From Agaricus subrufescens (taxonomy: Eukaryota; Basidiomycota; Agaricomycetes; Agaricales; Agaricaceae): a stretch of 64,000 nt of DNA. A program made the translations under genes and the position numbers. Numbering within the stretch: the first letter of the stretch is position 1; every line of letters begins with the position of its first letter. The stretch covers positions 1,426,001-1,490,000 of the forward strand of contig CM057062.1 of the NCBI GenBank assembly GCA_029945375.1, in the 5' to 3' direction. The notes under the pieces were generated by a model. That model saw only the letters and a program-made list of their open reading frames with translations, was not told the DNA's origin and ran no database searches. Below are positions 1-64,000 of this stretch, piece after piece.

Positions 1-1152
1 TCGCTGCGTCTTCGTCCACGGAACATGCGAACCACCCTCCACCACCTCCAGAGTAAAGTTCCTCCACGCCTTGTACACTTTCGGCAACTCCTCAGCCACA
101 ATTATCTCATCCTTATCCCCCAAAATAAACAAACAAGGCAACATCGTCTTTCCCACCTCATCAAACACCCCCACCCTCTATTTCCTCGTAAGCGAACGAA
201 CCATACATTGCCGCGACATGCTCATTATCCTTCCAAAACACCTCTCCCGAACTTCATCAGACAATGTACCGCAACACGCACCAACAAAGTCCTGGACTCC
301 AGATTGAAATTCCTCAACCGTCGGTGAAACCATCATCCGATTAATATACTCTCTCCCCCGCGCCGTCGCCAGCCTTTTCATTTGCATGCCATCTAAAAAT
401 GGCATACCTGCAATATTAATGATCCCAGCAACATAATCAACCGGGTGAAGAGTAAGTATATCCATCAAATGAGAAGCTATCTAGCATCCAAAAACGTTAC
501 TACCCAGAGGCTAGAATTTTAATCTTGATATACACTTACCTCCTAAACTCCTACATCCCAAAAAAAAAAAAATCATCATCAAAATCTTCGTTCACCCAAA
601 AAAAAAAAACCAACATACCACCCAACAACAAAAGGTCTCCAAACGCCAAACGCCTGAACAACAGTATCAAAATCCTCCGCAAACCTCTTCCACTCCCATC
701 CCTCACCCCCCTCCGGCTTCCCACTCTTCCCATGACCTCTCGCATCATACCTAACCTTCAAATCCACCATCAACACCAATCCTCACCCACAAAAAAAGAA
801 ACTCACAAGATAAAACCTCTTCCTCCACTCAACATCCTCAAAAATATCATCAAAAGCCGTAAAACTCCACGCAAACCCATGTATAAACACAATCGCCTGG
901 TTCGAAAGATCACCAACTGCATTCGCATTAAATGTTCGTTCCGTCCGCAGATACCAGCATTCTCGTGGCACCAGTAATAGTACTACTCCCGCTCCCGAAA
1001 TCCGACGTCAACTGCTCCCGATCGGCCGAGGAGTTAACAGAGTGTTCAGTTCCTCTGACCAAAACGGAAGAAACACTACCCATCCGTTCAACGGTCGAGA
1101 CAGCGGCGGGTGTAGTAGTGTTCGTAGCGATAGCAGTAACCTGATCCATCAT
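1..1152 (-). CDS. alpha/beta hydrolase-fold protein, 3' end outside window, apparent frameshifts
   Basis: The minus strand encodes a typical alpha/beta hydrolase: VFIHGF (oxyanion-hole region), RYDARGHGKSGKP, then a GWSLGG nucleophile elbow, and at the C-terminal side FILGDKDEI (acid Asp) and GGSHVP (catalytic His). Start ATG is at 1152. Exons as I read them: 1152-807, 755-619, an 11-nt micro-exon 550-540 that carries the nucleophile Ser, then 476 to the window edge; introns 756-806, 551-618 and 477-539 have GT/AG ends. The reading frame shifts by one base near 930 (TTTAATGCG where TTTATGCG would keep frame), near 240 (a T run) and near 180 (a G run). These are either assembly errors at homopolymers or a dying gene. 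Substrate unknown; epoxide hydrolase-like or esterase activity is possible. Family confidence is high, exact model is not. Confidence 0.72.
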
Positions 1153-1882
1153 GAATCAATCGCAAGCACCTCAATATCAGAACAAAGTATCTCAAAGTCG
1201 CGATTAAACAGAGAGAGAGTAGAGTAGAGCGGGGCGAAAGAAATGAGAACCCTCAGATACATAAGCCTCTCCTACACCCACACCCTAATTTAAAGGAAGG
1301 GTGTCTCAATCCCCTTTTCGGCATGATAGTCCGTCATGATACTTATCCACCAAAGAGAACCAATCCCTATTCCCCGTATACAATCCCATATCATCCAAGC
1401 TTACCAATTTCCCATTCCCCTTGAAACAACCAAAAAAAAAAAGAAAAAAAAAAAAAAGACAACTACCCAAAAAACGGCGTTCCGAAAACCCGCATATTAC
1501 TACCAAAGACGCCACCCAACGTGGTTGGAGATAATAAGATATTGATAAAAGATTTTTTTTCTACCCCCCGTCGTTTTGGTTTGTACGGCGTTTTATATAA
1601 ATTTGTCGCTGGTACTGTATACATAGCTATCTGTTCTAGTTTTGACAAGTCATAATAAAAATTATCTTTGAGGCATTGTTAGTGGTATAGAATATATGGG
1701 ACCAATAGAGGTAATTTTGGATGGTTGATAGGAGAGGCGAGGCGTTGTAGATACCATGTATAACCATTTCTATTAGCTTGAATTGATAAGGGTGGACATC
1801 AGCGTAGTGTGTGCAATGTGTAATCCGTGATCAAGCATGAAGTTTGATATTCATTGCAATGTAGAAGGATAAGGTTACAAAC
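1153..1882. other. intergenic region, head of hydrolase to tail of AlkB-like gene
   Basis: About 730 bases between the hydrolase start and the stop of the AlkB-like gene. It contains A-rich tracts (about 1430-1458) and AT-rich sequence; open frames here are short and unsupported. It must hold the hydrolase promoter and the 3' UTR of the neighbour. I see no RNA gene in it. Confidence 0.5.
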
Positions 1883-3019
1883 TCAATTATTCACTTTAAA
1901 ATGCAACACATCAAATCCCTTCCCATACCACTTCCCCCAATCAAAATCCGGATCAAAATTCTCTTCCCCAAAAGCCGTAATCAAACCCTCAGCATCATTC
2001 CTCCCAACATCCGTGGCACCATCTAAAATCGGTCTAGCCTCCTCCCGACTTTTAGCTCGAGCACCAACCCCCCAAATGGTGTTGAGAGCAGGATTGATGT
2101 AAGTGCCGATCCAACGGAAAGTGAGACTGATACGGGCACCGTTGTTGATTTGTTCGGAAGGGGATTTAGTTGAGAGTGGACGTTTGTCTGTGGATATTCC
2201 GTGAAGCCATTTTTTGTTGGTTTCGAGGCCGAGGATGAATAGAGAATTATCTGGGAGGGGGATGCGTTGGGTTGGGCGTGGTGGGGGTTGAGTGTGATGG
2301 GATGTTGTTGAGTTTGTTGGGGTTGGCACGCCGGTTAGTAGTCGTTCTTGTTCTCTTATGGTTTTGTCTTTTTTTTGGCGGAGGGTCATGATGCGTTGAG
2401 CGCCTAGACTGACGTTGACGATGAATGAGTTGCGGTTGATGTCGATGGTTTTGTCGGAGTGATCCGAGATATAATCTGCTCCGGTGCGGTAGTGTTGGAT
2501 TAGGACGTGATTCACTGGGTGATTTAAAACCTGGAAGTGAAAGATAAAAGCAATTAGTGACTGGGTTATAGCTTCTTTTTCTGTATAATCGTTCACCTTT
2601 TGAACATGCTCACGAATTAGCTGGACCGTTGGGGTAAAAGGCAACAGTGGAGGTGATTCATCCGCAGGATGACGATATATAGGATAACTAGACCATCACT
2701 GGTTGAAGCAACGTCGTCTCAGATGAGCAGGTTATGCTCACCTTCCGTCTTCGTCTACAATCTCGCCTTGCTGTGCCACCAATCTCGGTACTTCTCCTCC
2801 TATTGATACCTCACAATTAGACGAGTTGTAAGCATAGACGGTAAAGAACATACCGCGATGCATCATTTTAATCCAATCAACTTCCTCAACCAGCGTGGTA
2901 TATGCACTTCCAGCCAGATCGGTGGGCAGTAAATTATAAACCACGCGTGAGTCGCCCGATCCCAGAGTCGCTTGTTCATCCACCAGAGGAGTTCCTAATG
3001 TTCTAGCTGCCGTAGACAT
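1883..3019 (-). CDS. AlkB-like 2-oxoglutarate/Fe(II) dioxygenase, 320 aa
   Basis: Four exons on the minus strand (3019-2854, 2799-2742, 2687-2597, 2530-1883) join in frame to 320 residues; introns of 54, 54 and 66 nt all have GT/AG ends. The protein has the double-stranded beta-helix iron site: HSD at residues 130-132, a distal His at about 216 (KKWLHGI) and the 2-oxoglutarate-binding Arg region ARISLTFR at about 238-245. The LGLETNKKWLHGI...ARISLTFR spacing is that of the AlkB/ALKBH family, so repair or demethylation of alkylated nucleic acid is the likely role; the closest ALKBH class cannot be set by eye. A diverged copy of its first exon and upstream DNA recurs at 19573-20950, so its promoter has been duplicated. 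Confidence 0.82.
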
Positions 3020-4400
3020 GCGTGCTTCTGAGTTAAAGTTTTGAGTTATCGCGCGTTAGCTATTACTGTTGGTTGCGATGGAATGGAGAATCCTTGGCCG
3101 AGGGTATGGGAGTGGAAGTTGAGAAACTCGCGCATTTATGATGATCAGAAGTCAAGGCTGAAGAGGGTATGTATTGTGATGTGTATCAAGTGGCTGTGCG
3201 GTTCTATATCAGTCATTTGTCGTCAATTGTAATCACTGCCTCGCGAACCTTCTAGGGACGGCCAATGCCTTGATGTCGATGACCTATCTTGAAGATGATG
3301 TGTTCTCGTTTTCTAGTCCCGTGTTCTTTCTCAAACGTTTGCGGCCCGTCGAGAAGTCGACTATATTTAGTAAAACGTCGGGTCATGACCCTATGTTTTT
3401 TCGTCACTGCCTCTAAATTTACATTTGACATCGTTTAACTTTGCTGGGTCTGTTTGTGCTATAGTGCTTTATTTATCGCATTGTCTCCACATGATTTTCG
3501 AAGGTAAACTTGAGAGGACCACAACGGGGATGATGGATTTGTTTCCAGATGAGGCAATAGCCTGATGGTGCTAGTCGGAATCAGGGCTGGAAACGAGTTT
3601 GAATGTGGGCCGGGGATGTTTCGGGAGTCAATGCGAACTGTCAGCGACCGTCATACTCGGAGATGAGCGCTACTAAGTACATAGACTGAGAAAGGCGAGC
3701 GTTTATCTCACCTTCCTAGATGATTGTTCGGGTGTAACCAACGATGCTAGCCTAATTGACAATCACTGTTTACTTCGAGGAAGAAGCCGTAATTCTGTGA
3801 TCTCTAATTATATCCGACGACGTATCTGATTGGGTTTGGAACCAGTTCAGCAAGTGATAGGTGGAACACGGTAAAGTTTATACCTTTGCAGCACGTAGAT
3901 TTCCGTTATAAATAGCTATAGCTGTGTTTTAGAACAGGAAGTGGCGGATGTTAAGAGGAAAAGCAGAGGAAAAGCGTCTACTGGCTTGCGTGCGGAACAA
4001 CTATTCTGAAGAATAGCTGCCACCTCGTCCTCATTCTTTGGAATGCATAGACGTGTCGGGATATGTAGTATGCGGTTGTTGAAGTAGAGGAATCAAAAGA
4101 ATGGTGTGTATCGAGGCTTTATAGTGGTTCGTCGGGGGTTGAATTGTTTGTCACCGATTAGTGCCGAGTAGGGCAGAAAAACGTTCCGAAAACCGAAACG
4201 GGAAAGGCAGGCCTGCAAATGCACAGCATCGAGGCGCACGAGTCGCCCGCTGCTGGATTATAAGAGGTGCAGGTGCCGTTTGCTTCGCAGCTTGAGCCAA
4301 GATTGTATGAATTGTTACATTGAGCATAAAAAGGTCAATAACTCACGCAACGCGAGGGGGCAAGGGCGCAGAGCTTCGGCTCACATGCTCTGAGTTGCTC
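2955..4400. repeat. duplicated segment: AlkB exon 1 and upstream region (copy 1)
   Basis: Most of exon 1 of the AlkB-like gene and the roughly 1.4 kb upstream of it match 19573-20950 with many small differences. Shared landmarks include the words around GTTCATCCACC near 2980 and 19585, a TATTTAGTAAAACGTCG block near 3365 and 19960, and GCTTTATTTATCGCATTG near 3468 and 20055. No gene is recognisable from 3020 to 4400; it is promoter-side DNA of the AlkB-like gene. Confidence 0.75.
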
Positions 4401-7284
4401 GTGTCATCCCTGTGGCTCGTCGAGGGTTGGCAAAAGTGGCGGACCGTTGGTGGATACGAGACACGCAGTTAAGGGTAAATTGCAGACGGAGAAGCTTACT
4501 GTGTCGACCTGATGTACAATGTGGTCCTCTGCGTCAGAGAGTACGAGAGATGTTCGGAAGAGTGAATCGATAAGGACAATGCTGGAAGGGAAGAGACTCA
4601 CCGGTCGGGAAAAAACACCGTCAACAGCAGAGAAAAGAAGTGCAGGCCTATCCAGGCAAAACAAAGCGAACAGAACAACAGGAGTCAGAGACAAACTCAG
4701 GAACAGCGTGATCCAATGGTTTCTTCCTCCTCTCACCCCAGTCTCGTCCAGCACCGAGCCTCATGCCCTCGTCACCACAAAATACACGGACCTATGTTGA
4801 TCTTGCCCAACACAGTTTCAATAATTTCACCACCATGTCGGACACGGCGTCTTCGAGAACAAACCCAACTATTTCGCAGATTCACGCGCCCACGACCGCG
4901 GCTCTGCGCGCAAACAAAACCAGGAAACAGTGGTCAGGAGACAGTAGTCTCGAAACAGGAAGGGTGTCAGGGATGAATGGCTGCGAGTGTGTTGTTCTAC
5001 TTCAGCAGGTAGAAGATGCAACCTCATTATTCTCACATCTCAAGACTCGGCTTGTTAAGATGTCCGCTCAAAAAGTGTGGCCTCGAGGTATTTTCAATAC
5101 CGTTATTCCGACCCCCACATTTGAGCGGTCAGAGAGTACACCAACAGGTGGAGGCCCGTAACAGAGGTGCGTAAATCACCTGCAATGCAACCTGTATCTC
5201 TTGCTCATTGGCCAGAGGGTAGTTACTAATATTCGACAGGTCCCGAGAGCGTCAGTGCTGAATTTGTCTAGTACTGTCCTGGATACCACCCTTCTCCATG
5301 TCGACATCTCGCGTCTCGAACGCCGCTTTAAATAGCAACTGACGCAAAACCGGCCTATTCACTCCACTCGCTCCATCTATGAGCTATAGCACATCAGCAC
5401 GCATATTCCGCCAGCCGTAAAGTGATCTCCAACTTACCAAGGCCTAGTCTTTCATATCAGACAACAACTGATACACCCGCCTCGCTTTCAACCGAAGCCT
5501 CACCTGTGAACGCATATCTCTTCTTGGTACCCCTGGTTACGCGAATCTAGCAAGCCTCGAGATTCTCCCGTGTTTTTGCGGGCGCGACACCTCTGGCGGC
5601 TTTGATCGCGTCGCATCATCCCCAGTGTTCCGAGTCAAGTTGCCTTGGAAATCCCATATCAACATGATCAAGCAAGGCAAATAAAGCATTGTGTCCTTGC
5701 TTTTCGCATCCCGGAGCACCAATCTCTACAGTTCAAGGTAAGATAACTTGCCGAAGAGTTTTCGTCCTTGGAACTGATGGGTCCTTGGAATGTCCGACAA
5801 AGCTCAGCGCCCACAATCCATCTGATGAACTGGTATCACAAAGTCATATCAACACTATCCTGTATCGTCTCAATCAGAACAACTTTATCCATGACGGTAG
5901 TTTGAAAAGCTGCCCAGTTGCCTGAACTCACATTTTCGGGCACCCTAGACCCGATATGGAAATGTTGCGAATGCTATGGTCACAAGCCACTTGCGAAGCT
6001 GGCGTTCTAACCCTGGCAACAGATGTCGAGTGTGTGTTTCGGAACTCGGAGCGACATACGCGTGATAACAGGAAGAGACTTCTGATTCGAGCTCAACTGC
6101 GCCCAGCTACTTTCTCAGCATTCATTGATATGCGAGCAAGACACGTACAAACGTGTCTACGATCCTTTGCGCCGTACCCGATCGATTTGACACTGTTACG
6201 CCAGAGTTCGTTGGTTTCCTGGGCTCGCTTGGCCGAGAAAAGGGGCGTAATAAGGACTAAATGGAGTCGTCACCCTTGGTGGGAGGGAGCACGTCTGCAT
6301 ATCAGGAAAAGACCAGTGTCTTTGAGATGAGTTGTTGTGATTGCTTGGCGGAAGAATCTGCTGTGTAACGCAAGGGATTGCGAGCGCGCCCGCTGGAAGA
6401 GGTCCGGCTGGATCATCCCCGTGGAGGTCATGGCCTGAGGACTAGGGAAATAGACTGCTGGATATGCGGGAACTTGTGTTCTTGCCGGTCAAGCAGTGAG
6501 TGACGCACGAACTTTGAGCAATCCTTCTGAAAGAACCGACAATACGGCTACTTGGTGATATCCCAAAACTACGAGGAAGAGTGAAGATGTGCACAACTTC
6601 CCGAGATAACGAGGGCTCACAGATGTGCCAAAGCCTTGGCTTTTGCTGCTGCTTCGGATACATGACGTTTCGTGCGCGGACGGTGCTCTGGATGAGGTCC
6701 ACCTTCTGGCATCCAGCGACGCTCCCTGTTCTACTTTGTGAGGGAGAGAAGATGGTCTGGTGTTGGCATCACTGATTAAAGATGTGAGCGGCCACCGTCC
6801 TCTGCCAGAAAAAACCTCGGCTGTGAGACAAGGCGGGAAGATTTCTTTCCCATTCCAGTCGCGCTTATAACTACCACGTTCATCAGGGTGCATACTCCTA
6901 CGCCGAGGCCTCTCCTTTCTTTAAACACATTCGGTACGGTCTCAACGCTTAGGAATACTCAAGCGATCATCAGCGATCAGCACGCACAAATTACCCTTTG
7001 GCACGTTCTCTCGACCTGGATTCTAGTTTGCCATGTTCGAGGTGCTGGATCGGATGATTCGGCGGTTTGGGTATGTGCGTGTGTGATTCTGGGTGTGTAG
7101 GGTTTCCTGTGCATATTTGTCCCTTCATAACAAGCGAAGGCATGCCCCAAACGTATCCGTATCTAACTATTTAATAGCTCTCCAAACAAACAAGGCCTTT
7201 CTACTTTCCCTCCGCCTCTCTTACGTGTCCTTCGTTTCCCGCTCTCATTCGTCTTGCTCAGCCTTAGACGCCCCCTTTTTTGAA
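4400..7284. repeat. cassette 1, upstream part: decayed coding sequence
   Basis: This block aligns with 20950-23971 and, more weakly, with the DNA upstream of the other small genes. It holds coding-like minus-strand stretches, for example a hydrophobic segment near 4640-4740 that recurs near 21300-21380, and one at 5537-5722 containing LYLPCLIMLIWD. No copy gives a continuous gene, so I treat it as a relic. The start of the transcript of gene A probably lies in the pyrimidine-rich stretch at 7195-7260. Confidence 0.55.
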
Positions 7285-7956
7285 ATGTCTAAACTCGCTC
7301 ACAGTCAAGCTCACCTTGGAGAGCAGTTTTGCTCTCCGAGGGATGAGCCCTCTCGGGCCCCCGCCTCAACTTTCGAAGACCAGCGATTTGTTCCGCGCCC
7401 CCCTCCTTCTGTACAATTTGTCAATGGTGGCGCAGAACATGTATTTCATGATGTGACGGGGGCACCTTCGCCGACCCACGCTGCTGTAAGCCGCATTCTA
7501 TATTTGCTGTGTATCAGCTTGGTGGAAATTTTTAATGCTTATTCTGCGTAGTTTTTCCACAGTCTCAGGCCCTCAGAAGACAATATCGGTGGCAGAGGCC
7601 GAGAAACATCGGCTCGGAACGTACGCACAATCAGTATCCTCTCTTGGTGTGCACATAACTCACTCGCGATTGTTCCTCGGATTCAGGCCCAAAGTTCGGC
7701 CGCCGAATATGCAGGACTGTCCGTCTATCCAGTCAAGCACAGGGTGGCCGCGTGTTTACATGCCTTAAAGAACTCTCTCTGGCGCGCTCTCCGACGCCTG
7801 GGTAACGCCACCATGGTATGTCCAACATTCTTTAATCCAATTCTTCATTGCGCTAACGGGTTTGTAACATCATAGCGTACCGTTTCACTTCTCATGGAAG
7901 AGGTCAGAGAACGTGTTCCCGAATGGGCTCCTCTAACTCGTCACCTTCTCAATTGA
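7285..7956 (+). CDS. small unknown protein, cassette family member A, 155 aa
   Basis: Exons 7285-7485, 7577-7633, 7687-7815 and 7876-7956 (67, 19, 43 and 26 codons plus stop) join in phase 0 with GT/AG introns of 91, 53 and 60 nt. Gene B at 23972 has the same structure, with exons 2, 3 and 4 of identical length (57, 129, 81 nt), and readable similarity along the protein (VAEAE near the 5' side; VPEWAP and HLLN at the end). Conserved exon lengths in diverged DNA argue for selection on the protein. The N-terminal third is Pro/Ser-rich; the C-terminal half looks helical and basic then acidic. I see no signal peptide and no known domain. Function unknown; relatives are C, D and E in this window. 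Confidence 0.72.
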
Positions 7957-9490
7957 CTTAATCAACACAACGACTTATGGCACAAGATAGACACAAGGAA
8001 ACACGATTAATGGATTGAAATAATTTAGAACAACTGCTCATTCTCAATCTATGGATTATATCTTGATGCTTGTACACTAATACCACACGTGTTCCACCGG
8101 TTCGATTTTTCTTTGGACCCGACTCAAGCTGTGAAACTCCGAGCCGCTATCTTTTCCGCAGCAATAGTTGTGTCTTTCATGCTCATGTTTAGAAGCTGTA
8201 TTATATTGCGGCCGTGATCAGGTCGAGGTCGTTCCCGATATGAGCTAACTTTATAACGAACTCCGTGCCAGGCTGAAACCAGTCGTGGTCATCTGATGGG
8301 AAAAACTTGGTTCATTGTCCTTATGTCACAGAACAACAGAAGTCCTTCGACAAATGTCCACTCGGAATTCCCGGTCTCGGTCTTAATTTAAGTTCCCTCA
8401 AGATCCTTCTGTAGACAGAGATGTAGACATGTCTGATTTTAGATTAGTATGAAAGTGATATTGATGAGCGGTTGCGCTGAATTTGATGAAGCAAAAGAGA
8501 AATCACCCCCTTCTTTCCTTCCCGCGGTGAGCTCGGAAAAGTCACTTGCTGTTGAATATGAATCCTTGCCGACTCCACTGATGGCATTCAGTCCGGGTAA
8601 TGTAGGGCATCTCAGTGTTCTCAAGGACCTTTATGGTGTTATCTAATCTTGGCTTCGCTCTTGGTACATAATTAATTGAATATAATACGATGCGTGCTTA
8701 TGTATCAGGAAGCAGGAAACGAATTATCAGTCAGTAAAGTTTAGGCAGCAACTATTCTGGTTATATTTAGAGCACCGAATTAAATCAACCTATCAATCAT
8801 TAATAACAGCATTAGTGATAGGTATACTTACCAAATATGACGAATATAATGGGATTTCATAGTCTTCATTGTTGTTTTGTAAGTGCTGAGGATAAGCAAA
8901 CACAGAAGGACCCTCCTCAGGTTGTGTCACTTTCGTACGAGTAACCCAGAAGATATTATGTCGGCTATTCAGTATTCCTTGCTCAACAAACGGGAGCATT
9001 ATCGCACCTGGGTGTAAAGTTAGATAGAAGATACCTGATCCGCAGATCGATATGACTCATGCAGTGTCTGATCGACCGCCGATCAACTGTGTGAGAGACG
9101 TTCATAACACCGAGAAATCCGAATATCCACGTAAGGTCACACTAATAGATAAAAGGCTTTGGCTATGTCTTGGCTGTGTCATGGCTGTGTTTTTGGCTGT
9201 ACCTTGTCGTTTGTTCGCTTCGCAATCGGAAATTCGCGACCAGCAAGTTTGAGTAGTCACGTAGTCAGAAAATCGGTCAAAGGATCCATGTTTGTAGAAA
9301 AAGGGCCAAATGGCCCAAAATGTAAAGAGATCATTTGAATGTGAAACATTAACCAAGTCCGAGTTTGAGTTCTTCGTAAAGTAGCTGAATTTGGAACAAC
9401 CGAAGTGTTTTCAGCCCTACCAATTGATGTGCTTCGCTGAATATGAATTTACGGATCGGTCGATGACGAGGACAGGAAAATCCCAACAGC
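7957..9490. repeat. cassette 1, downstream part
   Basis: This DNA aligns with 24680-26380. It includes a coding-like minus-strand fragment at 8793-9030 (FVEQGILNSRHNIFW) whose longer copy is at 25246-25902. A degenerate copy of the short tandem repeat at 26017 lies near 9160-9200. I see no intact gene here. Confidence 0.5.
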
Positions 9491-9499
9491 CCTTTCAAC

Positions 9500-9690
9500 G
9501 AGCCACCTTAACCGAGCCGCTCACCCCCACAGTGGCTCCAGACATGCAACCAATACCGCGGCACTCTTTCCCCGACAAGATGTCTTGCCCAGGAAGCGGT
9601 GCACAACGTCTATTTATAACCGGCTTGTGAGGGCTGAAGATTATCATACCCAGACCTACAGTCGTTTTGTATAAGGTCGGCACAAGAGCG
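9500..9690 (-). pseudogene. GPI13 relic 1
   Basis: Short minus-strand remnants of the GPI transferase gene. The words CCAGGAAGCGG near 9590 and CAGTCGTTTTGTAT near 9658 match 60430 and 61606 of the intact gene, and the translation retains KTTVG and PLPGQ words. Two distant parts of the gene are now adjacent, so most of it is deleted. Confidence 0.5.
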
Positions 9691-11260
9691 TCGACTCAAG
9701 AATTGCTATTGGGATAAAGCGATGTCTTTAGCGCACCCTATACTCACTTTTGGAACCTTACATGATGACTTGATGTCTATAGCGATACTGGAGCAGGCTT
9801 TATTTTAAGTGAGAGGACACCTGGGTGTGTGTGTACGGTATGCTAGGATCCAGAATCGAATGAAGGTGCTAGCAGTTACACGGCCCTGGATGGTCGCTTT
9901 GTGCTTTTTGACACGATCGCAGGCAAAGGTTTTTGAAGCAGAAAAGAATATGTTAGGTTGAGGATAAATTGAGAATAATGGGAATAAATTAGGCGATGAA
10001 CGGCTTAGTGGGTGATATATAAGATTGACTTCTATTGGGTATCTGACCTTGTGTTTAGACTCAAAGAGGAAAATGAACAAATGAACGAGGGCAAGGTTGT
10101 AGGTCACCCGATGTGTTGAATTTACCTCCGTGACATCACCCCACTCAGCCTTGTCTTCCCATCCCCAACACTGCGACGTGCATGGATCCATTTTCAAAGC
10201 ACTAAATGTCTCGCCCTTACCATCAAGCCCGGTCCGACATCCCCAATGATAGGCAAAACAGTTTACATTTTCATGCGTTTACGACTGCGGTATACCAGGA
10301 GATTCTCAGCACATATAAAGCAAGAAAACAGTAAACTCGAAAGGGGCAAGTGAGCAGTCGTAGATCCTATCTTTTTTACGAGTGTAGGTACGTCGTTCTG
10401 CCTTGTGACATAGAAGACGTACCATGACACCGCTTTCACTTTCTCAGGACTCTCATTGTGTCGAACTAGAGCTGATACATGTCTTTTGATGCAATCAGTG
10501 CATTTATTCTGCATGTACTTGAACAACAAAGAGTCGAGGGCTTACACATACCTAGAGGCCCTGTAAGGAGCGCCAATCTATTGAGAGCGGCATTGGTGAT
10601 CTTACCTTGTTCAGATCCACTCAAACCCAATCTATTTGCCCCGTCTTTGAGCCATAACATGCAGCACGTCGTATTTACGCAGGTTTTAAATTGTTCTGTT
10701 AACAGTATCAAGACCTCTCTTTGTCATTGCTACCAGACAACAAACAATCTACCTGCCTCACTTGCGACTGAAGCTTCACCCGTGAACTCATATCTCTTCT
10801 TGGTACCACCTGTTATGCGAATCTAACGAGTTTCAAGGTTTCCCCCTGGTTTTGTGGACGCGATACTTCTGGCGGCTTTAATCGTGATCCATTAACCCCA
10901 GTGTCCCCAGTTGACAAGTTGCCTTGAAAATCCCACACCAGCACAATCAAACAAAGTAACTTAAGCATTATGCCCTTGCTTCACATCTTGCGTCATCTTG
11001 AAACACGAATCACTACAATTTAAGGTAAGATACTTCGCCGAAGACTTTGCGTCCTTACAATTGATAAGATATTTGAATGTCCAGTAAACTCGATGCCCAT
11101 AATTCACCCGAGGAGCTGATATCACGAAACCATACATTATTCTATTTCGTCTCAGTCAGCACAACGTTATCCATGATAGAGTTGAAAAGCTGCTCAGTCG
11201 GCTGCACTCAAATCTTTGAGCACCTTGGATCGGATACGGAAATGTTGTGGGATACCATGG
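9691..11260. repeat. cassette 2, decayed, no small gene left
   Basis: From 10150 to 11260 the sequence resembles 5260-5990, 22000-22640 and 27900-28760, including the ATATCTCTTCTTGGTACC word near 10788 and 5514. The small gene that ends the other cassettes is missing, and the block runs straight into another GPI13 remnant. No intact open frame is supported. Confidence 0.45.
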
Positions 11261-11329
11261 TCACAATACACTGATATCGCGAAAGTGGTGATGAGGGGGA
11301 ATTATACTCCTACAAGATCCTAGCACGTA

Positions 11330-11430
11330 AAATCCCGACAATCTTGCTTGACCAGCCCTCCTCGAAGTATGCTGATGAAGTCGCAGCGGTGAGTGTGCAT
11401 TTGCCGGCGAGAAAGATGAACAGAGTGACC
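11330..11430 (-). pseudogene. GPI13 relic 2
   Basis: About 100 bases with GACCAGCCCTCCTCGA and GTGTGCATTTGCCGG words that line up with 61430-61480 of the intact GPI13 and with the relic at 33315-33390. It is too short to encode anything. Confidence 0.4.
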
Positions 11431-11459
11431 GTGAGGGGATTGAAGTGTGTGTACTCATT

Positions 11460-12477
11460 TTTGTATTCTTATCTAATGAGAAGTCTGAGTCTTGGTGGGA
11501 AACAATGTAGTGGGTGCGATTGATAAGGGGTTAGAGTTATTGTTTTTGAAGTGGTAAGATATCCTGAAACCTAGAGTGGCTGATAAACAAACAAGAGATA
11601 AATGAACCTCAAGTGACACCAGAGCAAAATTTACTGCAAAAGAACTCACTCCCTAGGCTCAACAAGGCCTCAGATTCCTCTTGGAAGAGAGAGCACGTCT
11701 GGGCGTGTGCATTGTTGCTAAAGCCTAGGAATTGAAAGGAGGCTGTAGGAACGTCGAAGCCCGGGGGAAGTTTGCTATGGATGTCAATTGCAGGAAAAGA
11801 CCTGCGGTGTAGAACCTAGGCACATGAACAATTCCAGTCGACAAATAAGGTTGGCCACCATTAGGCATCAAGAGGTACATCCATCGTGTACAAACTTGGG
11901 GCTGTATGAACTGTATCATTTGGTGCACAAAGAGGTACTATTTGTGCGGCAGTGACTAACAACAGAGTCTCCATTAGCCTGCTCTTGATACGTTCATGTG
12001 GGTCTATCTGCTGAGTTGTCGAGATTTGACACAAACAGTTTGATGGTTGCCCAAGGTTGAATACAAGATGGGCAGAAGAAGGACGTGCAAAGTCCTATGA
12101 TACACCGCATGGTCCTAGTTTATAATAGGGTGTTTTGCACCAAATAGTACAATGATACTTTGAGGGTACGCACCAGAGGTGTGAATCAGTCTGTGTGCAC
12201 GATGTTGAAAAGTAAAAAAAGAAACTGACTGTAGTAACAAGGGTCCATCAAAGGACTATATAGGCATACTGTAGCCAGCGCAGCAAACAAGGAGGAAAAT
12301 GAAATCAAATAATAAAGAAATCAGAAACAAATCCAGGGGCGCGGCATGACTGCAGTGTGTTGAATTCATCTCCCCACCCCCTCACTACCATCCCATTGCT
12401 CACAGGGCCTCGTTTTCATTTTCTTGCTACTACAAAGGACATGGATCCAATTTGAAGCAAATGAGCCTTCGTTGCCT
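11460..12477. repeat. duplicated segment matching 33575-34640
   Basis: The block aligns in order with 33575-34640. Shared words include GGCTGATAAACAAA and GAGAGCACGTCTGGGC. Minus-strand hydrophobic coding-like sequence near 12240-12340 corresponds to the membrane-like segment at 34400-34500. All frames are broken. Confidence 0.45.
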
Positions 12478-12874
12478 CTATTTTGGATCTGACATACCCA
12501 ATGATGAGGAAGACCAGTTGGTCAATCTACGGGTGTATGGCTGCAGTACGACGGAAGACTCTGGACACATATAAGCCGGGAACACTGTAATGTTGAGAGG
12601 AGACAAATGTGCTGTCTCAACCTGGTCATGGTGCAAGTGTGTCATTTTACCTCGTGGCATTGGAAGGTGCATGCTGAGTACTCTTATTATTCTCAATTTC
12701 TCAAGTCTCGCCATGTGCTGTGAAACATGGTTGTACTTGTGCTTTCAGTGCATCTTCATATTCTTCAAACTTGAGCAATCAGAACTTCCAGATGGACAGA
12801 GGCCCCAGCCGGGGTTGTTGCACAGATTGCTGTCAGTCCAGTCTATACTGCTTTCTCATTGCCCAAAAGCAGTT

Positions 12875-13705
12875 CATCAGCAAAACGGCTCAAAAAATGT
12901 AAGGCTTTAGAATTCAACGGCAATGTGTAAAGTATACCACTATGTCTAAAGTTTCAAGCAAGGTGAAAACTAAAATTGAAACGTGCTGAATATATTGTAT
13001 ATAATGTATGGTTCCTGAACAATGGCGAAGAATGGAGAGCTTACAATCTTTTGTTGAGATTACAATCTTTTCTTCAGATTACAATCTTATAGTGCCGAGG
13101 ACAGCAAAATTTATTATCTAATACAGCTATATATGGCAGGATGAGCCAACAGGCAGAACTTATATATGGCCTGTTTTACCCGTCGGCACCACCGGGAATC
13201 GAACGCCAGACCTCCTGGGAGCAAGACCACGCAGCAAGCCACTTAAACACCTGAGCCACAGTACTGACTTACTCACTTAGTACATACGTCAAATATATAC
13301 ACAAATTCAAAAAACTCGAAAATTTTCTAAGTCCCTCAGCCGCTGGTATGCACCATCGATGCTGCCCTCGTATAATGTTAGATTCATATACCATTTAATT
13401 TTAGTGTTGGAGTCAGGCTTTTAATCCCACATTAAAGATTGAAGCATCGATGTATTCTTCGAAAAAGATTGTAATCTTAACACGATAAATTGTGACATGA
13501 TTGTATGCTTTGAAAAAGATTGTAATCTTAAACAAATAAAATGTGCCATGATTGTATTCTTTTATTCAGATTGTAAGGTCTTAAAAAGCTTCTATTGTCC
13601 ATTTATTTCACTTTACCAGAACGTAAGCATTCACATTTTCTTTATTTGTAATACAATGTATGTTTATGAGGTAAGGTCTACAATATTTGAGCCAATTTGC
13701 TGATG
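12875..13705. mobile_element. 831-bp non-autonomous TIR element
   Basis: The ends are inverted repeats: CATCAGCAAAACGGCTCAAA on the left (12875) and, read from the right end inward, CATCAGCAAATTGGCTCAAA. The match continues imperfectly for about 30 bases. The homologous place at about 35026 lacks the whole segment (AGTTGTTGAC uninterrupted), while here TT appears on both sides, suggesting a 2-bp target duplication. Inside are several AGATTGTAATC words in opposite orientation (13044-13092 versus 13465-13570) and a tRNA-like sequence. It has no transposase, so it would depend on one supplied elsewhere. Confidence 0.72.
13186..13262 (-). ncRNA. tRNA-like (pol III promoter-like) sequence inside the TIR element
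   Basis: On the minus strand there is an A-box-like TGGCTCAGGTGTTTAAGTGG, and about 35 bases further a B-box-like GCGTTCGATTCCC. The T-stem does not pair properly and no clean acceptor stem can be built, so it is not a functional tRNA. It may be the head of a SINE-like sequence captured by, or forming part of, the 831-bp element. Confidence 0.4.
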
Positions 13706-14173
13706 TTGTTGACATTGGCCAGATTATCCACAATGTTGTTATTGAGATTCCCTAGTCCTTGACTGGGTGTCTTGCTTGTCCAAATCGATGTCCCGCGTCT
13801 CAAATGCCGTTCTTCAATTGACTCAACAAAGCCAATCCATTTGCTCCGTCTACGAGCTACAACATACCAGTATATTGCGTTAACCCAAGCCATCAGCCGT
13901 TCTGCCAACCGTGTCAAGGCCTCGGGCTTGGATACCAGACAACAGATGTATCGCCTCGTTTTCAACAGAAACCTCATTCTTGAGCAGATGCTCCCTCCTA
14001 ACGCAGCTCGTACCCTGGATTTGCAAGTGAACAACTGCCCCTAGTGGTTGTGATCTCGCATCATCATTCCCTTCTCCGAGTTGAGGGTCAATAATGTGTC
14101 TTGAGAGCTCCACATCAGCACAACCAAGCAAAGGAACAGGTATCATGCTGTTGGATTGCATCTTGAAGTACAT

Positions 14174-15814
14174 GCCATGTTGAAATAGCTCAAGGTAAGA
14201 TAACTTGCTGAGGATATTGTGCCTTTTGAGCTGACGAAATTTTCAAGGGCTGTCAAGCTTGATGCCCATAATTCATAGCAAAAATTGGTATCACGCAGTC
14301 ATACCAATATCATCCTGTACCGCCTCAGTCAGCTGATTTTATCCATGGTGGTGGTCGTCAAGTTGCTCAGTTACCTGTACCCATGTCTCTCAGACACTTT
14401 AAATCCGATACAGCAATGCTGTGCATGCAACGATCACAAGACATTGACACCACAAAATTGGTATTCTGACTCTGACAACAAATGTCAAGCGTGTGTACCG
14501 AGGGTCAGGGCGACATGCACATTGAGCTCGACTGCACGTGGCGGTATTCTCGGCGTCTTGAGGCATGTGAACAATAGGCATGCGTGTGTGTTCACAACCT
14601 TTGAGGCTGTATACAGCCTAATTAATACTGCCATGTACAATTTCGTTGGCTTGCCTCGAGAGCGTGTTGGCCAAAAGCAGTTGTAAAAGGACCTGGGTGA
14701 AGCCGTCTGCCATACAGGGAAGGAGCGTACTGCATGTTAGGAAAATGGGAATGGTTTTTGATATGATTTGTTGGGGTTGTTTGGTAGGAGAATGTACTGC
14801 AGGGGGAAAGAAGGGGCAAGGGTGTCTGGTAGAAGCCATTCGGCGGGACTCCCAATGTCAGTCATGACCTAGGGAAGGGGAATGGGAATGGTTACTTTGG
14901 TGCCATTGCCGCCCAGCAGCGATACAGGGCCCTTGAGCTAGCTCTTGAAAAAGAGCTTGTTGCATGACCCTTGGCAATCCTTATGTTTCTGATCAGCCAG
15001 TGCTATGAGGGAGGGCCAGGATGTTCAAAAGTTGAATAGATTATCAAGGCATGCTGAACGTACTGAAGAACTTGCTGTTGTTAGCCCCCGTGCTCTCCAT
15101 GTCCTCAATTCACACCACCAGTATATGGCACAGCCCAGCTTCTCAATGATAACAGTCTTCTGAAGGCCCCCCGAATAACCTGTGTCCCTCACCTGTGGGC
15201 GGCATTCTCGTCGAAGCTCGTGGTCTACCTCCACCATGCTCCCTGTTTTGCCATGCATGAGAGAAGGGTTCGTGACTGTGGCATCAAGGATGCAGGCATG
15301 AGGGTTGACTGTGCTCGAGTACCAAGAATAGCTCGCGTCCGTCAGCCATGGCCACCCTTGATGGGATCAAACTCAAGCAAGAAAAGTTTTGTCCTCTGTT
15401 CTGCTGCTACTGAATGTTACTGTATATGTCGCTGGCGCATTTGTCAAAGGTTAGTTTTCCCAATTCCATTCATCGAGCACATCCTGTGTCTTACAACCGA
15501 TCAAACCCCCAGGCAGTCATTGCTATACACAATTCCATTTAAACCTCTTCTCGCAAAAGTTGACTCCTGGCTCATAAGCACTGCGGAGTGGTCCTCCGAA
15601 TTCATGTTGTGGGTACCTGGATGAATAGCTGGGAAATGGGCATTTTGTGCATGTCTGTTGCGTCAAAGCAGGCAAATTCCGTATCCCCTACTTCCTAAAC
15701 GGTTCCCCCTCAAAAGCAGATTTGTTCTGTCTTTCTGCACTCTTCTTGTACCCCTCCCCTCTTACTCCCCTTTCTACATTCACGTCCCGTTCTCTTGCTT
15801 CTCGCGCCTTCATA
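14174..15814. repeat. cassette 3, region upstream of gene C
   Basis: 14280-15370 is nearly identical to 35590-36378, and the following bases (15364 onward) are nearly identical to 57464 onward. It is therefore the uninterrupted version of the site into which the 21-kb element inserted; the empty target GGATC is at 15364-15368. It holds open stretches in both strands but no supported gene. A pyrimidine-rich CCCTCCCCTC tract at 15750 precedes gene C and is likely its promoter. Confidence 0.6.
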
Positions 15815-16330
15815 ATGTTCGATGACGATGCTGATGTTGGGGAGCCCCACCGTCTCCCAGCTCTTGAGCTCCCGGTGTTCCTTCCGCCGACACCACTTGG
15901 TGGTGGCGTGATGGAACAAGTTATCATCGATGTGGACATCATCTTGGCTGACATGCCTCTCGTCCTCTTCCCCAACTTTGAAGTTCCACAGGCGCATGTA
16001 TTTGTGAGTTCCTTTCTACACTATTACTGTCTTCTATCCGCTCACTCAAAACCTTTTCTTTCAACCAGCTGCAAAACTTTTACCAAACTGCTGGGATTGT
16101 TGGTGGCCTGACTAGACGTTGGATCGCTACAGTGTTTATGACCACAGGAACTTTCATTCAGGATACACTCAGACCTTTTAACGGCACCGCAAGGGTATGT
16201 GCTTTTTACTTTTGTGTTGTGATCTTATATGTATTGAAATGGAAGCCTGCAGCGCGTCGTTAGGCAGCTTGCAGAAGTTGCCAGGAGCATGGTCCCGGAG
16301 AATATACACTTTACTCGCGCTACCCTCTAG
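15815..16330 (+). CDS. small unknown protein, cassette family member C, 130 aa
   Basis: Exons 15815-16003, 16069-16194 and 16253-16330 (63, 42 and 25 codons plus stop) join in phase 0 with GT/AG introns. The start ATG is followed by FDDDADVGEP. The first two exon lengths (189, 126) equal those of gene D at 57916, and the 126-nt middle exon equals that of gene E, whose product starts it with LQN as well. The last exon (RQLAEVARSMVPEN) corresponds to the last exon of A and B (EEVRERVPEW). The protein ends 11 residues earlier than D because of a TAG. No signal peptide or known domain; the first exon is acidic and Pro/Leu-rich. Function unknown. Confidence 0.7.
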
Positions 16331-17050
16331 GGACACTGAGAACAATTCACCATCTCTCATTAGTGAATTACGTCGGGGAGCTTGTATGTATTGATTTGTG
16401 GACCTCTTTTTTTGATTGATGCTATCAGCCTATGTTTTCTTATAATTTTCCGGGTTCTGTTTTCCGCCTCACAATAAAGAATGTGTTTTTTGTGTTCAAA
16501 CTTAGATTTTTAAGACATGTTGCCTTGCCACCGAAAATGAAAGTGAGGCTTCGAAGCTCCCCCCCCAATCCTGCAAAACACGAGGCACGTGTGACCGACA
16601 CTGACTGATGCTTTCCAATTTGGTGACAGTATGATGGCCACTTATGGGCAATGTCTATTTTCTTCCCCAAAGGAAGAACTTCATCCATTCATCAGCTTCT
16701 AACAAAAATGTCCGTCGGGTGATTTAGATTTCATACTTCATTTACTGTTTGACATCGAGCATATGTGTACCAGTGGTCGTGGTGTGAATTGTGGGGTGCA
16801 GTAGCAAGAAAATTTGTTCCATGTCCTTACTTTGATTTCGGGGTGATTATGAGGACGCCACATGCTCCATGATCATACCATTACTGCTTGCATCAGGCCT
16901 CTGGTATAGACATATCCGTAGATTAAATAAGCTCGAACATGTTTGGGTTTTTAGGGAGCACCGGTCGGGAAAGTGAAAAGTTTGCTTTAGATCCGTTCTC
17001 ACAGTGGTTATTCTCATACCGGATATATCTGACTTGAGGAGGATTGATGT
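16331..17050. repeat. spacer between gene C and GPI13 relic, copy of 58470-59230
   Basis: The block matches the spacer downstream of gene D, for example CACGAGGCACGTGTGACCGA near 16580 and 58680 and GAGGACGCCACAT near 16850 and 58990. A weaker copy follows gene E (30720-31330). No gene seen. Confidence 0.6.
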
Positions 17051-17819
17051 CACCCTCTCCTTTGGTTATCCACCGGAACTAAAGAAAGAAGCGATATGTC
17101 GTGCTTCCATCTAATTCCGTTCCAAAGGACGGACTCATGACATTTAAGCTAGAGCTCTAAGAGAAACTTTTTTTTCAAGAGTGTTTTATTAAGGAAGGGT
17201 ATATCACATGGGACCAATGCCATGGCTCTTGCGCAGCTCTTGCATATCCGAATGATTGGCTCCAGTCAAGACTCGAAGAAAAGAAGAACGGGTACTGCAT
17301 GATCTTCCCCGTCATAAATTGATATTCGGTTGTCTGATAGATTAGCTCGGAATGTTCCGTGACAAGGGGCTACAGCTGGGCCACAGCAAAAGTGCTGAAT
17401 CCTTGCGTGGACGCGGACTGATGCGGACGCTACGCGGACACCTCCTTCCAATCTCCTTAACACTGGTAACACATGAAGCTTATAACCATTACAACTATTA
17501 TGTAACTTCGCTATCCTAGTCGGCCGAATGACCGTTACACCAAAAGGGATATAACAGAATATCTTAGATATTCTGCCACCGACTAGTATATATGTTGTAA
17601 GCTCAGGCTTACATATTATGATATGCCTGAATGAAAACTTAGCACATTGGAAGTGTTACAAAGTACCGTGTGAGTATATAGCTTGGACACATGGAAGGGG
17701 CCTGATGCGCACCCAACGCAGGCTCAACGCGGAAAAGCGTCCGCGTGGGTGCCCGCATTTTTCTGCGAGTCCCCGTGATAGGACATACAAGGGTTTGTCA
17801 ATGGGAGGATTGTAAGGAA
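17051..17819. other. sequence replacing the 3' end of the GPI13 copy
   Basis: Relative to the 57-63 kb copy, the 3' part of GPI13 (59639-60190) is absent and this 770-bp stretch stands in its place. It contains GCGGAC-rich words (17405-17445 and 17740-17770) also seen within the relic at 26840-26890, and a palindrome CAGAATATC-TTA-GATATTCTG at about 17551-17571. It may be an inserted small repeat. No gene seen. Confidence 0.4.
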
Positions 17820-19575
17820 TGTCGCTGGCTCCACCACTTCGTCTACTTTTCTTCTCTTCCCCGAGCTCGCATTTTTCGGTGTCATGGCCGTCGATGGTGA
17901 TGATGATTTCGCAGCGGGATCAGATAGTCTACCAACGATGGGGTTCAAAGCGCTCCCAACTTGGCTTTCAATCTCCTTCGCATCCCCTCACCCCATCCAA
18001 AGCTTCCAAATACGCAACAAATGCCACAGCACTTGACCCGGCACCACTTGTCCAGTGAGTGGCGTGCACAGATACACGAACGCGAAAGACAGGAGATAGA
18101 ACAGCAAATACGGCGCTCCGTAGGCATTTGCATATCCTAAAACAACACCTTGGCTTGTCATGTCCGTGTTTGTGGCCGCCAATGACGAAGATGTTGAGTT
18201 GGACAATGGAGCACGGACGTGAATGTCGAGACATGGTGGGATGATCGACCATCCTATCATTCCGAGTCCCAACAGGGCACAACCGCCTCTGCATACGGTC
18301 ACGAGCGACATGAGCCTGACACAGACGAGGAACAACAATGAGAATCCAAGTATCCTTCCCCAAGGAGTTGAAAGGCCAAGCCTCCCAAGCAACGCACTGG
18401 AACGCTTGCTCTTCGACTTGCTTGACGATGACGTAATAGAGGATAATCCCGGCGCTGCCATGCCTGTCAGCACGAAAGGTACCATTGCGGTCGCGCTCAA
18501 CCATAACACAGCCGGTCCTCCCAGAAAGTGAAAGAATTGGAAAAGAATGATGAAGCGTGCAACGAGAGGATCGCAGCACCGAAAATTCCACCCTGTCCTG
18601 CCACCCTGCACCACCAGTTCGAGGTGGATTAAGGAGGTAATGACAGCGAATACGCATCCAATCATGAGACCAGTGAATAAAGCCGCCTCGAGCGGATCGA
18701 AAGGAACTGCCTGAATGATGGACGACGGGAGTAAAGATCTGAGGGTGTAACACAAGGTGAAAGTTGTAATGCCCACTCCTGCAGTCGTGTTCCATACACT
18801 CGGGACGAGCAAATGAACAAAGGAGTGACCATCACGGGGACTTTTCTGTCGCAAAGCCACGGAGATGAGGAATGTGGTAACCATCGCGGTCAGCATGAGA
18901 GCTAAACCCGAGGCATTAGTTCGGGATTGGACTGTGCCCAAATGGCGCGACACATGGAGAGGGCGGCTTGATTGTAAGACGCCATCGAAATCAGACTTTG
19001 GGAGAATTTTGGGGTGGGAGTTAGGAGCGTGTTCCAGGCAGAGTCGAGCTCGGAGCCGGAGGAAGGAGCGCGGTACGTCTCTAGGTACTGATGAATCTGT
19101 CGTGAGTTGAGGTCGAATGATACCCGAGTACGACGAGAAGCGTATCGTCATCGCGTAGGTCCACTACTCTTCGTAGCGCAGTGTTCACTTGTTTTAATTA
19201 GGGGCTAACAAGATGACCGACGTGATCAACACCTAGAAGATGACCTATAAGGAAGTCGAGTTGCCCTTTAGAGGTGGAGGTATCGGATGAAGGGGAAGTC
19301 CAGGATGGGCATTGCGGAATAACGGGAAAATGATGTGTCAGGACACTGGTATCGACAGTATGTAGGTCCTCCACGTTGAACGAATCATACAGGAAGGTGA
19401 TGTTGGGGTGGAATGGTGTCGGGAATACGGAAAGCTACGTGTCGTCTCCCATGAATGCGACCGTTGAAAGCATGACGCTTCAGTCTGGCTGAGATGTAAG
19501 AATAATGACGACACACACCAATCTGTTGGCCGCTGTAGGTGTTTGACAATCGAGACCTTCAGAATCTCTGAGCCA
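17820..19575 (-). pseudogene. GPI13 relic 3, truncated, with a 387-codon open frame
   Basis: This is a close copy of 60190-62765 of the intact GPI13 with internal deletions. One lost 441 bp (60664-61104 of the intact gene) at a 4-bp CTCT repeat, seen here at 18287-18290; because 441 is divisible by three the frame stays open from 17988 to 19151. Other deletions remove about 50 bp near 19020 and about 310 bp near 19118. The catalytic N-terminal half lacks the metal-binding segments and exon 1 is missing; the 3' end is also lost. It could express membrane segments only and is not a working transferase. At 19573-19575 it is fused to AlkB exon 1 sequence. Confidence 0.8.
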
Positions 19576-20950
19576 GAGTCGCTTGTTCATCCACCGGGGG
19601 AGTCCTTGATGTTCTAGCTGCCGTAGACATGCATGCTTCTCAGTCAAGGTTTTGAATTATGGCCTGTTTGTTATTACTGTTGGCAACGATTGAGCAGAGA
19701 GTCTTTGACTGAGGATATGGGAGTGGAGGTTGAGAAACTCGCGCATTTATGATAATCAGAAGTCAAGGGTGAAGAGGACGGTATGTATTGTGGTGTGTAC
19801 CAAGTGGCTGTGCAGGTCATTTGTCCGGCCGGCTCGCGGGCCTTTGATGGACGGCGAATGCCTTGATGTCGATGGCCTATCTATTAGATGAAGCGTTCTT
19901 GTTTTCTAGTCCCATGCTCGTTTCTCGAACGTCCGCGGCCCGTTGGGAAATCGACTATATTTAGTAAAACGTCGAGTGACCCTATGTTCTTCCGCCACCG
20001 CCTCTAAATTTACAGTTGATATCGTTCAACTGGGTCCGATGTTTTTGCTGTAGTGCTTTATTTATCGCATTGTCCCCACATGTGTTTCGAAGGTAAACTT
20101 GGGAGAACCTCACCGGGGATGATAGGTTGTTTTCAGACGAGGCAATAGTCTGATGGTGCCAATTGGAATTAGGACCGAAAACGAGCTGCGTGAGTGATGT
20201 TTCGGGAGTCAATGCGGGTTACGGCAGGAAACTGTCAGCTACTGTCATGTTCGGAGATGACCGCTACTAAGTAGACTGAGCAAAGGCGACCATTAATTTC
20301 ACCTCCCTCAATGCTTGTTCGGGTGTAGCCAACGATGCTAGCTTGATTGGCAATCACTGTTTGCTTCGAGGAAGCCGCGGTTCTGTGATCTCTAATTATA
20401 TCCGACGACTTATCTGATTGAGTTTGGAACCATTTCAGCAAGTAATAGGTGGAACACGGGAAAATCTATACGTGTGAGGCACGTAGGTTTCCGTTATAGA
20501 TAGCCATAACTATAGTTTTGAACAGGAAGTGGAAATGTTGAGAGGAAAAACAGGAAATGCGTCTACTAGCTTGCCCCCGGAACAAATATTCCGAAGAAGA
20601 GCTGCCATCTTGTCCTTATTCTTTGGAATGCAGGGGACGTGTCAAGACATGTAGTATGCAGTTGCTGTAGTCTGAGAATCAAAAGAACATGTATCGAGGC
20701 TTTATGGTGATTCACCATGGTACCAATGGGGCAGAACTGTTTGTCAACAATTGGTGCCGAGCAGGGCAAAAAAATGTTCCGAAAACACCAGATCAGGCAT
20801 AATGACGAAACGGGAAACGCAGGCCTGCGAATGAACAGCATCTGAACAGCATTGAGGCGCAAGACTCGCCTGCTGGCTGCTGCTGGTGTATAGGAGGCGC
20901 AAGTGTTGTTTGCTTCGCAACTGAAGCCAAGATCTTATGAATTATTACAT
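19573..20950. repeat. duplicated AlkB exon 1 fragment and upstream DNA (copy 2)
   Basis: Starting at the GPI13 junction, the sequence is a diverged copy of AlkB exon 1 (antisense ATG near 19630) and of the 1.4 kb upstream of that gene at 3020-4400. The exon is truncated and followed by no further exons, so it is non-coding as AlkB. No other gene is visible up to 20950. Confidence 0.7.
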
Positions 20951-23900
20951 TGAGCATAAAGAGGTCAATAACTTACGCAGCGCAAGGGGGCGAGGGCGCA
21001 GAGCTTCGACTCACATGCTCCGAGTTGCTCGTATCGTCCCCGTTGCTCGTCGAGAATTTGCAAACGCGTCGGACCAGTGTTGGATACGAGGCACGCAGTT
21101 AAGGGCGAGGTGCAGACGAGGAAGGTCACTGTAGACCTGATGTACAATGTGGTGGTCTGGGCCAGAAAGTATGAGAGACATTCAGAAGTGTGAATCGATA
21201 AGGACGATGCTGAGAAGAAAGAGACTCACCGGTAGAAAAAAAATATTGTTAGCAGCAGAGAACAAAAACGCGGGTTCATCCAGGCAAAAAAAGACGGAAC
21301 TTGAATAATGGGAATCAGAGACAAACTCAGGAACAGCGTGATCCAGATGGTTTCCTCCTCCTCTCGCTACTATCTCGTCCAGCGCCGAGCCTCGTGCCCT
21401 CGTCACCACAAAACGCATGGACCCATCTTGATCCCGCCCAAAACAGCCTGAATAATCTCAGCATTTTGCCCAACACAGCGTCTCCGAGAACGAACTCAAT
21501 CCGATTTGTAGATTCACGCGCCTACGACCGCAGCTCGACGGGATCCTCTGCGCGCATGTAATTCCGAATAATAGTGACCTTGAAAGTGGAAGGGTGTCAA
21601 GGATTAATGCTGCTCGTGCGTTGTTCTACCTCAGTAGGCAGAAGATGTAATTATCCTCACATCTCGCGACTTGGCTTGTTAGGATGTTTGCTCAAAAAAG
21701 CGTGGCCTCAGGGCATTTTTATGCCTTTATCGCGACCCCAGAATTTGAGCGGTTGGAGAGCTTGCACCGACAGGCCGAGGCCCATAACAGAGGTGCGCAA
21801 ATCACTTACAATACAACCTGTATCTCTTGCTTATTGGCGAGGGGGTAGTTGCTGACATTTGCCAGTTTTTCTAGAGCGCTAATGGTGAATTCGCCTAGTA
21901 CTGTCTTGGATACCTCTATTCCATGCCGACATCTCGCGCTTCGAACACCCGCCTTAAATAGCAACTGACGCAAAGCCAGTCTATTCGCTCCATTCGCTCC
22001 ATCTCTGAGCTATGACACATCAGCACGTCATATTGCGCCAGCCGTAAAGTGATTTCCAGCGGTACCAAGGCCCAGTCTTTCATATCAAACAACGGCTGAT
22101 CCATCCGCCTCGGCTTTCAATCGAAGCCTCACCCGTGAACGCATGTTCCTTTTTGGCAGCACTCGCTACGCAAATCTAGCAGGTTTCGAGACTCTTCCCT
22201 AATTTTGCGGACGCGACGCCAAAGGCGGCTTTATTCGTGTCGCACCACCCCCAGTATCCCGAGTTGACAGGTTGCTCTGGAAATCCCACATCAGCATGAC
22301 CAAGCGGGGTAACTCAAGCGTTGTGTCCTTACTTCACATCCTGAAGCTTCAATCACCACAGTTCAAGGTAAGATAAATTGCCGAAGAGTTTGCGTCCTTG
22401 GAACTGATGGGATCTCTGAATATCTAGCAGACTGAGTGCCCACAATTCATCCGAGGACCGGTATCACGAAGTCATACGAACGCTATCCTGTATCGTCTCA
22501 ATCAGCACGACTTTATCCATGATGGTAGTTTGAAAAGCTGCTCAGTTGGCTGAACTCACATCTCTCGGGCACGTTAGACCCGATACGGAAATGTTATAGA
22601 TGCCAGGTCACAAGACACTGAAATTGCGAAGGTGGCGTTTGAACTCTGACATCGGAGCGACATGCGCGTGATAACATGAAGAGGCTTCTTCGATTGTGAT
22701 ACAGGCTCAACTGCACCTAGCTGCTTTCTCAACTTTCATTCACATGCGAGCAAGAGACGTACAAACACATCTACGATTTTTTGGGCTGTACCCGATCGAA
22801 TTGATCTTGTTACACCAGAGTTTGTTGGCTTCCGGAGCTCTCTTGGCCAAGTAAAGAGGCATAAGAAGGATTCAATGAAATCGTCGTCACCCCTCGAGAG
22901 GGAGTGTGCTGCATGTCAAGAGAGATGAGTAGTGTCTTCGAGATAAGTCATTGCGATTGCTCGATGGGAGAGTTTACTGTATAAAACAAGGGATCGCACC
23001 CGCTGGAGGACATCCGGCAGGATCTTCTCTCCATGGCAGTCATGGCTTTGGGACTGGGGACATAGACTCCTGGATATGCCGAAATTTATGCTCTTGCTGG
23101 TCAAGCAGTGACACATCAACTTTGAGTAATCCTTCTGGAAGAGCCAATAATACGGCTACTTGGTGATATGCCAAAGCTATGAGGAAGAGTGAAGATGTTT
23201 ACAACTTCCCGAGATGACGAAGGCTCACAGATGTGCTAAGGCCTTGGTGTTTGCTGTTGCTTCATATCCTCAAGTCGCGCTAGGGGAATGTGGCGTACAG
23301 CCTGCCGACCGTTTCCGCATTTCGGGAGGCCTTTCGAATATATGACATTTCGCGCGTAGACGATGCTCTCTTTGGGGGTCACCTTCTGGCATCCAGTGAC
23401 GCTCCTTGTGAGAGAGAGAAGATGGTGTGGTATTGATATCATTGATCAAGGGACGTGAGCGTTTATTCGACTCTAATGCCAGATATAGCCTAGGTTGTGA
23501 GAGATTACATTCAAAGAGCGAGGGTGTTTCTTTCCCGTTCTGGTCGCGCTGATGACTACCATGTTCATCATGAGTGCATGCCTCTACGCCGAAGCCTCTC
23601 CTTTCTTGAAATATATATGGTACGGTCTCAACACTCAGGGATACTCAAGTGATCATCAGCGATCATCACACATTAATTACCCTTTGGGATTCTCTCAAGA
23701 TGTGGCTCCTACTTTGCCATGTTCGAGGTGCTGGACCGGATGATTCTGCGGTTTGGATATGTGTATGTGTGACTCCGGATGTGTAGGGTTTTCTGTGCGT
23801 ATCTGTCCCTTCATAACAAACGAAAGCATGATCCAAACGTATCCGAATCTGACTATTTAATAGCTCTCCAAACAAAGCGAGGCCTTTCTGCTTTCCTTCT

Positions 23901-23971
23901 GCCTCTCTTACACAACCTTCGTTTCCCGCTCCCACTCGTCTTTTACAACCTTATACGCCCCCTTTTTTGAA
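20951..23971. repeat. cassette 4, region upstream of gene B
   Basis: Aligns in order with 4320-7284 upstream of gene A (for example CACATGCTCCGAGTTGCTCGT near 21010 versus CACATGCTCTGAGTTGCTCGT near 4381; AAGGTAAGATAA near 22365 and 5734). It carries decayed minus-strand coding-like stretches, none continuous. The promoter of gene B is probably the pyrimidine-rich segment 23880-23940. Confidence 0.6.
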
Positions 23972-24677
23972 ATGTCTGGGCTCGCTCAAGGCCAAGCTCA
24001 CCTTGGAGAGCCGTTTTTTTTCCCTCCAAGGGATGAGCTTTCTCGGGCCCGCGCTGTAACCTTTGCAGCGCAGCGATATGACCCACACCCTCGTCCCCCT
24101 CCACTACTTGTCGATGGTGGCGCAAGGCGTGTATTTCATGATGTGACGGAGATGGTGGTGTCTCCTGCACATATGTCCTCGCTAGCACCTTCGCCGCCCC
24201 AAGCTGTTGTAAGCCACGTTTTATTTACCGTCTATCAGCTTGGCGGAATTTTGAAATTCTTGTTTTGCGTAGTCATACCAGAACTCCCCGTCTTTAGAAG
24301 ATAGCACCGGTAGCAGAGGCAGAGAGACGTCCGCTCGGAACGTACGCACGATTGGTACCCTCAATTGGTGTGCTCATAGCTCACTCTCGACTGTTTCTCA
24401 GAATCAGGCCCCAGATTTGGTTCAACACGCAAGAGCGTCCGTTCATTCGGTTAAGCATAGGATGGCCGCGTGTATACGTACCTTAAAGAATATTTCTCGC
24501 CGCGCTCTCCGACATCTCCGAGTCGGTAACGCTACGGTATGATTAACATGCTTCTATCCGATCCTTCATTGCACTAACCGGTTCGGAACATCACAGCGCA
24601 CCGTTGCACCTATCATAGACGAGGTCAGAGGCCGGGTTCCTGAATGGGCTCCTGTAACCCATCACCTTCTCAATTGA
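23972..24677 (+). CDS. small unknown protein, cassette family member B, 167 aa
   Basis: Exons 23972-24208, 24298-24354, 24408-24536 and 24597-24677 (79, 19, 43 and 26 codons plus stop) join in phase 0; introns have GT/AG ends. Exons 2-4 equal those of gene A in length, and the only length change is 12 extra codons in exon 1. Conserved words with A include AHLGE at the N-terminus, VFHDVT, VAEAE, VPEWAP and HLLN. Retaining the frame across four exons at this divergence points to a functional protein. It has a Pro/Arg-rich N-terminal half, a helical basic middle and no visible signal peptide. Function unknown. Confidence 0.72.
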
Positions 24678-26380
24678 CTTAACAAACACAATAGCTGTGG
24701 CTCAACATGGACGTGAGGAAACAGGTTTCTTGTAATCTTGAAATATTTTGCAATAACTACGCTCATTCTATGGAATGGATTATATCTTCTCTCCTATATG
24801 CACCGTACACGTGTTCCGCCTGTAACCGATTCAGGCTGCGATGCAGTTCTGTAAAACTCTGGGCCGCTAGCTCTTCCATAACAAGAATTATGTCGATCAT
24901 GCTCATCTGTAAAAGCTGTGTTATATTGTCGCCGTGATAGTTTTTCCCATCTGAGCAAAAGTTTACTCTCAACTCCGTATCAAGCTGGTGCCAGTCGTGG
25001 GTAGGATTCTTCTCCATCATCTGATAGGAAACTTGGCTTATTGTCCTTATTTCACAGAACAACAGAAGTTTTTCGACAAACATTCACTCAGAATTCCCGG
25101 TCTAAGTCTCAATACAAGTTCCCCGACAATCCTTCCGTAGGTGTGGATGACGATGTGTCCGATTTTAGATCAGTGTTAAAGTGATATTGATGAGCGACTG
25201 CGCTGAATTAGATGCGATTGTGAAGCGAAATGGAAAACATCCCCTTCACTTTTTTTCCCCGCGGTAAGCTAGGAGAAAGTATTTGCTGTTGAATATGAAT
25301 TCTTGTCGGCTCCACTGAAGTGATGGCATTCGGTCGCGTGTTCTCAGGGGCCTTCGTGCTGTTATCAAACTTTGGCTCCGCTCTGCATAAGTTGAATGTA
25401 CTGCGATGGACTCAGCTACATGAATCATCATGAATGTTGTTATGTTGGTGTGAGTGGGCTTTTGTATCAGGAAGCAGTAAACTTTAGTATTATAGTAGCA
25501 AACATTTTGGTTAGAGTTATATAGAGCGCCAGCTCCGGCTAAAATAGTAAATCCATCAATCATATATATATGTCTCAACCTGGTCTCAACAGCAATCCTG
25601 ATAGGCGTACTTGATATGGTAAATATGACGTTATAGCCCTGATCACCGACTCGAAGGCGGTTCAAAGGCGGTAGTTCACTCTCGAACACGGAAATATCAG
25701 CTTGCGGAGAGATTGGGATCTCATGGTCTTCATGGTTGTCCTGTAAGCGCCAAAGGTGAGCAGACACAGAAGGATCCTCCTCAGGTTGCACCTGTTTTGT
25801 ACTAGTACAGAAGATATCATGTCGTATTTGTCGCTCAACAAACGAGAGCGTCAACGTACCGGGATGTAAAGTTGGATAATAGGTACCTGATCTGTAAGTC
25901 AATATAATTAGTAGTAGTTATACACTACCTGATTGACCGCCGATCAACTATTTGAGAGAGGAATTTAGAAGAACTGACTAATGTCCACGTGGAGTCACAT
26001 TAATAAATAAAGTAGGGCTGTGTCTTAGCTGTGTCTTGGCTGTGTCTTGGCTGTGTCTTGACTGTGTCTTTTCATTTGTTCGCTTTGCAACCGAGATCCT
26101 GCAACCAGAAATTTTGAGTAGTCACATAGTCAGAAAATCGGTCAAAGGATCCATGTTTGTGGAAAATGGGCTAACTCGAGGAGATCATTTGAATGTGAAA
26201 CGTTTACAAGTCCGAGTTTTGAGTTTTTGGGAAGTAGCTGAATTTGGGAACAAACGAGATCTTCCTAACTCTACTGATTGAAGTGCTTCGCTGAATTTGA
26301 TTTTTCGGGTCAGTTGATGGTAAGGACGGAAAAATCCCAACAGCCCTTCCAATGAGCCACCTTAACCGAGCTGCTCGCCC
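24678..26380. repeat. cassette 4, downstream part with a coding-like relic
   Basis: Aligns with 7957-9490. On the minus strand 25246-25902 is an open frame whose first half (LHPGTLTLSFVERQIRH through VFESELPPLNRLRVGDQGY) looks protein-like and is shared with 8793-9030; the second half looks like non-coding read-through. I do not recognise the parent protein. It is probably a fragment of a longer gene. Confidence 0.45.
26017..26070. repeat. 11-bp tandem repeat, about five units
   Basis: The unit GCTGTGTCTTG is repeated about five times with single changes. A degenerate version is present at the homologous place near 9160-9200, so it predates the duplication and expanded here. Confidence 0.8.
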
Positions 26381-26389
26381 CATTCAGTG

Positions 26390-26990
26390 CCTCCGGACAT
26401 GCAACCAACACTGCGGCACTCTATCTCCGACAAGACCTCTTGCCCAGGAAGTGGTGTACGATGATCATTGATGACCGGCTTGGAATTGTGTTGTGAGGGA
26501 TTGATGCGTTGAGCAGCGTAGATAGCAATGATAATAAAGTGGAAGTGGAAGTGTAGTTTAAAATGTAGAATGATAATTTCTGCCTTGTTCTTCTCCACAT
26601 AGTATGGACATGCGATATGATGAGGTTAACGCAAATGAAGAACTGCAATGAATACCCGAGTTTTGAATAGAATAGCAGATCTTTTAACAACTGAAGACGA
26701 TCCCGGATCAAAAGTTGCACCGTAACCGACGGACAAGTCAGCTCCTGTCTTGTTCAAAGTAAATCAAGGAGATGATGTGGTAGATACGCATCCTATCACG
26801 AGAAAGTGAGAGAGGTAACTCTGAGGAGATTGAGAGGATAGGGGCGGACAGTACGCGGGAAAGTGTCCGCGTGCTTGTCCGCACTTTTCTGCGAGCCTCA
26901 ATGATTGACAGGAATGATGATCCAAGGGCGTAACGCAGGCCGGAGGTTATCATGTCCACACCTGCAGTCGTTTTGTATGAGTTCAACACA
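26390..26990 (-). pseudogene. GPI13 relic 4
   Basis: Minus-strand remnants in the same order as the intact gene: PLPGQ region near 26440, the GTTGAGCAGCGTAGATAG word near 26515 (61028 in the intact gene), and KTTAGVDMITSGLRYALGSS near 26900-26980 matching the transmembrane segment at 61540-61610. A GCGGAC-rich stretch at 26840-26890 interrupts it. No long frame remains. Confidence 0.6.
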
Positions 26991-29900
26991 GGAGCGTTAA
27001 CTCAGGAATCACCATTGGGCTAGAGCGATGTCTTAAGCGCAGCTTATACTCACTTGTGCAATCTTACATGATGAGATGTCTATAGCGATACAGGAGTAGG
27101 TTTCATTCCAAGGCAGAGGTCGTCTGGGTGAGTGTTTGTTGCTAGCCTGAGAGTTCAGAATCGAATGAAGTTCCTAGCAGTAACACGGCCCTGGGTATTC
27201 GCTATGTAAATCGATCGCAGGCAAAGGTTTTTGAAGCAGAAAAAATTGTATTAGGTGGATGATAAATTGAGTATGATGGGGAAAAAAATCAGGCTATGAA
27301 CGACTTAGGTGGTGATATATAAGATTGGCTGCTATTGGGTATCAGGAGGTACATGTATCTGTACCTTGTGTTCAGACTCGGAATTGTATGAATTGACTCA
27401 TTTAGCGTTGAGAAGTAGGATTGTGCAACGATGGTTCACCTTAGTTTAGATTGATCTGCTCTCACAACGAGCTGTCCGTATATGCCGACCTGCTGCATCG
27501 TACAATTTGGACGTCGTTGCGTAGAAGACAGGCGATTGAGATGGACATTCAGAAGGAAAGGCCCTCTGTTACGTCGCATGGACCCAGTATGCAATGAACT
27601 ATTTTTTTTCATAAGATACAAAGATATCCCGAGGTGAGACAGAAGTACGCACTGGGGGCATGAATAAGTCAGTGTGCACAATGCTGAAAAAGAGGGTAAA
27701 AACAGCCCCCCAGAAAGTCTGACCGAGGACGATACAGACATCATCTTTTCATAAAAAAAATGGAGACAAATCCAGGGGCGCAACGTGACCGGAATGTGTC
27801 ATGGGTCATCCCTTCACGTCTTCACCCCATTCCGCACGGAGCCTCGCTTTCGTATCCTCGTCAACCAAATGTATCCAAACTGAATAATACGTCCTTCTGT
27901 CTCATGACTTCGAAGATATACTCTTACTTTCTCAGGGCTCGCTACTTGTGTTGAACAAAGCGTGTTTGTACCTGCACTTTTGATGCATCTATTGCATACA
28001 CTCTTGAGAATCAAGGACTCTCAGATGGATAAAAGCCCTGACGGAGATTGGTACGCGTTTGCTCAATTGTCGAGAGGGTCGTTGACGAACTTCGCCAGTC
28101 CTTCGCTACATGCCTCTCTTGTCCAGGTCGACGTCTCGCGTCTCGATCGTCGCTCTTCGATGGCAATCGACTCAAAACCGATTCATTCGCTCCATCTGTG
28201 AGCTATACCATACCAGCACGCCGTGTCTGCGTAAACTATTCTGCCAGCAGTATCAGGACTTCAGCCTTTGGTACAAGAAATCCAATAATTCATCCACCTC
28301 TCTTTCCACCGGAGCTTTGTCCTTAAGCGCATACTCCCTTCCTGTGTTAATCACCGTGCGAATCTAGCAGGATTAGAGTCTGTCTCCTTGATCTGCAAAC
28401 AAACGACTCTCCTATTATAACCTATTTGAGATTTGACGTTTCTTCTCGAGGGCTCCACACCGGCATCACCAGGCAAGGAGATCCAGGCATAGCGTCTTTG
28501 GTTTATAATCTGAATTACAAGTCACCGCAGCCCAAGGTAAGATAACTTAGTGAGGAGTTTGCGTTTTTGGAACTGAAGAGATCTCCGAAGGCCCGGCATA
28601 TCTAACACCCACAATCCATCCGGGGAGCTGGTTTGAAGCCCTATCAACGCGACTTTATTTGCGGTGGTGGTATGAAAGGCTAATCAGCTGCCTGAAGTCG
28701 CGTCTCCCAGGCAGTTAAATCTGACAAGGCAATGTTGTGCATGCCACGGTCACAATACATCGATATTACGAAAGTAGTGTTCTGACTAGGATAGCAGGCG
28801 TCGAACGTGTGTACCGGCGGACGAAGCAACATGCGCATGATGACATCAAGAAGCTTCTCGCAAGTGCGCCTCGAGCTCGACTGCGCACGGCAGTATCTTC
28901 GGCCTCTTTTGGCATGAGAATAATAGGCATCCGTACGCGAATACAACCATTCAGGCTGAATGGATTTGCTGTACCAGATTGCCTCCAGAGGTTGTTGGCC
29001 AGAAAGGGGACATAAAGGTAATTGGGCGGAGTTGTCTAGCTTACAGGGGGGGAGGGAACCGCCTGTCAAAAATAGGGAACATTGTGCGATGTAAATTGTT
29101 GAAATCGCTTGGCGGGAGCGTAGTGCAAAGCGCAAGAAGGTGCGAGTGCGTCTGCTGGAAGATAGTCGGCAGGATTTATCCTATGGAGGTCGTGACCTGG
29201 AGAATGGGAAGACAGAATCGTGGTGATGCAAACTTTGATGGTCTTGTTTCACAACAAAGACACAAAGGCTTTGAGCAGGCCCCGGAAAGAGCTAGTGGCA
29301 TAACGTCTTGGTTATCCTCACGATCCCAATGGGCCGGGGCTATAGGAAGAGGGAAGGTGCCTGCGAGTTGAAAAGACTAGGAAAGTCCGCCAAACACACC
29401 GAAGACATGGTCGTTGCTGAATTGCGCCCTCTTCATTTCTTCAATTCGCACTACGAGGATGCGACGCGGTGCACCTTTCCAGCAATGTTAACACTCTTCA
29501 ACTAAATCATGTGTCCCTCAGCAATGGGCGGCGCTCTCGTTGAAGCTCGCGGCCTACCTCCACGACACTGTTCTTTCTACCATGCATGTAAGAGGGGGTT
29601 GCGACAGCGGCATAAAGGATATAGACATGAGAGCTGACCGCGCCAGAGTGCCAAGAATAACCCCCGTCTACAAAAGATGGCCGCTTTCGATGGGATCAAA
29701 TGCTAGCAAAAAAACGTTCGTTCATATTTCTACCGCCATTAAGCATTACTGTATATGTGATTAAATTTTTATCTATAGCCAGATTTCTTGGTTCCATTCA
29801 CGAAAAGCGTCCTATGTGCTATTCCCCATGAACTCCTCAGGCCATCACTACCACAACTATTGCGAAATATTCTTTCAAAATATGACTCCCGACTCGTCAG

Positions 29901-30124
29901 CTCAACAGAATGGATCTAATGGTCTCGTGGTGTGGGTACTTAGATGAGTGGCCGAGGTGTGCGTATTTGGCGCGTCAAAACAGGAAACTTCCGTGCCCTC
30001 AATGCTTGAAAAGCTGTGTTTTCCTGCTTTTCCTGCTCCTCTCCTACCTCTGCACGCCCATATTCTCCCCTTTCCCCTCTATCTGCTCGTTCTTACTATC
30101 TACGCGTCGGTTTGAACGTGCACC
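26991..30124. repeat. cassette 5, region upstream of gene E
   Basis: 27000-27350 aligns with 9690-10060; 27900-29700 aligns with parts of cassettes 1-4 and with 13690-15370. The homologous empty target GGATC of the 21-kb element is present at about 29690. A minus-strand open stretch at 28680-29135 is the longest relic frame but has no recognisable domain and is interrupted in every sister copy. Confidence 0.5.
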
Positions 30125-30693
30125 ATGTCGAATCGCGATGCCTCTTTCTCGGCACCGTATTCTCTTCCCGGTGCTCAGCCTCCATGCCCTAGTATGACCT
30201 CTGCTAACCCTTTGCGCTTTCTGCCTGCACAACTCATTGGAAGTGGCGCGACGGAGCGAGGGTTTAACGATGTTGAGGACACGACCTTGGCTAATGTGCC
30301 CTCTATGCACTTGCCCTGCCTTATGATTCCACCGGCAGCTGTGGTCGTGAGTTTCTGTCTACACTATCGATGCCCTTTACTTGTGCTAATAGCTCACTCT
30401 CGGTTGCTGTTCCTTTAAACCAACCAGCTACAAAATTTGTCCCACAATGTCGCAATGGTTGGCTACTTGTTCAAAAGCTGGCTCGGTCCGTCTTGTACTG
30501 CCACATCGACAGTGATCCTTGACAGTGTCAAACGTGTCTACGGCTTCACTACAGTATGTTGGTTTTTTTCTCGTGATTTTCGAGACTTGCTAACCAATAT
30601 AAAAACCTACAGCGCTTGGTTAGGTGGTTCAGAGAAATCGGTAGGGTCAGGGCCCCAGAGAGGGTATATGTTACCTGTCTCGATGCATGCTAA
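30125..30693 (+). CDS. small unknown protein, cassette family member E, 142 aa
   Basis: Exons 30125-30346, 30428-30553 and 30613-30693 (74, 42 and 26 codons plus stop) join in phase 0 with GT/AG introns. The start has a good context (CACCATGTC). The middle exon is 126 nt, as in C and D, and begins LQNLSH; the last exon (RLVRWFREIGRVRAPERV) corresponds to RQLAEVARSMVPEN of C and EEVRERVPEW of A. This member is the most diverged but keeps the exon phases and an open frame. No signal peptide or known domain is seen, and the function is unknown. Confidence 0.7.
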
Positions 30694-31340
30694 GAACGAT
30701 CTCATCGTGGATTTGTAAATACGGATTTTTGGTCCTCTACCCTATTACTTTTCGGTTGATTGTATCAAATTTCCGGGCCCCTCTTTCACCCCAAAATCAA
30801 TAGTGTGCATTCTGTACCCAAAATCAGATATTCTAGAAGGTGTCTTGTATTGCCACAGGAAATGAGAGTGAGAACTCCCCACCATTTCGCACTCCAAAAC
30901 TTGGGACGTTTTTGACTGACACTGACACTGACTGATATTGTCCCATTTTTTGACGGTGCTGCCAGCCATGGCAAGATATATGTTTAGAAGATCTTCACCC
31001 GCTGTACTTCTATCAAAGAAGCTGGTTGAATGATGCCAGCTCCACAATGACCGTTTTGCCTAATGTTTAAGTGTCTACAAAGATCATCAGGCATAGAATT
31101 GATGCAAAGATGGACTTTGATATTGGTCTAGGTCGAAAGTACGTCCAATCGTGGTCAAGCCGAGCCAGGGCTAGTTGTAATAAAAATGTGCTAATGCCGT
31201 CTTGATGGAGAGGACGCCATGGCCTGCAATGAATTTTGAACCATTACCCGCATCTCTGGAATAGACGTGTCTAAGGGTAGATGGAATCAATCATGAACGT
31301 TCTGTCATCAGTGCACTAACCTCAAAAATGAAAAATCCGC
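30694..31340. repeat. spacer after gene E, diverged copy of 16430-16960
   Basis: Shares the GACTGACACTGACACTGACTGATATTG area (30910-30940) and the TAGACGTGTCTAAGGGTAGAT area with the spacers after genes C and D. No gene seen. Confidence 0.45.
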
Positions 31341-33100
31341 TTAGGCCGTGACTCATACAGTTGTTGGCCATTTTTATATTCACAGCGAGACCTTTTATGG
31401 GGGGTGGGAAGGTGTTGCTCTCCCTCATTTCTGAATACTTCCAGTAGACCCTTCTTTAAGAAGGCACGTTTGTTTCTGCTCCCAAGCGGCTGACATCGAA
31501 GTTATCCTTTTTTCTCATGGGTGGTATTTTTGACAAGATTATTGGCAATTTACAATGCTCATTTCCAAAACAATTCATAGCCTCAGGGAACGATCAGTTG
31601 ATGAAACTGACATCAATCAGCTACTCAAATTAGTTTGTTCACCAATTTATCTGATCCTTGGCTAGTATGTTCAACATAATGTTCAAAAAAAATGGCACTT
31701 CCTGACAGAACGACTTTCATGGAATTTTTTCTTTGCTTCTCAGTACAAGGTTTGTTTGAGAGTCGAGTAAATTTAGGTGGAGTGTGAGACTTTGAGTGAG
31801 CTATTTAGAAGATCGAAAGTTAAAGTCTGATTCATTCTAATCAAATAGAAGGATCACTCACTGACATGCTTCTGGCATGATCTGGTTGGCCTTCTGTCAC
31901 TTACTGCGATCAGAGGTACAGCCAGAGTTGTTATTCAGAACCACACCAGAAGAACAAACATGTGGCTCTTTCGTAATGAGCTTTTCATTTCCTTTAGAAT
32001 CTAGATTCAAAAGGAATTTCGCTGAACTTGTCGGTAGAGAATTTGAGTAATCATATTCATGGGTGTTGAAATTACATCTGACACTAATGTCAGAGGCCTT
32101 TGTGTACAATAAACTACTTAAATTGCATTTACACCGTAAAAGTTGACATTTTTGACCAGGCCAGAGATCCCATTCAATGAGATAGTTGAAGCTAAAAGGA
32201 TGAGTAAACAGTAAGTAGGGCTTAAGAGTAACTGAATCCACCGCTTGATTCAGCCGAAAATGAACAATAATAGTATGTTAACTTGGCATGACCAAAATGG
32301 AAATTCTAATTATATTCATTTATCTTGGAACTTTCAATTAGCTGGAGTATAGGCTTCCATTTGGTGTGTAAATACGTAATTCCGGATAAATCAGAAATTG
32401 AATGACTTCCTGCAGAGTCTGGAAGAATAGAAATATCTTCCAGATTGCAGTCCTCGAATATCACCTCACTTTGTGCATTAAAGGAGTTATGGGCATCACG
32501 AGTAAGATCCAATTTCTAATTTTTGGGTCAGTATCGTGAGATGCTGCTTCGGGAATTGATTGTGGCTGAACGTCCTACGGTTCAATAACTTGGTCATAGA
32601 GGGGCAGAGTTTCAAATGAAATAAGATTTAGAAAATACCCTGTATTTCTGGATGCCATGGGAAGTCATCCATTTCTGATTTCAGTCTTGACATGAAATGC
32701 CAGCTGGATATGAGAGTTGAAGAATTAATGAAATCAAAGCACACAAAGACGGGGCGTTATTCTCTCATTAACCCTTCCTTTCTCTTTGTGGTTAGATAAT
32801 CTGGCATATTGCTTTTTTTTCGCTCCTAAGTGGGGCTGATAGTTAAGTTATAGTCTTTTTTTTGTTAAGCTAAATATGTCAGTCGTGTGTAGCTTGACAT
32901 ACAACACGTACAAAACAAAACAAAACATGGTGCATCAATCAGAACCTAATTCAATGTGACAGTGACAGAGTGAGTTGGAGCTAAATTAGTTTTTGTTAAG
33001 TATCAAATGATCACTTGTTGACCAGCCTCCTGGCCTCCTACCCAGCTCACTTACTACACGTGCGGATAATGTGCATTGGTGACTATTATGTGATTGCATT
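31341..33100 (-). other. unaligned segment with coding-like remnants
   Basis: This 1.7-kb stretch has no counterpart in the other cassettes, so it is probably inserted. On the minus strand 32512-32306 (NLEDISILPDSAGSHSISDL) and 32241-31897 look protein-like but lie in different frames, and further words (EMDDFPWHPEIQG near 32660) sit in a third frame. It may be a fragment of an intron-containing gene or of a transposon; I cannot assign a family. Confidence 0.3.
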
Positions 33101-33104
33101 AGAA

Positions 33105-33535
33105 TAGGCTTATGTGCTGAGCAGTGTAGATGGCGATAACAGCGGGAAGGAGGGCATAACTAGAATGTAAACTTTCAACATGCATTTTGTTATTTTCTAC
33201 ATACAGCCACATGCAACATTTGCCTAGTGCAGACAAAGAGTAACATCGAAGATCCAAGTGCTGGGAAACAATGGTACTCCTACAACAAGATCCTAGCACA
33301 TAAAATTCTGACCTTGCTCGACAAATCCTGTTTGAGGTAGGTTCATGGAGTTACAGCAGTGGATATGCATTTGCAAGCGAGAAAAGTCAACAGAGTGACT
33401 GCGAGTGGATTGCAGTAGTACCACTTGAACAGTGGTTGTCAGATATGATGATCTTGGGGTGTAACAGGGTGAAATTATGACACTCACTCTTGCAGTCGTT
33501 GCCATACAGTCGGTGCGTGTGCATGGATTCAAGGA
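33105..33535 (-). pseudogene. GPI13 relic 5
   Basis: Two blocks match the intact gene in order: GCTGAGCAGTGTAGATGGCG at 33117 (61028 region) and 33315-33520, which includes TCGACAAATCCTGTTTGAGG and the TTGCAGTCGTTGCCATACA words (61435-61625 region). The translation retains ATTARVSVIISPCYTPRSS. All frames are short. Confidence 0.6.
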
Positions 33536-36373
33536 TCATCATTGAGTTAAGACGATAGTTTTTGCATTGTGTATCATACTTACATTCTTATCTGACATGA
33601 GGTCTTATTGAGTCTCCAGGAAACAGTGTAGTGGGTGCAATTGATAAGGGTGGTGTAAAGATACCCTGTAACCTGAAGCGGCTGATAAACAAAAAAGGGT
33701 GAAATGAGCCTCTAACAACGCCAGAGCAGTGGTTTTTGCGAAAACTCACTCTCTAGGTTCAACAAGACCTCCAAGTCATATACCTCTGGACGAGAGAGCA
33801 CGTCTGGGCATGTGTGTTGTTGCCAAAGTCCAGGTATCAAAAGGAAGGCATAAGAATGCAGAAAGACTATTTTTTAATATTGGAAAATGTGTCGAAGCTT
33901 GGTGGATGTTTGCGGTGTGAATTGACTACAGAAAAAAGTCTTTTGGATAGAAATCATGAAATGTATTATAGAAGCTAGGCACATGAGCGATTCGAGTTGA
34001 TGAATAAGGCCGGCCATTGTGTACAAGCTTGGGACCGTATGAATTGTATCATTGGGTGCATAAGGAAATGCTGCTCATGCGGCGGTGGATAACAGCAGAG
34101 TCTCTGTTTGCATGCTCTTGAGATGTCTATGTGGGTCCGTCTGCTGGCTCGTCGAGATTTGACACAAGCAGTTTGATGGTTGACTGAGCTTGAGCATAGG
34201 ATGGATAGGAAATTTAGGGGGACATGCGGACGCATAAGGTCATACAATACACCACATTGACCTAGTGTATGATGGGTTTTTTCGCGCCAAATAGTCCAGT
34301 GGTACCCCGAGAGTACGCACCAGAGGCATGAGTTAGTCAGTGTGTATGAGGTTGGAGAGTGAAAAAGAAACTGACCATGAATATAAGAGCCCATCAAAGA
34401 ACTATACAGGAATACTGTAGCCAGTGCAGCAAACAAGGTGGAAAATGAAGTCAAATAGTAAAGAAGAATCAGAGACAAATCCAGGGGCACAGCGTGACCG
34501 CAATGTTTTGTTGAATCCATATCCATAGTATCATACCTCTTCACCACCATCCTATTTCTCGCGGGGCCTCGTTTGCATATCCTACAAAGGGCATAGGTTC
34601 AATTTGAAGATGCTTAAAGCAAAATGAGCCGTCTTTGCCATTTTTTTGATTCCGACATACCCAATGATGAGGAAGACCAGTCTGTCAAATTATGCGCATA
34701 TGACTGCAGGGATGACAGGGGCTCTAAGCACGTATCAGCTGGGATTACTCTCAAGCTGAAAGGGGACGAATGTGCCATTCAACCTGGTCATGGTGCAGGT
34801 GCGTCATTCTACCTCGTGACAGGGGTGTATGCTGAGTGCTCTTATTATTCTCATTTCTCAAGTTTTGCCATGTATTGTGAAACATGGTCATACCTGTGCT
34901 TTCAGTGTATCCATTGTTCATATTCTCCCAACTTGAGTAATCAGGACTTCCAGATGAATGGGGACCTTGGTGAGCAAATCGCAATCCGTCCAGTCTGTAT
35001 CGCTTTCTCATTGGCCAAAAGTAGTTGTTGACGTCAGCCAGACTGCCCACAATGTCCTTGATGAACTTCTCTAGCCCTTCACTGGATATCTTGCTTGTCC
35101 AGATCGATGTCCCACATCCCGAATGCCGTTCTTCAATTGACTCAACAAAGCCAATCTATTCGCTCTGTCTACGAGCTACAACATATGAGCGTGTTTTGTT
35201 AGCCAAAGCCATCAGACATTCTGCCAGCTGTGTTAAGGCTTTTGCCTTGGATACCAGACAACAGATATATCGCCTCATTTTCAACCGAAGCCTCATTCTT
35301 GAGCAGATGCTCCCTCCTAGTACAATCCATACTTTGGACGTGCAAACAAACAACTGCCCCTAGTGCTTGTGATCTCACATTCCCATCTCCAAGTTGAGAG
35401 TCGATGATTCGTCTTGAGGGCTCCACATCAGCACGACCAGGCAAAGAAACAGGTATCGTGCTTTTGGATCACATCTTGAAGCTCATGCCATGTCACTACA
35501 GCTCAAGGTAAGAGAACTTGCTGAGGATATTGTGCCTTTTGAGCTGACAAAATCTCCAAGGGTTTGACAAGCTTGAGGCCCATAATTCATAGCAAAATTG
35601 GTATCACGCCATCATACCAATATCACCTTGTACCACCTCAGTCAGCCGACTTTATCCATGGTGGTGGTCGTCAAGTTGCTCAGTTACCTGTACCCATGTC
35701 TCTCAGACACTTTAAATCCGATACAGCAATGCTGTGCATGCAATGATCACAAGACATTGACACCACAAAATTGGTATTCTGACTCTGACAACAAATGTCA
35801 AGCGTGTGTACCAAGGGTCAGGGTGACATGCGCATCAAGCTTGACTGTGCGCGGCAGTATTCTTGGCATCTTGTGGCATGTGAACAATAGGCATGCGTGC
35901 ACGTTCACAACCTTTGAGGCTGTATACAGCCTAATTGATACTGCCACGTACAATTTTGTTGGCTTGCCTTGAGAGCATGTTGGCCAAAAGCAGCTGTAAA
36001 AGGACCTGGGTGAAGCCGTCTGCCATACAGGGAAGGAGCGTACTGTGTGTTAGGAAAATGGGAACGGTTTTTGATATGATTTGTTGGGGTCGTTCAGTAG
36101 GAGAATGTACTGCAGGGGGAAAGAAGGGGCAAGCACATCTGGTAGAAGTCATTTGGCAGGACTTCCAATGCTGGTCATGACCTAGGGAAGGGGAAGGGGA
36201 ATTCTGGTTACATGGGACTTTGGTGCCCTTGCCGACCAGCAGCAATACAGAGCCTTTGAGCTATGCATGAGAGAAGGGTTTGTGACTGTGGCATCAAGGA
36301 TACAGGCATGAGGGTTGACTGTGCTCGAGTGCCAATAATAGCTTGCGTCCGTCAACCATGGCCGCCCTCGATA
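33536..36373. repeat. cassette 6, upstream part, ending at the insertion site
   Basis: Aligns with 11460-15363. 34140-34550 on the minus strand has a hydrophobic, membrane-like stretch (LLYYLTSFSTLFAALATVF), 34751-35444 is a relic of the minus-strand gene also seen at 12478-14173 (here without the 831-bp element), and 35598-36372 is nearly identical to 14285-15363. The alignment stops exactly at the GGATC next to the 21-kb element and resumes at 57464. Confidence 0.6.
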
Positions 36374-36378
36374 GGATC
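36374..36378. repeat. left target-site duplication of the 21-kb element (GGATC)
   Basis: GGATC directly before the left inverted repeat; the same five bases follow the right inverted repeat at 57464-57468 and occur once at the empty site 15364-15368. Confidence 0.85.
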
Positions 36379-36560
36379 TCTATGAACCCATATAGGTCGT
36401 ATTTTACCATTACAGGAGGCGTAATCGGTAAAATACTTCCTTTAGAGTAGGTTTTCGAATACGCCGTATTGACAAGTAGTTTTGGTTACTACCTGTAGGG
36501 TAGTAATTTACGAAGAGTCGTTTTCTGTTGTATTTTACCAATGCTCATGAATGATAACTA
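36379..36560. repeat. left terminal and subterminal repeats of the 21-kb element
   Basis: TCTATGAACCCA at the tip, then the word GTATTTTACC or its complement GGTAAAATAC three times (about 36409, 36437 and 36531). The right end has the same word near 57434. Repeated subterminal words of this kind are binding sites for the transposase in CACTA/EnSpm-type elements. Confidence 0.65.
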
Positions 36561-36959
36561 ACGCTTAAAAGATACGATATTGATCGACATCTTTCGACGA
36601 TGTCTTTTATTACGCTAAGTACCGTATATACAGCAGATGTTTTTCAAAGTGTATCTACGGGTCTACAGTCAACACGAAAGATACATAGCGAATGCAAATT
36701 TTGAATTAGAAGGTTTTGCCCCGTAATATGAGGCCTCCTTGAGTCCACCCCTGAATGTTGAGGTTTCTTTGAGGCTTTCCGGGGCGTGTATGCCCCCTAC
36801 ATGCCTTGAGAACCTATCAAAGATGCGGATAGTTGCGTGAGGGATATTTGAGGTGGAACCGGGGGGCCCAGAGCTGTGGAATCCGCCCCTGTAGGTGATT
36901 GTACATAAGACCGGGAGTTTGGCCGTGAAAACGCGATTAAACTCACCTTATCTGTGCCC

Positions 36960-37514
36960 AAAGGCACCCTCTAATTTTTTTCTTGGCCGCATACCGCCCT
37001 ATATTCTTCCATACTTCTCTCAAAGCCTTTTCAACCGCTCTATCAAGGCCCCTCGCTTGGTGAGTGTCGTGCTTCATTGTCGCGATACGATAGACTTTGA
37101 TTTTTCGTTGTTTAAGGCCAAATCGCACACGCGATGATGCCTGGCGGCGATACCAGAGCGTTTTCATTCGCCTGGATCGATGGTGGCAAGCGGTGGACAT
37201 GGGGGCGAAGAGTGGGAGTGGGACTGTGATCGAGGGTGGGGTGAGTGTTCGTTGATTGAGAGGTGGGAGAGGAGAGAAGAGAGTGAACAAATAAGTACGC
37301 ACCTTGAGTTCTTTATGATACCCAAACAAGAGCGTACAACACCTAAGCGTTCACAAACAAACGCCGGCGTTGCTAGGCTCTGAATGAGCCAGCTGTACGA
37401 AAAGGTTCGGGAGCCATTTCGGTCCTGGCACTTCATGAGAAACAAATGGATGAGGTGGCGCGTCCACTATATCATCCATTAACGCCGAGCCGGGCGTACC
37501 AATTTCTGCATTAG
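36960..37514 (+). CDS. possible small cargo gene, start not found
   Basis: Two good donor/acceptor pairs on the plus strand link three open stretches: an exon ending at 37059, exon 37117-37240 (RDDAWRRYQSVFIRLDRWWQ) and exon 37377-37514 (ALNEPAVRKGSGAISVLAL), stop TAG at 37512. Both introns start GTGAGTG and all phases fit. I could not find a convincing start codon upstream of 37000, and a minus-strand frame across 36943-37329 is an alternative. No known domain. Confidence 0.4.
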
Positions 37515-38695
37515 CTGTGAGTAGAGAAGTGAGCGACGCTAGAGGCGGGAGTGTTAGTCTGGCTGCAGCAGCTATTGCTACTGCTGTTCTTGCGGCGGAG
37601 TGAAAGATAGGGAGGAAGAAGCCGCTCTGTAGCCTTTCAGAGACATCATTTGTCTCTGGGAGGAGTAGTGCGGTCCAGTCAAGCTCTCCCTCAAAACTGA
37701 AACAATTGTATCATAGCCGACTGCATCTTTTCCTTTTATCGCATCTCGCTTTGACTATCATTATTCAACTCTAGTGTTTCTGTCTGTTTCTGGGTTTCTT
37801 CGAGTTTTCCTTTGGGTTTCTAGAGTTTTGGGTTATCGGGCCGATGAAGTGGCGTCGCTCTGTCGAATCCACCTCCCACCTCCCACTTTGCTTGTCTGGT
37901 CTTTGGCCAGCCCTGCTTACCACGCTTTATCACATTGATTCGGCGTTTCTCTTGATAGATGCTACCAGAGAATCTATAACAAACTGCCACCGGTCAGTAG
38001 TCTTTACTTACCGCCCATAGCGACCTGTTTTTCCATGCTACCGGTGTATTTCGACGACTCCAGGCGGTGACTGTTGCGCTGAAATATTACCGTGATTGTC
38101 AGTATCAAATATTGTCCTTGCTACGGAGTAAACGTCTGTCCGTGAAGCTATCGAAAACAGGAACGAAAAAAGAGGTTGAGCTTGACGGAGAGCTAACTGT
38201 GGGAACGTGCCTGCCTCGCATAACTATTCAAGCATGGATAGCTAAGTTCTCCTTCACAACGACGGCGTGCGTTCGATGCATGAGACATGAGAATCAAAGC
38301 TTCGAAGGCACGAGCAAGCGTTCATTTGCATACTCTGATTTCCTCGACACACAAGGTACGTGCGCGGCCTTGACATGCACCACCTTGACTTCTTTCAACC
38401 CACTGCCTTACCCGCTCCTTGCCCAATATATAGCTCGAGGATGTTGTGGATTCGGTTGATATTTCGAGGGTGGTATTCGAACTTGATGCCGAGGAGCGGC
38501 CTAGTTATTTGGTGGTATAGGGTGTGCATAAAGGAACCGGTCACAAAGTGGATTATAGGAAGGAGGGATAGGGCTGGCAGCTGCGCGGGCGTTTCGGAAT
38601 AGGGGCGATGTTATCAGTATGCGATGACCAGAGAACGTATCACCACATAATTCAAGCCTCAAGAGGCAAATTGGAAATTATGCAAGGTACATTCG
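37515..38695. other. element DNA between possible cargo gene and transposase
   Basis: Contains plus-strand open stretches, the best being 38067-38351 (in frame from about 38000) with a possible donor at 38352 and acceptor at about 38436, followed by a frame ending SYLVV-stop in a different phase. I could not make a consistent gene. It also contains the 3' flank of the transposase. Confidence 0.3.
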
Positions 38696-41600
38696 TCATT
38701 CAATCTCTGTTACTGTATCGCTTCGGTCCACAACACCCCAAGTATTCCCGCAGTAAACTCTCCCAATGACACATTCTACAGTGTTTAAATCCACGGCTTC
38801 GATAGCGGACGTCTCTTGACAGTAAGAGATGCCATGTTCTGTAGTCTTCTTCGTGCCTTGGATGATAGCGAAGATGACCGTTGACGGCGAATCCAATTTC
38901 AATCGCGGGATGACTGGTAAGTCCAGAACCACAACCTGCTTCAACTGTCCATAGTATGTGCGGGTCTCATATTCCGGCTCACGTCTCTTTTGCCTTGCGA
39001 AGCGATCTACACAGAGGATGTACTACATAGTTGGATTAGATTCAGCTTGCTTATGGAAGAATGGAGAGTGTTCACCTTCACATACGAAGCATCACGGCTA
39101 TCTTCAGTTCGTCTAATGATATCGCTTGCAACCAAAGTCTCGTCATTCCCAAGACAAGTGACTTTGCCATATTGCAGAAGGGGACCGTCGAGTTTAATGG
39201 CAGCTTGTATGGAGGATATTGAAACATCGAATCGCGTTGCCAAAGCCGCGTGAACTCTGTTGCGTGAAGCCGTTGAGAGGGTTGTTTCCTGACGAGGGCC
39301 CCAAAGTTTGAACGTTGGATCTTGATCAATCAGTCAATAATTGATGATCACGAAAGATCATAAATGCTACTTACACGAATCATAAATCTTTTGGCATACC
39401 GTCTTTGTCTGAGGATCTAAATCTAGCTCATCTTGTAAGTTATACAACAATCGAATTTGATCAAGGCGAGCATTTGCAAGCATGAAGGTATTGATAGACT
39501 CATAGGGGTGTCGCCGACTCTTGATAGCACAAAGAAGATTGTTGCATTCACGCTCCATTGGGAAGGCCCAGTAACTCCAAACGGGACCGGCTACCCGGAT
39601 ACCCCATGCAATATGAAGCAATGCATGGAGGGTCAACGGACACGCAGAGAGTCGTGCTGGCTGGTTGCGATAATAATACCTGCACGTCATCAAGAATAGT
39701 TCAACAAATGAGTATAACTACTCTTACCGTTCATAATCCCATACCCACTGGACAAAACCTTCTTCAATTTCACGCAGCATCTTTTCATCAATTTCATAAG
39801 AGAGGCAAAGCTTGAGTAGATTAACAAGCCTCATAAAGTGCTGGTAGTATAGCACCTTCGGGAATCTTCCGCGGAGAACGATTGGAGCTATGAAGAGTGT
39901 CCAGTTCGAATACATCTCGGCGGACATTTGTGATTGCTTCGTGGCAATGTTGGGGACACGAGCGCCAAAAGAAGAAGGGATTGTTGATCCACAATCCTCT
40001 GTAGCTTTGCCAATTTCTGCCCAAACCCGAGGCCCTATTAGATATCCCTTGTTCTCGTGGTCTAAGTCTTTAAATTCACCGATCCAAAATGATATCAAGT
40101 TTGGGATCAGATTTTCCCAAACCAGGTGCATGAAATCGAACGGAAACGACTTAGGGAATGAAATCGCGGATACATTTGAAAGGACCGGTATGCCCTTGAT
40201 ACCATACCGCTTCGCAAGGTCCTCAAAAGAGGTGTTAGTGGATGACATCTGTACGGCGATAGCTTGTTCAATGAGTTCACGATGTGTCCGCATCGGGAGA
40301 TCCCTCGGATTGTAGCGGGTTGGATTGGCATTAAGAAGGTTGTCCCGTCGTAAGGGGACATAGTACATTTTCTTGGCTGCGAGATGGTTACATATGCCTT
40401 GGATTTCGCAAACACGGCATGGGCTAAGTGCGTTTGAGCCTTTCATGTTCATAACGAGTGCCATGGCAGGTATGTCACCAAAAACAAGGATGAGATAAGC
40501 ATGGAGGGGAAAATATGCCTGGGAGATTGAGTCCCAAGCCTTGACGCCAGCTTCGAGTTGAATCAATTCTTGAACAAGTGGCCAAAGATAAGAATCTACA
40601 TCCCATGGTTTCTTGGGACCCAGAATCACACCGACACGTAAACGGTGTTTCTTTTGAAAACGTATCTCCGGCGCAAGGTTGTAATCAAATAAGACGATCG
40701 GCCAACACGTCTGGCTCCGTCGCTTGAATGGGGCAAACCCATCAGTTGAAAGGCCGAGAGCGATGTCACGTTCGTCGGAAAAGTAATAGAAGGGATTGTT
40801 GCTGTCGCCGGTAGGGACGATGGTTCGAAGGAGCGATTGATAGTGTGAACCATCAAAGACGTCTCTAATCACACCTGGTTCATGTTTAAATTCTGCTCGA
40901 TAGCGCAGTCTTTTGGCATGCTCGCGACTGGATAACATGGCGAGCAGACGAGGAGTGATGGGAAGATACGCGAAACACTTCCGCGGCTGGCCTTTAGCAT
41001 TGAGTCTTGGTTCGTTGCACTGGGGGTTGGGACAGTGAGTATAATGCTCATATGGCCCCGTGAAACAGGCACAGCTATTGATGCAGCAGTCGTAGCGGAT
41101 AGGCTGCAAGCCAGACAGTACCTGCACACGTTTCTTCGTCATCTTGAGTGACTCGTGATGAGCTTTTCGAAACACGCGCTCCATCCTTGCGAATGTCCTG
41201 TCGGTCAATCGTTCCTCAATCTTGAGAGTGTATTTGAGGAGAAGGTCGATATCAGCCTCGCTAAGGCTGTTTGAGTTGTCTATCAAATGATGAGATACAT
41301 GGCAGTATAACTGTGAGGAGAAAAACAGACCTAAAGCCGCCAATTTGCGCTTACAATGTTCCCGAGCTTTATCCCAGAGAGTGATGCCTGCCACATCTGT
41401 GCGAAGGTCATCGTTTTCCTCATCCGTCGAGTCATTGCTTTCAGGATCACTATGCATGTCCTGGTCTTCATCCGCAAACAGCGAGTCGTGAAGTGCGTCG
41501 TTTGTCAGCGCAAGTTGTTCCTGGTCGTCCTCCTGATTGTCTTCTTCCTCTAAACTTGCAAATCGAAAGGTAGATCTCCAAGTTCGTTCTACTGCCATCT

Positions 41601-41991
41601 CTATTTGCTCTCTCGCTCTACTTGCTCGCCTAGTATCAGCGCCTGTTTGGTCCCCATTGAAGGGATATTCGCCAATTATGGGAGCAAGAGGTTCCGCTGC
41701 ATCTGGTGCGTCATCTACAGCCGCCGGGGTGACCAGACTGGGAGGAGGGGATGATGGAAAGGCAGTTGTAAGAGGAGCCGCGCTGGTTGAGGGCGCATTC
41801 TGCCGTCGCTTTTTAGCGGCCCTTGTATCCTCTATCACGGTGTCAGAGGGAGGATCTTGAGTGGCGATTATAGCTTTGAGCGAAACGGACTTCACCCGGC
41901 CTACTTGGTGTCGTCGTCTTGTACAAGGAGTTACCAGCTTACGGCAAGGGCATGAGCACCTGACCCTAGACACTTTGGATGGTCGTGCCAT
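38696..41991 (-). CDS. Tnp2/Plavaka-like transposase, 1046 aa
   Basis: Four minus-strand exons (41991-39728, 39679-39375, 39320-39076, 39022-38696) join in frame to 1046 residues; introns are 48, 54 and 53 nt with GT/AG ends. I start at 41991 because its context is ACCATGG and a TATATATTT lies about 40 bases upstream, inside the longer frame that begins at 42054. The protein has an N-terminal Cys motif (RCSCPC, residues 11-16), an acidic region (about 145-200), a Cys cluster at 302-325 (DCCINSCACF...HCPNPQC), and candidate DDE residues: D417 in STDGFAPF, D506 in FGDIPA and D619 in FDFMHLVWENLIPN. CRVC at 525-528 follows the second Asp. The C-terminus (YYGQLKQVVVLDLP through VDLNTVECVIGRV) is typical of this family in Agaricomycetes. 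It should bind and cut the ends of the 21-kb element. It looks intact. Confidence 0.85.
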
Positions 41992-42844
41992 GGTGGGTTG
42001 AATACGAAGTGGACGTGGCAGCGACGAGCGAAATATATATGGAGTGCACAGCATGGAAATTTCTTCCGACCGATAGGGCGGTGTTTTACGCGACCTCAGC
42101 CCGAGCGGCGCGCGAGTGGATCAAGGGTGAAGGATGATATTATTGATTGCTAAGACTATATGCATTAAGTATTTTAAAAATGACGAAGAAGGTCTGTGAT
42201 CGCGGGGAGCTACAGCGAGTCAGGGTGCGAGTCGAGGCGGTGAAACAAGCAGCATCGGGGTTGGGGCATGACTGGTGGGATGGTACAAATCAAAACGAGG
42301 AGGTGATTATAACGGAAACCCGCTATATTCGAATGGAGGCACAGGAATCCCTATGCCAGAAAATGGGGAGATGGTCGACACCGCCTGTCCTTGTAAGCGG
42401 ATGTTGGCCTTGATCTTGATGTTACAGTTAATCATGCAGGTCCTAGGAGAGTAGTTAGCTGACAAAAGCAAAAGTTGATGACTTACACGAGCGCCGGAGT
42501 AGTTGTAGATGGAGGAGGAGGGAGAGATGAGTCGACGTGATGAAGTCACAATACCGTGACACAAACGGATCAATGGCTGATGAAAGGCACGTGCCGACCC
42601 CAACAATGATCATCTGACCATCACCAACAGAATCCTGATGGCATCAAAAAATCCTCGTCCCTCCTCACCCACATCTTCACCTTGCTCGAGCCATCTGTGG
42701 CCCTCACCCACGATCAATTTTTATATCTCGGGTTTCCGGGATATCACTCTCCATTACCTCGGGCTTCCGGGGTAGCATTTTCTGTATCTTCTTGGGTCTC
42801 CAGGAGGCTCGCCACATTTCATCCCGACCTATTCTCTTGCAACG
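41992..42844. other. divergent promoter region between transposase and cargo gene 1
   Basis: About 850 bases between two divergently transcribed genes. The transposase side has a TATATATTT near 42035. Short open stretches (42307-42606 minus, 42147-42413 plus) have no splice or protein support. Confidence 0.5.
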
Positions 42845-45800
42845 ATGCCGGGCCGAGCATACCTCATCGATGGTGATATCTACTACTCTCCAAACTGCGA
42901 CAGAGATGTTCAGCTTCCTAGTGAACTCAACATCGACAATATCACGTCATTCAACCATGTTGGGGTGGAAGCTTTCGAAAGGCCATACTGGTGGTCAGAG
43001 AGGGTTCCGTGGCTGGGATTCATGCCGAGGCGACCGGTATGCTGGAATGGTGCACTCGTCAAAGATATTGGCTACATGCTGAGGCGCTTACTGGTCAATA
43101 ATGAGTCCTCGCGTTACAAACTACCTTATCTTACACAAAATACATGGTTGGCGGTTGAAACATTGATCTGTGAGGTGCTGGGAATCTTCTCGCGCCATTT
43201 CAACATACAATACGTAGCACCATACCCGACTCGAAAGTGGGGCTATACCAACAGTCATGACACTGAGGCCTTGACGTGGCAACATGCACGGCAGGGACGA
43301 GACTGGTTCGCAATGTGGATCGCTTTGCTCTATTGGATGTTGAAGACCGTCCCGGAGGATCCGAAATACATGGAAGGAATCAGTCCTACGGAGTGGTATA
43401 AATTGCTGGTTTCATGGGACAAGGCTCGTATAAGCGTATGGGAGTCATTGCGATGTGCTCCGTTATTGCAACGGTTCTGGGACGCCAATCGTTCAGGTGT
43501 CTTTCTTCACAACCCCGATGATCTGCCAAGTCAACCATCTGCTTTGTGGTTCGACCACTGCGGAATGCCGGTCTGGTACCGCTGGGCTAGTCGAGAAATT
43601 GCCCAAAGCCGACGAGGTGACCGTCGACTCATGGCTCCCCCTCCCGAAGTACTCCAAGCTGCCACCACCGTTATTACGCCATCCGTGCCCTTCCCCGACA
43701 CCAACACAGGGTATGAATGGGAGAGTCAGCAAGATTATGGTGAGTCAATTGTCCATGTATTCTTCGCATATCTCACAAACTAACTAACAACCTCACCAGA
43801 GCCTCACTTCACCCCAGCTAGCCCACCACAAATGCATGTCATTGATGATGATCAACGTCCCCCTTCCTCGCCCTCTCAAATCAGCAAGCTTGTTTGGAAG
43901 AATGGACGACTACGTCAAGTTGAAAAATCAGGTCGTGATATCTGGGAAGCATTCGAAAAGAAGCATGAGGAGAGGCATCAGAAGATGCTACTCAATGAGA
44001 GCCCTGTCAACCGACAAACAAGATTAAATCGCCAACAAAAGCCGCCACTTGTTAGTGCGGCAGTGTACGTGTGGGAGTGGACTCTAGACACGCCACCCAA
44101 GTTTGTTCGAACCCTAGTTCCCAAGCGAGATCGAAGTTATCACAAATCTTGCTTACCTAAGTAACCTTGAGAGATAAATGGGGAAAGAGCAGTGATCTTA
44201 GATAAGCAGAGAGATGAGATGACAAAGCACAACTGATGTTGTTAAGTCTGGGTCTTAAGGACACCAAGACAAGCTACTTATATACACATCTGAGAAGGAC
44301 CCGGGACACTACCAATGACCCCAGGGACTCTAGTCATGACTAATAATGTATCTAAGTTTAGCTACTCTAATAATAACCAACCAATAGGAACAATCCCTTT
44401 ACTACTCTGAGTTACTCTGGGTTACTCTGGGTAATGGTGCGATAATGATGTGATAGAGAACATTCTAGAAGGTTCTAGAATGTTCTAGAATGGTCTGGAC
44501 TGCTCTAGAACAATTAGGTAATTAAGGTCTTCTAACTTATGGCACAGAGAATAAAGAACGTTGAATATCTCAACAATTACTAGGCCGTTTCGGGTGATAT
44601 GGGTATCAGTAGAAACGGTTTGATCAGGGCTTTCCAACGGTGCCCGATTTGTAAGAATCGGATCAGCCGTTGGTAAGATATAACGTAATCTTCCAAATCT
44701 GTGACATTACCCTCTCTTTTAGTTCGAACTCTGATGAGAAGTTATCCAGTTCCCTAAGTCTAGTGCTTGGGATTATGATGGAAATACTCCTGAATCTTTT
44801 CAGTCGCATTTTTAAGGTTTGATTCTGGTTCCCAGGTATCATCTCCTTGGGTAAACCCTTTCCATCTAACTAGGAATTCATTCTTCCTGTTACGAACTCG
44901 GTGTTGGAGAATCTTTTCGACTTCCCATTCATCATGTCCACCAATTTGGATAGGTGGTAGTGCTGGTGGTTTTTGTCCGAGGATGGTGGGTTCAGAGTAG
45001 GTGACTAACTTGCTAGCATGAAAGACTGGATGTATAGAACGATATCGAGCTGGCATACGTAACCTGAATGTTACAGGGGACAGTTGTTCAATGATTTCAA
45101 ATGGTCCCTCAAAACGTGGTCGTAATGCTCGCTCTGTTGTCTGATAATCCTTGAGATTGAGTAGTACTTTATCTCCAACTCTAAAGGGAACTTTCTGGAC
45201 CCCTTGGTCATAGTACCATTTCATTCTTTCTGCTGCAAGTATAAGAGCTGCTTTCGCCTGCTCTTGTGCCTCTTGTCTTTTATATGTTATGTCATTAAGG
45301 TCAACATGGGTAGTCGCCTTGACAATAGGTCCTGCTCGTGGATGCCGACCATACTCAAGGAAAAATGGTGATTCCTTAGTACCTTCATGTGCTTGGTTGT
45401 TGTATGCAAACTCTGCTGATGAAAGCAGGTCTGACCAGTTGGTGAGGTTATAATCAACATAACACCGTAGGTACTGTTCCAGAGTCTGGTTAACACGCTC
45501 AGTTTGACCATCTGTTTGAGGATGGTAGGCTGTTGACATAGTTGACTCAATACCCAATATCCGACACCAATTCTGGAAGAGTTCAGCTGAATACTGTACT
45601 CCTCTATCAGATATGATCTGTAATGGCAATCCATGTAGGGGATATATCCTATCATATAGTAATTGTGCTAGATCTTGTGAGGTGAACCGGTTGTTAATGG
45701 AATAGAAGTGAGCTCGTTTTGTTAATCTGTCAACAACAACACATATTGCGTCATAGCCATTTGACTCAGGTAATTGAGTAATAAGGTCGGTAGATATAAT

Positions 45801-48800
45801 TTCCCAAGGACCATTAGGTACCTTGTTTGGAATAAGCAGTCCATAGGGCTGTTGTGGGCGATTTTTCATCCGCTGACACATATCACAGCCTTTAACATAG
45901 TTCTTGACAAATATAGACATACTAGGCCACCAATAGTTTCTAGAAACCAATTCATATGTTTTCCATCGTCCTGGATGTCCTGCTGAGGGCAAGTCATGAT
46001 GAATCTGGACAATACGACGTCTCAGATGATCATCTATGCTTTTAGGGATGTAGACCTTTCCTCTATATAGTAGTAGACCATTTTCATAGTTCCAATCCTG
46101 TAGTGATTTTCCAAATTCACGAGGACCAGACTGTAAAAGTGACTTATAGTCCTTTGTCACATCATCGGAAAGTAATGCTTGTTTGACCTCTTTTAGGATT
46201 TGTTCATCATTTATAGGTGACTCATGAACAGCTTCGATAGCTTGAACAGCGAAAAATTCAGGCTTCAAAAGAATTTGATCCTCATTATCGAAGTTTACCC
46301 CCTCTTCATGGTCTGGCCTCCTGGACAGAGGGTCTTCAGCTTGCATCGTCTTTCCTGGTTTGTGGTATAGGGAATAGTGAAAGCGTGTGAGGTATAGTGC
46401 CCACCGGGCTTGTCTCCTAGTCAGTTTTTGTGCTGACTTGAAGTATGTGAGGTTTTGATGATCTGACCAGATCTCAATTATCTTAGGATGTCCCTCTAGA
46501 AGATGACGATATTCCTCTAATCCCCTGATAATGGCTAATAACTCTTTGTCATATATTTCATAATTTCGTTCATGAATATCTAATGACTTAGAGAAATAAG
46601 CAACTGGGTGCCACAAGCTATCAGTTGGGTCCAGCTGGGAGAGGACTGCACCAGTAGCAAAATCACTTGCATCTGTTGACAGCCTAAAGGGATTTTCATC
46701 ATCTGGGATACGTAGAATGGGAGCAGTGGTGAAAGCCTTTTTCAGCGCTTCAAATGCATTTTGCTGTTCTGCTTCCCAAACCCAAGGTTGATCTTTCTTG
46801 GTCAGATTGGTGAGTGGCTTGACAATTTTGGAAAAGTCTTTAATAAACCTGCGATAGTAATTCGCAAATCCAATAAATGCCTGAACATGTTTAACCTTAG
46901 TAGGTACTGGCCACTCAAGAACTCCATTGAGTTTCTCCTCATCCATTTCGACCTTGTTATGGGAAATGACCATTCCAAGATATTTCATACTTGTTTGTTC
47001 AAAGGAACACTTTTCTGCTTTAGCAAATAGGTCATTTTCTCGAAGTCTTTTCAGCACTTCTTTGACCAGTTTCTGATGTTCCTTTTTATCATTCCCAAAT
47101 ATAAGGATATCATCTAAGTACACCATAACTTGTCCTTTACGAATCAAGTCTCCAAGTATATTGTTCATCATACTTTGGAATGTGGCTGGTGCATTAGAGA
47201 AACCAAAATACATAACCGTTGCTTCAAATAGTCCACGTCGTGTTATAAAAGCAGTTTTCCATTCATCTCCCTTTTTGATGCGGACATTGTTATATCCCCA
47301 TCTAAGGTCAATTTTTGTGAATATTGAAGCTTGACTGAGAGATTCAATCAAGTCAGAGATTCTTGGAATAGGATAACGGTTTTTGACAGTGATTCCATTG
47401 AGTGCACGGTAATCCATGACTGGTCGAAGACTGCCATCTTTCTTTTTGACAAAGAAGAATGGGGCAGCAATTGGACTTGTAGAAGGTCGTATATAACCTT
47501 TACGGAGTTCTTCATCAATCCATAAATCAAGAGAATTTCTTTCTTTTGGAGACAAAGGATAGACCTTAGCTGGTTTGGGAAGCATTGAGCCTTCAACAAA
47601 CTCAATTCCATGGTCATATTCCTTTCTAGTTGGCATACGTTCTGACTTGACTTTAGAAAACACGTCACCGTACTCATGTAGCCATTCTGGCACATGTTCC
47701 TTCCAGTTCTTAGTATCTTCATCGTCAAGTTCCTCTTCTATGTCTTTGTCGAGCATAGATGCTATCACCATAGCTTGTTGGCGATCGTCAGGGTCATTTA
47801 CATCGACCCAATTAATATGTGGATTATCCATGTCTTCATCACCTAAGTCGTCCAATGAAGATTCCCATGGATTATCAGAGTCGAGAGAAAGCTCGTTGGC
47901 ACCAGCTTCTACATCTCGTGTTTTACGGGCTTTACTGGTACATGTATCCGGGCACCTGGTGAACTCCCATTCCCCATTGTGCCAATCAATAGTTGGATTG
48001 TGTTTATACAAGTATGAATATCCAATCATCATATTCTTGTCCCCTAACTGAGTGACAAAGAGATAATGTGTGGACTTGTGAGAACCAATCTCAACATAGG
48101 CACGGACATATTCATTAATCTGTCCAGATTTATTTGGAGTTCCATCCGCATTGATTACTCTATACGGTGAAGCCAATTTATGTGTAGCCAGGTTATTTTG
48201 TTTGACAAACTCTTTGTCGATGAAGTTTGTTGTGGCTCCCGAATCAACTAAAGCCTCGGTCTGCACTTTTGTGCCGTATACCCATAGTGTTACTGGAAGT
48301 CTAAAAGAAGAAGTCTTGTTGCGCGATATATTATTTACACAAGCATCCAGTACTACTTCAGAACTATCTGAGCCAACATGAGGTATACTACTTCCAGACT
48401 GTAGATCACAGACATTATCCTCTACAGTCCTTCCGGAAAATCCATCTGAGCCCTTCCTTTAAGCTTTTTGGAGCCCGTCGGCTTCCCAGATCCCTTCAGC
48501 ACATCACCGATTTGTGCTACAGCCTTTGTTTCAACAGGCGTGGAATCAGGAAGTTCTTCGATGGTCGCGCTGTTGACGGTGACAACCTCAGAAGGGGTTT
48601 CTGGGTCATCATCATCCATAGAATTGAGCAACTCGACTAGTCGAGTCTTGAAGTTTTTGGGTTTATAAGTACCATTTGAAGATCCAGATGACGAGGATGG
48701 AGTTGGTTTAGAAGAAGATGGAGTAGACTTCTGAGGACGTTTACTCTCATTGCCAGGTTTATCATAGCAGTCACTAGTATTGTGGGTCTTAGATTTTGTC

Positions 48801-51800
48801 TTCAACCCTTTGCCAGCACAGATTTGACAGTATTTCTGTACCTTCTCTTGACTACTAGCCTCTTTGGTTTTCTTCTTTTTCGCCTGATCAATCTCCATAG
48901 CATATGGATCCTTGTTGCCACTACCACTTGCATTTCCGCTGTCGCCGAAAATGACACCTTGAGCCTTATCAGGGTGAAGGAGTTTGAATGCCTTAAGCAA
49001 TAACTGGAGATATTCATCCCAAGTTTTTGGCGCCAAATTATTGATTTCATACATGATAAGCGATTTTCGCAACTCATCAGGTATAACATCTTTCAACTTG
49101 TCAATGTGGACTTCATCAGGATAGTCAACAATCCTAGCCAAAGTACGATAACGTTCCACAAATTTGACAAAGTTTTTCTTGGCAAGCTCCTTATTACCCC
49201 ATAGTGCTGCCAATTCCTTTTTAGCACCTTCCTTATCGTCCCTTTGTCCATAAATACTCTTCAATTCCTTAACAAAGTTTTCCCAGTTTCCAAGAGGTTG
49301 ATCCATTTGAACCTTGACAAAATAGTCCTTCATATAAGTGCTAGCTGGTGCACGTAATCGAGTAAGTGCACATATGATTTTCTGGTGGTCAGTGACAATT
49401 CCAGAAGCTGCACAGTATAGGGCCATTTGATTTAACCAATCATCTAGCTGCATTTTATTCTCAGATCCAGCATAGGTCGGAGGTTCAGGAACTCTGGTTT
49501 TTGCAACACCAGAGTTAGCATCAGCAGGAGTTTGGCCTATCTGATTTTGAAGAAGATTAACTCTTGCTTCAAGGTTCAACAATGAAGACAGCCTGGCCTC
49601 AAGAATAGCGATTCGAGAGTATGCCCTATCGAGTGCCTCATTATAATGGGAAGATAATCCTTCAACTTCTTCGTCAATATACTCTTTCATAGTTTCAGTA
49701 TCCACTGTGTGGGCATTGCGAAGTAGATGAGCCAGGGCTGCACGAGGCGGTTCATCAGCCATGTTGAGAACAGCAAAGTTAACTCCATGAGAAACTCGGT
49801 TCGCCCAGGCATCAGCATTATCTTCTGGCATAACCACAGATGAAGAGTATGGGATGTAGTTGGGAATGAAGTCAGACATGGTCTAAGTAACCTTGTCAAT
49901 AATGAACAATAAAGTTTGTCGTGAAAGAAGTGCAAATAAAAAGAAAATCACACATAGCCAATGCCAGTCAAAGACAGTAGATCTCCATTTTAAGGTAATG
50001 TAATGTTTAGAGATAACAATTCCTGTCTAATTTCTACCAATCTAGTAGCTAAGTTGCTAAAAGACACTGCTTTAATTCGTTTACAGGCTCCTTTAAGTTT
50101 TCTCCAGTCTCCATTTTTGAATTTATGACCTATCTTTTCAATATCTCTCTCAATAACCTGCAATCTATTGAACCAATCCCAGAGTGGGTCGTTCAATTCC
50201 TCTTCTGCCGATTTCTCCTGCGGAAGAGTGAGTTCTGAGACCCTTTGTTCAAAGGCCTTGAAAACAGGTTCGAGACAATCCAGAGTAGGTTGGATAACCT
50301 GTTTGAACTCTTGAATACGTAAGAGATACTTGGTTTTCTTGATATGAAGATCAGGTGGGATAGGTGGAGAGAGTGTGGGAAGTTTTGGAACAGCTGGAGT
50401 AATGCGGTCCAAAAGTGGAGGAGAGCTTGCAATTCGTTCTTCCAAAGTTTTACGTTCTTTGGTGAGTCGTTGAAGAAGTGACATTTGATTCATTTCATCT
50501 TCATGGTCCTTCCTGATCTCAGCATATTCTTCTGGCGACAGAACACGCTTGATGAGAGGGACAGGAGGGGGAGGATGATAGTGTTTGGTAGGACGACCAA
50601 TATGTTTGGTTCGGTTTTTCATGTCTTTGGTCATTTCAAAACGACCAGGTTTCCAGGTCATTTCGTCATGATAATGAATGACATCAGATTTTTTGACTTT
50701 TGGCATGGCTAAGGCAACAAGTGGTGTGAATACAACATCTCTATTTCAGCAGATGAGGTACAAATAAAGAAAGTGGGTCTTGATGTGTATCTTGATGGGA
50801 GAGTCGACGTCATATCCAGTTTCTCACACTGGCTTATGGAGGGGGAGTATCAGATCTCAGTGTGCTTCCACACACACTGCAAAGGTTTGTATTACACAAA
50901 TCCTAAGTCGCTACTAACAAGACTCAACCGTCAACGACAAAGATATGCCTCATGGTTTTATCAAGTCAGTTTCCAGTAATAGGAATAAGCTGACACCCCT
51001 TACGCCTAGGGTCCGGCAAGTGGATTAGGTAAGACACCATAAAAGGTAGTCCCTATGACATAATAGTCCAACACTGAATATCAGGGTCATCACAAACACC
51101 ATCACAAACATTGATCCATCAATGCCAAACATGGACAAACAATGCCAAACAAATGACAAGGTGTTGCCAATCATGGACAAAGTTGGTCAAATAGTGACAA
51201 ATAGTGTCAAAATAGTGACAAACAATGACAAACAATGCCAAGACAAAGCCAAAGGCCTTCTCCATAAGTCAATAGCTCTTTGCAGCAACTATGACTGAAA
51301 TGCCCCCAATGCCCAAACAAGAATACACATCTGCAAACAACCCAGACATGATTGCCAAACAATCATGCCCAAAAGAGCAGACTTAACAAACTATCACAAA
51401 TGTTGCTTACCTAAGTAACCTTGAGAGATAAATGGGGAAAGAGCAGTGATCTTAAATAAGCAGAGAGATGGGATGACAAAGCACAACTGATGTTGTTAAG
51501 TCTGGGTCTTAAGGACACCAAGACAAGCTACTTATATACACATCTGAGAAGGACCCGGGACACTACCAATGACCCCAGGGACTCTAGTCATGACTAATAA
51601 TGTATCTAAGTTTAGCTACTCTAATAATAACCAACCAATAGGAACAATCCCTTTACTACTCTGAGTTACTCTGGGTTACTCTGGGTAATGGTGCGATAAT
51701 GATGTGATAGAGAACATTCTAGAAGGTTCTAGAATGTTCTAGAATGGTCTGGACTGCTCTAGAACAATTAGGTAATTAAGGTCTTCTAACTTATGGCACA

Positions 51801-53689
51801 GAGAATAAAGAACGTTGAATATCTCAACAATTACTAGGCCGTTTCGGGTGATATGGGTATCAGTAGAAACGGTTTGATCAGGGCTTTCCAACGGTGCCCA
51901 ATTTGTAAGAATCGGATCAGCCGTTGGTAAGATATAACGTAATCTTCCAAATCTGTGACAGAAGTGAGATGCTGGAACAGGCCCGCCCTGGGGAATCTCG
52001 CAATGATTCATTCTGCAATGAGTGGTCCATTTGTAGTGAGTGGGTCGATGAATCATACGAGGATTCGGATGAAGAAGCAGAAGAGACTGAGGGAGGTGTT
52101 GATTTGCATTCCTGTACTCCGTCTGCTCAATCTGTTGAGCCACTCTCATCGCCCGCTTCCTCCGCCCTCCCTATTGCTTCTGTAGCCTCTAACCTCCCTG
52201 CTGCCTCTCCCGCCTCTGCCTTCCCTATCGCCTCCGCTCTCCCCGCTGCCTTTGTCGCTTCTGCCCTCCCTGTCGCCTCCGCCTTCCCTGCTCCCCGAGC
52301 CGCTTCCGCCCTCCCTACCGCCTCCATTCTCCCTACCGCCTCTATTCTCCCTGCCGCCTCTACTCTTCCTGTCGCCTCTGCTCTCCCTGCCGCCTCTGCT
52401 CTCCCTGCCGCCTCTGCTCTCCCTGCCACCCTCCCTGCCCACCCTATCAGCCCCTCTCTGCTACATACACCGTCGGGTAGCGGCCTAATGTCTGTTCCAA
52501 GCAGCGAACTAGAAAAGTCTCGGTTGCAGGTACTTGATGTCCTGACCAAGCACTATGGTTTTCTCCCCCCGCTAGGGTTATCCACCCAAGTTGGGGTTTT
52601 AGCACACTTGGCTGACATCAAGGCTGTACTCGCCGTCACCGGCACCAACACCATCAAAATAAATAGCGCCCTCTGGGCAACGGAAATGGGCCATGCTTGC
52701 ATTGACTTTGTGCTGTATCTCACTAGCAAGGAACAAGCTGAACCCCCGGTAGCTGTGTGGGACCTTTCGTCAGGGTGTTGTCAGCCTCTCAAGTTCTCTC
52801 ATCGATTGCGCAATATCAAACGGGTGCAGGCAGGCGCCCAGAGCCTTTACATGTTCGACTTCGGTGAATGGGCTACTGTCCCCTGGAGTGTTGCTGTTTA
52901 TACAGCTTCTGCGGCTCTTATGGTCTGTCGTCTACATCCTGACCTCAGAGACAAAGACATCGCCGTCGAATTGGCACAATCCGGGGTTCCTTTCCGCACC
53001 CTACAGAAACGGGTTGGTCTTAACGTTGTGAAAGATGAGCTGCCGTGTGCAATGATACCAATGGTTTTCTCAAACCATGTTTTTACTCTCAACGACTACA
53101 ACTTTTGGAAGCAAAGATGCCAGTCTATCTTGACTTCCCGGCGCGGCCGTGCGGCTGTACTACGTGGTGGTTATGTTTGGCGCTTGGCGCTGGATGAAGG
53201 CATTGGTATCAGCGAGGCATTGAAGGGGCCCTCGGGTCTACATTACAACAACGCTCTCAACTTCTGTGCATGGGATAAAGATGGTATAGAATACATCGAT
53301 GACAATCTGACAAATGATGAGCTGGACCTCATATGCGGCGTATACCAAAGCTTCACAGGTACGTTCTGTAGTGTGGAACAATGCAGCTTCCTTACTAACT
53401 GTTCACGGTAGGTATTGGTGGAAGCATCAAGAAACAGTCATGGTATCCTCTTTGCTCCACGTTCGAAGGCAACGGGGACGACCAGGGTCGCTGGAATTCT
53501 CGACTAGAAAGCAACTACCTCAGTCGTCAATCGTTCATCCTTGCCGGGACGGCCACAATCGATCCAAAGCTGTTATTATCAGCCACCCAGTGGCGCGACA
53601 AGACTCGAGGCTCTGGAGATGCCAGGAGATCCACCAGTTCTGTGCAAAAGTGGTCCACACAATTCCTTGATACGTACTGCAGGGCATAA
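42845..53689 (+). CDS. cargo gene 1, 967-codon gene interrupted by a retrotransposon
   Basis: Exon 1 is 42845-43739, an intron 43740-43799, exon 2 starts at 43800 and is broken at 44137 by the gypsy element; it resumes at 51966 and runs to 53358; intron 53359-53411; exon 3 is 53412-53689. The phase is the same on both sides (codon AGT of the duplicated GAAGT), so the uninterrupted gene would encode 967 residues. The N-terminal part is Trp-rich globular (WWSERVPWLGFMPRRPVCW), then an acidic Ser/Glu region, an Ala/Leu/Pro 5-residue repeat (52130-52440), and a C-terminal part with SWYPLCSTFEGNG and TQWRDKTRGS. From memory, similar Trp-rich ends occur in many unnamed mushroom proteins near transposons. 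Interrupted here, so at best a truncated product of about 420 residues is made. Function unknown. Confidence 0.75.
44138..44706 (-). repeat. 3' LTR of the gypsy element
   Basis: 569 bp, aligned without gaps to the 5' LTR at 51392-51960. It carries the heat-shock-like repeats at 44458-44490 and a TATATA box at about 44277-44284. Confidence 0.93.
44707..44720 (-). promoter_or_regulatory. polypurine tract of the gypsy element
   Basis: In the element's sense the bases just before the 3' LTR read AAAAGAGAGGGTAA, a polypurine tract, the usual primer for plus-strand synthesis. Confidence 0.8.
44760..48421 (-). CDS. pol: gypsy Pol polyprotein (protease, RT, RNase H, integrase, chromodomain)
   Basis: The frame is open from the end of gag (about 48421) to a stop at 44760; the first possible start usually called is a GTG at 48266, so the true N-terminus is probably made by a -1 frameshift out of gag, which ends at 48422 in the neighbouring frame. 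Counting from the GTG (1168 residues): protease active site DSGAT at about 8-12, reverse transcriptase with FTKIDL (D320) and YLDD at 383-386, RNase H with STDAS near 535, integrase zinc finger HHDLPSAGH...CDMC near 770-815, catalytic ISTDL, IISDRGVQYS and the Glu of TDGQTERVNQTLEQ, and a C-terminal chromodomain (WEVEKILQHR...VRWKGF...DDTWEP) near 1108-1160. Every catalytic residue I can check is present, so it looks active. Confidence 0.93.
48422..49879 (-). CDS. gag: gypsy Gag protein, 485 aa
   Basis: An intact frame with ATG at 49879. It has an N-terminal coiled-coil region (about residues 65-115), the conserved gypsy Gag core (PPTYAGSENKMQLDDWLNQM, LKSIYGQRDD, FVERYRTLA), and a zinc-knuckle-like CQIC...THNTSDC near residue 350-370, followed by a Ser/Thr/Pro-rich tail. 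It should form the virus-like particle that packages the element's RNA. Confidence 0.9.
   Translation of the reverse strand: MSDFIPNYIPYSSSVVMPEDNADAWANRVSHGVNFAVLNMADEPPRAALAHLLRNAHTVDTETMKEYIDEEVEGLSSHYNEALDRAYSRIAILEARLSSLLNLEARVNLLQNQIGQTPADANSGVAKTRVPEPPTYAGSENKMQLDDWLNQMALYCAASGIVTDHQKIICALTRLRAPASTYMKDYFVKVQMDQPLGNWENFVKELKSIYGQRDDKEGAKKELAALWGNKELAKKNFVKFVERYRTLARIVDYPDEVHIDKLKDVIPDELRKSLIMYEINNLAPKTWDEYLQLLLKAFKLLHPDKAQGVIFGDSGNASGSGNKDPYAMEIDQAKKKKTKEASSQEKVQKYCQICAGKGLKTKSKTHNTSDCYDKPGNESKRPQKSTPSSSKPTPSSSSGSSNGTYKPKNFKTRLVELLNSMDDDDPETPSEVVTVNSATIEELPDSTPVETKAVAQIGDVLKGSGKPTGSKKLKGRAQMDFPEGL
49990..50706 (-). CDS. extra ORF between 5' LTR and gag, 238 aa
   Basis: An intact frame with ATG at 50706 (MPKVKKSDVIHYHDEMTW), 110 bases upstream of gag in the element's sense. 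It is basic and Pro-rich at first (RPTKHYHPPPPVPLI), then charged and helical with likely coiled coils (RKDHEDEMNQ, LTKERKTLEERIA, LQVIERDIEKIG). It ends before gag starts and does not look like LTR or leader noise. Most gypsy elements lack such an ORF. No domain recognised. Confidence 0.75.
   Translation of the reverse strand: MPKVKKSDVIHYHDEMTWKPGRFEMTKDMKNRTKHIGRPTKHYHPPPPVPLIKRVLSPEEYAEIRKDHEDEMNQMSLLQRLTKERKTLEERIASSPPLLDRITPAVPKLPTLSPPIPPDLHIKKTKYLLRIQEFKQVIQPTLDCLEPVFKAFEQRVSELTLPQEKSAEEELNDPLWDWFNRLQVIERDIEKIGHKFKNGDWRKLKGACKRIKAVSFSNLATRLVEIRQELLSLNITLP
51379..51391 (-). promoter_or_regulatory. primer-binding site, self-priming type
   Basis: The bases right after the 5' LTR (element sense GTTTGTTAAGTCTG) do not start with TGG as tRNA-primed sites do. 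Instead TTGTTAAGTCTG is perfectly complementary to CAGACTTAACAA inside the LTR (51493-51504), about 30-40 bases after a TATATAAG. This is the arrangement of self-primed Tf1/sushi-group elements. Confidence 0.7.
51392..51960 (-). repeat. 5' LTR of the gypsy element
   Basis: 569 bp. In element sense it starts at 51960 with TGTCACA. It has heat-shock-like repeats at 51744-51712, a TATATAAG at about 51538-51531 and a predicted transcript start near 51505. Confidence 0.93.
51712..51744. promoter_or_regulatory. array of seven heat-shock-element half-sites in the LTR
   Basis: GAA and TTC alternate with exact 2-base spacers: GAA-CA-TTC-TA-GAA-GG-TTC-TA-GAA-TG-TTC-TA-GAA. This is a perfect run of the nGAAn heat-shock-factor unit, seven units long, about 180 bp upstream of the TATA box. 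The same array is at 44458-44490 in the other LTR. Confidence 0.7.
52130..52440 (+). repeat. 15-bp tandem repeat coding ASALP-type units
   Basis: Imperfect repeats of CTGCTCTCCCTGCCGCC-type sequence encode about 20 copies of a five-residue A-S-A-L-P unit inside cargo gene 1. The last four units are nearly identical, suggesting recent slippage. Long minus-strand open frames here are only shadows of the repeat. Confidence 0.8.
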
Positions 53690-54051
53690 ATCATTTTCGA
53701 TCTGTACCTTACGAACAACGCTTATTGCTGTAGAATAGAGTCTTAACTAATTTGTAGATTTTGCTTGTTTGTTTTCGCATTCTTGGACAACGGCGGACAT
53801 GTAGTGTACACCTGTAGCTTTCGTTCAACCCACTGTTAGAGCCTGCAATTTATGCGGGAGCATTGTTCGATGTTACTTTGGTAATTTTCCATCTCGATTT
53901 CACTTTCCTGCACTACTAATCCGACAGCTATAGTTCTTAATATTCATGGAAGAATTACAATATATTATCTTGTGGTATAACTCCTCCATTGGTACGTATC
54001 AAACTTGCACAACTCGCGTGCATCCTAGACCGCTTCTATTATGTCAAGTTC
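53690..54051. other. short spacer between convergent cargo genes 1 and 2
   Basis: About 360 AT-rich bases between two stop codons; it should hold the 3' UTRs of both genes. Nothing else seen. Confidence 0.5.
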
Positions 54052-55086
54052 CTACTCGTCTTGCTTGGACAACTCGATATTCAGCTTGATATTTCCCCAG
54101 CCATTGTCTGGAGCGCGAACATGTACACGCACAACCTTGCACCGCTAATAAAAAGTTAGTCAATGCACATCTCTGGAATTAAATATTTACTTTGCGTTGC
54201 CTCTCATCTAGGTCCTCAATCTCTACTTCAAGCACCTCCTCTCTGCCGCGTTTCTGGCTACTACCGGAGGTTTCCTTGCTGATTGCTGGGCTCTCAATGG
54301 TATCTTGCTGAATACCTGCAGCGTTTTCAATGGTATTTGGCATGGGCTCCTGTTGAGCATTACCAGACTCGCCCACATCCGATACGTGTTGTCTGTCAAT
54401 TTGTTCTTCGCCAGGCTGATTATCTACACTAGGCTCTGATTCGTTTTGCTCCGCTCCTGTATGCCCCTGTTGGGAATTATCAGTCTCTCCCGCATCCGAT
54501 ACGTGTTGTCCGTTAATGTGTCCTTCGCCGGGTTGATCCTCTACACTAGGCTCCGCTTCGTTTTGCTCCTCTCCTGTGTAATCGTATAAGTATCAGCTTA
54601 CTGAGTTGTAAGTGACTTACCATTTTGCGGGCCCTGCTGACCAAAAAGTAGTCCAGTAGTGGCCACGGGTGGCACGTCACCCTCCAAATCTGGCAAATCT
54701 GGCATCACAAATTCCGGCGTCACCAGGTACTTTCTGTATGGACACTGAATGTTTGGATTGGCTTTCAAGTATTCCTTCCACTCCAGCTGATTGCCAGGCA
54801 TCAGAACTGATTCCGAAAAAGAGCCTAGGGCAGATGAAGGAGAGCCTAGGGGAGACGAAGGAGAGCCCATAAGGGGAGACGAAGGAGAGCTCATAAGGGG
54901 AGACGAAGGAGAGCCCATGAGGGGAGACGAAGGAGAGCTCATAAGGGGAGACGAAGGAGAGCCCATGAGGGGAGACGAAGGAGAGCCCATGAGGGGAGAC
55001 GAAGGAGAGGAAATAGGTGAGTAATCCTCAGGCAATTGCGAAGACATTTTACTGAACCACTGCCCTCGTCTCTCATTTTTATCCAT
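54052..55086 (-). CDS. cargo gene 2, repeat-rich unknown protein, 313 aa
   Basis: Three minus-strand exons (55086-54621, 54573-54191, 54144-54052) join in frame to 313 residues, with introns of 47 and 46 nt and GT/AG ends. Exon 1 has eight copies of an 8-residue unit (SPSSPLMG, 24 bp) followed by a short globular stretch (WKEYLKANPNIQCPYRKYL). Exon 2 contains a duplicated unit of about 38 residues (EQNEAEPSVEDQPGE and EQNESEPSVDNQPGE). It is acidic with a bipartite-like KRGREE near the end, and finishes with RCKVVRVHVRAPDNGWGN. Convergent with cargo gene 1. Function unknown. Confidence 0.7.
54835..55015 (-). repeat. 24-bp tandem repeat coding SPSSPLM(G/S) units
   Basis: The unit GGGGAGACGAAGGAGAGCCC with ATGA or ATAA is repeated about eight times, with two shorter units at the 54835 end. 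It lies in exon 1 of cargo gene 2 and keeps the frame. Confidence 0.85.
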
Positions 55087-55568
55087 AGGGCCATATCATC
55101 TCGACCTAGAAAAGTATCTTGAGCCGGATGTGTTCTTTGGATATAGCCGGATCCCGACACCAGTGGCGCTCTACTGGAAGACGTAAAGCTGAGTCTTTTC
55201 CTTTCATTTCAACAGTAATTTACTACTTATAAAGAAAAGAACATTTTTACTGCAGTGCGCCATCGACCCTGGCGGCACTGCTAATAGTGGAGTTGAATAT
55301 ACCGGTATGGATGTCGCCCGACGAAACAATGTCGGGCAGACGTAAGCTGAGCATTTTTTTTCATTTCTAAAAATTTTTGCTCACAAAGCATCCTTGTTGA
55401 CTCACCGTTCTACCCGTCTGCCTATCTGTACTACGTTTTGCGCCTTTCCAATCGGCTACTAATGCAAGCGGTACTGCCTCAAGATATTGAATGTTCGTAT
55501 GGTCCGCCATGTATATAAGTTGCGCTTCTGACTGGCATTGCTACTCTACAGACCTCCCAATTCTCTAC
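55087..55568. promoter_or_regulatory. divergent promoter region of cargo genes 2 and 3
   Basis: About 480 bases between two divergent starts. It holds two copies of an ACGTAAGCTGAG(T/C) word (near 55181 and 55340), each followed by TTTTC.TTTCATTT, suggesting a small internal duplication. A TATATAAG lies at about 55512, some 55 bases before the start of cargo gene 3. Confidence 0.5.
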
Positions 55569-56898
55569 ATGGCTGTATCCTCGAAAACCCTCGCTAAATC
55601 ATCTAAATCCATGCCCTCCTCGGGAACTCCTACAGCGTCCAACGCTAGATCCGGTCAAGGTGCTCCTAGCGATCCTTGGCAACTGGTGGAGATGTTAAAA
55701 AACCAGATCTCCCAGTACCATGGTAAGGTCTTATTTTCTTTATCGCTCCTGCCTCACCGTTTTTTCAGCGGAATTGGATAAGTACATGAAATCTGCGGCC
55801 TTGCGACCGGAGGGTTCCCCACAACTTATAAGGCGACCGGCAAGGCTTACAAAATTGGTCGATGATATGCAATTAACTGATCAGAAGTCTCTTTATAACC
55901 AATGCCATGTAAGTGCAATTGGTATTTCTGTTTTTCTTTTTACTTATGAAAGTAGATCTTCGTGAAGGACAGGATGAAAAACTGTGGGATAAGGTTCTCA
56001 ATGCTTTACAAGGATATTGACCCCACACAATTGACCGATACGGTAAAACTGGTCCGTATTTATATCCCTCCTGCTCTTCAATTTCTCACGCTCATGTTTC
56101 AATCCTTTATCCATCTTTCAGGCAAAGACGGACCACCCCCGACTTCGAATGTATGAGTCGGACTGGGCCCTATATGAGATCATAAAGGGCACACTGAAGA
56201 ATTCACGAAGCAATGCGAGGAAATCAAGTAGATGGTCTCAAAATGGCGCCTCACCATCGGCTGGAGATAGCCATGTGGATGAGACAGGAGATGACTCTAA
56301 CGATGAAGGTGATGATGGGCCGGGATCTGTAAATGGTGTTGGGGATAGTGAAGTGAATCCTGATGGGGACCTCTATGACGACAAAAGCACCCCCGATGAC
56401 AATACCAGTGATCTCGATGATGACACTGGTGACGTTTGCAACGACAGTGGAGTTGTGCGCAACAGCAGTGCCAATGCTTTCACTGAACATGATCACTCTA
56501 CAAACAGGGATGTATTACTTGAAGATGATGGTAGTGAAGATGAGGTGATGGTGACTGAGGAGCGTACAGAGAGACCAGGGCCTGGTAGGCAGCCTGTTAC
56601 TGCCAAGGCAGTCATTCCAGTTCAATCGCAACTGGCTGCGAAGAAAAGGCTGCGTGAAGATGGTAATGGAGATAACAAGGGGAGTACAGGCAAAGCGCAG
56701 CAGGGACAGAAGGAGAGGGCAGGAAGGGGGAAGAAGAGTGGTAAAACTACAGCTGGAGTGCCAGTACAACCAGGCCAGAGACCCGCTTTGCAGCGATCTT
56801 GCAAAACTGTCAATGATACTGACCAGGATTCCCGACCAGAGAAGCGGCGACGACAGATAGGTGGTGGACGTCATAACAACCCACTAACAGCTCAATGA
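55569..56898 (+). CDS. cargo gene 3, unknown protein with acidic and basic C-terminal half, 385 aa
   Basis: Exons 55569-55722, 55769-55908, 55956-56042 and 56122-56898 join in frame to 385 residues; introns have GT/AG ends. The N-terminal half is globular and helical (PWQLVEMLKNQISQYH, RRPARLTKLVDDMQLTDQ, HPRLRMYESDWALYEIIKG). The C-terminal half is a long acidic stretch (Asp/Ser/Asn, about residues 165-260) followed by basic clusters (KKRLRE, RGKKSGK, EKRRRQ) that look like nuclear signals. A nuclear, DNA- or chromatin-associated accessory protein of the element is plausible but not shown. No known domain. Confidence 0.7.
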
Positions 56899-57463
56899 AA
56901 TACATCAGAGAGTTTGGAAGAAACTGCCTGGGGATGGTATAAGTGACGGTTGGGCAATAGGTAGTTTACTACTATTTTTTCCTTTACTTTGCTAGATCTT
57001 ACCGTAGATTCTATTCAAAATTTCCATTTCTTTCTTTGTTACTGTCTGTATAATTCCACGACTAGCTCCATTTCCTAATACCATTGACTGAGTGAAGTAC
57101 GTAGATGGTTTTGGTTTTTTTCCATACATTCATCTATATAAGTCCCTTGATACTACAGTTTTCAAATACATTTTGCATTGTTCAAAACCTAAATTTTTGT
57201 GGTTCTCAGAATTTTGCATACTACAAAAATCGGCGTGATTTTGATTTTGAGGGGTGGTAAAAAAGCAGAATATCGTAGTTCTGATGCATTTTATACTACA
57301 AAACTAAGCATTTAAACTTGCTCAACAAGCTGTTTTTATCACCCATATTTGTCAATCCTTTATAACTCTGTGGACGGTAATTATACGACAGATACACTTG
57401 TTCTATACTAACTTCTTGGCCAATTTCTCAGGTAGTATTTTACTAATCCTTTGGGTTCACAGA
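56899..57463. repeat. right terminal and subterminal region of the 21-kb element
   Basis: AT-rich DNA with short repeated words (CATACTACAAAAAT near 57218 and TTATACTACAAAACTA near 57291) and, near the end, GTAGTATTTTACTAAT (57433) and the tip GGGTTCACAGA. No gene seen. Confidence 0.6.
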
Positions 57464-57915
57464 GGATCAAACTCGAACAAGAAAAGTTTTGTCCTCTGTT
57501 CTGCTGCTACTGAATTTTACTCTATATGTCGCTGGCGCATTTGTCAAAGGTTAGTTTTCTCAACTCCATTCGTTGAGCACATCTTGTGTCTTACAACCGA
57601 TCAAACCCCCAGGCAGTCATTGCTATACACAATTCCATTTAAACCTCTTCTCGCAAAAGTTGACTCCTGGCTCATAAGCACTGCGGAGTGGTCCTCTGAA
57701 TTCGGGTTGTGGGTACCTGGATGAATAGCTGGGAAATAGGCATTTTGTGCATGTTTGTTGCGTCAAAACAGGCAAATTCCATATCTCCTACTTCCTAAAA
57801 GGTTCCCCCTCAAAAGCAGATTTGTTCTGTCTTTCTGCACTCTTCTTGTACCCCTCCCCTCTTACTCCCCTTTCTACATTCACATCCCCTTCTCTCGCTT
57901 CCTCGCGCCTTCATA
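57464..57915. repeat. cassette 6 resumes after the 21-kb element
   Basis: From GGATC at 57464 the sequence is a near-identical copy of 15364-15814. It includes the CCCTCCCCTC tract upstream of gene D. The element therefore lies only about 450 bp upstream of gene D and may have cut off distal promoter DNA. Confidence 0.75.
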
Positions 57916-58466
57916 ATGTTCAATGGTGATGCTGATGTTGGGGAGCCCTGCTGTCTCCCAGCTCTTGAGCTCCCAGTGCTCCTTCTGCCGACACTACTCA
58001 GTGGTGGCGCGATGGAACAAGTTATCATCGATGTGGACATCATCTTGGCTGACATGCCTCTCGTCCTCTTCCCCAACTTTGAAGTTCCACATGCACATGT
58101 AGTTGTGAGTTCCTTTCTACACTATTACTGTCTTCTATCCGCTCACTTACGACCTTTCTTTCAACCAGCTGCAAAACCTCTATCAAACTGTCAGGATTGT
58201 CGGTGGCCTGACTAGACGTTGGATTGCTACAGTGTTTACGACCACAGGAACTTTCATTCATAATACACTCAGACTTTTTAACGCCACTGCAAGAGTATGG
58301 ATTTTTTACTTTTGTGTTCAAGTGATCTTATATGTACTGAAATGGAAGCCTGCAGCACGTCGTTAGGCAGCTTGCTGAAGTTGCCAGGAGCATGGCCCTG
58401 GAGAATATACCCTTTACTCGTGTTACTCTGTACGGACACTGGGAACAATTCACTATATCTCATTAG
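57916..58466 (+). CDS. small unknown protein, cassette family member D, 141 aa
   Basis: Exons 57916-58104, 58169-58294 and 58356-58466 (63, 42 and 36 codons plus stop), phase 0, GT/AG introns. It is the closest relative of gene C with the same first two exon lengths; it begins FNGDADVGEP and has the VIIDVDIILADMPLVLFPNF stretch unchanged. Relative to C it reads through the TAG position (TAC here) and ends 11 residues later. It lies between the 21-kb element and the intact GPI13. Function unknown. Confidence 0.7.
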
Positions 58467-59638
58467 TGGGTTACGTTGCGGCATTTGTATATATCGAGTT
58501 TTGGGCCTTTCTTTTTGATTGATGCTATCCGCCTATGTTTTCTTTTAATTTTCCAGGTCCTTTATTCTGCCTCACAATAGAGAGTGTGTGTTTTGTGTTC
58601 AATCTTAGATCTGGAAGAAGTGTTGCCTTGCCACCGAAAATGAAACTGAGGTTTCAAAACTCCCCCCCAATCCTGCAAAACACGAGGCACGTGTGACCGA
58701 CATTGACTGACGCTTTCCATATTGGTGACAGTATGGCCACTCATGATGAGTGATCTCTGTTATTATCTCCCGCGGGAAAAGAAGTTCATTGGCTTCTAAG
58801 AAAGAACTCCGGATTAGTGTTTGACGTCACGCTCATTAAAGATTATTGGACGTTAAGTTGGATGGGAAGATGCACTCGGCTTTCCGTCTGGCCTGAACAT
58901 ATGCATAATACTGACCGTAGTGGGAATTGAGCAGCGCAATGGCAGGGATATCTTTGTAGTAAAGGATATGCCCGGATGCCGTCACTATGATTTCGAGGAC
59001 GCCACATAGACCGCGCGTCCATCACCTACATCCTCGTGCCAGATCTATCAGAAGCACCTCAGAGGATTTGTAACGTATCATATTAGGTAAGGCTTGAAGA
59101 TGTTGAGGCTGGGCGGGGGAGGACTGGAGTCTGAGAAGTGGAAAATGAAAAGATGGAAAAAGTTTGCTGAGGTAGCGAATCCTATGATTGGTGGTTATTC
59201 TCGTATCGGATATACTATGTAGTATGACAGCTGATATTTTTGAGTCTCCCCCCCCTTCCCTTGGTAACTTCCGCGGGGGTTTTTCTTTCTTTTTGTCCTG
59301 GGGAATAAACTGATATCGCCGCATCGCGGGTAATCCATGGCTATATTTAATGCATAGCTTGTGGTTTCACCTTAATTTGAAAAAGCACACTGAGTTCAAA
59401 ATTCATTAAAATTCACCGCAAATTCAAAATTTCTAGATCCTGTAGAGGGTAACCCGCTATTGCGTGTTCATCCCCATCAAAAATGGATATGCGCTATTGC
59501 GCTTTCTTAGCTCGGAATGTTCCGTAACAAGTGACAAGACATACAAAACAAAACAAACATGGTAATTGTCAGTGCGCCAGAAAAAAATAAATAACAGAAT
59601 TAATCATTAAATATATACGCAAAGCCATTTGAATTCTA
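58467..59638. repeat. spacer between gene D and GPI13
   Basis: The first 760 bases are the sister copy of 16331-17050. The rest (to 59638) is AT-rich and holds the 3' flank of GPI13. The TACAAAACAAAACAAACATGG word near 59540 also occurs near 32910. No gene seen. Confidence 0.55.
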
Positions 59639-62600
59639 CTACTCTTCCTTCTTCTTACCCCTCCCAATCCCAACCCGTCCAAGAATCCACCTGACCCTCT
59701 CAACAACTCTATCTCCAACACCCCAAACTCCGACCAAAACACCCAAATCCACAACGCCCAACTCCAAAACCGCAGCAATAAACCTCGGCGCAAAAACCTC
59801 CCACACCATCAAATGTCGACGGAACACAGCCGCACTCATCGAAGCCCCGAATAACAACACAAGGAAATACATCTGAATAAGAAGTGTTGAGAGGATCGAA
59901 GAGTGAGTGATATCCAGACCGAGTTTCGGAGTGTCGCCCTCTTCTTCGGAACCTTCAGAGGGAGAAGGTACTGTAGGGGATCTCTTCCAGCCACCTATCA
60001 ATAGGCCGCCTACTATTCCGAGCACCCAAAATGCCCCGACACTGTTCAACAGCACAGTAATATGACTCCAGGGATATTGTACTTTCTCACTCAACATGAA
60101 AGCAGTCTTCCATTGTACGGATGGAAACGTACTTTGGTGACCTGTAGCGTAAAAAGTGACGAATGACAATAGGATAAGTGGGAGGACTGTAAGGAATGTC
60201 GTTGGCTCCACCACTTCGTTTGCTTTTCTTTCCTTTCCTGGGCTCGCCTTTTTCGGTGTCGCACCCGTCGATGAGGATGATGATTTGGCAGTGGGATCAG
60301 ATAAACCACCAACAATGGGGTTCAAAGCGCTCCCAACAACTCTTTCAATCTCCTTCGCATCCCTCACTCCATCCAAAGCCTCCAAGTACGCAACAATTGC
60401 CACAGCACTCAATCCCAACACCACTTGTCCAGGAAGCGGCGTGCACAGGTACACGAACGCGAAAGACAGGAGATAGAACAGCAAATACGGCGCTCCGTAA
60501 GCATTCGCATATCCTAAAACCACAACTTGCGTTGTCGTGCTCGTGTTTGCGACTGCCGTTGACGAAGATGCTGAGTTGGAAAATGGAGCACGGACGTGAA
60601 TGTCGAGACATAGTGGTATAATCGACCATCCTATTATTCCAAGTCCCAACAGGGCACAAACGCCTCTAGCAATCCATGATCGTAACGTCCGCAAACGAAT
60701 CAAAGGTTCTATAATGCCTACAACCGTTTCGAGGATCTGGAAGAACGAGGGTGATGTTGACGTAGTTTGAAGCCCACCACTGTCGATCCATTCTAGTACC
60801 CAAACCTGCCACGAGCCAACTAAAGCGGGCGCAATTACTCCCCACACCATCGCCAGACCTATGCCAGAATCACTTTTCGTGATTTTCAAGATTCTCGTCA
60901 TGATGACTGGTACAATGATAGCGGTGGGTAAGGAGAGGAGTATCGACCACAGTGGAGGCGTTGTCGACGTTGGGATGATGGCCATCGGTGACGGGCCTGT
61001 GATTGTGTCAGAAGGTATTGACGTGTTGAGCGGTGTAGATGGGGACGACAGTGGGATGGAAAGTGTTGCATAGAATGTAACATGGCAATATGCGCCTTGT
61101 TCCTCTCTGCATACGGTCACGAGCGACATGAGCCTGACACAAACGAGGAACAACAATGAGAATCCAAGTATCCTTCCTCGAAGGGTTGAAAGGCCAAGCC
61201 TCCCAAGCAACGCACTGGAACGCTTGCTCTTCGACTTGCTTGACGATGACGTAATAGAGGATAATCCCGGCGCTGCTATGCCTGTCAGCACGAAAGGTAC
61301 CATTGCGGTCGCGCTCAACCATAACACAACCCTATCCTCCCAGAAAGTGAAAGAATTGGAAAAGAATGATGCAGCGTGCAACGAGAGGATCCCAGCACCG
61401 AAAATTCCACCCTGTCCTGCCATCCTGCTCCACCAGCCCTGTTCGAGGTGGATTAAGGAGGTAATGACAGCAAATACGCATCCCATCATGAGACCAGTGA
61501 ATAAAGCCGCCTCGAGCGAATTGAAAGGGACTGCTTGAATGATGGACGACGGGAGTAAAGATCTGAGGGTGTAACATAAGGTGAAAGTTGTAACACCCAC
61601 TCCTGCAGTCGTTTTCCATACACTCGGGACGAGCGAATGAACAAAGGAGTGACCATCACGGGGACTTTTCTGTCGCAAAGCCACGTAGATGAGGAACGCG
61701 GTAACTATCGCGGTCAGCATGAGAGCTAAACCCGAGGCCATGAGCTCGGGATTGAATTGTGCCCAAATGGCGCGACACACGGAGAGGGCGGCTCGATTGT
61801 AAGACGCCATCGAAATTAATTTCGCTTCAAGAGGATTTTGGGGTGATAGTTGAGGTGATATTGTTATCGCGTCCCATGCTGATTGGAGCGTGTTCCAGGC
61901 AGGGTCGAGCTCAGAACCGGAGGAAGAGGCGCGGTACGTTTCTAGGTACTGGTGAATCTGTCGTGAGTTGAGGTCGAGTGCGTATTCGAGTTCTAGCTTG
62001 GATTTGGAAGATTTTGTTGAAGAACGCCAGAATAGTTCTGGAATGATCGTTCCGAGGTTGTTGAATGGTACTGGTAAACCCAATAGCATGCTCAGAGTCG
62101 GTAGGAGGTCAATTTGTTGTATAGATCGCCATGATCTTTTCGCCCCGGGGAAGGTTTTGTATCCCAGTAATCCGGGATGTATATTCCCTCGCGTTTTGTC
62201 CGTCAACGGTGGGCCCTTGGAATAGATCCAAAGGGCAGAGGAAGTCTCGAGGACGCCGTCGCCACCGTGGTCACCGGCTTTATTCATTCCATGATCCCCG
62301 AGCACGACGAGAAGCGTATCGTCATCGAGCAGGTCCACTACTCTTCGTAGCGCAGTATCCATTTGTGTTAATTTGGCGTGCATAGAGGGATGTGAGGGGC
62401 CAACACGATGTCCGACGTGATCAACGCCTAGAAAATGACCTATAAGGAAATCGAACTGCTTTTTAGACGTGGAAGTGTTGGAGGAGAGGGGAAGTCCAGG
62501 ATGGGCATTGTTGAGTAACGGGAAAAGATGTGTCAGGACACCGGTATCGACAGTATGTAGGTCCTCCACGTTGAATGAATCATACGGGAAGGTGAGGTTG

Positions 62601-63167
62601 GGGTGGAAGGATGTCGGAAATACGGAAAGCCATGTATCGTCTCCCATGAATGCGACCTTGTAAGTATGACGTTCAGTAAGGCTGGGATATAAGGACAATG
62701 ACGACACATACCGATCTGTCGGCCAGCTGTAGTTGTTTGATAATCGAGTCCTCCAGAATCTCTGAGCCACCAAAATTGCTTCCTGCATCAACAAAGGTCG
62801 GTAGCGAGCCAGTAGTCAGAGCCTTGATCCTCTGTAGCGTCGTCGTCGGTGGATCCGCATATGCATTGAAGATAAACGAATGCTCCGGGCGTGCTTGTGT
62901 CAGCTCAGCAGGGAGGGTTAGGACTCCATGATGATACGTGTTGAGTGGTTCTGGTGGATCGGGAGAGACAAAGTCGAATCGGAGAGCATCGATGATGAGG
63001 ACTACAGCGCGTCTATGCGTCTGCTTTGGACTGCCTGGTCCAGTGTACGCCGTGTCTGGCCTCGAAAGGTCGGAAAGGGCGAGTCTGGCGAGGAGGAAAC
63101 CCCGCGAAAAGAGGAGGATGGCCGCGACATGGAGCAGGACCAGCCAGGTCACCAGGCGAGCATACAT
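59639..63167 (-). CDS. GPI13: GPI ethanolamine-phosphate transferase 3 (PIG-O/Gpi13), 1157 aa, intact
   Basis: Two exons (63167-62712 and 62656-59639, intron 55 nt) join to 1157 residues, the usual length for the family. Residues 5-30 form a signal-anchor helix. The alkaline-phosphatase-like catalytic domain follows in the ER lumen: LIIDALRFDF with the metal ligand D60, GVDHVGHR (D231, H232, H235) and GDHGMNKAGDHGG (D273, H274). The C-terminal two thirds has many hydrophobic segments. The enzyme adds the ethanolamine phosphate on the third mannose of the GPI anchor, which later links to protein. It is the only intact copy of at least six in this window and is transcribed toward gene D. GPI13 is essential in yeast, so this copy is likely under strong selection. 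Confidence 0.95.
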
Positions 63168-63635
63168 AACAAGCGTGCGAACAACAAGTCCGATCCGTAT
63201 GACATATTACATATCATATAACATTCCTTCTCGCATTGACCCGAAAAGCTAAACCTTCTAGTGACCACCTCTTGCCTTAGTACAAGGCTGTCTTGCAGAC
63301 AACCACAAGTGACATTCAAGACACTATGCTTCTTCAATAACTACCGCAACGCGACTTTTACAGATTCGCTGTTCTCTGCGTCCTCAGGAATCGTCTAGCC
63401 ACGGACGTGATGACAAGGACCGGTGTACTATGTGGCTAAAAAAATTACGCGCGAACGTTGAAGCCGATTCAGCAATGCAAGTCAAAGGAGCCCATGTAGA
63501 AACTCTTGACAGACCTCTAATGATCTAATCTCCACAACCTCAGAGCGTCTATCAATTCTGGATCTAAAAGCACCGAAGTTACAGCTTCTATTTGTACTGC
63601 CACTACCACTGGCTGCGCATTGCATTATCCTCCCC
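63168..63635. promoter_or_regulatory. divergent promoter region of GPI13 and the NACHT gene
   Basis: 470 bases between two divergent starts. No clear TATA box or other site stands out. Confidence 0.5.
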
Positions 63636-64000
63636 ATGCCGTTGCTGCAGCAAGCCGAGGGAACCACTGTGAATGATGGTTTCTTTGTCGATATAACTGG
63701 ATCTGGCAATGTTGTCAGTGTCAGACCTGATGCTGGTGAGCACCACCCACCTATCATAGCTCACGTTGACCAAGGCCTGTATATCCAAAGGGAACGGAGA
63801 AGGAATCCGACTATTGCGCGAGTCTTATGTTCAACACGAAGCCATCCACGACTCGGACGCCCGCGGTGATCTTGGATGTCACCCCGGCACTCGACAAACG
63901 TACATTAGTCGCGTCACCAGCTGGGGCTCTGGGGAATGGGAATCTGAGAAGCGTGCGTTCTTGATGACTGGCCCGGCCGGGGCAGGCAAGTCAGCCATCG
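63636..64000 (+). CDS. NACHT-domain (NLR-like) protein, 5' part only
   Basis: Exon 1 from ATG 63636 to 63735, intron 63736-63790 (GTGAGC...AAAG), then exon 2 to the window edge. The joined protein reads DAG-NGEGIRLLRESYVQHEAIHDS, then CHPGTRQTYISRVTSWGSG and a Walker A motif GPAGAGKSAI near its right end. The CHPGTR...W...FLMTGPAGAGKSAI pattern is that of the NACHT NTPases that are very numerous in mushroom genomes and are proposed to act as NLR-type immune or self-recognition receptors. The N-terminal segment (FFVDITGSGNVVSV) is short. The effector type and repeat domain lie outside the window. Confidence 0.8.

Follow-up and report, generated by a model that had tools for sequence, protein, structure and literature searches.

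The window, a 64,000-nucleotide stretch of the Agaricus subrufescens genome (C6:1426001-1490000; 44.65 Mb in 44 contigs), harbored a transposon encoding a Tnp2 transposase, three further genes (A, C and E), possibly a fourth (D), and a nested Ty3-type retroelement (Table 1). The element body measured about 13.3 kb when the nested element was left aside, in agreement with the 13.3 kb given in an earlier note on this DNA.

Table 1. Features of the Tnp2 element and of its uninterrupted paralogous site (window coordinates).
Feature	Position	Strand	Basis
Whole element	36378..57464	.	21,087 bp including nested retroelement; end positions common to three full copies
Left target duplication copy GAT	36375..36377	.	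Three-copy comparison
Right target duplication copy GAT	57465..57467	.	Three-copy comparison
Left TIR CTCTATGAACCCA	36378..36390	+	Ends common to full copies
Right TIR CTCTGTGAACCCA	57452..57464	-	Ends common to full copies
Three subterminal motifs GTATTTTAC/GTAAAATAC	36399..36538 (36399, 36428, 36530)	.	Located in C8 copy, transferred to window
Fourth subterminal motif GTATTTTAC/GTAAAATAC	57435-57443		Located in C8 copy, transferred to window
Gene A, two conserved exons (5' end, open start uncertain)	36669..37200	-	Protein matches at 51 merged loci, exon boundary kept
Tnp2 transposase gene, several exons	38696..41991	-	PF02992 1.9e-26; co-linear with 1023-aa Agaricus bisporus protein
Gene C, 5' part	42845..44137	+	Open frame, protein matches; 60-bp intron 43740-43799 proposed from splice signals
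Nested Ty3-type LTR retroelement	44138..51960	-	LTRs 44138-44706 and 51392-51960
Gene C, 3' part (end approximate)	51966..53690	+	Open frame, protein matches
Gene D, low-complexity frames, weakest gene call	54179..55208	-	Open frames; frames at matching position in sister copies
Gene E, four exons, 385 aa	55569..56898	+	Intact frame in all three full copies; relatives at same place in sister copies
Single GAT of uninterrupted paralogous site	15365..15367	.	Junction alignment

When the sequence was re-read, the two inverted ends, the repeat flanking them and the uninterrupted paralogue were found where the earlier note had placed them, and its borders (36379 and 57463) were nearly right, being corrected outward to those of Table 1 from the ends of three full copies. 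A C preceded the left TCT and a G followed the right AGA in all three, and because these flanking bases were common to all copies, the element was drawn as CTCT..AGAG with a 3-bp duplication. Each copy was bordered by a perfect 3-bp target duplication (GAT in the window, TCA and GTG in the others), for which the chance of a perfect match is about 1 in 64 per copy. The 5-bp GGATC duplication read at first broke down in the other two copies (GTCAC/GTCAT and AGTGC/GGTGG); it appeared because the window target sequence reads G-GAT-C. The TIRs measured just 13 bp, with one mismatch; searched by itself, the terminal 12-mer was near background in the genome (37 matches vs. 31 for a reversed control). 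The 9-bp motif GTATTTTAC occurred four times in the 13,352 bp of the C8 copy, each time no further than about 160 bp from an end and nowhere else, and was also present near the ends of a sister subfamily.

Genome searches with 122 bp of the left end and 164 bp of the right end matched four and three places, respectively, window included. Two further full copies with the same gene set were obtained, C8:2220470-2233821 (13,352 bp) and C1:1143681-1167630 (23.9 kb, bearing a different 10.6-kb insert). Both had the same ends and genes as the window copy and 97.9-99.6% identity to it, segment by segment; homology ended at identical bases and the flanks were unrelated. The fourth left end (C11) belonged to a decayed copy, about 93% identical and broken by insertions and a deletion, in which the match stopped inside gene C. 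The window flanks, joined with one target copy, aligned to 15250-16564 with 90.8% identity over 1319 columns and no gap at the junction. The uninterrupted paralogue reported at about 15340-15400 was thereby confirmed, while a second one near 29694 was only about 64% like the first and added little. The insertion is real, and the block has transposed as one unit to at least three sites; movement of the genes as a unit, proposed from the window, was also borne out by the order of A, Tnp2, C and E, which was kept in diverged relatives. Over 13,350 three-way columns the C8 copy had just 8 private substitutions, so movement was recent; the element may still be active, although gene C is interrupted in all three full copies.

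The ORF at 39724-42120 matched Tnp2 (PF02992) with 93 bits (cut-off 28.6; E 1.9e-26), downstream exons extended the gene to 38696, and the 1023-aa A. bisporus protein was 70% identical to the ORF. The Tnp2 frames were open in two of the three full copies, among them the window copy, in line with the apparently intact transposase first described. Residues D460, D549 and C568-x2-C571 were conserved among 121 aligned sequences, with H(3-4)H and the last E assigned without certainty. In the Pfam comparison, PF18759 was absent from the window ORF matches at E 0.1, and the window was not among the at least 135 PF18759 matches listed for the genome; of the original label "Tnp2/Plavaka-like", the first half was retained and the second dropped.

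The ends of the sister subfamily were located by comparing parts of three copies (transposase 71% identical) for the point where homology stops. They read CACAGTGAGACC (left) and CACTGTGAGACC (right), i.e., CAC[A/T]GTG, and enclosed about 13.6 kb (C3) and 14.9 kb (C5). The insertion sites displayed TAG on both sides (C3), GTTA/GTTA (C5) and no matching flanks (one C6 copy), so that the six sites of the two families (three each) comprised four perfect 3-bp duplications, one GTTA/GTTA and one without duplication. In the available part of Kojima (2025, PMC12730594), EnSpm is characterized by CAC..GTG ends and 3-bp duplications, and Plavaka by TGT or CATCA ends. The window family itself terminated in CTCT[A/G]TG and did not show CAC..GTG; because its 71% identical sister subfamily ended in CAC[A/T]GTG, the window element is classified as CACTA/EnSpm-type with derived CTCT[A/G]TG ends.

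Gene C was oriented away from the Tnp2 gene, as read from the frames, and its 335-aa and 481-aa frames formed one gene, which a C9 relative has in full as an 839-aa frame. It was interrupted in all three full copies, by the Ty3 element in the window (5-bp duplication GAAGT; 569-bp LTRs with 4 mismatches) and by a common in-frame stop in C8 and C1, from which it follows that gene C would be unneeded in cis or that these copies would now be defective. Among the "several intact cargo genes" of the earlier note, gene E was thus found intact and gene C split by the retroelement. No tblastn match to gene D was obtained in sister copies. A Pfam scan of 20 of the 71 ORFs listed in the element yielded no domain above cut-off for the extra genes, for which neither a known function nor a solved relative was found. 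No DNA-binding domain was recognized in the accessory genes, nor a known fold in gene C, and none of 382 candidates matched gene E at E 0.001. Functions suggested for A, C, D and E are putative.

Tnp2, A, C and E loci were merged from six-frame genome matches, the Tnp2 search having scored the best 56 of 116 candidates. Among at least 49 merged Tnp2 loci, gene C lay head-to-head at 27, gene A downstream at 26 and gene E beyond C at 26 (the C1 copy was allowed a 25-kb span for its nested insert, and three short rows that matched residues 93-130 of gene E in the full copies were left out). The three genes were found together at 22 loci, two of which may have borrowed a neighbour's gene (C6:2839929, with E at 14.3 kb, and C6:2848541, with A at 13.1 kb), as may C4:2133382 (gene A at 10.9 kb). 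The expected partner linkage was about 0.005-0.011 per Tnp2 locus. Every Tnp2 locus with at least 66% identity (best piece; at least 30 loci) had one partner or more, three of them gene A only (in one case 10.9 kb away), and the loci with 62% or less (19 of the at least 49) had none. Ratios of dN/dS were 0.07-0.18 for Tnp2 in the six computable comparisons of eight (the other two saturated), about 0.1 for a gene A exon at a dS above 2 and, when two sister copies were compared, 0.30 for gene E; gene C was saturated, as was dS in several comparisons.

Near-identical duplicated blocks occur elsewhere (e.g., C6:960-1040 kb and C9:680-762 kb), which could suggest segmental duplication or misassembly instead of transposition, but this is very hard to reconcile with unrelated flanks at three sites, identical ends, three perfect 3-bp duplications and the uninterrupted paralogous site, and is considered highly improbable. 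The extra genes could alternatively be host genes captured as passengers, which would make the element a cargo carrier like the giant cargo elements. The lack of known functions, Pfam domains above cut-off and solved relatives would suit such an origin, as would the absence of matches to gene E at the threshold used; moreover, only 25 of the 51 gene A loci had a listed Tnp2 match within 16 kb, and 9 a listed Plavaka match. Capture is nevertheless unlikely, since C, A and E were arranged alike relative to Tnp2, in order as in orientation, across diverged subfamilies, the element genes were under purifying selection, and gene C adjoins Tnp2 in A. bisporus too, where the best relatives of Tnp2 (70%) and gene C (60%) bear neighbouring locus tags on one contig (Agabi119p4_9912 and 9913). 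The captured-cargo picture of the earlier note was not borne out, as the extra genes repeatedly accompany the transposase in diverged copies; A, C and E look like a conserved accessory set, long-standing parts of the element rather than freshly captured host genes.

The window element resembled CACTA/EnSpm elements by its Tnp2 (PF02992), short TIRs, 3-bp duplications and repeated motifs near the ends, as well as by the CAC..GTG ends of its sister subfamily, and differed from them by its CTCT..AGAG ends and by a gene number of four or five, where one or two are usual. Plant CACTA elements have more subterminal repeat copies than the four of the window element. Starships of Pezizomycotina also move several genes as one unit, whereas the window element has TIRs, a DDE-type transposase, a 13-kb body and a conserved gene set. 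Starships are defined by a DUF3435 tyrosine recombinase, and no such recombinase was among the Pfam matches of the 20 scanned ORFs. Plavaka shared with the window the proximity of gene C, which also adjoins Plavaka transposases in the A. subrufescens genome, but the window transposase was Tnp2 and not PF18759. The termini given for PlavakaA and PlavakaB in the available part of PMC12730594 (TGT..ACA or CATCA..TGATG) differed from CTCT..AGAG, and the duplications fitted neither description given there. Multi-gene CACTA elements are already known from a red alga, the enlarged En/Spm families of Chondrus crispus, which according to the accessible part of PMC6431247 have a similar size (16-20 kb) and 4-5 ORFs; they belong to another kingdom and are likened here by size and ORF number.

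Decay of the C11 copy was of CpG type (360 of 409 C-to-T changes), and private substitutions in the full copies amounted to 58 in C6 (32 at CpG), 68 in C1 (51) and 8 in C8 (6), as expected of methylated DNA. In maize Spm, as described in the accessible part of PMC1636069, TNPA and TNPD are essential for transposition and TNPA reactivates the methylated promoter. Judging from superfamily behaviour, Tnp2 would recognize the ends and cut and paste the block. The job of maize TNPA might fall to at least one of C, A and E, which would bind the near-end repeats, assist the transposase and counter silencing by methylation; this is the least certain step. Taken together, the element is probably a recently mobile CACTA/EnSpm-type Tnp2 transposon with a body of about 13.3 kb that holds the transposase gene and, as accessory genes, A, C and E and possibly D; it would be moved by Tnp2 cut-and-paste, perhaps aided by a TNPA-like helper.

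Gene C was also found beside Plavaka transposases. The Plavaka (PF18759) search gave at least 135 matches at no fewer than 70 merged loci (best 123 of 153 candidates scored); gene C was represented by 62 loci, hand-merged from 69 rows with an identity assigned to pieced loci, and gene A by 51 rows matching its 3' half only. Thirty-five gene C loci were close to the window (at least 64% identity to its N-terminal part), of which at least 27 had Tnp2 head-to-head (26 computed, plus the C1 copy, whose insert pushes Tnp2 away), at least five had Plavaka, three had neither and none had both. At these five loci Plavaka lay head-to-head with gene C at 3.9-4.1 kb. Three of the five pairs had an identical spacing of 3,874 bp and may represent a single family. 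The 27 distant gene C loci (31-39%) had no Tnp2 or Plavaka matched head-to-head; in at least five of them, a Plavaka match lay on the opposite side of gene C at about 4.0 kb.

Tentatively, gene C and perhaps also gene A could be viewed as a portable helper module specific to fungal transposons, swapped between Tnp2/CACTA and Plavaka lineages and countering CpG-methylation silencing in a TNPA-like manner. It is equally conceivable, with the same reservation, that both kinds of elements possess gene C by descent from one ancestral element, without module exchange. Both transposases fall into one wider clade, CMCT, in the available part of Kojima (2025, PMC12730594), and the occurrence of Plavaka near distant gene C loci, though on the other side, would be consistent with such descent. 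The five Plavaka-linked genes C, however, were 68-74% identical to the window N-terminal part, about as much as Tnp2-linked sisters (64-77%) and unlike the distant loci, a comparison made on identities rather than on a tree.

The literature consulted described neither this fungal gene set nor a gene associated with Tnp2 as well as Plavaka. Should these readings hold, an entire clade of fungal CACTA-type elements would retain a multi-gene complement by selection, one gene of which pairs with a second transposase type. Whether transposon lineages trade helper genes could then be tested directly within a single genome, whose CpG-decayed and fresh copies stand next to each other and would display silencing. 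Agaricales families of unknown proteins would then include many transposon genes.

Exchange between transposase lineages has been reported for TET/JBP genes. At the C9 Plavaka pair, an ORF that separates gene C from the Plavaka frame displayed an HRD motif and matched Tet_JBP weakly (E 0.014, 15.1 bits vs. a cut-off of 34.9).

Each LTR of the nested Ty3-type retroelement harbored a perfect heat-shock element of six units, made up of GAAnnTTC three times in tandem. Genome-wide, the GAAnnTTC x3 pattern was found at 32 places (none for the reversed control), all of them one identical 28-mer or its complement. Together, these copies make up a candidate family of heat-responsive retroelements. The 251-aa frame that the nested element also encoded gave no match in a Pfam scan at E 0.1.

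Features in and around the Tnp2 transposon and its relatives (window positions unless stated; flank-block coordinates above 36377 refer to flank-only sequence, not window numbering)
Feature	Position	Remark
Heat-shock element, nested Ty3 LTRs	44457-44486 and 51711-51740	one per LTR
251-aa frame, nested Ty3 element	49990-50745	between right LTR and gag
Insert in C1 copy of the transposon	L012:754-10000 onward	10.6 kb
Flank block pair 1	2962-8661 and 19573-25384
Flank block pair 2	11881-16646 and 34014-38158	flank-only coordinates
2OG-Fe(II) oxygenase frame	1883-2695	flank; PF13532, E 2e-25
Phosphodiesterase-like frame	59639-62815	flank; PF01663, E 2.8e-12
TET/JBP-like frame and Plavaka transposase	L056:1563-2183 and L056:2874-4001 (C9:298700-302700)	adjoining gene C relative

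The insert in the copy on contig C1 encoded a distant second Tnp2 (PF02992, E 1.2e-17), displayed the termini CAGTAAAAA..TTTTTACTG and was bordered by a duplication of about 9 bp. The window flanks of the transposon consisted of diverged tandem paralogous blocks, sharing 74-91% identity by segment.

Two contigs, at C6:960-1040 kb and at C9:680-762 kb, showed matches to Tnp2 and genes C, A and E repeated at nearly equal spacing and identity, which suggests the duplication of a large block. Elsewhere on C9, the stretch carrying the gene C relative is possibly a TET-bearing Plavaka element.
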